This document shows positions 1 to 64,000 of a DNA stretch of 64,000 nucleotides, piece by piece. The position numbers and the translations under genes were made by a program. Source of the stretch: Favolaschia claudopus (Eukaryota; Basidiomycota; Agaricomycetes; Agaricales; Mycenaceae); contig JAWWNJ010000098.1 of assembly GCA_037176885.1 (NCBI GenBank), positions 62,001-126,000 of the forward strand. Reading direction: 5' to 3'. Positions within the stretch are counted from its first letter, which is position 1, and each line of letters starts with the position of its first letter. The notes below the pieces were generated by a model. It worked only from the letters and a program-made list of their open reading frames with translations, was not told where the DNA came from and made no database searches.

Positions 1-328
1 TCGGGAGTCCCAAATGCGCAATTGAAGGTACAATCGGCCGAGCCTGAGACGACGCGAGTGCTGTCGTGGGAAAAGTCCACGGAGGTGATCCAGCGGCTGT
101 GCCTGGCTGAAGGCCCCGCAACAATGGCCCCAGTGCGAGAATCCCATATGCGCAACGTACAATCTTTAGAGCCAGAGACGACGTGAAGGCTGTCATGAGA
201 GAAGGCAACGGATGTGACCCGCTCACTGTGCCCTCTGAAAGGGCCTCCAACCAGGCCTGCGCTGTCGGAGTCCCAAATGCACACTGTGCAATCTTCCGAG
301 CCAGAGACCACGAGGGTGCTGTCATGTG
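1..328 (-). pseudogene. WD40-repeat array fragment, left piece
   Basis: On the minus strand the sequence encodes degenerate WD40 units of the kind seen further right (SVAFSHDSTRVVSG followed by CTLRIWDSQTG), in pieces interrupted by stops and frame changes. In fungi such near-identical 43-aa repeats usually form the C-terminal sensor of NACHT/HET-type NLR-like proteins; no NACHT domain is visible here. The piece runs off the left edge of the window and is cut at 328 by the LINE insertion; the array resumes at 2664. Read as a dead remnant of a beta-propeller sensor gene. Confidence 0.75.
315..328. repeat. LINE target-site duplication, left copy
   Basis: The 14-mer GGTGCTGTCATGTG lies immediately left of the LINE body and is repeated exactly at 2664-2677, after its A-rich tail. 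It belongs to the WD40 sequence, where GGTGCTGTCATG recurs in every repeat unit. Confidence 0.9.
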
Positions 329-2348
329 TTCTACAGCGCAGAATTGCTGGAGATGTTCAAGCCGAAACGGGACCCGGCGAGTGCTTTTCCTGCCCCCGAT
401 GATCATACTGAAGTTGCCTTGATTATGTACGTAGACGACGGGAAAATTTACGTCGCCTCCGAATCACTGGAAACAAATGTACGACTACTACGGAAGGCCT
501 ATATCAAAATTCGCACAACTCTGGGCAAGTGGGGACTTGCAATCGATGACGCCAAACGCGAATTGATGCACTACACGGGCCGCAAGAAGGGAAAAAACAA
601 GACACCCTTTGCGAATCCCGCTATCCGCCTTCTGGACGCCGACGGCTCCGAGTCCACCATCGTCGCGTTCGACACAATTAAATGGCTCGGCATACACCTC
701 GATAAACAACTCAACTTCAGTCACCACGTAAAGACGATGGCAGCCCGGGCTGAAAACACAGTGAATGGGATCTCGGGGGCTTTCAAACACAGTCAGAGGC
801 CTTTCGCAAGCCCACCTACGTCATCTATACAAGGCATGTGTCGTTCCCGTTTTATCTTACGCTGGCGCAGCATGGTGGACCGGAAAGAAAGACCACGAGA
901 AACAACTAGAAAGGGTGCAACGTCGAGCATTGCGGCTCATTTGCGCAGCGTTCAGGACCTCGCCGATCAACGCATTGGAGATTGAAGCGTCGATCCCACC
1001 CATACGCCTGGCGATGGATGAAGGGAATAGACGGGCGGCAATCCGCTTTAACAAGCTGAGTAAAAATAGCCCTGTCATCCAACGGCTTCCTGATGTTTGG
1101 CGGGGAGGAAGAGCCCCTTCCTTCCCACCACCACTTCCAGTACGACCGAGAAACTCAAAGAGCAAAGTGAACATGCGCAAGTCCACGCAACTCCAAAGAG
1201 TGGCCGAATCAACATCAGCAAATGATGAACGCATCTTCCCGTACCTCACGGAACCATGGCGGCGCACGAAGGAGGACTTTGGGGGTCGATTGCGCGTGTC
1301 AGGAACGGCGGGGGAGGAGAAAGAGGAAGCGGCAAAAGCACACAAACAAAAGATAAGTAAATTCAGCTCTTCCCCGCACCACCTTCTGGTCTATTCCGAC
1401 GGCTCGCAACGCGCCGTACACCGTGTGCGTAGGGTGGGAGCAAGAGCCGTCATCTACCATGAAAATAAAGAAGTCTTTGCAAAAAGCTTTGGCCTTGGCA
1501 GCCGAGCCGAGGTGTACGACGGCGAAATTACAGGCTTGCTGTTTGGAGCGGCAAAAGCCATCTCCATTGCCGCCGCCAACCCGCAGATAAAAGAGATTCA
1601 CTTCTTCGCAGATAATGTGTCTGCTATCAACACCATCTGCGACCCAAAACCCAGAGCGGGCCAACTTTCTGCACATGTATTCCACAAAAGAATCTGTGCC
1701 TTCCTCAACGCCGACCCAGAACATAAAGTCGAGATTGGGTGGTCGCCAGGCCACTGCGACATCGTTGGGAACGAACGTGCAGACGCGCTGGCGAAAACCG
1801 GAACGGAACTCGCGGCGCCACCTGGAGGAACCCGCTCGCACGCACTCAGGAAATCGAAAGAGAAAGTCCACCGGTCCTGGGTCAAGGAATGGAAGTCCGC
1901 ACAGAAGACGGGGAGCTATGCCATGGCAAACCGCTTCGCCCCTTCCCTAAAACCGACCCCGCATTTTACGGCGTTGTCGAGAGAAGTCTTTGGGCGGGTT
2001 ACACAGTGTCGGATCGGACACTGCTTCTCAGGCGAGTACTACAGCCGCTTTGTGCCATCCGAGAACGTTGACTGCCCCTGTGGAGAACCCTTCCAGTCGC
2101 GCGAACATCTGCTTCGCGAGTGTCCTCGCTATGAGGACCAACGGCACATCCTCAAAAAAGTCTCTAGGGACATATCCCTGCCCGAAATACTGGGCACTCA
2201 AGACGGAATTTCAGCACTAGCTGAGTTCTTAGAGGTGTCCGGAGCATTCACAAAAACGGGTCTACCCCGTATGCCGCAAGAACTCCCAATTTACGAAGAC
2301 GAACCGGAACCTCCAGACGATTTGTCTGATGTAGAGGAAATGGGCTGA
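329..2348 (+). pseudogene. LINE reverse transcriptase / RNase H ORF2, truncated and frameshifted
   Basis: The first frame (to about 770) carries the RT active-site strand MYVDDG and the downstream thumb region (IKWLGIHLDKQLNF). The reading frame then shifts near 765-785, and the remaining approximately 520 aa continue in another frame: LRHLYKACVVPVLSYAGAAW, then RNase H with its acidic residues in YSDGS, AEVYDGE and FADN and the GNERADALAK helix, then a C-terminal finger (CPCGEPFQSREHLLRECP). The start lies inside the RT domain because the element is 5' truncated, so there is no real initiation codon. The frameshift plus truncation make it non-functional; a single sequencing indel could explain the shift but not the truncation. 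Confidence 0.85.
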
Positions 2349-2663
2349 GCGCAAGGGTCGTGCGCACACAGACCTGTCCAACAGTGGCATCGAAACACCA
2401 TCCCGACACCATTTCGGCACACCCGTCCCACCCTATACCCTTCCCTTTCATGTACATTTCCTTTCACTCATGCGCTATGGTCTTATGTTTATGTTTCCGC
2501 TAATACCCTCGAAACCCCAAACTTGACTCCCACCCTCACACGACTATACTACACATCCTTCGGACACTTCCATCGCACAACACCTTTATTTATCGCCTCC
2601 GGGCACCGCGTCTTAGTAGATCGTGTACTTGTTGCGGTATAAAAATGCAGAGACAAAAAAAAA
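329..2663 (+). mobile_element. 5'-truncated non-LTR retrotransposon (LINE) inserted in WD40 array
   Basis: A 2335-bp insert with the hallmarks of target-primed reverse transcription: exact 14-bp flanking duplication, an A-run at its 3' end (2655-2663), a coding body carrying the C-terminal part of an RT followed by RNase H and a Cys-rich finger, and loss of the 5' part (endonuclease, ORF1 and most of the RT). The order RT-RNase H-finger fits the I/Tad group of fungal LINEs. The stretch 2349-2654 is 3' untranslated sequence. The exact duplication argues for a fairly young insertion into an already repetitive gene. Confidence 0.88.
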
Positions 2664-2677
2664 GGTGCTGTCATGTG
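2664..2677. repeat. LINE target-site duplication, right copy
   Basis: Exact second copy of the 14-mer found at 315-328, directly after the element's A-run. Confidence 0.9.
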
Positions 2678-2773
2678 AGAAGGCCACCGACGTGATCCAA
2701 TCACTATGCCCCAGCGATGACAACGCCAGTCTGAGAGTCCCAGATGCGCAGAGTGCAATCAGCCGAGCCGGTG
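2664..2773 (-). pseudogene. WD40-repeat array fragment, middle piece
   Basis: About one WD40 unit on the minus strand, contiguous in sequence logic with 1-328 once the LINE is removed. It is cut at about 2773 by the foldback insertion; array sequence resumes at about 3727. Confidence 0.7.
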
Positions 2774-3726
2774 TGGAAGAGGGGTATGGACGGTAGGTAG
2801 AATTTCCTATTTACCGCTTTGTTCCCTTTACCTCGCCGGCTGTCGCCTATTAGACGATCTGTTTGTTGTGTCAGTAGATAGCCAAATAATTACCTTTCTT
2901 TGAGCCCGTACCACCACCATCGACACGTAGTGTTGCCGCGAGCCGAGCCGAGTCGAGCTCCACCTCGAGGTAGCTCGCTCCAAAAAGGTAATTTGTGATA
3001 CAGCTATCTACAAAACACTGGAGCGCTCCGAAAAAAAGTTCCCATTGATGCGATGACGTCAATTACCATATGAGGTAGGCACTGCCGGATCCATTGCGTC
3101 GACGGCTGGCGCGTCAGGGCGGGGCGACCTCGTGTTGCAGCCTAGGCGGCCATGGTAATCAGGAGCCGCTTGTGCAAGAGGGATGTAGCGGAAGGTATTG
3201 TAGGGCATGGTAGGCCAGAGAGACGTTCCAGGAGCAGTGACGAAAGGGCGAGTGTCGTTGGAGAGAGTGGAGCGTGCTGGCCGAATTAGGCAGGAGCTGT
3301 GAAAACCGTTGTGTGAACTTTTTTTCGGAGCGCTCCAGTGTTTTGTAGATAGCCGATAATATCAGGCCGGAAAAGGCAGCCATTACCTCTTTGGGGCAAG
3401 CTACCTCGAGGTGGAGCTCGACTTGGCTCAGCTCGCGGCAACACTATCGACACGACCAGTGACCGGAGTACCCCACCGAGGGCACGTCGCCAGTGAAGTG
3501 AATTCAATAGTGGAGCTGATCACTCCCTCAATCTCGTATTTCCGACCCCCCACGCGTATCTCGAGCCTTCACGCGACTTTCTCAATTTCTACCGACTTTC
3601 GTCTTCTACGCCCGAACGTGATTCTGGGGACAATCTTTTATATTTCTCTCCCACCTCTAACCGTACTACCGGACTTCCGACCCACCGATCCCTTCCACCA
3701 GGGAAGAACTCGATTCTACGTCACCG
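2774..3726. mobile_element. Foldback-type insertion with about 115-130 bp inverted arms
   Basis: Array sequence is interrupted by about 950 bp containing an inverted repeat: left arm about 2928-3041, right arm about 3316-3447. The arms share CTCCACCTCGAGGTAGC and CTACAAAACACTGGAGCGCT, and the 275-bp loop between them shows no gene. On both sides of the interruption the host reads CCGG, so a short target duplication is possible but not proven. No open frame with a recognisable domain lies inside, so this would be a non-autonomous element. Outer limits are inferred from where WD40 similarity stops and resumes. Confidence 0.6.
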
Positions 3727-4810
3727 GATACGACGCGGGTGCTGTCTGGGGAAAAGTCCACCGAGGATATACTTATGGCGACTGTGCCCTTCAAATGGCC
3801 CTGCGGAAAGGGCGCCAGTCTCGGAGTCCCACAAGAGTCCCAGATCCGCACCATGCAATCATATGAGCCTGACACGATACGGGTGCCGTCATGGGAGAAG
3901 GCGACCGAGGTGATCCGGTTGCGATGCCCATCAAAAGGCTCGGCAATGGCAGTCTTGGTCAGCGAGTCCCAGATGCGCACTGTGCAGTCCCCGGAGCCGG
4001 AGACTATGCGGGTGCTGTCGTGGGAGAAGGCCACCGAGGTGATCCAGTAGCTGTGCCCTATAAATGGGCCGGCAACGACGACTCCGGTCTGGGAGTCCCA
4101 GATGCGTAGAGTGCAGTCGTTTGAGCCGGAGACAACGCGGGTGCTGTCATGGGAGAAGGCCACCGAAGTTATCCGCTCGGTGTGTCCTTTGAAGGGCATT
4201 GCCGCGATGGCTCCGGTCTGGGAGTCCCATATACGTTACGTATTAGCGTGCAATCGCCCGAGCCGGAGGCGACATGCGTGCTATCATGAGAAAACGCCAC
4301 CGAGGTGACCACGTCTCAAATGGCCCTGCGACTTGCCTGCGACAATGGCGCCTGTCTGAGAGTCCCAGATGCGTAGAGTGCAATCTTCAGATCCAGAAAC
4401 GACGCGGGTGCTGTCATGAGAGAAGGCCACTGATGTGATCGGCTTGCTGTGTCCTTCAAAAGGCCCACCAATGACAGTGCTCGTTTTAGTGTCCCAGATG
4501 CGCAGAGTGCAATCTTCGGATTCAGAGACGACGCAGGTGTTGTCCTGTGGGAAGGCCACCGATGTGATCCGTTTGCAGTGCCCTTTGAAGGGCTTCAAAA
4601 CCAGAGCTCCTGTTTGGGAGTTCCAGATGCGAATAGTGCAGTCTTTAGAGCCAGACACAACATGGGTGCTGTCATGGGAAAAGGCCACCGACGAGATCCA
4701 GTCACTGTGCCCTTCAAATGGCCCAGCAACGATGGCACCAGTCTGAGAGTCCTAGATCCTCACCATACAATCATATGATCCTGAGACGATTTGGCTGCGG
4801 TCATGGAAAT
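3727..4810 (-). pseudogene. WD40-repeat array, main piece
   Basis: Roughly eight WD40 units of about 43 aa on the minus strand, in two open stretches (4688-4284 and 4199-3666). Typical units read GHTERITSVAFSHDSTRV then CTLRIWDSQTG; the structural GH dipeptide and the terminal WD/WN are kept in most. A frame break lies between 4284 and 4199, where GSxDCTLRIWD sequence degenerates, and the array stops abruptly near 4810 at a GC-rich tandem repeat, so no N-terminal effector or NACHT domain is attached. High unit-to-unit identity is typical of fungal NLR-type WD40 genes that evolve by unit exchange. No function can be expected from this locus. Confidence 0.82.
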
Positions 4811-4854
4811 TTGATTCATGTAGCGCGGGGGAGACCCCCGCGGACCCCCCTTGA

Positions 4855-4950
4855 CGCTCGCCGCTAGGCCCACTGCGTGGTGGTTGCGCTCGCCGCTGGG
4901 CCCACTGCGTGGTGCTACCGCTCGCCGCGGAGGCCCGCTGCGTGGGGCCA
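4855..4950. repeat. Tandem repeat, 32 bp x 3
   Basis: Three consecutive GC-rich units starting at 4855, 4887 and 4919, each opening CGCTCGCCGC and containing GGCCCACTGCGTGG (third copy diverged). They sit where the WD40 array ends, next to GGGGGAGACCCCCGCGGACC. Confidence 0.8.
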
Positions 4951-5064
4951 GATAATATTTTAAAGCGTCGGGGCGGTATTTTCAAGCTAATTACGTGCTG
5001 TGATCTACATCATTTATCTTGATGTGCCGATGAGCCGAGTCCCACTATCAGAGCTCAAGTGTTT

Positions 5065-5340
5065 CTATCCGAGCATCCGAGTGCCACTATCAGCCTTTTT
5101 CCGGAGTTTACCCGAGTCCCACTCCCATCCTTTTGGCCATTCCTCGTTACTCGGCGAATGAGGCGGGAAGGCAGGGCGGGACGGTGAGCGGCGCCAGTGA
5201 GATGATGACCTGGCACAGATCCCGTCGGTTGCTGCTGCCGGATTCAATCTATAATTCCGCTTGGCGTAGCCCCAAACCATCTCAATGGGATTGAGCTTGG
5301 GAAGGAAACTTTGTAGTTTGCACAAGCATCCTCCAAACAT
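5065..5340 (-). pseudogene. DDE_3/Tc1-like transposase, C-terminal fragment
   Basis: The frame contains LPKLNPIEMVWGYAKRNYR, the signature around the third catalytic acid (the E of NPIE) in the DDE_3 superfamily of transposases common in basidiomycetes. Everything upstream of this motif is missing and the residues after NYRLNPAAATDG look like unrelated read-through. It is therefore a short dead fragment. No terminal repeats could be assigned to it. Confidence 0.65.
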
Positions 5341-6075
5341 GATTTCACTGCTGCAAAATCAGGCTGATCGAATAGCATGCGCCGCATACAACAGCTTTCT
5401 GACTTAGCATCAGTGCATTTGAATGACCCGCATTCAAAGTTCTTTTTTTTTCAGGTCCTGCTGGGAGAGATTACCGAGGAGACTAATAGAGGGTTGGTGC
5501 AAAGCGACAAATATGACCAGTGGAATGTTTCAAGAAATGGTGCCTTCAAGGTATCTTCAACTGAGTAAATGCGTGAAGACCGGGAACACAACGATATCGG
5601 CAGCTTCGCATCATCATTTCATAGCGACATTGGTGATGGCCAATTTTAATTGAATTTATTTTGTCGTTTTCTCTGACCTACGTCTGCAGAAAGAATTCAG
5701 ATTCAGACTAGGTTATATGCCTAGATGCCTCAAAATTCATAATTACAAACCACAAAGCAGTCGCTAAACCACGAACGCTAACCAATATCAGTGTCAAAAC
5801 CTCGGACTGCAACCCAAGGGGCTACAATGATAAGAAATTTCTATAATTTCGGACCAACAACTCAAGGTTTTCATATAGTAGGTAGTTTGGAAACGGTAAT
5901 ATAGACTATAACGAGAGAGGAAAAGAAGGTTAAGTATCGCGCAAGGGAATGGAAGTTTGAGGAGTAACAGTATCAAATGTTTGATATGGAAGGGGAAGGA
6001 AGGGGAAGAGGGAGACATAGGGTGGGTATGAATCAAGGATGAAGAATACAGAAGAATAAAAGAGAGCGGAGAGGA
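5341..6075. other. No gene recognised
   Basis: AT-richer intergenic DNA with no convincing frame. The right part (about 5790-6075) directly follows the LINE ORF1 remnant on the minus strand and may be its 3' untranslated sequence. Confidence 0.5.
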
Positions 6076-6912
6076 TTAACGAGGGGATTGTATGTACGGG
6101 AGAGGGTGGATCGACGACTTATCTAAAGCCTGGTGAAGGTCCTTCATGCGCTCCGCCAGAGTTACCGCCAACTCTTTCCGACGCGGGCAGGCATACGAAT
6201 CTGCGCGGTGCTTTCCACCGCAATTGAGGCATTCCACAGGGCCAGAACATTGGGAGGTGTCGCCGTGAGGATGGTCCGCCGAGGGCTTCGCACATATGCT
6301 GCAAGATGGCTTCTTGACGTTGCATCGAGCCTTGGTGTGTCCGTATTTGTGACATCCCCAGCACTGGGAGATGCGAAGATGCGACGGTGGGACTAGTGGA
6401 ACACAGGATGATGCGGCCGCGTGAGAGCGCAAGATCGACCTTTTCGCGTGACTGGAGAAGGAAATATACAGAACCGGCACGTTTTGGCTTACGCCCACTG
6501 GCCACGATGGCGGCTGTCTGCGATTCGGAAGGCGGGCGATTGACCCAAGTTGGGAGACTGGTGACTGGGCCCAAATCTGGATTCCGGATCTCAAACTCGC
6601 GCTTCAACTCTCCCATGTCTGCAACCTCATCAAACGGCACTCCGTTCACCTGAAGGTGGCCATGTAATGCTACCGGCGCAACGCGGCCGCCAGGCAAGAT
6701 CGCAGGACCCCAGCGAGACCACTCCTTGCTGAGTATGTCAGTAGCCAACGCAGATCCAGGTACAAGAAAGATGCTGGTGCTGCTTTGCTTCTTTGCGAAG
6801 AGTAGGCTAGGGAGGGACAAGGAAGCGAGGTGTTTATTGACAGTGGCGGGGTAAGGCGCATTGAAGAGGGGTGGGACGTCACCATCAAAGCGAACGAGAA
6901 TTTTGGGAACAG
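6076..6912 (-). pseudogene. LINE ORF1 (gag-like, CCHC knuckles) remnant
   Basis: Reading from about 6912 down, a frame gives VPKILVRFDGDVPPLFNAPY, then a gag-like body (DILSKEWSRWGPAILPGGRV) to about 6400, where the frame shifts. The second frame carries three cysteine/histidine knuckles: CWGCHKYGHTKARC, CSICAKPSADHP...C and CLNCGGKHRADSYAC. This order is typical of ORF1 proteins of fungal Tad/I-type LINEs, nucleic-acid chaperones that bind the element RNA. The 5' end is lost (an in-frame TGA lies at about 6913) and no ORF2 follows, so the copy is doubly truncated and frameshifted. It differs clearly from the two ORF1-only elements at 11989 and 42474. Confidence 0.75.
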
Positions 6913-7312
6913 CGCATCAGCAATACTTACTTAAGTACGTGGCACACGTGTGAGAACATTTACTGTGAGAACATTTACGCCCTGGGCGGCGGCCTGCTCA
7001 TGACGGGCCGGGATGCAGTTTTACCTGGGGCCCAGCCAATTTGCGCGTGTCCCAGCAGTCACATTTTGAACGTTTTCCACAGATCCCAAGCCTGCAGACG
7101 AGACTGCGAGAAAATACTGCTCCTGTGGAATTCATTATGATCATTAGAATGAAAGCGATGGAGAGAGAACACACCAACGATAGGCTTTAAGCTGACAATG
7201 TTGGTTCTGGGAACCGGTCTCGCCGTTTGGGAGACAGCCTTCACACATCATGGTAAGTTACTTTGCAATCTAAGATGAAGATCATGTAATGTACATCTAA
7301 TGTATCTACTCA
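6913..7312. other. No gene; short direct repeat
   Basis: The 14-mer GTGAGAACATTTAC occurs twice in tandem (6950-6963 and 6965-6978). Otherwise nothing coding is visible. Confidence 0.5.
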
Positions 7313-8128
7313 TGGTGCGGTTAACTTAGTCACCACCAATTGCTGACAACCGTTACTCCTCACCCAAAAAAAACCCAGATTTTCTATTCCTCTTGTAGAA
7401 ACACTCTGTTCAGTGAGAGGAAACTTTTCCCAAGACCAATTAATATTTGGTGCAAAAATGGGGGAGTGTGATGCGAGTCGTTTCGGCGGCTTCTTGGGAA
7501 AGAGGGAAGAGGGTGACCTGTGCTCTTGAGGCACAGAGGTCGGGAGCTGTGGGACGAGCGCGTTGTGAGCGCTCGCCATCGTTGTATCCCAGTGACGAGG
7601 GACCGTGTTACCCTCGATCGGAGCCCCTGCAACACCGGGGCCGTGGAGTAGTTAGACGCATACTCAGGCAAGCAGGGGGTCCAACCGAGAGCTGTGGTTC
7701 GCAGCATGAATATCTTAGTCTTCACACATCGTAGTAGATTGCAAAGTAAAGATTGTATTATGTAATGATGACAAGCGGAATATAAGGTATCAAACGTGTA
7801 AGTAAGTAATATAATAATATGTACCCGTCACAGGGAGTAATTCAATACTCAGTCGACCAAATTGGGACTCCCTGCCACATAACCACCACATGGGTGCACA
7901 CAGGCTTGTTCACGTCTTCATGTACTCTCGTGAGTATCCAAATAATGATGTCTTGCTCACTGCAGCACCAAACATGGAATATTTTGAGAATCCTGGCACA
8001 CAAAATTTGCCGTTTTTGTTCCGTTTGGGGGGCATGTTGTGACCGGCGAGGTACATCCCAGCAAAATTTTTGGCTCCTGTGGATTTGAGAGTGGGGCAAC
8101 TTTGGTGGTCACTAAGTTAACCGCACCA
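7313..8128. mobile_element. 816-bp non-autonomous TIR element (TGGTGCG family)
   Basis: Terminal inverted repeats of about 27 bp: TGGTGCGGTTAACTTAGT then CACCACCA on the left, the reverse complement on the right with one mismatch. TA follows on the right; the left flank reads CA, possibly a mutated TA. No transposase frame is present. Termini with the same layout (TGGTGCG, spacer, CACCACC) occur at 44057-44518 and as a lone end near 37373-37399. Confidence 0.8.
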
Positions 8129-8493
8129 TACAGAGATGTGAGATAAGTAAGATTTGAGATAAAAGATATTTGAGTAAAGTAATGGCCACGGGCCGCGTAA
8201 GTACTATTCAGCAAGAAAATATGTGTGTATCACACACAGTGAGCCTGGCTCACAATTTGAAACAAGATCTACTTATTTGGAACTCTTCAACGATAGATAG
8301 GTGATCAGGACATGACAATATTAATGTCACCCCACAAATAGACGACTGAATAGGTACTTATCTTAGCCTGGCCTGACGGGTTGCCGTATTTTGGAGGCAG
8401 TCAACACTAGAGGAGTACTCAATCAACCAGATAGAGCTCGAAGCAGCCAAGAATGACAGAAGAATAGTGTGGTCATTCAGGAGAAGCCGTTGT

Positions 8494-9945
8494 AGCTTCA
8501 ATTATTGCAGTTTGCAAATATATTGGCACAAGGGGCGCTCAATTCTTAGCTCGTCAGCTCGTCTCGTCCGTAAAATATCGATTTTTTGATGAGGGGATCA
8601 AAATTTGATGGGAAGTGGAGAGAAATGCGGAGTGGGATCAGCAGCTCATCAGCTCATCATGCAATTAAATAATTTCTGGGACGAGACGAGCCGACGAGCT
8701 AAGAATTGAGCTCCCCTACAGCCGCATTTTGATAGAATTTTGAGGCGCTACAGTATATGATTTATTCCTCCCTCAATTCCGAGTGGATTCCTTTGAGACC
8801 ATAACCAAAATTCACCGTTTTGCGAGGCGCATCCAGCCATACCAAATTTGTAGCGAAATACGCGAATCTCAAAATCTCAATATCCTACCAACAGCTGTTC
8901 GGCGCGTGAAATTACGCCGTAAAATCAGGGCGCTTTGAGAGAAAGTCCAAGGTAGAAAGTGTTCATATACCTATCGGCTACATACCTGTCAAGTTTGAAA
9001 CAAAACGGGGGCGGATTGACGCGCCCGCGATGCGTCGAAGAAGCTCATCATTTGGTTATGATGATCCGCGGTCACTTGGGATGCTTTGCCTCTTTCTTCC
9101 ACCCTCTTAGGCCTCTGTCGGTCCGCGAGCGCTTCAGACTACTTAAGAGGGCACCGGGAGACCCGTTCCTTGTTGGATTTGCCTAGTGTATCTTTTATGC
9201 AAAGGAAGGAAGCAACAATACGCTATCTATTCGGCCGTAGTACCAAGATTTGTCCAAGACTCTGGGGTCGAACATGGAAGCCAACCTTCAAGGCATTCTG
9301 CAGAATCTGCAATCAAGCTTGGGCCCTTTCTCGATGTCTTGGAGCGCCCCGTAGATCATGAAGAGGCTCTTACCTACTGAGATGCCGCCAGTGGTACCTT
9401 GAACGGGGTACACTCAGTGGCCCTGGTGTGTCACTACAAGGTGTTGTTCCTCAAAGCTCCGCTAAGCGTGGACCCAGAGCGTTGAGCAGGCATTTGGGGT
9501 ACGCTATTGACCTTTGAGCAAGCAGCCCTTTCTTCCTGCACTGAGCTTTCGCGGTGGCAACCCGTCCGATCAGCGCATTGATTGGCCTTCTTCGACGCGT
9601 CGCGGCCGCGTCAATCCGCCCTCATTTTGTTCCAAACTTGAGAGGTGTGTAGCCGGGAGGTATTCAAACAGTTTATACCTTGAACTTTTACCTCAAAGCC
9701 CCCTGATCTCACCGTGTAAATTCACGCGCCGAACGGTTATTGAAGGATATTGAGATTTTTAGACACGCGTATTTAGCTATAAATTTGGTATGGCTGGATG
9801 CGCCTCCCAAAACGGTGAATTTTGGTTATGGTCTCAAAGGAATCCACTCGGAATTGAGGGAGGAATAAATCATATACTGTAGCGCCTCAAAATTCTATCA
9901 AAATGCGGCTGTGCCAATACATATGCAAACTGCAATAATACAAGC
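8494..9945. mobile_element. Long-arm foldback element, about 1.45 kb
   Basis: Two inverted arms of about 340-370 bp at roughly 85% identity by eye. Left arm 8494-9050 (with a 187-bp MITE inside), right arm about 9575-9945; shared landmarks include ATTATTGCAGTTTGCA near the ends, CAGCCGCATTTTGATAG, and GGGCGGATTGACGCG at the inner edge. The central 500 bp has no recognisable gene, so the unit looks non-autonomous. Its transcript could form a long duplex. Confidence 0.82.
8531..8717. mobile_element. 187-bp MITE, 3-bp target duplication
   Basis: Ends AGGGGCGCTCAATTCTTAGC and, in reverse complement, AGGGGAGCTCAATTCTTAGC; the inverted similarity extends about 40 bp. ACA flanks both sides (8528-8530, 8718-8720), and the undisturbed opposite arm of the host element reads GGCACAGCCGC across the same site, so the empty site is visible in this very window. 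Confidence 0.9.
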
Positions 9946-10858
9946 CGTGTTGTAACATGGAGCTGGAGAGCTCTATGACTCTGGTCGCCATTCCCATTTA
10001 CCTGCCCTTCCTACCGCGCAACGTCTCTGGATGCTCACAAAGCACGATTTTCGAGTGAGACAGCTTCGAATAGACTTCTGCAGTTCTTGACTTTTGGCGC
10101 AAATTCAGAGGCTTCGCTGAAACAATCGCCGCACCTTCCAAGCCCAGTCCGACCCTCTGCACCACGTGAACCTCTTGGAGAACTCAGCAATGATTTCTTG
10201 GATGCTTAGGGGCTCGTCCAAAAGGACAAGTTTCAGGAGGAATGGCCATGTCCATATTGCCGGTTTTCTGAAGGTTGGGCCCTCAGGATCTAACAATGCC
10301 CTGGATACTGTAAGCGGTGGCAATGTTAGGACAAATTTAAAGGTTGTGTTTACCATAGCCCACGTGTCAACGGGGCGCAAAGTTTGATGTTGGTTGTGAG
10401 ATCCAGCTGCAAATTACTGCATTTCGATTCCATGTTTCCCCTCCAAACTGCAACAGCGAGCGATGAACGGTTGGAATAACAGACCGGCGTCGCTTCTTCA
10501 ATGGCACGAGTGCCGTAGCTTGGCAAAGGCTCCGAGAACAATCTGAAAAGCCAGTCCTCTGTGGTAAATAATCAGCACAAGTTGGGTGGATTGGGATTAT
10601 GTATTTACATACCCGGGACCTGCGAATTTCCTCCCACTGAAGACCAAGCGTCTGAGTTAGAGGCTGACGATGCAGGCTCGGAGTCCGCTATCGTATTGGA
10701 CATGCAGGGCATGTCAATAGTCTCCCAGGAATAGTCATTAGTCTGTAACAACTCTGTCCAAGCTGTCAAATAGATGCGCTGTAGCTTATGCCTTCAAAAT
10801 CAATGGGACTCCTACAGCAATGTTCATCGGCGGGGACTGCATGTGCATGTTAGTATTA
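9946..10858. other. No gene recognised
   Basis: Short frames on both strands without domain-like sequence. Nothing supports a gene or a mobile element. Confidence 0.5.
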
Positions 10859-11476
10859 CACAAGCTTTAGCTCCCTGCCTCCGGCACGGCCGACTCGCTG
10901 CGCTCGCCGACCTCCCTCCGTTCGGTCACACAGCTTGTTGGGGCTGCCCGCCCCAAACCCCGCGACGTCTCGCACGATCCTATACTTGAAAAGAGGGCCA
11001 GGCCATCAGTCGCGTGACTTTTGACAAGCTTTAGCTCCCTGCCTCCGGCACGGCCGACTCGCTGCGCTCGCCGACCTCCCTCCGTTCGGTCACACAGCTT
11101 GTTGGGGCTGGCCGCCCCAAACCCCGCGACGTCTCGCACGATCTCAACATCTCGACAAAGACCCCGTGATTTTCTGTCAAAAGTCACGCGACTGATGGCC
11201 TGGCCCTCTTTTCAAGTACAAGCTTAAGCACCCCGCCTTCGGCAGGGCCGGCTCGCTGCGCTCGCGTCCCTACCTACGGGGGGTACACAGCTTGTCGGGG
11301 CTCCGCCCCAAACCCCACCTGGATTTTTTTTGCTGGATTCCTTGCCCGCGGCGCCGCACTGCCGCTCGCTGCACTCGCCGGCGCGCGGCGCCGGGGAAAG
11401 CGTGTGAGAAGTCACCTGCTTTTCCACGTGAATTATCACGGGACCTGCGGTCCCGTAGTGTCTTTTATTATAGATA
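10859..11476. repeat. GC-rich repeat family, direct and inverted copies
   Basis: A block opening near AAGCTTTAGCTCCCTGCC is present at about 10860-10985 and again at 11027-11155; between and after them the segment around GAGGGCCAGGCCATCAGTCG occurs once in each orientation (about 10983-11028 and 11177-11222). The block 11225-11400 is a third, diverged relative. The same family recurs in opposite orientation at about 44560-45095. The right edge reads as hairpin CGGGACC/GGTCCCG and then TTATTATAGA; read from the minus strand that is TCTATAATAA, which resembles Helitron 5' ends. That assignment is tentative; no Rep/helicase is here. Confidence 0.6.
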
Positions 11477-11988
11477 GGATCGCAAATTTAAGTCTTTCAA
11501 TGATGCGTACGGTAAGTCTCCGCACTGACAGGCGACCAAGCAGCTTCTATGAAATCGCTCCTAGCACTCATGGTGGCAAGAAAAGGATATCGGCGCAGTC
11601 TCGATCTGTGTATTCCTTTTATAAAACGGGGATTGTTGACACATAAGCAATGGGAAGCAACAATGGAAGCCCTTTTGACATGATTTGGCTCTGCTTCTTT
11701 GTCAACAATGGGACTAGACTCGTGACCAGTCTACTACGCGAGGCCGACAAATGTGGCAAGCACGTCGGGCGTACTGTAGACTTTCGACCAAAGGTTCAGG
11801 TGACGGGTGACAGGCACCCGTGAACTGAACAATTTTGAACATGGTGACGGGTGACACTCCCATTTTTCGTCCAAAAAAGGGCAAAAAACGTCAAAATTTT
11901 CGGGCCGGCTGTCGCCGGCCTACCATATCAGGTAATTTGCTGTGCTGTGAACTATTTGTTCAGTGAACAATGAAGGTGACGGGTGAGG

Positions 11989-13233
11989 ATGCCTCTTGAT
12001 CCGGTACCACCACCTGCTCCGAGGGCGCTCCCTAGCGCCACTATCCAGAACCTCCACAAAATCATCTACGCTGTGAAACTCCCAAAAACCACCAATGCTA
12101 AATCTTGCACCGTTCCTCTTGCTGACTGGAATACCATTCGGGCGCTTGCCGCCGCACTTGTACAGCAGCCTGCTGCCAACTCCAATACCACCCGCATCGA
12201 CTCCTTGACCACAAAACTCGACACTATCATGACCAAACTGGAATCCCTACCCAATTTGACCACCCAAACCACTCCAGCATCCATTATCTCCCCAGACAAA
12301 ACCTACGCTTCTGTCGCTGCCAGCTCACCCGCCACGTCACTGGCCCCTTCCCACGTCACCCGTGACACATCACGTGACCTCATCTTGACCCCAAAGGATC
12401 GCCTTCACAAGGCGTTCACCAATGACAGCCACTACGCAATCCAACAGCAGTTCAATGCACTGATGGATCGGATGGAGTTTGACTCCCCTGTTCACCCATC
12501 TGCCCGTGCTGTTGCGAAATATCGCAATGGAGACATCCGTCTCACCCTCACGGGAGTCGACGAGGTAGAGGTCCTTCGGGACAATCTCGACGGCTGGCTG
12601 CCGGCATTCTCTAGTCTGCTCCAGGCTCGCTCTCCATCCTTTGCTGTTGTCATGCATCGTGTGCCCACTGACTTTGAAGTTGGTAATGGCACGGTGGATG
12701 CAGACAATGACTCATGGGAGAACGACATTTTGGAGCTAGCACTTGCGAATGAAATTGACCATCAGAATCTGGTCCGAGTTCACTGGATCGGACGCCGTTC
12801 CAGCGAGCAGGTCCGTAGGACCAAGAAATTCTCATCACTCGTTCTTCACTTCAACGACTTGGATGTGGCGAACTATTTCATTACGAATAAGCTCGCCCTC
12901 CATGGTCACCTTCATCGCACCGAGAAATACTGCCCGCAGCCCCTCCAATGCTTCAACTGCTACCGGTTTGGACACATTGCTGCGCAGTGTAAACGCTCTG
13001 CTGTTTGCGGCACCTGCGCCTCCGACCACCCCACTTCCAACTGCCACTGCCCCCATAAGACTCCCTGCCGTACCAACTCCACTGGATGCTCCCATATCGT
13101 GCTCAAATGCGCCCTCCGGGGATGCGGCGGGCAGCACCGATCCACTGATCCTGCATGTCCCGTCCGTCAGTCGATTCTTCGTCGCATCGCAGCCGAGCAC
13201 CATGCATCGGGGCCGTTCTTCCGTGCGGAATAA
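11989..13233 (+). CDS. ORF1 gag-like nucleic-acid binding protein, 414 aa
   Basis: An uninterrupted 414-aa frame starting MPLDPVPPPAPRALPS. An N-terminal Ser/Thr/Ala-rich half is followed by a domain with the conserved-looking stretch VRVHWIGRRSSEQVR (about residues 260-280) and LVLHFNDLDVANYFITNKL, then a Cys/His cluster: CFNCYRFGHIAAQC (CCHC knuckle), CGTCASDHPTSNC, a third Cys-rich segment and CGGQHRSTDPAC. This is the layout of ORF1 proteins of fungal non-LTR retrotransposons, which package and chaperone element RNA. The paralogue at 42474-43718 has exactly the same length and roughly 90% identity by eye, with both frames intact, which suggests that the protein has been maintained. A GTG six bases upstream is in frame, but the second copy starts its element at this ATG, so ATG is preferred. 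Confidence 0.85.
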   Translation: MPLDPVPPPAPRALPSATIQNLHKIIYAVKLPKTTNAKSCTVPLADWNTIRALAAALVQQPAANSNTTRIDSLTTKLDTIMTKLESLPNLTTQTTPASIISPDKTYASVAASSPATSLAPSHVTRDTSRDLILTPKDRLHKAFTNDSHYAIQQQFNALMDRMEFDSPVHPSARAVAKYRNGDIRLTLTGVDEVEVLRDNLDGWLPAFSSLLQARSPSFAVVMHRVPTDFEVGNGTVDADNDSWENDILELALANEIDHQNLVRVHWIGRRSSEQVRRTKKFSSLVLHFNDLDVANYFITNKLALHGHLHRTEKYCPQPLQCFNCYRFGHIAAQCKRSAVCGTCASDHPTSNCHCPHKTPCRTNSTGCSHIVLKCALRGCGGQHRSTDPACPVRQSILRRIAAEHHASGPFFRAE

Positions 13234-13454
13234 CTCTCCCAATGCCAATCCCTGCTCCCTCCTCTTGCCTTCCCACCCTCATGTATATTCAATTTTCCTG
13301 CTCGCCCTCACCCCCGGGATTACTCTCACTAAACCCACGAAAACCACTCCCACCTATATACAATCAATAGTAGAAATCTCATGTTTAGAGTAGCATCATA
13401 CGCCGTAAACGGCGTGCAGTTACTATAAAAATGGAACTTTATTATTATTATTAC
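11989..13454 (+). mobile_element. ORF1-only LINE-like retroelement, copy 1
   Basis: A 1466-bp unit that begins at the ATG of its single gene and ends with a 3' untranslated region containing the perfect stem ACGCCGT-AA-ACGGCGT (13400-13415) and a (TTA)n tail. The second copy at 42253-43718 has the same length, start point, hairpin and tail, which defines the element. No reverse transcriptase or endonuclease is encoded; mobilisation in trans by a full LINE is inferred. No clear target duplication is visible for this copy. Confidence 0.8.
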
Positions 13455-13770
13455 ACCCCGTGAACCTTTAGTCGAAAGTGTACAGTAGTAGACTGGTACT
13501 TCTCGGGACAGCCCAAAGGGCTGTCGCGGAGTTTGAAATTTTTGAGTGGGCCAGATCAATCAGGTCCTTTTCCCTCAAAGACGTTGCATTTAAGCTCAGA
13601 TAAATACCTCATGACATTCTAATACAATGCTACTATATAACTATGTATTTAGCTGAGCGTCTACGTGGCAAAAGAAATAGCAATTGGTGGCTTCGCTATT
13701 GGTGAGTCACATAATGTCACATAGTGGTGACACAGTCGCATCAATCGGCGAGTTACCGGCACCACTCAAA

Positions 13771-13880
13771 ATATTCAAACTCCGCGACAGCCCTCTGGGC
13801 TGTCCCGAGAAGTACCAGTCTGCTACGCCCGACGTGCTTGCCACATTTGTCGGCCGCGCGTAGCAGACTGGTGACGAGTC
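13771..13880 (-). mobile_element. MITE, intact copy of the ACCAGTCT family
   Basis: On the minus strand it matches the two pieces at 11716-11773 and 13486-13543 joined without the insertion, including the hairpin arms ACCAGTCTGCTACGC and the segment GACAGCCC..GGGCTGTC. It serves as the empty-site reference for the nest to its left. Confidence 0.75.
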
Positions 13881-15231
13881 TACAATGGGACCGAAAACAG
13901 AAACAGAAACGAAACTATTGCGTAAAAGTTGCCATCCTGCGTACGAACCCAAAAACAGGCTCAAGATGGGTGACCTCCGATGGAGAAGCCTATCTCGAAG
14001 GGAGACTTGAGCTGGCGATCAAAGGATGCCTTGATCAGCTCCTTGCACGGTGTCGCAAACCAATGGAAAAATGAGAGGATTTCCTAAAACGCATGATCCG
14101 GAGGACGGGTTTGCCCGGCGAATGGCTCCACCACGGCGCTAAAAGTATCAACCGTTCCGACGAAGTCGGCATGGTGCACCGACTGCAGTCTGCAGATTGG
14201 TGCAAACCAGTGCAGTTCGATGCAAATTAATGACAAGCGATGCAGATCGGTGCAAAGTGAGTAAAAAGTCAATGCAGTGAAGATCACATGCCTGTAATGC
14301 AACTCGATGTATAGTAGTGCAATGAGTTAGATTATCCAAGGCTGCCAAAATTTCCGCATTGAATAACATTCATTCGCATCGCTGTTCAACGACTTGCAAA
14401 CCGGAACGGGTGCGCATCAGTACGGCAGCTGTGGGAGCTGATGGGATCGGGTGTGCCGGAATCGCTGAAGATGTGGCTAGCACGTTCCTGTAAATGAGTT
14501 TTATGTGAACAAGTTGCTACCCAGTCAGATAGTGAGACTCACAATCATCATCAGCAAAGACACCATCGAATCGGCATTTTGCGGGATGCACGAAGTCCGG
14601 GAGAAACATACATAGAGAGACAGAAACATTGATTGAAAGGGAGACACATGGGATCATTGTACGACACATTGAGTAAATACCAGAAACATTCCCTTAACCA
14701 ACCAAGAGCGACTGTTTGCAACCGTGCCGAACGGAGACAGTGCCTTCCCCGCTGATGCAGTTGCCGTGTTCTCGGCTTGCGCTCGGCAGTGTTACCTGTG
14801 CCAATTTGGGGACTCTGAAGGTTCGAAGACCTCAGATCAGTGATCCGGCAATCGGCGAGTTCGAAAACAAACCCCTCTTCAAGTTCCTCCCTCCCAAACA
14901 GTTGTTGACTCATTTACCTGCAAATTTTGTCGCGACGGCCATCGCAGCATTTCTGCCAGCATCCCACAAAATAGGTTCGGACGGCGTCGTGATGGCATTT
15001 TCTGGTAGGCCTGGTCAAAAGTTCGGATAAAACGTCGACCTGGCTGAGGCCTGGCCGAATTCGGATAAGAATTGCCCGATTAGGGGTCCGGATAAGAAAC
15101 ACCAAAATCTGGGATTTGGTGGGCAGGCATCATAGTTGGTTGCCGGGGGTCCTGGCTGTGTGCGTGGAGTCATGGGGACGACACGGGCAGATCTCGCCGT
15201 GAGCGGATGCGAACGCCGATCCGTCACAGTA
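13881..15231. other. No gene; degenerate TGCA-rich repeats
   Basis: Between about 14166 and 14290 short units such as GATCGGTGCAAA and CCAGTGCAGTTCG recur imperfectly every 12-18 bp. A stretch at 15169-15229 (GGAGTCATGG.. to GATCCGTCACAG) resembles 51317-51381, each directly beside a TIR element. No convincing coding region. Confidence 0.45.
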
Positions 15232-15696
15232 GGTCCCCTCAATTCTCGCCTCACTTTGGTTTTGAGAAATGAAATAATTGTTTGCTGAGCTTTCGCGTAT
15301 CGCTGGGTTGACAGATTTCCGGAGGTAAGCCCTAAAACAGCGAGTCCCTCCTTCCACCACCAATTCCAATAATATTCTCTTCAACTCGTTGGCTTTCAAT
15401 GTGGTGCACCTTTCGAGGTCTATGATTTTCCAAGCCCCAAAATGGGTTGCTCACCAGGAAGGAATTGAGTAGTGGGTTAAGTCAGAGTTGTGTCGGAAAA
15501 ATCAAAAAAGGGTTGTTGGGCCTGAGCAGGCCTTGTAAGGTCTAATAAGGCCGTTGGGGAAAAGGAGGGTTACAAGGTTTAAATACGTACCAAATACTAC
15601 ATATAGGGCCTTATAACACATAATGGACCTTATAGGACCTAATGAGGCTTGTAAGGCCTTACAAGGCATGTTCGGCGGCGTTAAGCAAAAGTATTA

Positions 15697-15931
15697 CTGT
15701 ACTATTTCGACCGTAAATTCAATGGGTTTAAGGTGTGACGCTTCATCTTCACTTTTGCCATCATTCATCAGTGATATCGAATTGCTATTTAGGGAGATTT
15801 TTCGTGTTTTGCCGATCAATTTTGATGGGAAATGGCCCAAAAACGCGCTGTGACATGTTACGAAAATAAAATAGATTCAATTCAGGTCCCTCTGTGACCT
15901 GTGACTTGAATCTACGGTCGAAATAGTACAG
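15697..15931. mobile_element. 235-bp TA-target MITE (CTGTACTATTTCGACC family)
   Basis: Left end CTGTACTATTTCGACCGTAA, right end its reverse complement for about 25 bp; TA on both sides (15695-15696, 15932-15933). A lone matching terminus occurs at 45526-45546 with a weaker partner near 45325. Confidence 0.82.
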
Positions 15932-15981
15932 TACCATCTTTCCTTCTTGGGTAGTCTCGTGACCAGACTCTTATGCCATCC

Positions 15982-16642
15982 CAAAGGGAACCCTGTCATA
16001 AGAGTCTGGAACAATCAGCGGCCACATAACCGTACCCTTGCCTTATCAAAATTGATGGAATTTTCCCACAGTGTGTGGACTTTACCTCCTCTCATTCTGC
16101 TTGCTTCTACACCGGAAACTTGACAATATATGGGCAGAGTCTACTTTTACAATGCAGTCAAAGTCTATTCGTGCAGTTCAGGTCACATTTTTGCGTCGAA
16201 TATCAGTGCTTCAAGAGGTTTGAGTATACTGCGTAATAAGGATGACTGTTACGTCCCAAAACGGGTCGAGGGCCTCAAATAGCTCATTTTGAATCTTCTG
16301 CAGACTGTGAGGTAGTACATTTGGTAGATGTAGTCTCTTTGGGCTCTTATATGTTGAGAAACTTAGCCCTTTGCGCACTTTCAGCGAACTTTTGACCAGT
16401 TAGACCGTTTTGGGACGTGCTGTCAGCAGAATTACGCACAGGCTGAATATCTTGCAGCTACGACCATGGTGAAGGAAAATAATCGTTTGGAAGGCTTAAT
16501 AGACTTTGAGCAGCTAAATATCCTCGAATATGCACAAATTGAAGGTCATGAAAAGGAAGAAGCGAATTTTGATAAGGCCATGGTACGGTTACGAGTATGT
16601 GGCCGCTGATTGTTCCAGACTCTTATGACAGGGTTCCCTTTG
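15982..16642. mobile_element. Inverted-repeat element, about 660 bp (GGGAACCCTGTCATAAGAG)
   Basis: Arms of about 75 bp: AAAGGGAACCCTGTCATAAG, GAGTCTGGAACAATCAGCGG, CCACATA and a gapped continuation to CCTTATCAAAATT, inverted at 16565-16642. Fragments of the same sequence occur at 19808-19866. The preceding ACCAGACTCTTATG (15962-15975) forms an extra local hairpin with CATAAGAGTCTGG. Confidence 0.7.
16251..16418. repeat. Short inverted repeat, 14 bp arms
   Basis: ACGTCCCAAAACGG at 16251-16264 and its exact reverse complement at 16405-16418. It lies inside the element at 15982-16642 and may be a further small insertion. Confidence 0.6.
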
Positions 16643-16787
16643 TGGTGACCGGCAATGGCTGCGCCTTTGATGCCGGTTATGTAACGGCTCCCATCACTCA
16701 AAAACTGGCAAAATCAGTACGCCCCGCATAGCGCTCCAACGAGGGACATTTTGGCCAAACTTTGAGTGAGAGATAGTCTCAGAATTC

Positions 16788-16922
16788 CACTATCTCGGGA
16801 ATGTCCAGAGCAGATTTTTTATTTTTGGTCCTGATATTTTGTTGGCAATTGTACTGCATTTATGTTAAAAGATCAAGGATGAAATCCAAAAATCGACGCG
16901 GGACATTCCCGAGATATTGTAG
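16788..16922. repeat. Inverted repeat around TCTCGGGAATGTCC
   Basis: CTATCTCGGGAATGTCC near 16788-16806 and GGACATTCCCGAGATATTG near 16901-16920 are inverted, with about 95 bp between. No gene inside. Confidence 0.6.
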
Positions 16923-17626
16923 ATACGACACCATATCAATTTAGATCAAGCGATCTGGGTAGGGATTGAGGACGGTATGCGGGGCGCAAGGATTCGATGT
17001 TTTGGCGCGAAGCGGGTGTGTACGTAAGGGGATCAGCAGCCTCCGAGGTGTCAATTTGTCTTGTCTGGAGTCCATTTTTTGTCTGAAACATGTATATTGT
17101 GCCCGTATACTCTACAGAATGTATATAGCGACCAGTGATGCCCTCAACTCCAGCACAGATAGGGAGAAACGACAAAGTCAAGGAAAATGAGTGATTTGCC
17201 ATGCCGTCAGGGCATTTGGCAGGAGACAACAACAACAACAATCGGACATTTGATCCCTGCCAGTTGCCGGCACAAATTATCAAAAACAATACAACTCTGA
17301 ATTTTCCGCCGAAAAAGATGCAATAAAACCCCACCTACCATGTCTCTAACAACCCCAACTCAGTTTTGTAACCTCCGGGAAGTTAGCCTGGGAAGACCTA
17401 ACCAGACCTTATCGCGCCTTATAAGGTCACCCCTCGAACCTTATTAGGCCTTATAAGGCCGTTAGGTGCTCCAAGGCCTTACCAGGCTTTTTCAATTTTT
17501 CCGACATGCGGGTGGGAGAAATTCCGACTGCTTCTGTCAACGCAGCGATACGCGAACGTCGGCAAACAATTATTTTATTTCTCAAAACCCAATCAAAACC
17601 AAAGTGAGGCGAGAATTGAGGGGACC

Positions 17627-18207
17627 TAGTGCCCCTCCAGTTTCATCTACCCATCTAATGATCTGCTAGTTCTATTGACCCCGCCCGTCTCTCAGCTCTA
17701 TGGCAGACCTGATATTCTTATTGACGAAAAACCTGGACCCAAATGCCTCCGCTCGGAGTCCATTGGCATCCGGCTGCCGAGTTCGCGGATCTGTCCGAAA
17801 ATTGCTTCCATACGATCTGTTCCCGACAAGGTGGGTCAGACGGGGTGGCGGCAAGACGCAATAGAGGGTTTGCGGAGAGCCATTGGAGCCATTGAATGGC
17901 TACCGATTTCCTTATTAGGAAAATTTGATGGGCTAAACTTTTATGTCGAAGTCAAGAAGAGCTATTTGGAATGAAAATTGGATGCTCAGACCGGGGGTAG
18001 CTTTCAATTTTCTGGAAATAGCCTCAGATTGCCGAGGGTTTTACTGGCCGGGGCGATCGGCTTTAATCGGTCTGGCGACCGATTTTTGGAATGGCGGGGT
18101 TGCCGCTACTGAAGCTACCGAAACATCACGTGATGATGAATTGGCTGAAATTATCAACCTTGGCGTACAGTGAACACTCAAGTCAAATAACTACCCACGG
18201 ACAAAGA
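17627..18207. other. Upstream region of the PWWP gene
   Basis: No coding pattern. It separates the 2.4-kb element from the PWWP gene and must hold its promoter; CATCACGTGATGATG at 18124-18138 is a palindromic E-box-like site about 70 bp before the ATG, noted but untested. Confidence 0.35.
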
Positions 18208-19567
18208 ATGAGCGCGAAAAAGACTGAGCTAGAGCTTTTCGGCGTCCGTGACGTTGTCCTTGCAAAGGTTCGAGGGTACCCGGCGTGGCCTGCAATGGTA
18301 ATTTTTCTTCCCAGCCCAGGGCTTGGTGGCTCTGGGACGCTCTCGACCCGTTTTCCTTACTCTTCGTTTACTCTTTGCCTTTCCGGGCTAGGTGGTCGAC
18401 CCCGACAACGTCCCCAACGATGTCGCAAACAAGCGTCCCTCAGGGAGGAAGAGCAATGTGTGAGCCTCTTTATTTGCCGTTGCCCGATGACTTGTTTGAC
18501 AGCCTTGGCTCGACAGCTACTGCGTCCGCTTCATGCCTGCAGGCGACTAGTATGTATTTGTAACATGCTTCCTCGTTCGCAGTTAATGCCATCTCCCCCC
18601 CGCTTCTGTCCAGCTCCTGGCTCCCACCAAAAGAGCTGGAGCGTCTCACTCCGACAATGATTCACAACTTTGTCAACAATGCTAAGAAGGACGGTGATCT
18701 CAAGGACGGGTACAAGATAGTATGAACCTTACTTGGTGTCGCGTTATGCTCATTGCTCACTACAAATACTATACGATAGGCGCTAGATCCAACAACATGG
18801 GAGCGTGAGCACGCCGTCAGTCCCGCAGCGCAGGATAATTGCGAGGGGCGAAACAAGGCTAAAATGGAGGATGAGTTGATTGACGGTACGTAGTTGAGCC
18901 CTACCTTTCATATCCGTGGGCGAGACACCAACCCGTGATGCAGAGGAGGGGGAAAGGGAATTGCCTCAGCTGAAGAATGGTAGAACGGGTGAAGAGAAGG
19001 AGAGTCAGAAGAAGAGCAAGCCGACGGTACAGAGGGAGGACGAAACTCTTGCCAGCGCAGGGATGGAAGCGGATAACATTAACCTGGTGACAGCGGAACT
19101 TGAATCCAACCCCGAGGCGCTGAAGGTCCGGAACTGGAGGCATCAACTGCAGAAGACGTTCCTCAGCAAGAATAACATCCCGCCCAAGGCTGATGTAAGT
19201 TGTCCTTTGGCGTTGGCGCTTTCACTTATGGCGGCCTCCCCATGCAGGAGATGGCCAAAATTGATGTGTTGTTCAAGACCATCGAAGATTACGAGGGTAT
19301 CACCATGGCATACCTCACCGTAAGCTACATACTGCCCTTTGTCTTCATTGTTCGATCTAACTCCCGCATACTGCACTACAGTTCTCCAAAATTGGCAAAG
19401 TTATGCGCCACATCCTCCTTCTCGAGTCCTCGCGCATCCCTCGAGACGACGAGTTCCACTTCCGCGACCGTGCCCGGGGATTGGTCGAAAAATGGCAAGG
19501 TGTCATCAGTTTGAGCAGGGCAGCCGATGGCATGGATGTGTGCGTACATACCCATGCATTTTTATGA
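18208..19567 (+). CDS. PWWP domain plus TFIIS-N/LEDGF-like chromatin protein, 303 aa
   Basis: Eight exons by splice-site reading: 18208-18297, 18392-18459, 18517-18549, 18614-18719, 18780-18885, 18944-19194, 19248-19319, 19382-19567; all seven introns are GT-AG and 53-94 nt or so. The protein opens with a PWWP domain (residues about 12-85: RDVVLAKVRGYPAWPAMVV, CVRFMPAGDYSWLPPKELER), which binds methylated nucleosomes, continues with a charged linker, and ends with a helical TFIIS-N/integrase-binding-like domain (about 190-290: VRNWRHQLQKTFLSKNNIPP, EMAKIDVLFKTIEDYEGIT, FSKIGKVMRHILLL, DRARGLVEKWQ). This pairing is known from LEDGF/HDGF-type and fungal ISW1-complex-type readers that link H3K36 methylation to transcription or remodelling. 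Every intron keeps the frame, which strongly supports a living gene. The last exon might contain one more intron; the 3' end is the least certain part. Confidence 0.85.
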
Positions 19568-19807
19568 GGTTCAATAATGATGTCGGACGCGCAGCACCAG
19601 AACATAGAGTAGAATAATTATAGGTGTCCAGCAGGCAATGCGTAAGACATTCAGTAAAATCTACAGTAGGCGAGGCCGATTTTATCACAGGTGTCCGCCT
19701 TTTTTTGTGGTCTACACTGTGTGAGGGGTGGGCAGTCTCCGACCCAGCTTCACTTTCGGGGTCGATTTATTATAAATTTGGTTTATTGCTTCTGAACTGC
19801 ACTTGCT

Positions 19808-19866
19808 AGTCTCGTGACCAGACTCTTATGACAGGGTTTCATCCCAAAGGGAACCCTGTCATAACT
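19808..19866. repeat. MITE fragment related to 15962-16012
   Basis: CTCGTGACCAGACTCTTATG, then CCCAAAGGGAACCCTGTCAT, as at 15957-16005. The hairpin partner is incomplete here. Confidence 0.65.
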
Positions 19867-19867
19867 T

Positions 19868-21176
19868 TACTGTGCTGGGTAAGGCTCATGTACTATGTAT
19901 GTCTGTGGATGGAATGAAAAAATCGCGTTTTTTCAAAACGAAGAAAGAGAAAAAGAGGGGAAAAAAGAGGGAGACTCTTATCATTTAAGCTGACCTATTC
20001 ACCCCCAAAACTCATGTTCTCGAGTGCTCATTGGACCACGCAAAACAGCGGTTTCTTGCTTTGATTTACTATCGATGCCGGTGGTTCCGTAGAAATCCGC
20101 TGATTTCAAACCTATGTCGAGAGCCCAACTGGCGAGCCACAGCGAATAGTTTTCAAGATCTTTGTACATTTTTGCACGTCAACCGCGGCAACTCGGCCCA
20201 ATCACTACAAACAGCAGCACACTACGCAGACGCGAACCTCTTGCTCTCCTGCTCCACCGCGTCTCTCGTTACCAATAGCGTCGGTAATCGTAGATACGAT
20301 TAGAGTACGCCACCCACACTATTTTAGAGCCTCTCACACCGCTAACTCCGTCAATATTTGCAAGTGACCGGTTAGAAACCGGAAACTTTAGACTTTTTTG
20401 GTTTCTTTTCAGGCTGCTTTCCACTTTGTCCTAACATCACCAGGCCTCCGGCTCAACAAAATTTTGTACATCTTTCTTCTTCTGAGTCTTGACTGGGATC
20501 TGCATATTCTTGGAACGGCAGGTCAAAAGAAGAGTTTCATCCAACTATCTGCTATTATTCTGCATTTTGAAGCCGCCATTTCTTCCCCAGGGGCTCAAGA
20601 AATTAACTTATCTCTCTTTCTAGAGCTAAAGAAGCCCTCTTTGTTTTTTGGCAGAACTCGGCCTATCAGGTGACAGCGGTTCCAACTGTGTTGAATTCCC
20701 TTATAATTGTTTGAGAATCCTCAAGCTCTGTTGTTCAATATTGTTACCTTGGTTGTTTTCCATGCAGTGAAGAATGCATTTATAGGCTCCCCCGCGTCCC
20801 TGACCTGCTGCAATTGGCAATTATTTGTGAGTATCAATTTCATCCTCACCAGAAATGAGTCTGAAATGAAGTCTAAGTATGTGATGTTCTACTTATTAAC
20901 AATGTTGTTTGGGGCATAATTCGGCCGGATTCTTTTCACGCATCGATGCGCATAATCTACTGTTGTGAACAAAACTTTACTTATGCCGGGCAATGACGTT
21001 CTGAAGGATGAACCACCAATCAAATTTTTGAATTTCCATATACAGTTGCGGCACAATGAATTTACTTACCAAATATGGAAATTACCATCAAAGCCACCCT
21101 ACTGCACGGAAAAACGACTCACTGGTCGGTGGAAATAGGATAGACGGGATGTATTCCTTGTGTAGAATAGGTCTAT
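19868..21176. other. No gene recognised
   Basis: Several short frames without domain-like sequence or consistent splice pattern; AT-rich in places. Nothing assignable. Confidence 0.5.
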
Positions 21177-21596
21177 CTACAAAAACAAACCGAATCTGTC
21201 ATGTTTGTGACAGGTTTTGGCTATTGGCACTGTACAATGTTTGCACTGCAAGGAAACCCACTGATTTGGGTAAACTTGGTGTGTGTTACCTGCTGGAAAT
21301 TCGACCGTTAGTGTGCGCGCGAATCTGTACATGACGTTCTGGATGTGCTGGATCGTCCTTTGTTGCGCGGCCGACTTGTTTGCGGCCCTTGCCCATGCGG
21401 AGATACAGGGCCGCGCGCGGTGAATCTCATCGAAGGGAATTATGGTGGAGAACATATACTTCTGCTCATGCGATTCGACAGATTTGCTGGCGGGGAAACC
21501 GGCCTTGTGGTGATAGATGAGGTCAAGGATGTGAGACATTGTGCGACCGCGCGGCGCGGAGGAACCGAGCGACAGCGCGAGCGTGCTTCTTGCCAC
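21177..21596 (-). CDS. Hypothetical protein fragment, 139 aa
   Basis: An open frame with coding-like composition: SSAPRGRTMSHILDLIYHHK, SVESHEQKYMFSTIIPFDEI, HRARPCISAWARAANK. The frame is open upstream of the first ATG-like codon (to about 21640), so the true start is unknown. I recognise no family. It could be an exon of a host gene with splice sites not found, or a remnant. No neighbouring exon could be tied to it. Confidence 0.3.
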   Translation of the reverse strand: MARSTLALSLGSSAPRGRTMSHILDLIYHHKAGFPASKSVESHEQKYMFSTIIPFDEIHRARPCISAWARAANKSAAQQRTIQHIQNVMYRFARTLTVEFPAGNTHQVYPNQWVSLQCKHCTVPIAKTCHKHDRFGLFL

Positions 21597-21639
21597 GGGG
21601 GTCGGGTCCGCCGCGAGCGGGATTGTGAAAGAGAATGAA

Positions 21640-22580
21640 CAGAAGCCATTTAGCGCATTCCTTCGGGAAAACCCGCCATTTTGGCCTTCAGTTTTGTGTT
21701 TCCGGCCAAATCCGGGGCAATTTGGAGCCTCCTAGGAAGTTTGGGCTGCCCTCCGACCCCCAAACTTGTCAGGATTTGACCCAGGCCTTCGCGCCTCCTG
21801 GGGCCAATTTGTCAGGATTTGGAACAAGCGAAGCGCAAAATTTTCTCAAAAGTTGTCAGGATCGGGATCAGGCATTTGGGTCAATTAAGTATCCGGGGTC
21901 CTGTCTCGACCTGGCCATTCAAAAACCGGTGTTTATAAACATGTTTAAAAAGAGTGTATACTGCCCTCGCTTACCAGGGACTGTATGTGTCCGGTAGAAT
22001 CTAGTCTAGTTGTTACCGCGAGGGTGCGATTGGAGTAGGCTCTTATTACATAAGTTGACATAATCAGAATCCGAGTCGCGAAATTCGTGCCATTAGAACG
22101 CGTTATTGATGCTGAAACTTGGTAAATAGGGTAAAATAGATGTAAGCTACGTTTGTGAATACCTCTGAGAGCAGTTTCAAAGTCCCGCCTGGTTCCTATG
22201 TAATCAGGAGTGCTTACTACATTTGGAAATTCTCATCAATCTCACTTCACACCACGACAAAAGAGAAGACCGGAAAGAAAATACGTACGTCACAGAAGTT
22301 ACGCCCACCTGTCAAGCTGAGGGGAGCGTGTATACGTCAAGCCGGCATACAGCCGTACAGCAAAGAGATATTCACTACAGTGTACACCAGCATTGTGTTG
22401 TCTTACTATGCGAGAATGTGCAGAACGACTCAAAGATCGTATTTGATACCAACAAAAAACACCTAATATGCATGCTGCTCTGGACCCCAGCAATTGCCCG
22501 CGTCTGATTTTTTTTTTTCATTATGCCTCACAGCCTTCAAAATTAGTAGAAAAGCACGTTAAATTTCTCGAATCCTCAGG
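21640..22580. other. No gene recognised
   Basis: Contains TTGTCAGGATTTG twice (about 21765-21777 and 21808-21820) and a related TTGTCAGGAT at 21853. No coding support. Confidence 0.45.
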
Positions 22581-22652
22581 ATTTGGCGTGTGGCTGTGCA
22601 AACGTTAATGCTTATATAAGGGTGTCGGATCCGAGCGACGCCTACCTTATCC
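22581..22652 (+). repeat. Dispersed promoter-like repeat with TATATAAG, copy 1
   Basis: ATTTGGCGTGTGGCTGTGC, then CTTATATAAGGGTGTCGGAT and ACGCCTACCTTATCC; about 85% alike to 62773-62847. A TATA-like element in a dispersed repeat suggests the promoter part of an LTR or another retroelement, but no partner LTR or internal gene was found. Confidence 0.55.
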
Positions 22653-22738
22653 GAATTCGAAATTTTCGCAGACAGGCATTTTGGTGAAGTAGCAGGGATC
22701 CTCGGGACGGACGAGCTATAAAGAATTTAGCAGCCCTA

Positions 22739-23423
22739 CAGTGGTGGCAAATAGAAATTGCCGTGGCTTTTTGGTAAAAATCTCGATGTATACATCACCG
22801 AATGACCTCAAATAAGATGTAGAGATGGGTATGTGATACTTCTGTACCTCTTAGAACACTCAGCAATATATCATGCACTGACAATGCATCAATAATGGAT
22901 GGTTTCCGTTTTTTTGCCATATCCGGAAAAACACAATGTACCCTCAGCAAAAAAGTGTCATAATAGGATAAAAGTACTTGAAAAACAATGCTAGTTCTCG
23001 CTTTGACTGACTGGAATTGATCGTCATTTGAGCTCACAACAGCCGCTCGAAGTAGGTCATTTTAGCTATTTTCTCTGCATTTTCAGCTATTTTGTGTGAA
23101 AATAGCCAACTCTGAGCGGTTGTTGTGAGCTCAAATGAGGGTCAATTCCATTCAACAAAAGTAGAAACTAGGACTGTTTTTCAAGTACTTTCATCCTATT
23201 GTGACACTTTTTTGCTGAGGATACATTGAGTCTTTCCAGATATGGCAATAATAAGAAACTGTCCTGTTATTGATGCATTGTCAGGGCGTAATATATAACT
23301 GAGTGTCCTAAGCAGTACAGAGGTATCATATATTTATTTCTACATTTTATTTCAGGTCATTCGGTGAAGTATACAGCAAGATTTTGGCCAAAAAGCCACG
23401 GCAATTTCTATTTGCCACCACTG
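22739..23423. mobile_element. 685-bp palindromic MITE, copy 1
   Basis: Ends CAGTGGTGGCAAATAGAAAT and the reverse complement, flanked by TA (22737-22738, 23424-23425). The whole element folds on itself: the left and right halves (about 340 bp each) are imperfect reverse complements around a centre near GCTATTTTCTCTGCATTTTC (23070-23090). About 97% identical by eye, in the same orientation, to 59325-60008. No gene. TA target and palindromic build point to a Tc1/mariner-type MITE. Confidence 0.9.
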
Positions 23424-23425
23424 TA

Positions 23426-24959
23426 GTCTCTTGCACAGACTTCTTCACTCGATAACTCATTACGAAGTCTGTTGGTTACCGCGCCCTGATAACCCAAGAG
23501 GTGCCGAAAATGCTTATCGACAACACCTGTCCCACGACCCCCCCTCCCCAAATTTGGACTTAGCTCCAAGGAAGACCGCTCTCTGGCTTGCTCTACGATG
23601 CTTCAGTCTCTCTGGCTCACCCAAGCTCTGTCCAGCATCATAGTGCATCATAGTTGAGGATATACAACAGCCGACACGACACAAGTCGTGCCGTAATGCA
23701 TCAGAACCGACACACGGCACATCTTCAGCAGATGTGTCGTTGATGTAAATACCTAATATGGAGGCCCACTCGGGAATATTTTCAATGTTTCGGGCCGGGG
23801 TTCTTAAGTTGATTCCGAGTTTGATTGGGGGAGCTTGCTCCCCCTTTTATCAGAGCCGTCACCGAAAAGCAATAAGCTGTGCTCGAGAGCGTTTTGATGT
23901 AATCAATAAATGCGTGATATATTGTGACTCCGAGTGATGCGAGGGATTTCCGCTTGATCCAGAGACAGTCCGCTTGATCCCAGGTGATGGGTGGTGATGG
24001 GAACACAATTTTGGCAGATGCGCCGGTGCTTGGCCGGTGCTGCCATGTCTTCGACGACTATCTGCGAAGAATTTGGGCTTCCTAAAAGTTCCTTTCCTCA
24101 CGACTGTTTCACAGACGTGAGAATACAACTTCTTGGTACTCCCTGGATCCTCCGAGGATTTTTTTTGTGTGTCCGTAGCTGTTCATTTCACGCGTCATGA
24201 TCAAGACTCTGGCTGGAATTGCATTTAGAACGAGTTTTCACCGGGGACGATCGAAAAGAGCTAATGTAACAGATTCAATGCGGATGCTTGAAACTGATAC
24301 ACAACGGAGAGCTCAACTTACATTTACTCTAGACAGCCAAGGAATGGACCTTAGTGAATATGTATTTTTCTGAAACCGAATCTACTTGGACATAGTTTAT
24401 AATTTCTTGTTCAACTTATTTTACTCCAATGTATGTACATTGTAATATTGATACGGATTCGCGCAAGCTCCCCCTTCTGTAGGCCGGAACTCCGGCATAC
24501 AAATCATATTTAGTTAAAGCCGAATTTCATTGCCGAGGATGCAGAATGGGCAGTGACGTAAACATGTGCCGCTTGAGAATCAGTTTGATCCACTTGTGTC
24601 GGCTTTGATCTTATGTATCACACATCCCAATTTGGTGTGTCGTGTCGCGAGTTGTTTATCCCGATCATGGTGTGGTCAGTTCAAGTTGCTGTCAGTCGCC
24701 GATAAGCATCTTCGGCATCTCTTGTGATAACCGGTACCGTAGTGACCGGGGGCCTTCTAATGATGATGCATGTGACGTTGAACGATGATGATGATCTCAT
24801 ACGGTGCTTGGACTCGGCGCGAAAAGGCAAATAGTATTTTTCCGTCACTGTATCTATTCTTCAGGAACACGAATCTAAATGCATTCCTCAAGCTCAATGG
24901 ATGTATGAACTGCGTAAAAATAGGATGAACTGGAGGAAGACAACGACGACGCGACACAA
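23426..24959. other. No gene recognised
   Basis: Fragments such as CCGACACGACACAAGTCGTG (about 23672-23691) form short hairpins. The right end is downstream of the H2B stop codon. No coding support. Confidence 0.45.
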
Positions 24960-25677
24960 CTATTTGGTGGTCGTCGCGGACGAGAACTTCGTGACAGATT
25001 TGGTGCCTGGACAACGCGCCAGAATGAACGGGAGACTAAAAAGGGATTTGCAAAAACAAACCACTCACCCTCACTGATGGCATGCTTGGCGAGCTCACCA
25101 GGCAGGATAAGGCGGACACTCGTCTCGATTTCCCGCGACGAGATCGTCGACTTCTTCGAGTACTGTGCAAGCTCTGCGATGAAGTCAGTGGGCGAAGGTC
25201 GGGATGTGATGGACGACGCACTGGATGCCTCCGACGCGATACGGTCGAAGATATCGTTGACGAAGGAGTTGAGGATGGCCATGGCCTTGCTCGAGATACC
25301 GGTGTCGGGGTGGACCTGCTTCAGGACTGTGACGCTCTCCGTCAACACTGCTATTAAACAGGTGGCAGCGCCAACCCAAGACGCACCCTTGTAAATGTAG
25401 GAGGTGTAAGTCTCCTTGCGCGCCTTCTTGCGCTTCTTTTTCTCGCCGTCAGCTGTAGGCGCCGCCGACTTCTTAGTCACGGTCTTTTTGGCAGCCTTGC
25501 CCCCCTCCGTGTAGAAATATTGTCAGTGCCGCGTCAAGTCTGATTACAAGAGCACGCGCCTTGGCGGGGGCCTCGCCTGCGGTGGAGGACTTCAAGTTTC
25601 CGGTGGTGGATGCGGGCTGAGCGAGAGAATGAGAGGGCAGAAACGGAGTTAACTTGTATGCCAACTTTGGGAGCCAT
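24960..25677 (-). CDS. Histone H2B, 151 aa
   Basis: Six exons on the minus strand: 25677-25666, 25616-25548, 25504-25387, 25326-25222, 25173-25069, 25006-24960, with GT-AG introns of 43-62 nt. The product starts MAPK, has a basic tail ([37 protein letters not shown]) and the complete histone fold: [80 protein letters not shown]. The lysine for regulatory ubiquitination lies in the AVTKYSS-equivalent KSVTKFSS. It pairs with H2A in the nucleosome. The tail is somewhat longer than the usual roughly 140 aa; intron 2 has the less typical acceptor GGAG, so residues KARALGGK at that junction are the least secure. No H2A partner gene is visible upstream, where fungi often keep a divergent pair. Confidence 0.93.
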
Positions 25678-26058
25678 TTGTTTTGCTGGCGGGATAAGGT
25701 GTGGTGGTTCAAGTCGAAGAGTCGATGTCAACAACGTGCAAATCGAAAAACCAGGTTTTATATCAGCGGCAGGATCACTAGAACACGTGATCAGCCAAAA
25801 GCGTCTGTGTGGCCTTGTTTCCGAAAGAGAAGATTTTTATCAAACAACACCTGTCTCACAAATACTGTACCGACGTGTATGGTACTAGTAGCAACGTAAC
25901 GCATAACGCACCCCACAAAATGTTGCCTACTTTCTGCTGCGTAACGCATAAGGCGCCGACCATTGCTTGGATGGAAACGCATTTTCATAAAGATTCATTT
26001 TTCCAGACTTTTTGGGCTTCAAAAAAGGGCCAAAAAAAGTGTCAATTCGCTACAACTT

Positions 26059-26918
26059 TTAGAATGTTTCGTCCGCTAGATTACCCTCACTCCAGGGCTG
26101 CCCGTTATCATTATATGCCCAGATGTTCTCCATCTCTCCGTTCGCTTTCAAGGTACCGCTCCCATCCGTGCCCACCGTCTCCAATGAAACACAGAATTTG
26201 CTTGTGTTTGGCAACTTTTCCGGAGGGACATCAATTTGAAGGGCGGCATGCACGACAGAGTGTAGCGGAATCTCGGTAGAGTCCTGATCATCCCGCGTGA
26301 ATACGTCGTCTTCTCCCATGGCTGCTACCTCGGCTTCCTCTGTAACTGCCGCCGCGGCAACACCTTCTTCATCAACGTCGAGAACTTGGCCAATTTTATC
26401 TTCAATCTCCTTGCGGAAGTCTGGATGTTTTAGTAAGTATTCGTGGTATGCCGCCTTAGTTTTCTTGGATTTGAGACATTCTTCTCCGAGATTGAATTCA
26501 CCGACAGTGCATTTTTCCCAAGACTGCACACAACGAGTGAGCTCTGAGTCGGTTGCAGATGTATCAATCAAGCACTTGCCCGCCTGATTAAGTCCCAACC
26601 GGGTAGTGTCTGCCCCCACTCATACAACTCTACAATCGGTTTCACTGAGGCGTCGCGGAGGACCGGAACAGATGTTGAGAATTTAACCTGTTCTGGCGTC
26701 AAACCGTTCTTGAGTGGCTCCGAATGGCAATCAACCATCCAATTGAGGTATGCCTGCTTGATATGATGTTTGAAGACACGATTGAGACCCACGTCGGCAG
26801 GCTGAAAGACAGAAGTGCCAAGTTTGGTGAGATTCGGAGGGGCTGCTTTGAAGATCCGAGAAGAACTTACAATTTGCTGGGGAGAGTCGAGGACGTGGTC
26901 GGGAGTAGGGCCTAGGCA
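26059..26918 (-). pseudogene. Pogo/CENP-B-like DDE_1 transposase, C-terminal part
   Basis: The frame runs DHVLDSPQQIVSSSRIFKAA, TSVFQPADVGLNRVFKHHIK, QAYLNWMVDCHSEPLKNGLT and then crosses an intron at 26579-26524 into SWEKCTVGEFNLGEECLKSK, KTKAAYHEYLLKHPDFRKEI. The QPADVG motif corresponds to the last catalytic acid region of DDE_1 (pogo/Tigger) transposases, and the following helices are typical of basidiomycete members. The intron starts GCAAGT and ends CAG: a GC-AG intron that restores the frame exactly. The N-terminal DNA-binding domains and the first catalytic acid are missing beyond 26918, so the copy is truncated. The acidic C-terminal tail runs to a stop at 26059. Confidence 0.72.
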
Positions 26919-27008
26919 CGAAAGTGGCGGGTCACGGTCACGTCAGGTCTTCCCGACTCTCCCTCTATCATAGCTTATCCTCTGACAACCTCGAGCCTTG
27001 AAATAATG

Positions 27009-27072
27009 GTAAGCACAAACGAGCAAGCACCACTCGATCAAAACCCGTATAAAATATCCAAAACAGTTGTAG
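27009..27072. repeat. Lone terminus of the 51415-51782 MITE family
   Basis: GTAAGCACAAACGAGCAAGC, CACCACTCGATCAAAACCCG and a CCAAAACAGTTGTA end match the right terminus at 51721-51784 with several changes. No matching left end was found. Confidence 0.6.
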
Positions 27073-27451
27073 GGTAACGATCGCCTCTGTACATGTTGTA
27101 CTTTTAAAAATCTACATTTGTACCGTGCGAGATCATAGATGTAGATTTGCATTGAAAAACTGATCTACAGTGGCTGAGAGTTGTTATGCAACCCGAAGCA
27201 AGTGTTATCGTGGAGGACAAGGAGACGGAGATTGCTTGGATATCTATGTAGCAGACGGTTGAAGGACATGAATACAGCCTTTCTCTCTGAAGAGGAAGAT
27301 GGACTCGAGCATAGAAAATCGATGGAGTTTATCCAGAGAAAGGCAATATATATAATGACGATCTAGATAGAAAATTCACATTACAGTCCACTCTGTCATA
27401 CCCCATAAGTGGTATAGTGAACGAACACCTTAAGTGACGCGTTACGTATAC

Positions 27452-27506
27452 GTCCCAGACTGTCACGACAGGGTTCCCGAATTGGGATGTCGTGGCAGGC
27501 TGGCGC
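27452..27506. repeat. Imperfect hairpin related to the GACAGGG MITE
   Basis: CAGACTGTCACGACAGGGTT followed by GGGATGTCGTGGCAGGCTG folds back on itself; it resembles the ends at 15982 and 19830 (GACAGGGTTCCC). Confidence 0.5.
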
Positions 27507-27819
27507 TGAGACTACCAGGACTCTTGACACTCTCGAGCTAACTTGTTGAGCCGGTAAATCGAGAAAACACAGTTGTGGTTCACGTTAAGTTCATGTTGAG
27601 TGTGTGTTGAATTATGCCGTAATGTTGGCGAGCAACACCGCCCCCATCAAATTCCCCGATTCCGACGTCACTGATGCGGCGGAATTCATCGAGTGGTTGC
27701 CACGTCCCTTCACCGACCGATCCTACTACCTGCGCCGGTGATTTGTGACACGGAGGACAGGACATGGACCATTAAGGACAGCGATCATTAGGGTTAGCAC
27801 AGCCTCCAGACGAGGATAT

Positions 27820-28010
27820 CGACAATATCTTCCCACTTTCTATAAAGTTGCGATATATTTTCTGTGTGAGTCTCACTTCCTATATATTTTGTCTCCGAGA
27901 TATATATCCAAACTTCAACTTTATATATATCTGACCTCCAACTTTCTATATCTCACTTCACCTCAGATATCGGTTTCTCCCCACCTGGGATATGTTTCCA
28001 CCAACTCGCA
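27820..28010. repeat. Degenerate tandem array of TATATAT islands
   Basis: TATATA runs separated by about 20-30 bp of CT-rich sequence (TCTCACTTCC, TGTCTCCGAG, TGACCTCCAAC). A similar array occurs at 48567-48775. Confidence 0.55.
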
Positions 28011-28745
28011 CTATATACGCGCAAAACCGTGAGATATTGGGTTTTGATTAAAACATCACTTTGACCGCCATAAACACATCTATGAGATATTGAGAGGAGT
28101 ACTATGTGCACTGGCTGTTTCCATATTTGAACGATCACTTTCTAATTGGAATTGGAGTGTGAGGGGTCCCCTTTCTGCTGACAAGCCAGAAAAGACAAAA
28201 CGTCCAGGTGCTTGTTCCCTGTTTTGACACATATGGAAGAAGACTTATAAGATTGCCTTCAATTTCTTCCCCCTCGATTCGAATACTCATGAACGGGCTT
28301 TGGAAGTAGTCTAGGTCTACCAGTTCCAGACGCGGCAGGTTTGTTGTCTCCTCACCTGTCTGACGTGGTTTTGTACCATGCGTGCAGTGTAAGCATAAGC
28401 AGGGAGACGGCCTAAAATCTCTACTCCTAGTCAACGTACTCTGACTGTGACTTAATCTCGTCGCTCACCTTCCGTAGTCTGTTGTGATCTCCTCTCCGGG
28501 CTCAAGGATTGGCCTGAGCTTCCGGAGAGAGAGAATTTCTAAGCCAAGCCATCATTTATTGGGCTTGAAGTCCGAAAACGGAGCTCGCTACACTCCACCG
28601 GGAAGGCGGGAGAGCCAAGGCAGCCCACAACCAACAGCTCACCATGAAGCAGCCACAGGCGGGTGAAAACAGGGTGAAGCGCCAGAGGCTCCAAAAATCA
28701 AGGGAAAGAGAAGGTGAGCAGGGGAAGGGATGGGGGGTGGGGAGG

Positions 28746-30668
28746 TCAAAGATGGTGGTGTGAGGAAGGTGAAACAGTAAGGGAAGAGGGGGAGACAGCG
28801 ACTGTGGCAGGGCGGGTACCAGACTTTGGGAGTGGCCACAGAGGACGCAACTCAGCAAGACTGAGCCACTTGAAGCGAGAGAGGGCGTCAGCGACTGCCT
28901 TTTCATGGGTGGGGATCCACAGTGGGCGGAAGGTGAAATCGTGATGCACCGCAAGGAGAGCAAATGCACGAAACAAAGCCTGAGTTGGTGGGTGATCAAT
29001 GGAGCCAGACTGTAGGCAGGTAGAGATGGCTTCGTTATCAATACGAAAGACAACCTCAAAGCCAGTCCAGCAGTGGCCCCAGATCTCCGCAGCACGCAGG
29101 ACTCCGCGCATCTCCTTCCAATGGATTGGATGACGACGGTAGCGTGCTGGCACTGGCTCAGTGAAGAACAGGTCAACACCTGCCCAATGTCCACCAATAC
29201 CAAGCTTGCCACTGGCATCAGTGAAAACCTCGAAGCTGATACGAGGAGGTCCAATCACATAAATGCCATTCAAAGTTGGCAGGAATGAGTTCCACCAAGC
29301 AATGTCAAGCTTGGCAGAGGCAGGAAGGCGACGGCGTTGGCGACGGGGAAGGAAGGCGAGACTCCGCAGGAAGTCTCGGATGCGACGGGTGAAAAAGCGA
29401 CCAACGGGAATCACGGACTGAGCAAAAACGAGGTGACCACACAACTGCTCGAGTTCGTAGTGGCTAGCAGGACCCCGGGACAGACACTGATCGAGCAGCA
29501 AAAGAAGCCGACCAAGCTTGTCTGCAGGAAGGCGTGCCTGCATCTTCACGGTGTCAAGCTCAATGCCGAGAAACTCGAGGCAGTGAGTGGGCCCCTCCTC
29601 CTTATCACCGGATATTGAAAAACCAAGCTCCGCAGCTACGGAGCGGAAAACAGCACGACCATGCTCAGCATATGCCAAACCCTTGGAGGCAGGGGTGACA
29701 TTGATCCAGTCATCCAGGTAATGCTGGATGAGCTTCATGACTTCATCACGAGACAGTAGAATCCAGTGATGAGCCTCCGCAAAGTAATTGCACAGGCGTG
29801 GACCAGTACGAATACCGAACGGCAGGAAGATGTCCAGGAGTAGACGCATCTTCCACTCAAAGCCCATCAGATGTACATGGTCTGGGTGAATTGGAATATG
29901 CCTGAACGCTGCCTCCAGATCTGCCTTGTAAAGGAAGGATCCAGGGCCTGCCTTCCGTACACGGTCAATAGCCCCCATGACAGCCTCGTAGACCAGATGG
30001 CCGTACTCAGCAGGGATCGCGTCATTGACTGAGGATCCAGGAGGATATGAGAGGTGATGGATCCGACGACGTTTCTCGCTATATTTCTTGGGCACGGAGC
30101 CCAGCGGAGAAAGGACAGGCTTAACAGTATCAGCCATGTCTGTGATGTCAATGATACGCCCAAGAGAGACCTCATGGGCAATATCCTTGTCCACTGTCTC
30201 GGGGAACGCAAGCGCGGATGGAAGAGGGGCAGGGGCAGAAGGAGATGGAGAGGGCATAAGCATAGGATCCACACCCAAGAGAACACCGTGGCGGATAGCA
30301 GAGACAAAGGTCTCAGCGAACGAGCGATCTGGGTAGTCTGCGAGCGCACGAGCCCACGCCTCGGGGTGAAGCTTCGTCGGAGGGATGGGTTTTAAATGCG
30401 AAGTAGTGAGAGGGAAGAGTAGGTCCGTGTTGGGGCGTGCCGGGGGCAGGGATTGCGCCATAACCTCAATCGGGGAGAGAGGGCGGTCAGAATCGGCTGT
30501 ATGGGTGACTAGGGGAGGAGATGGGACTTTCCTGCTCAAATCTGAGCGAGGAGAGCCAGAAGCATCTCTCCCTCGCTCACCCGGCTTTGATAACGCGCCA
30601 TCAGGGGATTTTTCTGAGGCAGGACTGGCCGAGCTACGTCCGGGGGGTTTGAGGAACGGCGCGCGCAA
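28746..30668 (-). CDS. Ngaro/DIRS-like reverse transcriptase-RNase H, about 640 aa frame
   Basis: One long uninterrupted frame. An N-terminal linker with FPLTTSHLKPIPPTKL and WARALADYPDRSFAET is typical of DIRS/Ngaro proteins. The RT follows (about residues 185-395): SVPKKYSEKRRRIHHLSYPP, the first catalytic acid in KADLEAAFRHIPI, LPFGIRTGP and the active-site HYLDDW (about 316-321). RNase H follows (about 485-600): FTDASGKLGIGGHW, HWKEMRGVLRAAE, FRIDNEAI and PTHEKAVADALSRF. Members of this order usually also encode a tyrosine recombinase for integration; none was found downstream (27500-28745) or in the other frames. No split terminal repeats were identified. The frame starts at a TTG, so the true N terminus (perhaps a gag fusion or a spliced exon) is not fixed. 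Intact RT but apparently incomplete element. Confidence 0.82.
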   Translation of the reverse strand: MRAPFLKPPGRSSASPASEKSPDGALSKPGERGRDASGSPRSDLSRKVPSPPLVTHTADSDRPLSPIEVMAQSLPPARPNTDLLFPLTTSHLKPIPPTKLHPEAWARALADYPDRSFAETFVSAIRHGVLLGVDPMLMPSPSPSAPAPLPSALAFPETVDKDIAHEVSLGRIIDITDMADTVKPVLSPLGSVPKKYSEKRRRIHHLSYPPGSSVNDAIPAEYGHLVYEAVMGAIDRVRKAGPGSFLYKADLEAAFRHIPIHPDHVHLMGFEWKMRLLLDIFLPFGIRTGPRLCNYFAEAHHWILLSRDEVMKLIQHYLDDWINVTPASKGLAYAEHGRAVFRSVAAELGFSISGDKEEGPTHCLEFLGIELDTVKMQARLPADKLGRLLLLLDQCLSRGPASHYELEQLCGHLVFAQSVIPVGRFFTRRIRDFLRSLAFLPRRQRRRLPASAKLDIAWWNSFLPTLNGIYVIGPPRISFEVFTDASGKLGIGGHWAGVDLFFTEPVPARYRRHPIHWKEMRGVLRAAEIWGHCWTGFEVVFRIDNEAISTCLQSGSIDHPPTQALFRAFALLAVHHDFTFRPLWIPTHEKAVADALSRFKWLSLAELRPLWPLPKSGTRPATVAVSPSSLTVSPSSHHHL

Positions 30669-31867
30669 AAAGGCGCGGTGTGGTGACGACTACCGCAATG
30701 AGAGCAGACATGGCGGCGTAGGCACTGGCGGCGACCTTCCCAGCAGCCTCCTACGCGATTGTGGCCCCAGCAGATCTGTGCACGTACTCACGTTCCGTTC
30801 TCCATCAAAATCCTTCCATCCGTCGGAGGCGTCCAGTGCCCACGATCTTCATGGTGCCAGCTGAGTAGTCCATTGACCTTGACGAGTCTGAAACCGGGCC
30901 GGAGAGAAGGCATCGAAGTCGACCTGCCGAAGGTGGGGGAGGGAACGAAGAGGCAGCGCAAGCACCCAAGAAGAGAAAGGAAACAAAAGAAAATGACACA
31001 AAAATGAGCTATGACGACGACGGGGGGAAAGGACTAGGGCCCGGGGAGAAGACTAAGGTCGCACAGGAGGGAGGAGGGGAGTCACCGAGCCAAAAGCACG
31101 ACGGGGTGGAGGCCCGTGCCCACGTTTACTGTGGCCTGTAAGATGTATACACATCCTTGCTCTAGCAGCCTATCTTTCTGGGTAGTACCGATACGCGCCC
31201 CGCAATACTCCACGATCAAGCTGCCGCTAAAGGAAAGTTAATATTCCAGATTTTTTTTCCTTTCTTTTCTTTTTTTCTCACCGTGAGATACGATTACGAG
31301 CAAAAAGACCCTTTCCTCGGCTTCCCACCACTTTGACTTCTGTCTCGCATATGTACCGTGGATCCGGGCTGCGACTTCTCTTGAGTGGCGAGGATTCTTA
31401 TATCACTCCGAGATGCCACACCAAGGACAACAAATTGATTGGCAGCGACATTGCGAGTGAAGGTTTATCGATTATCGATTATCTGACACTGTGAGAGAGG
31501 AGCTGAGCGCTGTTTTGACGAGCGTGATCTGAGCTGCGTGGTTCGGGGCATTTTCAAGGAGAAACCTTGAGGCTTTCGAAGAACTTACTCGTACAAACAT
31601 GCTCTTTTATTTCTTAAACACTGGGATTCACCCAAAGGGCCGAACTCATTAATTCATTAATATCGGCGTTGTCAAAGGCCGAGTTTGCGAAACTCTGATT
31701 GAGATGATATGCTAATTGATGAGAGCAGGCGGAATGGACGGTAGTTGCGAATACGAGGGTTAGCAGCTTTTGATCACCATCTCGGCGGCGGAATTGAGTC
31801 GCGCTGCCCCCTCGCTGCCCACCCATGTAGCAGGGATATTAAATTTTGACTCATCTCACTGAGGACG
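30669..31867. other. Flank of the DIRS-like element; no gene
   Basis: 30670-31130 is basic/charged when translated (KKRKETKEN-like) and may be the element's 5' region; 31140-31867 shows nothing coding. Confidence 0.4.
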
Positions 31868-32686
31868 TAAAACCCCGTGAATTTCCCTTAGCCGTTGTGT
31901 GAATTTGATGATTCACTGCATTTTCAAGGGAATTCGAATTCACGTAGTTGAACATTCACTTACCTGATTCACGTAGCTTGTATGGGTCCTGTCAAGTACG
32001 TGAATTTCCCCTGAACATATCGTGAATGAAATGTGTGAATCCGAGCTACTGGACTGGTATCCGAACTCCGTGAAATTCCCTCAAGAATCAAGTGAAGTAA
32101 TATACCCTCAAATTGGCCCAAAAAATGACATTCCAAGCTCCGGGACCATTCCTTGAAATTCACTCAACAACCCCGTGAAATTCATGGGGTCAAAGGTGGC
32201 CCGAGCAAGGTACATGGTTCTGGTCATCAGTACTGGTTATTTCCACATAAGGTAAAGACAGTCAATGCGAGGGAACTTTGTGACTTAGAATCAAAATAGT
32301 AGAGTAAATAGAATGTCAGAGTATTAGCGCAACAACAACTTGAAACAATCTGTAGAAGGAAGGCAACAGAGAGGACTGGTTGGCCCAAGCGGCAAATTAG
32401 CATTTTCACCCCTTTTGACTTGATTTTCATGGACTTGACAAGTGAAATATAAGAGTATTGTACATGAATAGGAACCAAGTGAATCCTTTTTCATGAGAAC
32501 TTCACATGAAATTCACTCCAAAACTAAGTGAATGAGCCCCATGAAACGTTCCATTCACTTAGTCCAACTACGTGAATTGAACTGGGTGAAATTCACAACT
32601 TTCCAGTGAAACTCACCTGGTTATCAGGTGAATTTCCCCCGAAAATGAGGTGAATCAACTAGGTGAAATTCACGGGGTTTGCCGGC
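31868..32686. mobile_element. TIR element with GTGAATTTCAC subterminal repeats, about 820 bp
   Basis: Ends AACCCCGTGAATTTC (about 31868) and, inverted, GAAATTCACGGGGTTT (to about 32686). Within about 300 bp of each end, copies of GTGAATTTC/GAAATTCAC recur at least a dozen times in both orientations, a pattern of subterminal transposase-binding repeats. No transposase is encoded. The right end abuts the broken Tc1 transposase, but the left flank does not continue that gene, so it is not a simple insertion into it. Confidence 0.7.
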
Positions 32687-33136
32687 CACAGTGTCTGAGA
32701 ATATCACCGCCCGCCAATCCTCCGGTGTCCAATAACAATGCTGTTCCGCCCATTCTTTTCGCTTCCTCCGGTGGGCTGGTGTCAACAAGGGTCGAGATTG
32801 ACGCACATAGGCGTTCAATCCTTGTTTTTTGAGGGCAGCGCGGATCGTATCGACGTGCAAATGGGGGAAATATTTCCTCTGCAAGTCCGAAGCATTCTTG
32901 GCTTTGCCTGAAGAGAGCAATCTGAGTGCTTTACGGATGTCCCGCTCGTCTATTTTACGTGGGCGACCTTGCCTGGGAGTCTTTGCGTCAAAATTGTGGG
33001 TTGGTCCGTAGCGGGCATTGATTCTGGAGACAGTAGAGGGCGCGACATTTTCCTTTTCCGCCACGTCCCGATTTGACCAGCCAGCCTCCTTCAGCGCGAC
33101 AATAGCTGATTTCTTTGTGGCAGAGGTGTCGCACAT
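32687..33136 (-). pseudogene. Tc1/mariner-like transposase, N-terminal part
   Basis: Starting at the ATG, 33136: an HTH domain (KKSAIVALKEAGWSNRDVAE, KENVAPSTVSRINARYG), a linker GRPRKIDERDIRKALRLL, a second HTH (YFPHLHVDTIRAALKKQGLN), then KRKEWAEQHCYWTPEDWRAV and IFSD, where the D is the first of the DDE/D triad. Immediately after IFSD the sequence changes into the GTGAATTTCAC element and the rest of the catalytic domain is absent. The preserved part has no stop or frameshift, so the loss is recent or came with an element-mediated deletion. Confidence 0.82.
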
Positions 33137-35516
33137 GATGTAGAGAATGAGTTGTATGCAGAGAGAGCAGAGTTGAGAGCGTCGTTGTGGTGGTTGGGAT
33201 TAAACAATGTGACAGCTGTCAAACAAGGGAAAACAATTGGATCACGTGTGCGCGATGATCACACTCTCTTGCCACAACACCGCCCAATTGGACCTCAAGC
33301 ATTTATGTGTAGAAAGGGTACATGGTAAGGTACTTGATACGCTATCTACTTTAGAAACTCCTCTCACACTCCAGCCTCAGTGTCAACCCAAAGTTTTAGA
33401 ACCCGGTAATCCAATACTAGTGTACTACGATCGAATTACCTGTGGTCTTCCCACTTTCCTCTGAATACATTTGTAGGGCCTTGTTGATAGAGGAAACGAG
33501 CCCTGAAATTACAAAAGGTCAATGTGAGATGGGGTGTGAACAAAGATATGCCTGAACGTTGGCACTGCTCTATCAGAAGTCCTTCAAGCACGACCTTCTC
33601 AAGACCCCCCAATTCCTCTGAGTTTGACTGAAGTACGAAACCGGTGAGATAATGTCAATACGTGTGTACATAAGCCCGGGCGAGATGTACCGATGGTATC
33701 GAGCTCATAGAGCTGAGATTTCCTGGAGCTGACATCATGGGTGTGGCAATCCGGAGTATATGAATCGGATAAACATCGCCAAACAGGTACCATCATTGAT
33801 GAGATCATTAATATCTCAGATTGACCAACATGACTTCTAGGGGCGTTGGCGAGAGTCAGAAAGTAGGTTTTGCAATGCCGGTGCCCGGCTTACAGTAAAG
33901 GGAGGGCTTGCGCGATTCTGAGTTCCGTGTACTCATTTATAATCAATTGAATATTCTGGTAGAAAAGATTAGTCTTCAAATACAAATTCACTAAAGTCCA
34001 TTCCATAAGTATCTAAGCTGTGCACACCAAAGTCCCAGATCAAGGGCTTCATGTCAATGGCCGGGAGGTGAGGTTGAGGTAGCTTGAGGTGATGGCCCAT
34101 CAACCTCGCTCGACCTCAAGTGACGTCACTTCACCCTCTATCCCGGTGTCGAGACTCGAAAAAGACCGGCCGTGACTTAATCGCACCACGAGTACAGTGG
34201 TGGCGAAAAATAATGCAACACAGGTATTTTCAGGCTTTTGAGGCAGAAAGGTAGTAAATTGACCCAGACCAAGTGCTAGGCACGTCATATGGAACACTGA
34301 GCACTTCACCCTATTACTATACCGCCGGAAATCATTTCACAATCACCCCCTGTTCCCACCTCTTTTCAACAGTGAGTTGCACCGGAAAATAGTATTGGTA
34401 TGATGAATCGCTGTTGTAATCGCTGTTGTAAAGAGTTGGGTACAGGGGGTGACTGTAAAATGATTTCAGGCGGAAGTGCCTTATATGGTAATGAGCCAAA
34501 ATGCCCAAAAAATCCCAAATGTTGCATGTTTCATGCTTGTGTTAAACAAGGGAATCGTGGCCCAGAGAACCTAAGTGTTGAAAAAACAAACAGCTGAGTC
34601 GAGATATGGAACAAAACCAAGGTCGTAGACAAGTCGACGGATCCGCAGAGGTCGACGAGTGAAGGAGCCCAGAAGCCTTGAACGAATCCATAATCTTGAA
34701 CGGGTCTCCAAGGGTGTGCGGAAACTAAAAAAAAATACCTAGGGCGGTTTTTTTTGGACAGGAGGCGAAGGTGGCGGCAACGAAAGCGGAGCAGGAGGCA
34801 AGAAAAACGCCCTAACGGCTGAAAACGGTCGAAAGACTGACCGCCCGAGACTTATTCGCACCACGAGTAGTATAAACCTTCTGTAACTTGCGGAAATCCT
34901 TGAATTGTCTTTGCTGCCGCCGCGGACACCAGAGTGCGAAATGGAAGGGAATGCGCTGGCCTGTGTTGTTCCCACGCCTGGCCCATTACCTCATTCTTGC
35001 CCTTTTCGGATCTGTCTCGCCAAAATATTCCGTCACTCTTCCATCATTAAATTTAGAGAGTTTGCGGTGAGCCACCCGGAGCCACCCGGTGGCTCTAACG
35101 GCATGCGGTTCCGAGCGGCTACGTCATACGGTGGCTGGTTTGGTGGCTCGCAAAACAACCGGAACGTCAACACCACAACAGCGCCGAGGGCTTGCATGGC
35201 CCCTTCAAGAGGATGAAGGTATGACTGGCCGACGAGCTCGTCATCCCCGAGACGCAATGCATACGCACGCGTCCTGCGCACCGTCGCTACTGTATACGCC
35301 GGTGCTGCGCTCGTCGCGCGCGCACACATTTCACTGGTACGTGGCCATTGCTTCGGCCTTGCTCCTCACTCACTCACTGTTTCCATCTACACAGTAAATC
35401 AAATATATTCTTTAGCTAGCACGGATGTGTTACTGTGCGTGAATCAATTCAAGTATCTCCCTTTTTCCTATGTCGCTTGCTGCCAAGCTCCTTGTGGTCC
35501 ACCCTGTCGCGATGCT
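33137..35516. other. No gene; repeat fragments
   Basis: The segment around CCATCATTGATGAGATCATT (33789-33808) resembles 44089-44108 inside the TIR element there. The segments 34140-34195 and 34815-34872 share CGCACCACGAGTA and neighbouring bases. 34022-34130 has several TTGAGGT/ACCTCAA units. No coding support. Confidence 0.45.
34140..34195. repeat. Direct repeat pair with 34815-34872
   Basis: Both copies contain GAGACT/AGACTGACC-type sequence leading to a GACTTA(A/T)TCGCACCACG core and GAGTA. Probably ends of two related MITEs whose other ends are not visible. Confidence 0.45.
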
Positions 35517-35925
35517 CAGTGTTGCGGAGGTCAGGTCAGCTACTTGACCTGACCCGAGGGTCAAGACTCAAGGGTCAGGTCAAGGTCAGGTCAAGAGGGG
35601 GTTGACCTTCTTGACCTTTGGGCCTATTAATTATTTAATTATGTATTTAGTAATGGCTCGAGGCAGGAGGCTCTTTACAATGTTCAGATGTACTTCTGTG
35701 GCCTGTTTCCGAGGTCTTTTGCTGCACGGTCCACCGCCAGCACAAAATCGAGCTCAATCCACCATGAGAACTGATGCGATGTCCGCTTATGGAGGAGAGC
35801 CAAACATCAACAAATTGATCTGACCCACGCTGACCCGGGGTCAAGGTCAGGTCAACTAGAGCCTGGTTGACCGTTGACTCTTGAAGCTTGACCCAAGGTC
35901 AAGACCCGGGTCAACCGCAACACTG
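35517..35925. mobile_element. hAT-like MITE with GGTCAAGGTCAGG repeats, about 410 bp
   Basis: Ends CAGTGTTGCGG and CCGCAACACTG. Just inside each end are many GGTCAAG/GGTCAGG units and their complements. CGATGCT occurs directly left of the element and again 4 bp beyond the right end, so a target duplication is likely but offset. A lone matching terminus (CTGTTGCGGGGTCGGGTCAA) is at 39662-39681. Confidence 0.7.
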
Positions 35926-36143
35926 GCGCCGATGCTGACACTTCCCTCGTCCACCTGTTCCCGGGCATGCAAGCTCCTCCCCACACTGAGCGTGCGCGCA
36001 CCGGCGGCGGCCCCTCTTCGCCTTCTCGCTCTCTGCCGCTATACTGGGTCGTTTCGACGACCGCTCGCCGCCGCCGTCATTTGTGCCGAAATCGAGAACA
36101 AGCTGTCGTTGCGCAGTTGCGATGAGTGCTTGTGTGTAAGTTA

Positions 36144-36287
36144 TAACGAATCGGCACGTTACAGCGGTCACGTGGCCGAACTGGGGTAACTTGGACCCAG
36201 AAACGGACGTGAGACGAAGGGACAGATAGTCTAACGGTTATGCGGGTGCGACTCCCGCATGTTCCATTTTCGCCTGTTGTTACATTT
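36144..36287 (+). repeat. 144-bp perfect direct repeat, copy 1
   Basis: Opens with the hairpin-forming GTAACG..CGTTAC and contains the tRNA-like mini-hairpin at 36219. Copy 2 is at 36374-36517, a spacing of 230 bp, with no difference seen by eye. Confidence 0.85.
36219..36265 (+). ncRNA. tRNA-like mini-hairpin lacking an anticodon arm, copy 1
   Basis: GGGACA and TGTTCC pair as an acceptor-like stem; GATAGTCTAACGGTTA resembles a D-arm/A box; ATGCGGG-TGCGACT-CCCGCAT resembles a T-arm/B box. The anticodon arm is absent, so this is not a normal tRNA. It may be a tRNA-derived pol III promoter module. Transcription is unproven. Confidence 0.4.
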
Positions 36288-36373
36288 GGTGGAACATCAG
36301 TGAGTCGTGTTCGACTCCCGCAGCTGGCATAAGTTTGCCGAGCTTCCGCAGAACCTCGGCAGGAGGGCGGATG

Positions 36374-36517
36374 TAACGAATCGGCACGTTACAGCGGTCA
36401 CGTGGCCGAACTGGGGTAACTTGGACCCAGAAACGGACGTGAGACGAAGGGACAGATAGTCTAACGGTTATGCGGGTGCGACTCCCGCATGTTCCATTTT
36501 CGCCTGTTGTTACATTT
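36374..36517 (+). repeat. 144-bp perfect direct repeat, copy 2
   Basis: Identical by eye to 36144-36287. It ends in a palindrome, TTACATTTTAATGTAA (36510-36525), where the orientation of the following tRNA-like unit flips. Confidence 0.85.
36449..36495 (+). ncRNA. tRNA-like mini-hairpin, copy 2
   Basis: Identical to the unit at 36219-36265. Confidence 0.4.
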
Positions 36518-36539
36518 TAATGTAACGACTGAGTAAAAT

Positions 36540-36587
36540 GGAACGTGCCGGAATTGCACGTGGCACAACCGTTGGACTATCCGTCCC
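36540..36587 (-). ncRNA. tRNA-like mini-hairpin, diverged inverted copy
   Basis: On the minus strand GGGACG pairs with CGTTCC, and GTGCC with GGCAC; GATAGTCCAACGGTT keeps the A-box-like part. Relative to the other two copies the paired positions changed together (ACA/TGT to ACG/CGT), which hints at selection on the fold. Confidence 0.4.
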
Positions 36588-36589
36588 AT

Positions 36590-39317
36590 CATACAAGTCT
36601 GTTACAGCAGCCAACCCCCCGTTTCTCGGGTGACGAAGCCGGCTCGGCCGGGGTTGATTCGTAAGCGGATCACCGATTGAACGATGTCAGATCAACGCCA
36701 ACGTACGCTACAGAATGTGAGTTGCAGTTTCTGATCGAGGCTGAGAGGAACATACGGTCCGCATTGTAGTCCAACTCAACAGGCTCGTGCTCAATAGCAG
36801 GAAGACACCCCGATTGTCGCTCCGAGTCCTATAAGAGCTCGTGAATCGGTGCTAATTCTCGCCGAGGTTCAGTGTTGCACGAGTAGTTTTCCACTGCAAC
36901 GACTTCTTGTGATGGCGTTCGAGGTGCTCTGCTACATAGAACCGCTTGCTCGCAACGCTTGGAGGCTGGTCCAAGGCTTACGTGCGCTAGCGACAGCGTG
37001 CGAATGGTCTATGTCGGCCCTTGCCTTATCAGGCAAGAGCCAACAACGGGCTTATGCAAAACGTCTCCTTTTCAGCAGAGGAACATTTTGGCAAGAGGGA
37101 TTTTCGAAATTTAAATATTTGAAGGAGTTATAAATTTTCACCCCACCCAATTTGGCACTACAGGCCAAAATTGGATTTTTTTGGCCTCCGGAAGGTTCAA
37201 TATACAGCAATATTGAGCAGTCTACCTCTCTCTAAGTGCTCACTACACCCAAGATCGCACTGTAGGTACGTCAAAAGTTCCCTCCAAAAGCACCACATTC
37301 AGTCAAATTTCAGGCTGAAACAGCGTATTTCAAAAAAAATTCGGTCTCCGGCCGATTTGGCACTAGTGCAAAGGAGGTGGTGACTAAGTGACGCGCACCA
37401 TAGCACATGAGCCTGAAAAGGGCTCATGGCTTATGTCTGTTGTCGGCAGCAAAAAGAGAGGGGAGAAAGGAGGAAAAAGAGGGAGACTATTGTATATATC
37501 TGAAGCCTGTTCAGTTGATTTTCCGTGCCAAATTTTGCCTCCCAGAAGCTCTAGAAAATCGACGAGAAAAGATAATTGACATGAAGCCCTTTTTTTATTT
37601 TTATTTTTTTTATTCCAATTTATTTGCCCATCACCGCGTACGGTATGTCAGGCATCGTCTGCATGGTACAGTCTGCTATATACGAAGAGAGTTGCGGCCG
37701 TCTATCATGATTGTCTGTGATATCATGCTCGACACCCCAACATTAGGAGTGACGAGCGGTGGCGCATAGCACCGTAAAAGAGAGGTCCGTGAGGTCTAGA
37801 AAATATAATAAGTGACCGACGGCATAAGCTATTTGGCGTCTAGGCCTCCGGTGAAGGCAGGCACTGGTAAGTAAGATAGAGGAAGGGGACGAGGAGCCAT
37901 GTTTTGGAGCTGGACTACTGCGCTTTGTGATCCTTCTTGTAGAGTGTTACCCGGCATCGAGTCCCAAAGAGTAAGGCTCCTTGTGTTAACAAGAAGTCCG
38001 CTTCTGCTTTCGTGGTCACGGAGATCCGTACAGGAGCAGTATCCCGCGTGTTCAGCTGCTCGTCGCTGCACATGTATCGGAAGTCGCAAATTTCACCGTG
38101 GTATCCACCCTTTCGTAGCTAGTCTTCAACCGTGCTTTAATCACTGCCGTCGCGGGAAGGGATGGGGGCAGCGTGAGCGACAACATTGTGCCAAGTTCCC
38201 CCCGCTTGGATCCGGATCGCTTCGTCGACTCCGAGGATGGGCCGCAAAATTCTCCATGTATTGATTGAACATTTCTCAACGCGTTCGGCATCGAAATTCT
38301 CGTCGTGAACAAGTGTGACCGCCAGATTACCGTGAGGAGTCCATCAGACTCCAGCAACCTGGAGCCCAGCAATGTATGGTCTGCGGGTGAGAATCGAGAA
38401 TATCTTGGTTGTGTGTGGGCGCTCAGCAATTTTGGTTGATAAACCATCGAGGCGTAAGACAAAGTGGGGGGAAGTAGCAAGGGGATCCAACGATAAGAGA
38501 AAAAGATATCACCTACAAAAGTTTTTTCCTGGCCGTCGGCTGGTCCCCCCCTCCCCGCCTCCTGCCATATCGGGAAGGAGATTCCCACTGTTGTCACGGG
38601 CCACCGCTCCCGATCAGCGGTGCACACCAAATTTCAACCAAATTCGCCAAGTTTTGGCGCAGTTCGGAGTATAGTGCGAGAATCTTAAGCACTTACTGTT
38701 CAATTGACCCTTCTTAATTAGTAGAAGTCATTCAAACCTCCCTAGACACAAACTGAGAAGAATGAAATAATTGATACTATTTAATATACCGTGCAAAGCA
38801 ACGTTGAGTGCGAACTAAATGATAATTGAGCTCTAGGGCTCTTTACGATGCTTTTTTTTGGCGGAGTGCACGTGTCGCGCGTCCACCCCTACGTGAATTT
38901 CACGCCTTCAAAGCAGTCTCGATGATACTAAAATGAATTTCGCGTCAAAATTTAAACCCAAGTTGAATGAAGGTGGCTGGTTGTCATTGTCGTCGTCGTC
39001 GGAGCATTTCCCTACGCTGTATCGGCGACGAGGCTTCCCCATCGTGCTCGTCCTCATATTGCGACACATGTTGCATGGTGGGAGAGGGCAAGTGGCTTGA
39101 AGTGCGAAAAGATCAGATATCTGTCAAACTACCTGGCAGGCTCGGCACTCAGTCGGAAGTAGCCGGAGCATGTCGCGTCGTGTATTGTGTCTGAAAATTG
39201 GCTGGAGGACTCGAGGTGGTCAACTTTATTGTGTAGGAACACTAAAATACTTAATCCCGCGTGTTTTCAAGGCAAAAACCTTTGACCTACAAAAGTTTTT
39301 TTTTTCGACTCCGGGTG
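36590..39317. other. No gene recognised
   Basis: A 192-aa minus frame at 38052-38630 has no recognisable motif and overlaps equally good frames on the other strand. 37373-37399 reads GGTGGTGACTAAGTGACGCG then CACCA, a lone end of the TGGTGCG family seen at 7313. ACCTACAAAAGTTTTTT at 38510-38527 recurs at about 39287-39303. Confidence 0.45.
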
Positions 39318-39335
39318 CCCCCCCCCCCCCCCCCC
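39318..39335. repeat. Poly-C tract, 18 bp
   Basis: Uninterrupted run of C after CCGGGTG. Length may be unreliable in the assembly. Confidence 0.8.
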
Positions 39336-42238
39336 TACATGATGTCATCAATTCTTATCGTTGGACCCCCTTGGGAAGTAGGACTGTTGCCGGGCTCTGC
39401 AGCCGGTACCATGAACGGGGCGGGGGCTACAGTCCGACGAGCTGCAGCGGCATATGTGGGTCTGTGCCGGTCCGTTCCTTTGCAGCTCTTGGATAGGTAG
39501 GCCAGTGTGTGTGTTTGCTTAATGATTGCTTGCCTCTCTTCCTTTCTCCTCTCAATGTTCAATATCGCGTTGATATCACAACAAAATCATGGTATTTCTT
39601 GGACTCTCTCTTGCACTTGCACAAGACTTGCCATTGAAGTTGCCAAAGACTCTTGCTCACTGTTGCGGGGTCGGGTCAAGGTCGGGTCAACTCGGTGCTT
39701 CCTCTGAAGGGGTCAAGTATATTACATAATCGTCAGAATCACTGGTGAAATTGATTCCACCACGCTATCTTGACGCTGTCTGCGTAAGGAAATCTGGCTC
39801 GATACTGATGGCGGTGGTAAATACCGGTATCCAGATACCGGCGGAGTTTGAATTTTCGGCCCGCCGGTCCCTGCGCTCCGGGCACTGACAACGGCGCTGA
39901 ACAGCGGGCAGAAAAATTGCAGGGCCTGGTATAGGCCACACCCACCAGCCCCATGTTAAGGAGGTATACTCCACCTGTCTCAGTTTGTGTTTTCATACAG
40001 AGTTTTCCAACCAATGCAGGGTGAGATATAATGCAGGCTTTGCCAAGTGGGACAAAATTCCGCATGTCAATCTTATTCAAAGCTTGTTCAAGAATCAAAG
40101 CACCACCATGAAGGCGCGTTCGCGCCAGCCAGCGACTCGTTGAGGCCGCCAAAGTTGCTCAAATGGCTCCAAAACATGGAATAAGTAAGTATAAATGCTG
40201 GGGAAATCATCCCAAACACTCACCGCAGTTCAAATCAAGCGGAACCAGGGGCTTCCTCGAGTTATGTCCGGATTCTACAACGATTATGGACTCCCAAGTG
40301 ATTAAATTAACCATCCACAGAGACTGAGAATGGAAACCCCGCACCTACTATAATATTGTGACGCAGATAGACTCGGAGCCTGGAAGCAGCCTCGAAACAA
40401 CACCAAGTTGAGAAGAGTGCAGATATTGACATACCCAGAATATACACCACAGCAATCACTGATTATGCCTTGCATAGGTTGTAGGTCTGGACAAAGCAAA
40501 ATGCGTTGATCATTGTGAGTTTGAAAATTTCAAGCAATGATAGAGGTCCTAAAGTCAGTCAACTCGAAGCAAGCTGCAAGGAAAGGAAGCCGAGACTCCG
40601 AGAATCATAGCATAAAATATATCTGAGTGATATGAGTTCAATTTAAACTTAACTTACTTAAGTTTAGACACGGGCTCGATGAGGAGGTGTGCTGCTCCTG
40701 TCCAGTATTCTGGCTGAGGGATAAGAGAATTAGTGAAAGGAAAGCAATCTCAAACCAGGCAACCAGCAAGAGGCACAGCAGATTCAGAGGCTCAAAGTCG
40801 ATTCGGATTGTTCGGACTGGAAAATCATCGGAGCAAAAATCCGTGATTGTGCCTTGCCGTGTCGGATCGTGTATTTCAAAGTCCGTCAGTATATTGCCGG
40901 GAAGAAAGAAAAGCTGAAAAGAAACTAACCGCTGGCTAGATAGCGGTTTAAAAAAGATTAGAGCCTCTTCAAGGCTAGTAAACACTCCTCAATTATTTGC
41001 ATGAATTAAGCACACCTCTGGAAGATCCAAGAAAACCTTTCCGCTATCTGGCTCGGAGATGTGACAAAAAGGGAACGACTTTGACAGCGGTCAAAAGTTC
41101 CCGGCAATCTCCTTGAAATTCCCTCCCTTTTTTTCGTTTCTTTATTTCTTTATTTTTTTTATTTTCGCCCACCGACACCAGTATCGAGCCGGGAATCTGT
41201 GGATTGAACCCAGAAAAAAATTTGTTACTTATTCGGACGTTGACAGCTCGTGAGAACATACCATACCGGGAATGGCTGTACGATAACAGATTCCCAAATC
41301 AAGTAATAATTTTTTTGTCTCTAACTCAGTACTCACTGTGCCCCTCATTGCCAATGGAGTGGAATCCTACTCCGATTTCATTGTAGTTTCATATTCTGAC
41401 CAGATTCAAAATTTCTAGAATGCAAAGGCCCTTGCCTTGAACACAATATAATGTGGTAAGATCAATGCCATTGACAAACACCAACATACTGTAGGGGGTC
41501 TATCTTTGATCTCCGTTGACAGATCACCCCTTGTTCTTGAGATCAATTAACGTGCTCGAGCCGCTGCAAGCGGCTATGGTACACGACATGCCGACACAAC
41601 TGACTACATGATTAATCGTTTCCAGTCCGTCCTTTCCTCCCACGTCACCCTTTTCATACAACCAATCAACTCCCAGTGCCCCGGGCATGAAGTCCCGGTC
41701 CGACGGCCTTTGGCCAGTGCTTGCCCTTGGGCAGAGGTGTCCGGTGGGGAGTCTGAGCGTGGTCGACGCTGGCCCACATTATTTTTGCTTGTGCCAGTGA
41801 TGGTTGAGAACAAACGTGACATACGTGGACGGTGCATGCAGCGTTCCAGGGCCCTCACCACTGATACATTGGGGCCCCAAAGGTATTCAACGGGTTCTAA
41901 ATGGGCCTCTTAGGCGCCCTGTAGTTTCAAATAGGCAAATCTCGACGATTACTGTAGCACTTTGTATGGGTGAAACAGACCCTCGAGCGTGACTGGAAAC
42001 GCTACGCATGGAAACCGGAAACGCCCTCAGCGTTATGCGTGACATCATAGATTTTTGGAAACGGGCGGGCAAACACCGATAAAATCTATTTCCATTCTGG
42101 GCAATTTTTAGCTCTCGTTTATGCTTTCTTTGTATCCATAGCCCTTTGTGATTGCATTTCTCCTGCTACGGGCTCCGTAATACGCAAGTAATACACCTAT
42201 TTTCTTTTTTTTTTTCATGAACACTGCGCCGTGGCGCA
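39336..42238. other. No gene recognised
   Basis: A 137-aa minus frame at 39739-40152 (containing RNFVPLGKACIISHPALVGK) is the best coding candidate but matches no family I know. The rest is short frames and T-rich runs (41128-41165, 42201-42217). Confidence 0.4.
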
Positions 42239-42252
42239 CGCTCAGACACCTA
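42239..42252. repeat. Target-site duplication, left copy
   Basis: CGCTCAGACACCTA, repeated exactly at 43719-43732 on the other side of the ORF1-only element. Confidence 0.92.
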
Positions 42253-43718
42253 TAATAATAATAAAGTTCCATTTTTATAGTAACTGGACGCCGTTTACGG
42301 CGTATGATGCTACTCTAAACATGAGATTCTACTATTGATTGCATTTATATGGGTGGGAGTGGTTTTCATGGGTTCAGTAGGAGTAATCCCGGGGGTGAGG
42401 GAGAGCAGGGAATTTGTGGATACGTGAGGGGTCTGGGAGCAAGAGGAAGGGGCAGGGATTGGCATTGGGGAAATTAATCCGTGGGGAAAAACGGCCCCGA
42501 TGCATGGTGCTCGGCCGCGATGCGTCGAAGAATCGACTGACGGACGGGACATGCAGGATCGGTGGATCGGTGCTGCCCGCCGCATCCCCGGAGGGCGCAT
42601 TTGAGCACGATATGGGTGCATCCAGAGGAATTGGCACGACAGGGAGTCTTGTGGGGGCAGCGGCAGTTCGAAGTGGGGTGGTCAGAAGCGCAGGTGCCGC
42701 AAACAGAAGGTCGTTTGCACTGCGCGGCTATATGTCCAAAACGGTAACAGTTAAAGCACTGCATGGGCTGCGGGCAATACTTCTCGGTGCGATGGAGGTG
42801 ACCGTGAAGAGCGAGCTTATTCGTAATGAAGTAATTCGCCACATCCCGATCATTGAAGTGCAGAACCAATGACGAGAATTTCTTGGTCTTTCGAACCTGC
42901 TCGCTGGAACGGCGTCCGATCCAGTGAACTCGGACCAGACTCTCGTGGTCGACTTCATTCGTATCTGCTAGCTCCAGAATGTCGTTCTCCCACGAGTCAT
43001 TGCTCGCATCCAAAGTGCCATTACCAACATTGAAGCCAGTGGGGACACGATGCATGACAACAGCGTAGGAGGGGAAACGAAATTGGAGCAGACTGGAGAA
43101 TGCGGGCAGCCAGTCGTTGAGGTATTCCTGAAGGACCTCTACCTCTTCGACTCTCGCGAGTGTAAGACGGATGTCTCCGTTGCGATATTTCGCAACAGCA
43201 CGAGCCGATGGGTGGATAGGGGAGTCAAACTCCATCTGGTTCATGAGTGCATTGAACTGTTGTTGGATTGCGAAGTGGGTGTCGTTGGCGAACGCCTTGT
43301 GGAGGCGATCTTTCGGGGTCAATATGAGATCACGTGATGTGTCACGGGTGACGTGGGAAGGGGCGAGTGACGTGGCGGGTGAGCTGGCGGCGACAGAAGC
43401 ATAGGATTTGTCTGGGGTGCTGGTGGATGCAGGAGTGGTTTGGGTGGTCAAAGTGGGTAGGGATTCCAGTTTCGTCATAATGGTGTCCAGTTTTGTGGTC
43501 AGGGACTCGATGCGGGTGGTATTTGAGTTGGCAGCAGGCTGCTGTACAAGTGCGGCGGCAAGCGCTCGAATGGTATTCCAGTCGGCAAGAGGAACGGTGC
43601 AGGATTTAGCATTGGTAGTTTTGGGAAGTTTAACAGCGTAGATTATTTTGTGAAGATTCTGGATGGTAGCGCTGGGAAGCGCCCTCGGTGCAGATGGTGG
43701 TACCGGATCAAGAGGCAT
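42253..43718 (-). mobile_element. ORF1-only LINE-like retroelement, copy 2
   Basis: Exactly 1466 bp between 14-bp target duplications. On the minus strand the first base is the A of the ATG and the last bases are a (TTA)n tail following the perfect stem ACGCCGT-AA-ACGGCGT (42288-42303). The same length and limits as 11989-13454 show that the element is a discrete retrotransposed unit rather than a random 5' truncation. Confidence 0.9.
42474..43718 (-). CDS. ORF1 gag-like nucleic-acid binding protein, 414 aa, copy 2
   Basis: Intact frame from MPLDPVPPSAPRALPS to a stop at 42474. It shares with the copy at 11989 the core RVHWIGRRSSEQVRKTKK, FNDRDVANYFITNKLALHG and the Cys/His cluster CFNCYRFGHIAAQC, CGTCASDHPTSNC, CGGQHRSTDPAC. 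Differences are spread as single substitutions (for example LTGVDEVEVLRDNLDGW against LARVEEVEVLQEYLNDW) without any indel. All cysteines and histidines of the knuckles are kept. A role in binding the element RNA is inferred from LINE ORF1 proteins. There is no RT in cis. Confidence 0.85.
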   Translation of the reverse strand: MPLDPVPPSAPRALPSATIQNLHKIIYAVKLPKTTNAKSCTVPLADWNTIRALAAALVQQPAANSNTTRIESLTTKLDTIMTKLESLPTLTTQTTPASTSTPDKSYASVAASSPATSLAPSHVTRDTSRDLILTPKDRLHKAFANDTHFAIQQQFNALMNQMEFDSPIHPSARAVAKYRNGDIRLTLARVEEVEVLQEYLNDWLPAFSSLLQFRFPSYAVVMHRVPTGFNVGNGTLDASNDSWENDILELADTNEVDHESLVRVHWIGRRSSEQVRKTKKFSSLVLHFNDRDVANYFITNKLALHGHLHRTEKYCPQPMQCFNCYRFGHIAAQCKRPSVCGTCASDHPTSNCRCPHKTPCRANSSGCTHIVLKCALRGCGGQHRSTDPACPVRQSILRRIAAEHHASGPFFPTD

Positions 43719-43732
43719 CGCTCAGACACCTA
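43719..43732. repeat. Target-site duplication, right copy
   Basis: Exact second copy of CGCTCAGACACCTA. Confidence 0.92.
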
Positions 43733-44056
43733 AACCAGCGACGGGTCCACCACAAGCCCTCTTCGAGCGACTAGTTAAACTACCTCGGCCAGCTTCGGGT
43801 ACACCTTCCCAGCACCTTGCCCGTGGTCTCCGATGCACCGTACCGGTTCTATCTTGACGAAGATTGCAGAGAGTGATTGAGTGCAGTGAGGAGGAGGAGG
43901 GTTATAGCAGTAGAGTCAGCTAGATTTTACAGCCACAAACATGATAATTCGACATCTTTGTATGTCATGCAGTCATCAGGGAAACCACCCGACCGTTATG
44001 CGTTACCGTTGAAACGAAACAGGGCGGGCGTTACGCGTTACGTTTCACCCATCCTA

Positions 44057-44518
44057 TGGTGCGCTCGGCCTAAACACCACCAAATAGGTCCCATCATTGA
44101 TGGGATCATTGATGTCTCAAATCGACCGAAGGAAAAAATTTAAATTTAAATTGTATTCTTTGCTGCACAATTGGGGCCAGGCAGAGTTAAAACATACCAG
44201 GAAACCTCAGTTGGTGTAGCAGCGAGGTCACAGAGGTCTCTGAGAGCATATAAAATGAGGGAGTAGATCAGTGGTGACCTAAATTAGGCATGTTCCGTAA
44301 GCTCACATGACTGATTGATTGATTGCATCACTGATGTCTCAAATCGGCCCCGCGGAAAAAGTATTTATTGTGAGTTTTGAGCGGATGAAGAATCCCTCTT
44401 GAGGGATTGTACTACTATCTAATCGGAGTGTTTTGGCCAGAGGATCAGTCGTGGGAAGGTTTTGATCAGGTGAAATAAATTTCGTTCTTGTTTGGTGGTG
44501 TTTAGGCCGAGCGCACCA
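44057..44518. mobile_element. 462-bp TIR element (TGGTGCG family), TA target
   Basis: Left end TGGTGCGCTCGGCCTAAACA then CCACCAAA, right end the exact reverse complement; TA on both sides (44055-44056, 44519-44520). No gene inside. It contains two inexact copies of ATCATTGATGTCTCAAATCG (about 44105 and 44327). Confidence 0.9.
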
Positions 44519-44559
44519 TATCCTATACATGAAAACACAAGGATCAGCTCACGTGAAAA

Positions 44560-45095
44560 GTAACGTGACTTTGACACGAAACCACGGGACCATGTCGAGA
44601 TGTCGCTGCCGGCTGTCGAGATGTTGCTCCCGGTTCTCACGAACCTTCCCGACGGCGCCGCGCACCGCGAGTGCAGCGAGCGGTAGTGCGGCGCCGAGGG
44701 CATGCAATCCAGCAAGAAAAAACACGCGGGGTTTGGGGCGGAGCCCCGACAAGCTGTGCACCAGCCGTAGGGAGGGACGCGAGCGCAGCGAGCCGGCCCT
44801 GCCGAAGGCGGGGTGCTTAAGCTTGTACTTGAAAAGAGGGCCAGGCCATCAGTCGCGTGACTTTTGACAGAAAATCACGGGGTTTTGTCAACATCCTACA
44901 ACACAACCGGCTGTCGAGATGTTGAAACTCACACGCGGTCCCCGGCGCCGCGCGCCGGCGAGTGCAGCGAGCGGCAGTGCGGCGCCGCGGGCAAGGATCA
45001 AGTTGAAGGAATCCAGCAAAAAAAATCCAGGCGGGGTTTGGGGCGGAGCCCCGACAAGCTGTGTACCCCCCGTAGGTAGGGACGCGAGCGCATGC
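44560..45095. repeat. GC-rich repeat family, second location
   Basis: Two direct copies of a block containing AGTGCAGCGAGCGG, GGGGTTTGGGGCGGAGCCCC and GACAAGCTGTG (about 44640-44800 and 44940-45090), separated by the GAGGGCCAGGCCATCAGTCG segment. Same family as 10859-11476, mostly inverted relative to it. Confidence 0.7.
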
Positions 45096-45574
45096 CATTG
45101 TCGAGAGAGGCCTGTAATTGGGCCACTGCGAGCTGTCGTCCAGTGAGAGCGGGGGGAGGGCCGACGCCAAGAAGATATGGTGCAATAGTGTTTTGCATGG
45201 TGTCAAAACCGGTCGAAAAGTAGAATAGTTGGGCGCCTTGGACTCGTTGAGCGAGGATATATAGCGCAGCATATGCTCCACACGATCGTCAGCCTGCTCG
45301 TCATGACTGTAAGTCTCCAGTGACGGTGTAACTGTACTAGGTGGTCGTTGTTGAGGAGGTATTAGCAGAAAAGGTTATTCTAAATTTGGCACGACATAGT
45401 TACGACCTCTCGGCCCGAACTCAGCTAAAAAATCGAGACTGTCTATCGTTTCCAAAATAGCTGTAATTCAAAACAAAATCTTTCGGGCTCCTCGGAGTGA
45501 AAAAATTCCAGCTTCGTTGAAGTTACGGTCGAAATAGTACAGTAGCAGAATCACAAATTTCACAAACTCGTATC

Positions 45575-46318
45575 TTGGACAGAGTGGCTAAGTACTCTCA
45601 TCTTCTTACCACTATCTGGGGTGACCGTGCCTTGGATGACCCCGAATTCATTGCTTGGGTCATGTCTAGGGCCACAGATATATGTGTCAAAGAAGCAAGT
45701 CGCATCACAGATACTTCTCGGAGACGCAAATTCCATGCAGAAGCACAGTCACTTCGCCTTACGTGCAGATTCAGCATCTACAGTCTTTCTCTGTTCCTGG
45801 ACTTCTTCAGCTCTACGAGAGAACAACACCTCACCTTCAAAGCTTATTACAAGCAATCATTGGCAAGAAAGCCCCAGATTCCGAAGAAGAGTTATCTCAA
45901 ATCCGAGTTCGGAATCCTGACATGGTATGTGTGATCAATTAATTCTGCTTTGTAGATTCAGTGGATACAACAGGGTCGTTCTATGATCACATCAATGATC
46001 TTGAATTTGCGCAGTCGGGAAACCAATTTGCACCAAGCTATCAATTATGTTCACACGCTTCATAATATTAATAAAGCTAAACGAACTCTGGAGAAATACC
46101 AGAAGGAGCACGGCATCCAAATACGGGCGTTACCAGTCTTACCCGCCGGATCCTGGGATTATCTTGTCAAAAGATATAAGGCAAAAGAAGAGTCTCAGAG
46201 ATATTTAACAAGAAAATTATTCATACCGGAGACGGGTCTTTTCATGACGATCGGCGAGGACGCCGATCCTAGAAGGGGGGAGGGGGGTCCCCCCAGGCTC
46301 GAAAAAAAAAAAATCTAA
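45575..46318 (+). pseudogene. Possible DUF6589-like gene remnant
   Basis: Coding-like pieces in successive frames: RVAKYSHLLTTIWGDRALDD, then SVPGLLQLYERTTPHLQSLL, GKKAPDSEEELSQIRVRNPD, and after a possible 31-nt GT-AG intron (45925-45955) IQWIQQGRSMITSMILNLRS, RETNLHQAINYVHTLHNINK. The order and the MITSMILNLRSRETNLHQ stretch recall the region before the central motif of DUF6589 proteins. Frame changes near 45700-45780 break it, and it ends in GGGGGGAGGGGGGTCCCCCC and an A12 run. No terminal repeats like those at 52378 were found. The family link is weak. Confidence 0.35.
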
Positions 46319-46699
46319 CATATTTTGGGACTTGACGTAGAAGGTTACTGGCGCTCAGAATAGGCTCATAGACTTACTTTGACACTTGATTTCGGTAAAT
46401 TTGTGGTTACTTTGTGTATTTATGGCCGCCCTGCCAATATTTCCGCTATCAGGGAGCCTCGGCAGCTCCGGCTGTCATTATGTATGTCCTTGTTTGTATT
46501 GGTTGGGACATTACCATTAGCTAAGTATTAGCATTCAAAATAGGAAGGACTGCATGTAGGGGAGTAAGAGCGTTGAATGTTTTACCAAAGCAACCTTTCT
46601 TGACGACATTCACGTCGAAAATGTGCAAACCTTGGAAAACATGCGATACAAATAGTCACGTGAAATTCGGAGATATTGCGGCAACAGGGGGAGGGACTA

Positions 46700-46840
46700 G
46701 GTAGGTTAGGGTTAGGCTTGGTTAGGGCAAGGGACATAGTTAGGTTGGTTAGGGTTGGTCACTCGTTCAAGTTGGTTAGGATGGTTCGGGTTGGTTAGGT
46801 TAGGTAAAAAGTCCAGCGGCCGGCTAGGGTTAGGGTTATT
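46700..46840. repeat. Interstitial telomere-like degenerate TTAGGG repeats
   Basis: Units TTAGGG, GGTTAGGG, GGTTAGG and GGTTCGGG recur about 15 times over 140 bp with variable spacing (for example GGTTAGGGTTAGGC at 46707 and CTAGGGTTAGGGTTA at 46824). Fungal telomeres are commonly TTAGGG; the degeneracy shows an old internal tract. Confidence 0.65.
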
Positions 46841-46924
46841 GCCGGGAAAGCCGAAACACATCATTGCCGACACATTGCAGAAATCAGTAAAATGTGTCGG
46901 TTTCGTAATGTGCCGGTGGTTGTA

Positions 46925-48371
46925 TGATAGCGGACCTAACTTCGTGACAAGTCAATTACCCAAAATGGAAATCATTACTGAGCAGTCACCTTTGACTCAG
47001 TTATGCTGAAACTGTAGAAAACACTGAAAGAATGAGATCTACAGATCCCCCGGTTCAAAAGTTTAAAGATCTGAAAAACTATTTTTCGCACGACAGATTT
47101 CGCGCTTTCGGTCCGGCCCGGCCAGTAGCCGGTGGCCATGTGATCCCATCAAGAGATCAACGGTTTTCCGAGGCCGCCAAAAAGCCCAAACACCCGCCAT
47201 ACTCGTCATCACAGAAAGTAACCGGAAATTTGATCGGTTTGGGCCAAATTTGTAGTTTTTTGTGGTGAATTTTTTATGAACATAATGTTTGGCATCTACT
47301 GACATCTCATGCACTGGTCATCTTAGCCAGGAAGATTCAGTACAGCTCGTAGACTGAGAATAACTTTGGCACTTGTGATTTTGCGCAATTCGACAAAAGC
47401 GCAGCATTGGACAATGATTTTGGCACATAGTTATGAGTTTGATACTCTTGGGTAGTAGATATGTATGGAATGATTCCACAGCACAAGAATTGGACCGGAA
47501 AGATAAGTGCAAATGCACAGTCTAGGCAAGTTTTGTCCGAGGGCACACAACAAACATAAACAGATTTGCGTGCTGCAACATTTTCACAGCTGAAAGTCAT
47601 ATTTTAAAGGGCAGTTGTTTCCAAACTGTCTGTAACTACAAGATAAAACGCTGAACTAGTATTATGCGTCATTCGTGTACCTTCCAACAGTTTCATTTCG
47701 AACCAAATCCACAATTTCAACAATTCTGGCTAAGATCTTTGCATGCACCTTTTCTTGCCAATATTGCAGGTTGAAGGTCATACAAAAGGCTGCTCAGGGT
47801 ATCCCTAGGTCTGAAAAACTACCATATCACACCACAATCACCCTACATGCGTCTCAAACAGGGATTTGGTTATATTCTCTGCATTATTCACAGTCAAACT
47901 ACTGCAAACCGAGGCACTCTCGAATTTGTGCAGACTCCTGGTCAACGTATACAACGGCAATCTTCTTCAAACTCATACGGGGTAAATGGAACATACCAAA
48001 CTACAATATAGGATACAAGTTCCGTGAGAAAAACACGTGACCGCGTCAAAACAGCACAATTTCCGGTTACTTTCTGTGATGACGAGTAAACTAACCAGAA
48101 ACAGTGCGTGTGGAGCATTGAAGGGCTCAAACAACTTTGTATGCTCAACTGCCCATCTTATCCGGGCAAAAATGAAAATTCCAGCTCAAAATCAGTTTAG
48201 TACACACACTTTTGAAAATTTGCGCGCTTTTCTAACCCTAAGTTAGGGATACGTAATATGCTCTGAAACGAAAATTTTATTTATAAACCCACCCCATGTT
48301 CCTTCTAAATTTTCAATCTTGTAGAATTTCGACCGAAAGTACGGCTTGACATGAAGTCGTGTCCGCTATCA
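46925..48371. mobile_element. 1.45-kb TIR element (GGAC-GACTTCATG family), TA target
   Basis: Left TGATAGCGGACCTAACTTCG then TGACAAG; right, in reverse complement, TGATAGCGGACACGACTTCA then TGTCAAG. TA on both sides (46923-46924, 48372-48373). It contains a second TIR element at 47202-48086; without that the outer unit is about 560 bp. Ends match the family at 58360-60064. Confidence 0.82.
47202..48086. mobile_element. 885-bp nested TIR element (CTCGTCATCACAGAAAG), TA target
   Basis: Ends CTCGTCATCACAGAAAGTAA then CCGGAAATT, inverted without mismatch over 29 bp; TA at 47200-47201 and 48087-48088. No recognisable transposase; a 121-aa frame at 47675-48040 has no known motif. Confidence 0.88.
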
Positions 48372-48566
48372 TATATACTCACATCATCGTCTTGGCAGGT
48401 TTTGGGAAGCCGGAAAGCTCGGACCGCGGACCGAGGCGATTGCCGAGAAGCCCGAGAGTGCGCTCGCTGCGTCGTTCTACGCCGCCGCTGGGCGGGGCAA
48501 GCCCGAGCACTGTCCTGAATGACAGGCGGAGGGGTCCGCTCGCCCCGTCGGGGCGCCCCGACGCCG

Positions 48567-48775
48567 CCATATATATTTACAGTTGTACTCAATATATATA
48601 TTGTGTTGAGAATATATTGCCTCATTCCTGACAATATATCGTCCTCAGTCTACTCGATATACGGTCTCTATATTGGCTCAGGTCACTCGATAAAGGTAAG
48701 TCTCTGCCTCTATATATTATGTCTTTCACTCAATATATATGCTCCAAGAACTCTCTATATATTGTCTCACTCAAG
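48567..48775. repeat. Degenerate tandem array of ATATAT islands, second location
   Basis: CAATATATATATTGTG, GAATATATTG, CAATATATCG, CTCTATATATTATG and similar units every 20-30 bp with CTC/ACTC spacers, as at 27820-28010. Preceded by a GC-rich block (48415-48565). Confidence 0.55.
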
Positions 48776-49339
48776 AAATTTCCTGTCTCCCTTTACTTCT
48801 TATGGGTGCGCTTGCATCTCATACCGGTACGCGTGTGTCTCATAAGGTATTTTGAATTTTTTTTACAAAACGAACAGCATAATCCCAGAAACCGAACTTG
48901 TTTAGTGTGTCTATCATTTCGGGGATTTGAACCTCGAGAATGGTAGCTATGCCGTGTCTATTCAAACCAGCAAAACAAACTTTCAGTGAAGTTACGTAAC
49001 GGTACCTCTATCCTCTTTCTTGCTGGTCAAAGCGCCGGTAGTGACTGGCGCAGCACAAAGTTCAAACAGAAAGATGTCTCCGGGGTCCTGACATCCCAAA
49101 ACGTCAACCCCATCACGGCAATCACGAAAGCTGCAGTGCTGCCGCATCTAAATCAAGCTGTCCAGTCCATGTTGCCATACGCAAGGAATTATTGAAGGCA
49201 CCAGGAAAGACGCATTTTGGGGTATCTGGCAAGTGTCGAACGGTCTTTTCAAATTTCAATGTTTTGTTTGGGAAAGAATCCTTGAAAGGTATGTCAGATT
49301 CCGCACGAAGAACAGCTCTGTACTCGATTTTGCGTTCGG

Positions 49340-49500
49340 CGTTCGGTTCAGTTCGAACGCCACCTCAATCCGCTGAACCTTGAACCGAACTTCGCGTTCA
49401 GGTTCAGCAAACCCTCGAACCTGGACGCTGAACCCGCGTTCGGTTCAGTTCGGTTCGGCGTTCGAACCTTTTTCCGAACCGAACTTTCCCAACACTACAG
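49340..49500. repeat. End of a hAT-like MITE with GGTTCG subterminal repeats
   Basis: Many GGTTCAG/GGTTCGG/CGAACC units in both orientations end at GAACTTTCCCAACACTA, the reverse complement of a TAGTGTTGGGAAAG-type hAT terminus. The opposite end is not visible. Confidence 0.6.
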
Positions 49501-49526
49501 CCTAAGCCCGCAAAACGGGTGAGCCA

Positions 49527-49615
49527 GCGGCGTATTTTGGCCAGAGGATCAAGCGTGGGAAGCCTCTGATCTGGTGTAATAAACTGTTCCTGTTTGTTCG
49601 TGTTTAGGTGATTGT
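49527..49615. repeat. Fragment of the 44057-44518 element
   Basis: TTTTGGCCAGAGGATCA, then CGTGGGAAG, and a GTGTTTAGG end match about 44432-44508. The TGGTGCG terminus itself is lost. Confidence 0.6.
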
Positions 49616-49843
49616 GTATGGAACTGGGAGGCCATTACGAGCAGCCCTAATCACTGAATTAGAGCGCTGAAGGTCGGCAAGGTCCCATACATTGATCGCA
49701 TGGATCATGGACTGTACGCCGCGCTGAGGAGATTCAAGCTGGAGGACGGTGACGATGGAGGAGTATGCGGAGGAAAGACCACCAAGGAGTTTATCCTGGA
49801 ACATATGAGGAGGTAGAGTGGCCGCGAATGGCCTCTGACTCAT
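49604..49843 (-). pseudogene. Copia-type gag fragment
   Basis: Minus frame with FQDKLLGGLSSAYSSIVTVL, resembling the LLxxLPxxYxxIV region of Ty1/copia gag (UBN2-type) proteins. Just upstream on the minus strand is CATGGTAGCATTGG (about 49852-49865), resembling a primer-binding site for initiator methionine tRNA after a CA-ending LTR. Only about 80 aa remain. Both assignments are tentative. Confidence 0.45.
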
Positions 49844-49992
49844 TCATCCAATGCTACCATGATAGAGGTAGCGGCCGTCCGTCCACCAGTGTGTACTGAC
49901 AGCTTTGTTCCTTGACTTTTCCACTCTGCCTAGCTCGGTTTGGTGTGCAGTTCCACTTTGACTCGTCCCTGCAGCGAGCTTTGCTCTTGGAG

Positions 49993-50026
49993 CTAAGATG
50001 GAGAGCGTGGGAACCCCGCACCCTGA
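49993..50026. repeat. Inverted repeat arm, left
   Basis: AAGATGGAGAGCGTGGGAAC then CCCGCACCCT, exact reverse complement at 50525-50558. The similarity continues imperfectly inward (GATGTAAGCAG against TATGTCAGCAG). About 500 bp lie between. The bounding object is not identified. Confidence 0.75.
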
Positions 50027-50524
50027 TGTAAGCAGCCCATGTGACCGTGGGAGGTTCCAAATCTCGAGGTTCGCAACGAAAAATTATTTATTTTAGCCTT
50101 TTTTGAGGGCTGGGAGCCCTTATCCCTACCTACAACCCTGCCAAGATCTTCGAAACGGTCCTTACTGTGCATACTACACCACTAGACTCCCCTTTGTTGC
50201 TGCCGAGCTGCCCACAACATGACCAAAGCATGGGCCGGGGCGGGCCGAGGTGGCAGTGCTGTGGCAGTGCATTCCAAATCTTTCGACAGATTTTTGGAAA
50301 ACGTGCCGCTTGACGGGAAAACACGATTGCAACACTTCCTTGAAAATGTCACACTAATGTCACACCCGGTTATATCCTTTCTCCTGAGGCTTTTTTGGTC
50401 AAAACTCTTCATAGAATATCATCTACTGCTCTGTAACTTCCATTTCTATGAAAAACCTTGGCCCTAAGTGGCCTGTGGCTGACGGTATAAATGCGTGACA
50501 GATTACACTGTGACTGCTGACATA

Positions 50525-50558
50525 AGGGTGCGGGGTTCCCACGCTCTCCATCTTATGC
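50525..50558. repeat. Inverted repeat arm, right
   Basis: Partner of 49993-50026. Confidence 0.75.
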
Positions 50559-50559
50559 T

Positions 50560-51412
50560 CCGTTGTGGTATGCTTGGTCTCGTCTTGCGTTTCACTCAGA
50601 TTATGTCTCGGCCCTGTTCTGGCAGCCGCCAAGCGGCCCGTCAATTCTATTGACAAAACATTCAAATCGTAAGGATCGATTTGTCTAAATACTTTATAGG
50701 CTATCAAGTTGAAGCCTTCACCTCCAAGCATGCAAGAAGATGCGTTAGCTTACCTTATCCAGTGAGATCAGACCATACTCGATAAGTATGATCCGGAAAT
50801 GGAAAACCCCCTGTATTTGGCCACGACTGTGATGGTTCACGGGAGGTAATGCATGATCAGAGTCCGTAAAAGGGAAGCTTTGTTAACGTTGGTACAAGTC
50901 ATAAGAAGCACTGCGGCCGCTCAACGTACTTAAAGTGCCGCCGACTCAATTGCCAAAATGGCGCCACCTTTGTCACACTTTGTCACCCTCCCGCCACACT
51001 ATCTCACAACCGCCGCCGACGTCGAAAAGAAAATCGGAATTTTTTGTACATAGCTACTGCTGAATATACGGCGTGGGAATTTGATGATGGCATCAACCAT
51101 CATTAAGGTTTATTTCACTTTTTCGGAGGTGAAAACACAAAAACTTGTTCAATTGCCTTGCAAAGCACAAGATGAGGAGTTGCTACACATCCATCATATT
51201 GACAGCCGAGGCTGCCGAGAGCAGCTGCGATGAGCCAACAGTCATAGTAGTGACCCGGTCGGTCCCCACGAGAAAGCGCTAACTACTTATACAGAAAAAG
51301 AGAGGCAGTGCGGGAGTCATGGAGACTACCGCGGGCAAATATCGCCGCGAACAGATGTGAGTGCGGATCCGTCACATCCGCCCCCTAGATCGTCGACTCG
51401 AGACGAGCTCAA
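50560..51412. other. No gene recognised
   Basis: Short frames only. 51317-51381 resembles 15169-15229 (GGAGTCATGG.. to GATCCGTCACA). Confidence 0.45.
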
Positions 51413-51414
51413 TA

Positions 51415-51782
51415 CAGCCGTTTTGGAAACAATATACGGGTTTTGATCAAGTGGTGCTCATTCGTTTGTGCTTACCTTTGTTTTGCTTCCCGTCACCAGC
51501 TCCACTTCAGCCGAATCTGATTTTCGCTTCCGCCACCCAAAGAACACCAGGAAAAAACAGGGGGTTAACAGAACTGACACAGCTGCTACTTGCCCAGAGC
51601 TTGACACGGCCATGGCTTGCGAGCAAGGGCCAAAACAAGGGACCAGCGGCACTTGATGTGGTACGGCAGCGCCCCACAAAGTGTGCTCCCGGCTTTGCCG
51701 ATGACAGAATCGTCAACAAACGTAAGCACAAACGAACGAGCACCACTCAATCAAAACCCGTATATTGTTTCCAAAACGGCTG
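51415..51782. mobile_element. 368-bp MITE, about 65-bp TIRs, TA target
   Basis: Left CAGCCGTTTTGGAAACAATA, TACGGGTTTTGATCAAGTGG, TGCTCATTCGTTTGTGCTTA; right the reverse complement with about four changes. TA at 51413-51414 and 51783-51784. No gene. A diverged lone end is at 27009-27072. Confidence 0.9.
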
Positions 51783-51919
51783 TATCTAGAAATCAAAATA
51801 AATAAATCATGTTCAAAGTCAAACGAGTGTTCAAAATCTGAAAAATCAAAATCAACCATCTTGGGTATCCGAGCCCTCCTCGACGACCATTTCGCTGTCG
51901 AGGACGAGTAATCATCAAT

Positions 51920-52327
51920 CTAGAAATTCTCAAGTACCTCAGTACTCTCGAAAAGCGCATCACGATTAGCAGCTTCGGCGAAATGAATACCATGTGCAGA
52001 AAATGCAGGAGGTTTGCCTTTCGACACCACCGTGTTCAGGTCAGGACAATTACGTGAAAGATGTCCATGGACGCCACAGTTGAAGCACAAACCAGCGGCA
52101 AGGTGTTTCTTGACAGAAAGATGCTTTCCGTTATCACGGGAGTTCGTGGGAGGTTCAAGTTCGGCACTGGAAACTGAGACAACGCGCCCTCCCGTACTAC
52201 GTTTCTCATTCAAATCTGAATCCAGTTTCGGATCGTCTGACTTGGAACGAGCTTTCAGGCTGTCTCGGTAACCCAGAGGTACCGGTGATCCGCGCCACGC
52301 GAGGTCGAGTAAAAATGATGGGCGCAA
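51920..52327 (-). pseudogene. LTR-retrotransposon gag fragment with CCHC knuckle
   Basis: The minus frame ends in LAAGLCFNCGVHGHLSRNCP, a canonical CCHC zinc knuckle (C-x2-C-x4-H-x4-C) preceded by basic/Ser-rich sequence (GYRDSLKARSKSDD), as in gypsy-type gag. Only about 135 aa and no protease or polymerase. It lies just left of the two-gene element, whose target duplication starts 40 bp upstream of this frame's ATG, so the element landed in or beside old retrotransposon sequence. Confidence 0.65.
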
Positions 52328-52368
52328 GGCAGCGGCTCACCGGAACGTCTGGGGCACTTCGGCCTATG

Positions 52369-52377
52369 ACACGCACA
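52369..52377. repeat. 9-bp target-site duplication of the two-gene element, left
   Basis: ACACGCACA, directly outside the terminal TAGACCGGT; exact copy at 58099-58107 outside the opposite terminus. The next base (T) also agrees, so up to 10 bp match. Confidence 0.8.
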
Positions 52378-52493
52378 TAGACCGGTAACCAATCTCTCGT
52401 ATGAAGACAATCGTTCATAGAGAGACCGGTCGATCTGAGTTTGAATCTGTTTGCTGCGCGAATTGATCGCATCAGTCATGCTTTTGGCACGTG
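52378..52493. repeat. Left terminal inverted repeat of the two-gene element
   Basis: Contains AGACCGGT twice (52379 and 52423) around the hairpin TCTCTCGTATGAA..TTCATAGAGAGA. The inner 71 bp are identical to the right end. Confidence 0.88.
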
Positions 52494-52588
52494 CCTTCCG
52501 CCTTCTCCTCCTGCTTTCATTACCGTGCTCGTCTATATTGCTTGTATTACACCACAGCACGCGTTTAATACTACGATAATTCACTCAA

Positions 52589-55500
52589 ATGTCGAGTGAC
52601 TCGTCCTCCTCGCTCCCCGCCGTTAATCTTCCCGTTCCTGGGTCCCAGTACAACGTTACAGCTCAGCAGGAGCCCAGCACCGGCGGCGCCATTCAGTCTC
52701 TCCCTGCCCCTACTAGTCGAATCTCAACCGCCAATACATACGACGGTTTTTTCTCTGCTTTCTCACAGCCCAATCACCGCGTTCCGAATTCCCGAAGGAG
52801 TGAATCCGATATTCGCAGCACTGTTTCATCATTCCAGGCACAATTTCAATCTACGCCGTTCAATCCAGATGCTTTTCCTTCATCGGGATATGACACCTTT
52901 TTTTCCAAAGCTTCCATTCGGCCAGAAATACCATCGCGTCCCGTGATAAGCGCCCGACCCGCTACGACCCGTCAGGTTCCTTCTCCGAACTCAGTTGTCG
53001 ACCACATTCCAACCTCGTCTCCCCTGCTGCGCTCGGCGCCAATCTCACGTTCGCATGCTCCCCAAAATCCACCTTCTCCGGATACCTCAATTGATACACT
53101 CGTGGACTTCTCTGAACCAGAACCCGTCCCTGAAACCGTCGAAAAGCCCGCGGCCTCTGATATCCCCTCCTTACCGAAAGGATCGGAGGACGAGAAGATA
53201 GGCGTTATTCTCCAGATGCTTAGAAAAGCTCGAATATCCCCCACTACTCTCTTCCTCGCCGCGCTGACGAAATCGACCTACGCCGACAAATTCTATACCT
53301 CGGAAACTCGACCTACACAGCTACTCGAGACGCTGTACGATGACCCGCGTGGAAAGCTGATTCTCGATGAATGGTTCTGGCCGCACTCGCTGGATCTTGT
53401 TTGCGACCGTCTCACGTCAGAAGCGAACTCGATGGTCAAATCCCTGAGCACTCATAAGAGCGTCTCGGACATGACGCCAGAGTTCCTACGATCGTGGAGT
53501 CCGAAGGATACTGTGGCGAAGAAGGCGGATGAGGAGGCGCCAACTCTCTTGCGAGTATTGCGGTGCACATTGAATGACCAGAAATCGCTGGAGAAGAATA
53601 AGAAAAAATCAAATGAAACGGCACGTTCATCTCTCGTCATACGCTCATCCGCTTCTGACGCTATCGTACCAGGCTTGTTATACGTTGTTGGGCCAGCTAG
53701 TCAGCCGCAGATCCCAACAGGCTCTAGACTTCGCTGGACCATTATCTTTGATGTGGTGGGCCAGTGGTTGCTCTCGCGAGGCGGTCGAGATATTACAGCA
53801 AGTCGGCTTGTCAAAGTGCTTTGACACCACGAAGAAACTCCTTAAATCCACCGCTAACTATTGTTTGTCAAATGCGAAGAATCTTGTGCGTCGTTCTGAC
53901 GGCTACCTATTCAACTACGATAATATCAACTTTTCCACGTCTGAGTACGTCGAGCAGCGCGCAATGGCACCTGCGAAAGTTCAATCCGGTACCCACTTCA
54001 TCGTCCTTGAGCTGCTGAACCCCAATCCTGCGGCGTACGACCTCCCCTTCCTTCTCTCGCGAGCCCGGAATGCTCCCGATCTCGACTTCAACCGAGATCT
54101 TGTCCCAACAGTCGAGCAGAGTCTGGCTGTCCATCACCGACTCTGCTCGTATGTCATACGGGTATTTTTCCGCTATCATAAATCAATGCAGAAGCGAACT
54201 CTCGATCCCGAATTGCAGTCGCCCCCACGTCGTCCCCTTCCACCCAGTCACACAACCAAACAATTCCCTCTGAAGATATGCACCATCGAAGAGGCATCCG
54301 TCAAAGGCAACCTCGCCTGCTTCGTGGAGTCGCATATCACTCAACTTGGACTGACATACGACGAACTGACAAAGCCTATCTTGTCTATAAACGACCAGGC
54401 GACTCAGGCGTTGAATCGTTCCGCCAAATCCATCCGCGCATTCGACAAAAATCCCTTCTTGCGCTGCCAAATCTGGCAACTCGGCATCGGTCTGTTTCAT
54501 CTGTGTCTTAACCTCATCTGGGCAATTCTGCATGTTCACCGTGGGCATGTAAATCACCACGGAACCCTGTCCCATCTATTCGTGATCATGGAGAAGGCTC
54601 GCCTCGGCGGTCATCACCCGGACTATCACTCCCTTCTAGCCGCACTAATGCAAATATTGGACGGCCTCCTTCTTGACGCTTGGAGAATTGAATGTGGCCA
54701 CGCCACTCTCGACGAATATGCGGCCTCTAATCCGTCAGTAGCCGATCTTCGCAACAAGGCTGCAAAGATTCTCTACAATCATGCAACTCCAACACGTACT
54801 CCGCTTCTCTCTTCCCATCCTCTCGACACTGTCCGCGAAAATACTCGTCGGCTTATCCATGATTTGATATATGTCTCGGAAGTTACTCGGGCGGTTTCGG
54901 AGGGAGATTTTGGTCGAGTTGAAGATATTTTACCAACACTGGGAATGATGTTTCGGGGAGCTGGCTCCAAGAATTATTCGACAGAAATTCTCCATTTCAT
55001 TCACAATATGAAGCATGTTTGGAACGGGAATGGCTTTGAGTGAGTTTCTCCATATTGCCGTTCGCCCGAGCAAGTCACTAATACTCACCGCCAGCGAGGT
55101 AGTTCGAGACAACATGATCGTGAGGATGAAAGGGAATCATTGTGAAGGGGTGGATGCCAATATGGAACACAATATTGGCCGCATCAAGGTACAGCTGTTT
55201 CGTCTTTTATAATTCATCTATACAGCGTTGACATCGCAAAGGAATTGTTTGCGACCAAGGGCATGTATGGCAGCTGGGACCGCCTTGCCGACATCTCAGC
55301 TGCAATAGATGTCATCGACAGCGTGAAGAAGAATGCTGCCATGTCCTTGGGCGCATCCTATCAAGGTTCCTCTCATAAAACGGTTGATACTTCACATCTG
55401 GTATGGCGTGTTGCTCACAAAGCTCGCGAGTTGAGCCTCAATACATTTCTCGCCACACGCGACAACAACTCTAAACCCTCTGTTGATATTCTCTCTGCCG

Positions 55501-55658
55501 GGGAGGCCGTTCTCAAGTCTGCTAGTCTGGCAACGTTCAACAAGAACCGTCGGGCTTTGTTGAAGGGAATTATGATGGAGGAAGAGAAGGATGACTTACC
55601 TGCGATGAATTTGAGTCGTGAAGCTCCCATAGAGTTTGGCGCAGATTTAGAGCAGTAG
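52589..55658 (+). CDS. DUF6589-family protein, about 980 aa, spliced
   Basis: Begins at the ATG 211 bp inside the left terminus. Residues 1-200 are low-complexity and Ser/Pro-rich; from about 205 (EDEKIGVILQMLRKARISPT) the folded part begins. A 37-nt intron (53636-53672) joins ETARSSL to ACYTLLGQLVSRRSQQALDF. Then come the family hallmarks: GYLFNYDNINFSTSEYVEQR (D near residue 432), ILSINDQATQALN (position of the family GDQ-T motif), QIWQLGIGLFHLCLNLIWAI, SEGDFGRVEDILPTLGMMFR then GAGSKNYSTEILHF. A second intron (about 55042-55094) leads to EVVRDNMIVRMKGNHCEGVD, and the last exon (from about 55227) gives KELFATKGMYGSWDRLADIS. The junction near 55190-55226 does not splice in frame as I read it, so the model is unsure there. 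DUF6589 has no established biochemical role; the spaced acidic motifs recall RNase H-fold transposases, which is inference only. Confidence 0.8.
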
Positions 55659-55731
55659 TTCAACATTTATAAACCGGATAGAATCATTACAAGCTTCTTC
55701 TGCATTATTACAATCTGGTTGAGTAAGTGAA

Positions 55732-57881
55732 TTAGTGTTTACGACGTTTCCTCGCAGGTTCCTCGTCCTCCCTTGCATGCCTACGATCATATTCCGAGAT
55801 GATATCGAAAAGAGACTGCGCCCACATCCCCTCCCACTCCTCAGACTGCTTGAGTAGCGACACAATGCTCTTCGGAGACGAAATCAAAGCAGGATCCGCC
55901 ATAGACAAGGTTTTGAGAGCAGGGGCGTCGAGAATGAAGGAAGGGGGACGGACAAATCGCAATTCGTGACTGGAGTGAGTGTTTAGCAGCCATGTAGTTG
56001 TAGTTAGTAAATCCACCAGAGGGTCACGGTCTTTGACATCTCTGTATTTGTTTCGCTTTCGTTTTGCAGGTTCTCGAACTTCGCCGGTATAGATGGGGCC
56101 GAGGAAGAGCTTGGCGAGTGAGAAACCGTTATCTGGGTGACCATCGCAGCACCAGCGGCAAGTGAACTCGAGTGCTGAGCGCCATCAGCTAAATGAATGC
56201 GGCAAAGATGGGTCAATTACCTTCAGGAGAGTCGTCCTCGAAGAACTTAGCATATGCCTCGCGCTTGCAGGTTTCACAGCGTGCAAGCTGAACAGAAGCC
56301 ATGCCGACGCGTTCCTTCTTGGTCGGAGTCTTCTTCTTCAGTCCGTCAGGCAGAACGGGGCGATCAGGATCGTCAGGATCGTAAACGGCTGTAGTCAGAT
56401 CCATTTCGTTCACCCACGGCTCCAGCATCGTCACAGCGAATGCGTCATTATTCGTACTTCTACCCCCGCGCCCTTCCCATTGAAACCGCATCGGAACCTT
56501 CTCGGTTAGTCCGTAAATGACAACACCTTCGATACCTTTGATGTCGGCCCCCTGAAGGACGGGCATCGTTAAGTTAAAGCACATAAAGTTTAACGTAAGG
56601 AAAAAATTACTTCGCCACAGCCCGACGTCGCATGCAGAATCAAGACGTCGCCATCAGGGTCCGCAAAGCTGTTGTAAGTTTCTTCCAAGTACTCGGGAGA
56701 CATGTCGCTGTGATAATGTCGACAGATTCGTAGGCTATGGAAGGCGGGGGGGAGCCGTGAGTTGTTGTATTCTGCGAATGTGCTGGTTTCGGCCTTGTCG
56801 CCATGAAGAATGAGCAGGTTTGGTAAGCGCATGGGAGGATGAAAAGAGGGCGGAATGATGCAGTCCAGGTTCCGCAGGTTGTAGCGGCCATCGATGAGCA
56901 CATGAGTCGCATAAATAATGTTGGGACGATTGATTGATACACGTATAGAGGTGGCGTTCGATGCGAAAGCAAGCTTTTGATGAACGACGCGGTGAATGTA
57001 GCTGGGGATCGTGGCAGAAAGGGCTTGCACGCTGACGTCCTTCGATAACTGAGCCCGTAGCTCGTCGAGCTTTCCCCAGGCTGGGCGAAAGGGCGGTCGT
57101 CCGTTGAGAGTTGTTCCAGAGGTGTAGATATTATGGGCTTCATCTATAGTGAGTCGTTTGATTTTATTGACGAAGACACGATTGCGGAGCAGCTTGGCTA
57201 GGCGCGGGAGATGACCATTTTGGAGCCGAAATTGTTCCGGTTGAACTATCAGATGACGAAACACACCGTCCTCGACTGCCTGCCAACAAATCACTTCGGG
57301 ATGCAAACTGAATTGGCTGTGCAACGAACCTTCCACAATTCAGGCGAGTTCGGTGTATCTTCGTTGATTCCTAGTGTCGGGATGTTGTACTTGTGCATGA
57401 AGTCTAGAACTTGCATTCTTTGTAGTCGTTTAAGTGGGGAGATGGTGATGGTCATTGTGTCGGGTTGAAGGAGGAGAGGAATAGCGATGCATAGAGTCTT
57501 TCCGTACCCAGTCCGGGCTATGACCATGCTGTCTCTGCCCGTGATAGCTGCCATTGAAGCCTCCAGTTGACCTTCGCGCGGCACCATCGCTCCTCGTGTG
57601 AGTGAATATATAACCAGACAAGCCCGAAGCATGATTGCACACTCCGTTTGCGAGAAAGAAAGCAGAAACGACCGAGAAGGGAATTTCGAAGGGACAATGA
57701 GCATAGCAGCATAGCGAATGATGTCCTCGTCGTCGAGCTTCAGCAGAACTGAGAGTAGAATTGGAATATAGAAAGGATGCAGCCGATTGAGATGAAGTCC
57801 ATATGCGAGTGACTGATTGAAGTGAAACAGCGGTAGAGTTGGGTATACAGCCAGATGAGGTGAGAGGTAGTCGTTGGACAT
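55732..57881 (-). CDS. RecQ-family DNA helicase, 664 aa, spliced
   Basis: Four exons on the minus strand: 57881-57330, 57279-56611, 56551-56221, 56174-55732; introns 46-59 nt, all GT-AG and frame-keeping. Motifs in order: motif 0 VPREGQLEA (about 100-108), Walker A IARTGYGKTL (about 120-129), IVQPEQF, DEAH box LTIDEAHNI (about 227-235) followed by FRPAWGKL, SAT motif ALSATIP, a RecQ-C region with CRHYHSDMSPEYLEETYNSF, motif V ATSGCGEGADIKGIEGVVIY and motif VI QWEGRGGRS. A Cys pair set (CETC..CRWCC) made by the third splice resembles the RecQ zinc site; a basic tail RKRRKH may be a nuclear signal. It starts 217 bp from the right terminus. Such helicases are multi-copy in Agaricomycetes and related ones sit near telomeres in other fungi. 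Here it likely serves the element's own movement or replication. Confidence 0.85.
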
Positions 57882-57979
57882 GTCGAAGGTTGCGGCCAGG
57901 CAAGGCGCGGCGCGTCTGGCGCGTCGCTAGCGCGCGAAGGAAGAGGAAGGAGTGGGAAGGAGGAGAACGACGCGAGAGC

Positions 57980-58098
57980 CACGTGCCAAAAGCATGACTG
58001 ATGCGATCAATTCGCGCAGCAAACAGATTCAAACTCAGATCGACCGGTCTGTCTACCGACGAACTTGTTCTCTAGTAGACAGATCGGTCACCGGTCTA
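57980..58098. repeat. Right terminal inverted repeat of the two-gene element
   Basis: Inverted counterpart of 52378-52493; its hairpin is CTGTCTAC..GTAGACAG, a different sequence with the same placement. Confidence 0.88.
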
Positions 58099-58107
58099 AC
58101 ACGCACA
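58099..58107. repeat. 9-bp target-site duplication of the two-gene element, right
   Basis: ACACGCACA, exact copy of 52369-52377. Confidence 0.8.
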
Positions 58108-58629
58108 TGCTGTCACAGCCAATTTTCTCCCCCTTCTCCCCCGATTTTGGGTCCGGAAAAAAGTGAGAGAATAGAAGGGACTACACTCATAAACGCTGCC
58201 AATTTACCCCGTTGCTTTTCGAGCAATTTTCAATGTTTTTTGAGGAGTCAAAACCCGCACTTTTGGCAGAATCAAACCTGAATGATTTGTGATTTGCCCC
58301 AAGTCCGTCCAGAAAAAGCTGTAAGTTTATGAGAATGATTCATAGACACCTAGAACATATGGTGGGGGACGTGACTTCATGTCACGTCGCAATTTTTGAA
58401 TTTTTGACCTGAAACCTGGCCCAAAGGGCTTGGAATACCCAAGAGTGGGTGTTTTCTCAAATTTTGGACCGTGGGAAAATTTTGATGGCAAATGGCCAAA
58501 TTTGTGGTGGATGAACGATGTTCACCGAGCCAGCATGCCCGTGCAAGGGGGATTTGAGAAATTTTTGACCTCCGTACAATGTTTCTGCAAGTCAGAAAAT
58601 TGGAAGACCTGGGCTGCCGGCCTTTTTAG

Positions 58630-59146
58630 CAGTGTTGGAATTAAGGGTTAACCCTTAAGTTAAGTTAAGCCTTAATTTGCCCTTAAGTTCAGGCCTTAGC
58701 TTCAATTGTCAATGGACTTAAGCCTTAATTAAGGGTTAATGATCGATTATGTAACACTCTTTTCGCCATTATCTCACCAGTTGAACCAACTTGAAGCTGA
58801 CAATAGCTGAGAAGGCTCCAAAGAGCCTTTTGTTTTGCAGGGAAACATCTGAAAAAGCATTGTAAATGTACAAAACAGCCTCAATTTATTTGATGTTCCT
58901 TGGATGAAATTTTAGCGATGAATTATTTCAAGTCCAGTGCGTGAATGAAGGTCCCCGGGAAGTTTCAAGGGATCTGAGAGGCAAAGACTTGCATTTTGTT
59001 CACTTGGAGGTGGTCCTGGCTTGCGCAGAAAAAATTTAAACAGCCCTTAACTTGACCCTTAATTTGCCCTTAATATTAAGCCCTAGTTAAGCTTAAGGCC
59101 TGAGCTTCAAATTTTACCCTTATTAACCCCTTAAATTCCAACACTG
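58630..59146. mobile_element. hAT-like MITE, 517 bp, 8-bp target duplication
   Basis: Ends CAGTGTTGGAATTAAGGG and CCTTAAATTCCAACACTG; CTTTTTAG duplicated outside (58622-58629, 59147-59154). CTTAAG/TTAAGG units cluster at both ends. 8-bp duplications and CAGTGTTG termini are characteristic of hAT elements. Confidence 0.92.
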
Positions 59147-59324
59147 CTTTTTAGACAATGATCTACCATCAATCCGGCCCAGAATGAGTGATTTCGGATC
59201 AATATCCCCTTTTGGATGGCCAAATCTTTGGGCGAAATCACGAGGTCCACAGGATCTCTTCGACACCTCAAAAGGAAGTGATTCCTGCAATATGAAGAAA
59301 TTCGGTTGACTGTCACACAAGTTA

Positions 59325-60008
59325 CAGTGGTGGCAAATAGAAATTGCCGTGGCTTTTTGGCAAAAATCTCGCTGTATACTTCACCGAATGACCTCAAATA
59401 AGATGTAGAGATGGGTATGTGATACTTCTGTACCTCTTAGAACACTCAGCAATATATCATGCACCGAGAATGCATCAATAATGGATGGTTTCCGATTTTT
59501 GCCATATCCGGAAAAACACAATGTACCCTCAGCAAAAAAGTGTCATAATAAGATAAAAGTACTTGAAAAACAATGCTAGTTCTCACTCTAATTGACTGGA
59601 ATTGATCGTCATTTGAGCTCACAACGGCCGCTCGAAGTTGGTCATTTTGGCTATTTTCTCTGCATTTTCAGCTATTTTGTGTGAAAATAGCCAACTCTGA
59701 GCGGTTGTTGTGAGCTCAAATGAGGGTCAATTCCATTCAACCAAAGTGGAAACTAGGACTCTTTTTCAAGTACTTTCATCCTATTATGACACTTTTTTGC
59801 TGAGGATACATTGAGTCTTTCCAGATATGGCAATAATCAGAAACTGTCCTGTTATTGTTGCATTGTCAGGGCATAATATATAGCTGAGTGTTCTACGCAG
59901 TACAGAGGTATTATATATTTATCTCTACATCTTATTTGAGGTCATTCGGTGAAGTATAGAGCTAGATTTTTGCCAAAAAGCCACGGCAATTTCTATTTGC
60001 CACCACTG
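59325..60008. mobile_element. 684-bp palindromic MITE, copy 2
   Basis: Near-identical to 22739-23423, same orientation, TA on both sides (59323-59324, 60009-60010). Differences are scattered single bases. Confidence 0.9.
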
Positions 60009-60149
60009 TATTAGCGTCACAAAGTTGTTCACATAAGCTTGTCATGAAGTCACGTCCCCCACCATAGTCTACGAATTTTCTAAGCTATCGGAGGCCACTA
60101 AGGCAACAAGATACATCCATCGCAGGGGGGTGCACGATTGGCATCAATG

Positions 60150-60655
60150 GAGGGAAAGCAGCTTCGTCATGCACAGAGGCCTATTCTTTCTTGGTGTCAG
60201 CGGCTTCCAGGTCGTCCACCTCAAAATCGTGCACCAACGCGCCGGTTCATTGTGCTTTGTGCAATGGAGTCCATTGGAAGTACAACATGCCGCGCCACCT
60301 CATCGACAAACACCCGAAATGGGAGCTCACTGCGAAACAAGCTTAAGAAATTGTTAACAGTTTCACTGACGAAGAGTACACCGGTCTTCGCATAGTGCCT
60401 CGAACCGGGACCCAGCTAGCCCAGGAGAATACCGGGCCTAGAGGCCAAAAGCGGGCGCAAGACTCACCTGTTAGCACGCCCCAGCCTCATCAACGACTCC
60501 GCGAAACAGCCAAAACCCCAGCATCTCAATCGGCGGGCCCGAATCAAGCCACTGTACCAAGATCTAAATCTCCGATCCGCCTTCGTATTCCGGGACTTCA
60601 AGAGAGGCGGAGGCTGGGGCCAGTTTCAGAGAGTGTCGAGGATGTCTTCCGTTAA
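60150..60655 (+). pseudogene. C2H2 zinc-finger protein fragment
   Basis: One frame reads CALCNGVHWKYNMPRHLIDK followed by H, a C2H2 finger (C-x2-C-x12-H-x4-H), then KWELTAKQA, an in-frame stop (TAA at about 60343), then EIVNSFTDEEYTGLRI and a Pro/Gln/Arg-rich tail ending SVEDVFR at 60655. The frame on both sides of the stop is the same, so a single nonsense change broke it. I do not know the parent gene; fingers of this form occur in short repeated genes of Agaricomycetes. No start codon is evident. Confidence 0.5.
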
Positions 60656-61445
60656 GCAGAGCAACCAAAATCGTGTATAAATGTAGAGTAAAACAAGCAA
60701 ACTTAAGAGTGCGAAAAGACAGCGGATGCATTGGACCGCGTAGTTCCGACGTTATCGCCATCACTCGCCCCTTGGGCGGGCCAGTCGGGCTCGGTGCTTG
60801 GCGGGGTATTGTGCCGCTGCGTGCGTAGCGCGGATCAAGTGCTTTGTTAGCATGCCGCGGCCGGGGAGTCTGAATGATGTTCGTCATGTTTGGCCAATGT
60901 TTGGAGCGCATGCTGTGCCTCGGATCAATTTGTTACATCCCATTTGCTGCTTAGCTAATTATGAGGTTTGAGTGACCTATTGCCTCCATTTGACGACGGC
61001 TGCTGCAGCGCTGGATCTGAGTTCTAATTAGTGTCCAAAATATTAATAGAAAAAGGCGACCCCGATGAGCACCTTCCACTCGAATTCCATCCAAATCATG
61101 CTAGGTGTACCCTCCCAAAAGGTAATACTGCACCTGGATGCAGTACTAGCCCAATCCAGTAACTTCAGAAAAAAGTTTCTGCGCACGAGAAGAAAAAATG
61201 TTTGGTTTACTTTATGCGACATCGGGAACGTCATATTGTTGCCTCATTGGAGGCAATTTAAAGGCAGTTTAAAGTCGTGCTGAATTTTGGGTATTACTGT
61301 TGCAGAACTCACAAATCGACCCGGTCAGAAGAAAAGGCAGGCCATCTCGGTCGAGCATCATAGTCTCGGAAACCCAGACCTTCCTCAATCCTTGTAGGCA
61401 CGGGGGTATTTCCTAATCTGTAATTCGAATGACAGCCTTTGACGT
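60656..61445. other. No gene recognised
   Basis: Only short frames. Nothing assignable. Confidence 0.5.
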
Positions 61446-62084
61446 TTGATTGATTTTGAGGGTGATTGTCAGGGGAACCCCCTGTTTCCCCGACCCGCTC
61501 CGCTATTCCTTGCATCACTCCAGCCTTCTTGGGAACGCTACTCCCTCCAGACTTCCCCCTTCGTCACATCTTCCTCCTTCCGACCCCCCCGTTCCCTGTG
61601 CATGGCCTATTGCCGTAGAGGCCCGTGCCACATGCTGTCCTTACGTACAGTATGCCCCCGTTCCCCTCCTCGACAGACTTTTGTCGACCCTGCGCTCCTA
61701 CAGCTAGTGCTCAGCGCAACCCGGTTCCCTACTGGTCTTCCGGTCAGACTTCTGGCCCTCCGAGAGCTCTGGTACCCCGAGCTCTGGTCGTCCGGACCTC
61801 CGGCCTTCCGGCTCCGGTCCCCCGGTCCCCGGCCCGGCTTCCCACGCTCCCCCGGACCTGGGCCAAGCCCCAGCGGTTCTGTCACCCAAGCCTCGATGCT
61901 CCCGCTGTCTCGCTCTGGCTCTAGCGCCCTTCCCGGGTTCCCTGGGCTCTATTCCCCCGGTTCCCCGACCCTCCGGGCCCCGAGCTCCGGCTTTCCGGAC
62001 TCCGGCTCCGGTTTCCCACGCTCCCCGGACCACAGGGTATCTCCGAGCCTTCGTCGGTCTACGATCTCTGGACCAGTATTGTGA
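61446..62084. repeat. CT/GC-rich low-complexity tract
   Basis: From about 61740 on, imperfect CCGGACCTCCGG, GGCTCCGG and TTCCCCGG units dominate. Long frames on both strands (212 and 137 aa) arise from the composition and are not called as genes. Confidence 0.55.
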
Positions 62085-62772
62085 TCCTCCCTCTTCTGGG
62101 CATAAGATAGGCGTCACGCCGATCCGGCACCTGGTTATGTAAGCCGAAATATCACGTCAACAAAATGCTTATAAGTCTGGCCACAACACCATGTTGACAA
62201 ATGTAAGACCACCAGATTGTAGCTAATAGGCATATCTATGATTCGATGGAGCAGATTTGGCCAATATTTCCTTGTTGAAAAGATATAAGGTGATCTTTCC
62301 AAAAAAGGCAACCCATTATGAAAAGCTTCCAAACTCATTTTCGACGCGTTTGAGCGCATCTTGCGAAAAATAAGGCGGAGATTTGGCGGATTATGTAAGC
62401 TTACGTACACACTACACGTGATATATCCGTGACTATAGACGCGACGCGACGCGTCAAATTAGACCTTGTTTAACGCTAGCCTCTAGGAAGGTGTGATAGC
62501 TAGCAAAGTGTTATGCTCTGTTGGTTCATAAACATCCAATGTATTTCCATGAACTTAACACAAACAGAATTCAGACACGGAATTTAGGGTCAGATGTGTA
62601 TGATATTGACATTCACATATATTTGAATGGTGACCACAACAAAGTGGGTCCAGGGCCTGAAGCCTGGTACTTGAAAGGCCTCTTGAGTCAGTAGATCTGC
62701 AAAAAAAATTCTCTGAGGTTCCGACGGACTCAAAATCGCAAAGAGAACAAGTTGATTTTTTAAACTTCCAAG
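62085..62772. other. No gene recognised
   Basis: Contains GCGACGCGACGCGTC at 62439-62453; otherwise featureless. Confidence 0.45.
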
Positions 62773-62847
62773 ATTTGGCGGGTGGCTGTGCTTAACGTAA
62801 TGTTTATATAAGGGTGCCGGATCGCCGTGACGCCTATCTTATCCCTG
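62773..62847 (+). repeat. Dispersed promoter-like repeat with TATATAAG, copy 2
   Basis: ATTTGGCGGGTGGCTGTGC, TTTATATAAGGGTGCCGGAT and ACGCCTATCTTATCC, matching 22581-22652. Confidence 0.55.
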
Positions 62848-62991
62848 GCTCCCTGCTACTGTTGGATCATCTGATCATTGATATCACATCATAGATGCTG
62901 TGCTACTACATAGTTCCCACGCCCCGTGGGAAGTCACGCGTCACACGCCCTTTTACTGTGACGCCTGGGCATGGAGACTCCTTACTCTGTT

Positions 62992-63078
62992 CTCTAAGGA
63001 TTCTCCCTCTGCCCAGGTGAGTAGACACTCTTCCTCTGGTTGTAGCTAGCCCTCTAAGGATTGTCCCTCTGCCCAGTG
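62992..63078 (+). repeat. Direct repeat CTCTAAGGATTSTCCCTCTG
   Basis: CTCTAAGGATTCTCCCTCTG then CCCAG near 62992 and CTCTAAGGATTGTCCCTCTG then CCCAG near 63052, 60 bp apart. With the upstream TATA-like repeat this may be part of an LTR, unproven. Confidence 0.55.
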
Positions 63079-64000
63079 CTTGTTGGACTCTTGAGTACCT
63101 CGGGCCTCAGGCCCTGGCATCTGTTGCCCTTACAGTGATGGGAAAAAAGGCGTAGGAAGGTCTGGGCCAATTCAATTGGGCGACCTACCATAACCCACAA
63201 ACTTGCAGAAAAGACGCATTCTTTGGCCTGTAGAACCCACAACTCCCTTTCAAGTGTAATTACAGTCTTTGGTACCCAAGTACAGTGAAAATTTGTCACT
63301 CTATCAATAGCCAGACTTGCTGGCGTCCCGCACCGCCCATCACCCATCTCTTAGCTGCTCAAGCCAATCAACAACCCCCCAGCGGATGGCAATCGAGTTG
63401 GCAGGATGTCCTGGCCCTGTAGCGCGCAGGAGATGCTGGTTTGAAGCTTCGGGCGCAATGTTGGTGGACGTGGGAAGGATCGAGACGCGGGTGCGCAGCA
63501 GCGAGCGGCGGCGGGAAAGCGGTTGGTATTGAGGCCGCTAAACACAGTTATTAGCCCGAAAGAACGAAAAGCTGCTTGTGGTAACGCACCTTGAGCAGAC
63601 CCTCACCCAACGTCGGCCGCCGCAAAGTCTTCATTTGACACGTCATGAGAACACGCAGTTGCACGTAGAGGTTCACATTTACTATTGTGCCCATCGGGTC
63701 TGGATTTGCACACTGACTCTGGATTTTCATTATTCCTGCTTCCTCTTTGACCCGTTGTCCTCCGGATTTTTTGGGATGCGTTCCTAGGCCGGTTACTCAT
63801 GGCGGTGGTCAGATACTGATACTGATACTGACCGGAGTTTAAACCGCGGCCCGATCAATCCCGCGGTCAAATCTGACAGATTTGACAGCTTCTCGGCCAT
63901 TCCCGGCTAAGGTTCAACTTGAACAGTTGAACTGTTTCTGTTGAATCCGTTTACAGGGGCACTCGTCCACCCTCAAAATCAATGAACTAGCTACTTGACT
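63079..64000. other. No gene recognised
   Basis: Short frames only; ACTGAT is repeated three to four times at 63815-63830. Confidence 0.45.

Follow-up and report, generated by a model that had tools for sequence, protein, structure and literature searches.

Do two genes that lie between inverted repeats in the basidiomycete Favolaschia claudopus, one for a DUF6589 protein and one for a RecQ-type helicase, constitute a single transposable unit, and if so, of which kind? The question was raised by one locus in a 64,000-nucleotide stretch of contig JAWWNJ010000098.1, the whole of which is referred to here as the window. Positions 52378-58098 correspond to a DNA transposon of 5,721 bp with the ends TAG...CTA. 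The longest inverted repeat without a mismatch spans 71 bp and pairs a left arm at 52423-52493 (plus strand), which contains the subterminal motif GACCGGTCGATCTGAGTTTGAAT, with a right arm at 57980-58050 (minus strand). A first-pass annotation had described this repeat correctly together with outer 21-bp inverted termini; the latter are imperfect, with 18 of 21 positions (86%) complementary between the left outer repeat (52378-52398, plus strand), which starts with TAGACCGGT, and the right one (58078-58098, minus strand), which ends with ACCGGTCTA. The 9-bp direct duplication that it had placed outside the ends is present as ACACGCACA at 52369-52377 and 58099-58107. A subterminal 23-mer had 338 occurrences in the genome with up to two mismatches, versus 0 for the reversed control, indicating that the terminal motif is not due to chance.

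The element is mobile, with these boundaries and with a 9-bp duplication of its target. A second full copy, of the sort that the first-pass annotation had proposed to look for, was found in the F. claudopus genome with 99.3% identity and a different 9-bp duplication. Empty sites were identified for both full copies, each with a single copy of the target sequence. A flank search gave 41 matches, from which six loci were retrieved (one of them in the window), the remaining matches having partial flank coverage or a poorer match. Eight further two-gene loci, representing six sites, had TAG ends and exact 9-bp duplications; at five of these sites a boundary was set partly with the 9-bp criterion itself. 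The target duplications were varied 9-mers. In the genome, the window type was found as two full copies, whereas terminal motifs were numerous, and perfect duplications of 9-10 bp flanked 12 of 14 short copies (369-789 bp), which are too small for either gene. Among the 20 loci examined, three (L012, L027, and L028) yielded no paired ends with a duplication and two (L016 and L020) yielded no perfect duplication; neither inverted repeat nor duplication was found for C206 and C4. It could be argued that two host genes came to lie inside an inverted repeat produced by chance or gene conversion, and protein P0123, a 99-100% match to the window helicase, is indeed publicly named hus2/rqh1. The second copy and the other duplications speak against this explanation, and it was rejected because empty sites exist, leaving it a negligible probability. 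The proposal that the locus is one transposable unit is supported by the second copy, the empty sites of both copies, and the additional two-gene loci.

As annotated, the element encodes only two genes, which are convergent and interrupted by introns; the splice sites of both are a reading placed by comparison with relatives. The DUF6589 gene is on the plus strand and has four exons, at 52589-53620 (splice placed by relative P0002), 53673-55039, 55095-55188, and 55242-55658 (including the stop codon), encoding 969 amino acids. The most plausible first intron has GC-AG borders and a length of 52 nt. Exon 2 matches Pfam PF20231 (E value of 3.4e-69). The RecQ-type helicase gene, on the minus strand, also has four exons and encodes 664 amino acids. 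Exon 1 (57330-57881) carries Walker A and matches Pfam DEAD (E value of 6.3e-10), exon 2 (56611-57279) carries DEAH and SAT, exon 3 (56221-56551) carries motif VI GRxGR and the first cysteine pair, and exon 4 (55732-56174) carries the second cysteine pair, a basic C terminus, and the stop codon.

The first-pass annotation had named the DUF6589 protein as a candidate recombinase and suggested structure comparison, which supports that idea: the predicted fold is that of a DDE transposase, and a D-D-E set is conserved. The candidate catalytic residues are D427 and D585, encoded by exon 2, and E824, encoded by exon 3 within DxNxEH; all three acidic residues were retained wherever they were covered. 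The predicted fold recalls those of the P element, hAT (Hermes), and Transib/RAG1, and a long helical stretch precedes the last acidic residue. The Foldseek ranking was uninformative by itself: DDE recombinases accounted for nine of its first 50 rows, none of them significant. PF20231 was detected in 81 of 81 DUF6589 proteins scanned with Pfam. The family is common in mushroom genomes, with 319 proteins at an E value of ≤0.001 among 8000 scored candidates.

The two genes are linked and have been inherited together. A survey of co-occurrence, also suggested earlier, covered 13 loci with long flanks, and at 12 of them DUF6589 adjoined the helicase, C3 being the only one without it. At 30 helicase loci read with short flanks, DUF6589 was visible at 15; it was absent in the short flanks but present in longer ones at L034, L036, and L043, and the other 12 comprise L044, which is C3, and 11 that were read at short flanks only. 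C28 and C4, chosen for their low identity as expected host RecQ genes and intended as a negative control for linkage, both had DUF6589 beside the helicase, so the linkage figures have no true negative control. Divergences of the two genes matched (Mantel r of 0.97; the test was run in three variants, with C20 dropped in one and C20, C79, C28, and C4 dropped in the third), and both genes were under purifying selection with equal codon constraint across the lineages aligned. No DUF6589-helicase fusion protein was found at an E value of 0.001 among 6456 long candidates. Viral and prokaryote contig collections gave 94 and 57 pattern matches, respectively, 0 of which were confirmed as relatives.

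Each end of the element is predicted to form a hairpin when modeled as single-stranded DNA. The left hairpin (52380-52431, plus strand) has an outer stem GACCGGT..ACCGGTC and an inner stem TCTCTC/GAGAGA, and its folding (DNA z of -3.58) was equaled by 0 of 200 shuffles. The right hairpin (58042-58096, minus strand) has a stem and loop unlike those of the left one, and its folding (DNA z of -2.35) was equaled by 5 of 200 shuffles. The stems vary in sequence but mostly still pair. A bolder reading, to which we give little credence, is that DUF6589/RecQ elements form a group apart from Academ, in which the hairpins of the two ends differ and are kept by paired changes, and in which transposition requires RecQ to open or melt them, end recognition being more structural than sequence based.

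We consider it very likely that the element is an autonomous transposon of the AcademH type, with the DUF6589 protein as DDE transposase and the RecQ helicase probably unwinding DNA during transposition. In this model, which builds on a predicted fold, D-D-E set, and end hairpins, the DUF6589 protein, with its RNase H fold, would recognize the hairpin-bearing TAG...CTA ends, cut them, and join them to the two target strands at points offset by nine bases, with repair then leaving the 9-bp duplication. The helicase travels and is selected with the transposase and would most likely unwind the end hairpins, formed once the ends are single stranded, or a strand-transfer or donor-gap intermediate. 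The earlier suggestion that it aids replication or strand transfer is compatible with these observations. The helicase step, transposition by cut-and-paste instead of copying, and Academ membership are all inferred. Copying transposition, with the helicase driving replication from a single-strand or strand-transfer intermediate and the donor keeping its copy, would agree with the retention and constraint of the helicase in the lineages aligned and with hairpins that were modeled as single strands, but cut-and-paste would account equally well for a duplication of just 9 bp and for empty sites that are clean, and we regard copying as unlikely. Similarly low is the probability we assign to a helicase that is dispensable for transposition and protects the element or host cell, for example in donor-gap repair. 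Short copies have spread with no room for genes, which does not reveal the enzymes that mobilized them, whereas matched divergence and equal codon constraint show retention of the helicase, not its purpose.

DUF6589, a family without an assigned function, is now tied to a probable DDE transposase role by mobility, empty sites, inheritance matched with RecQ, and predicted fold. This would allow many Agaricomycete proteins now annotated as "hypothetical", and some annotated as "RecQ helicases", to be reclassified as transposon genes. Hairpin ends and a co-inherited RecQ helicase also provide a testable model for helicase carriage by some DNA transposons.

Several known systems share features with the element. 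The P element, hAT (Hermes), and Transib/RAG1 resemble it in the predicted fold of the transposase, but the DUF6589 protein had no sequence match in the PDB at an E value of 1, and we know of no RecQ partner in these systems. Helitrons are likewise fungal transposons with a helicase, but they use an HUH nuclease and are not known to have target duplications or inverted repeats, both of which the window element has (the duplications being of 9 bp), along with an enzyme that is DDE-like. Kolobok elements target TTAA, in contrast to the varied 9-bp duplications observed here. KolobokH is fungal and combines a RecQ helicase with a DDD/E transposase, as the window element does, with the helicase downstream of the transposase domain (PMC9587614); in the window element the helicase is a separate convergent gene. 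KolobokH and Helitron were rejected because of target duplication and gene layout. Mutator (MULE) elements have a transposase domain given as pfam10551 in PMC8290104; no MULE model was found at an E value of 0.01 in the Pfam scan of the 81 DUF6589 proteins.

The first-pass annotation had matched the pairing to no established superfamily, but AcademH fits, and the pairing is therefore less novel than was implied. AcademH has terminal inverted repeats, as does the window element. It was reportedly placed as a lineage of the Academ superfamily by Kojima in 2020. Academ encodes a RecQ helicase (PMC3627910, PMC6416283) and is counted among DDD/E superfamilies (PMC9587614), and AcademH has target duplications of 9 or 10 bp (PMC10045372) and is present at low copy in hosts that include Basidiomycota (PMC10799480). 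The window element correspondingly has a RecQ/SF2 helicase, a DDD/E transposase as judged from predicted fold and conserved D-D-E residues, 9-bp duplications, with 9-10 bp at short copies, and two full copies in a basidiomycete. No difference from AcademH emerged in the features compared. A separate superfamily, in which an unrelated DDE transposase acquired RecQ independently and the 9-bp duplication is coincidental, would accord with a limited literature search that found no published mention of DUF6589 (its assignment as a transposase appears to be unpublished), but the type of helicase, the length of the duplication, and the host each agree with published descriptions of AcademH and fungal Academ, and we hold this alternative to be quite improbable. 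The element most likely belongs to the AcademH lineage of Academ, matched by description rather than by transposase sequence, and is real and probably a new member of an already described kind of fungal transposon.

The element at window positions 52378-58098 is a real, mobile unit of two genes. It begins with TAGACCGGT, ends with ACCGGTCTA, and carries ACACGCACA on both flanks. The outer arms, 21 bp each, show 86% complementarity and enclose an inverted repeat of 71 bp that is perfect (52423-52493 with 57980-58050). The two genes are convergent, with DUF6589 on the plus strand and a RecQ-type helicase on the minus strand, and each has four exons. The plus-strand product is 969 aa long, with the Pfam DUF6589 match in exon 2 (E 3.4e-69); intron 1 (window 53621-53672, plus strand, 52 nt) is best read as GC-AG, this first splice having been placed by the relative protein P0002. 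The minus-strand product is a helicase of 664 aa, with Walker A, DEAH, SAT, and GRxGR motifs, and with two cysteine pairs at the position of the zinc module in RecQ proteins. The best solved relatives of P0122, a Mycena relative, were WRN, RecQ, and BLM, and its top NCBIfam model was recQ_fam, scoring under that model's curated cut-off. P0123, a Favolaschia protein encoded on a contig equal in length to C98 and matching the window helicase at 99-100%, had recQ_fam as its sole NCBIfam match (E 1.7e-4). The record for P0123 bears the name 'ATP-dependent DNA helicase hus2/rqh1, partial', which presents it like a repair gene of the host.

A second full copy, on contig C61, is 99.3% identical to the window element; its helicase reading frame shifts near residue 86. 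For the window copy, the joined flanks spanned the junction in all five fetched paralogous loci (four matching at 97%, and a fifth, aligned to part of the query, at 91%), and the alignments of two of these empty sites, L065 and L066, contain a single ACACGCACA. An unoccupied counterpart of the C61 site, with one GCCCTCGAG, was found on contig C6. The first-pass annotation had proposed a two-gene mobile element, which the second copy with its other duplication (GCCCTCGAG, versus ACACGCACA at the window copy) and the empty sites for both copies support.

Perfect duplications flanked 15 of 20 fetched loci (3 long and 12 short), all of 9 bp apart from one of 10 bp; 12 of the 14 short copies had a perfect 9- or 10-bp duplication. 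At up to two mismatches, the terminal 19-mer occurred 282 times in the genome, versus 24 for its reversed control, and a subterminal 23-mer 338 times, versus 0. Ten two-gene loci, representing eight insertion sites, had TAG ends and exact 9-bp duplications (window, C61, C99, C52a, C20, C79, C21, C52b, C32, and C28), the duplication itself having helped to set an element boundary in the last five; at C206 and C4, no TAG-ended exact 9-bp duplication was found. The C99, C52a, and C20 copies (fetched as L010, L011, and L059) occupy a common insertion site and, because their flanks and duplication are identical, are alleles or duplicated segments. They differ in length inside the element, and the C20 copy is inverted relative to the other two. 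C28 (L074 with L077) shows a nested insertion, in which a two-gene element lies 47 bases in from the end of a second TAG-ended element (1883-9610 and 1930-8400 in joined coordinates); the two have different 9-bp duplications, and the second element holds a helicase fragment.

The left flank of the window element contains a CCHC zinc-knuckle ORF (window 51920-52327), and at least four further copies of this flank exist in the genome (L062-L065). Elsewhere in the window, long ORFs at 765-2348 and 28746-30668 matched RNase H and, below threshold, reverse transcriptase, and ORFs at 11983-13233 and 42474-43718 gave no Pfam match.

Linkage of the two genes was read at 13 helicase loci with long flanks (window, C61, C99, C52a, C20, C79, C21, C52b, C32, C206, C3, C28, and C4), out of 92 exon-level helicase matches. 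DUF6589 and helicase genes were convergent neighbors at 12 of the 13 loci, with C3 as the exception. C28 and C4, chosen as likely host genes, are among the 12, which leaves this count with no negative control. Among 30 short-flank loci, 15 included DUF6589; of the other 15, three gained it with longer flanks, one was C3, and 11 are known from short flanks only. Identities at codon positions 1/2/3 were 0.62/0.71/0.325 (DUF6589) and 0.60/0.70/0.32 (helicase) against C20, similar for both genes against C99, and 0.51/0.61/0.31 and 0.50/0.64/0.27, respectively, against C79, a pattern indicating that both genes are constrained. Their divergences matched across 10 loci (Mantel r 0.976; 0/20000 permutations), with C20 left out (r 0.971; 1/20000), and on 6 loci (r 0.963, p 0.0125). 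Beyond this genome, six contig sizes were common to the 120 DUF6589 matches and 97 helicase matches listed, including metagenome contigs of 4048, 5310, 6279, and 6588 bases; 120 shifted comparisons gave a mean of 0.5 and a maximum of 3. From size alone, we infer that matches of equal size lie on the same contigs.

Both ends of the window element can fold back on themselves better than most shuffled sequences (DNA z-scores of -3.58 on the left, with 0/200 shuffles as good, and -2.35 on the right, with 5/200), as can ends of C99 (-2.97, 1/200) and C79 (-4.61 and -6.87, 0/200 for each). Stems and loops vary between the left and right ends of the window element and between lineages, yet mostly remain paired. 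Across six distinct ends, aligned with the C79 left row one base out of register and scored on a structure derived from one of those same sequences, 86.5% of cells were paired, versus 23-47% after sliding. Shuffles reached the paired percentage in 6/500 cases, the number of double changes in 7/500, the count of three doubly changed pairs in 31/500, the covariation score in 32/500, and the number of pair types in 466/500. Given the misregister and the structure taken from one member, these figures offer moderate support at best for end hairpins that may be maintained in pairing despite changed sequence. The window, C79, C21, and C52b types have two unlike end hairpins, and the C99 type has two alike. 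Unlike hairpins are present in L069 (711-7074), L060 (1726-7905), and L070 (732-6468); in L069 the types are swapped in gene side relative to the other two, as though by inversion of the interior or an exchange of ends. A short copy (L024, 301-1089) has a chimeric or nested terminus on its right, where two element ends stand in tandem: the initial 21 bases from one end type precede an end of a different type.

The DUF6589 protein, a candidate DDE transposase, would join the transposon ends to the target nine bases apart, which would account for the 9-bp duplication. Because the helicase is co-inherited and constrained, it is expected to have a role in transposition, and most simply it would open the end hairpins or intermediates. 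A sentence in the discussion of PMC10045372 links the 9-10 bp duplications of AcademH, a published lineage of Academ transposons, versus the 3-4 bp duplications of AcademX, to helicase versus nuclease.

The first-pass annotation was right on the biology; it had matched the element to no established superfamily, but the element most likely falls within a kind of transposon that is already published. A literature search covering few subscription papers found no paper on DUF6589. PMC3627910 states 'RecQ Helicase in Academ', and PMC6416283 describes DEAD/recQ_fam domains in Academ copies from fungi. AcademH target duplications are 9 or 10 bp (PMC10045372), and PMC10799480 describes AcademH as present at low copy number in Basidiomycota, Ascomycota, and Mucoromycota. 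The window element resembles AcademH in its RecQ helicase, its duplication size within 9-10 bp, and its Basidiomycota host, and on these published descriptions of helicase, duplication size, and hosts it is probably an AcademH member.
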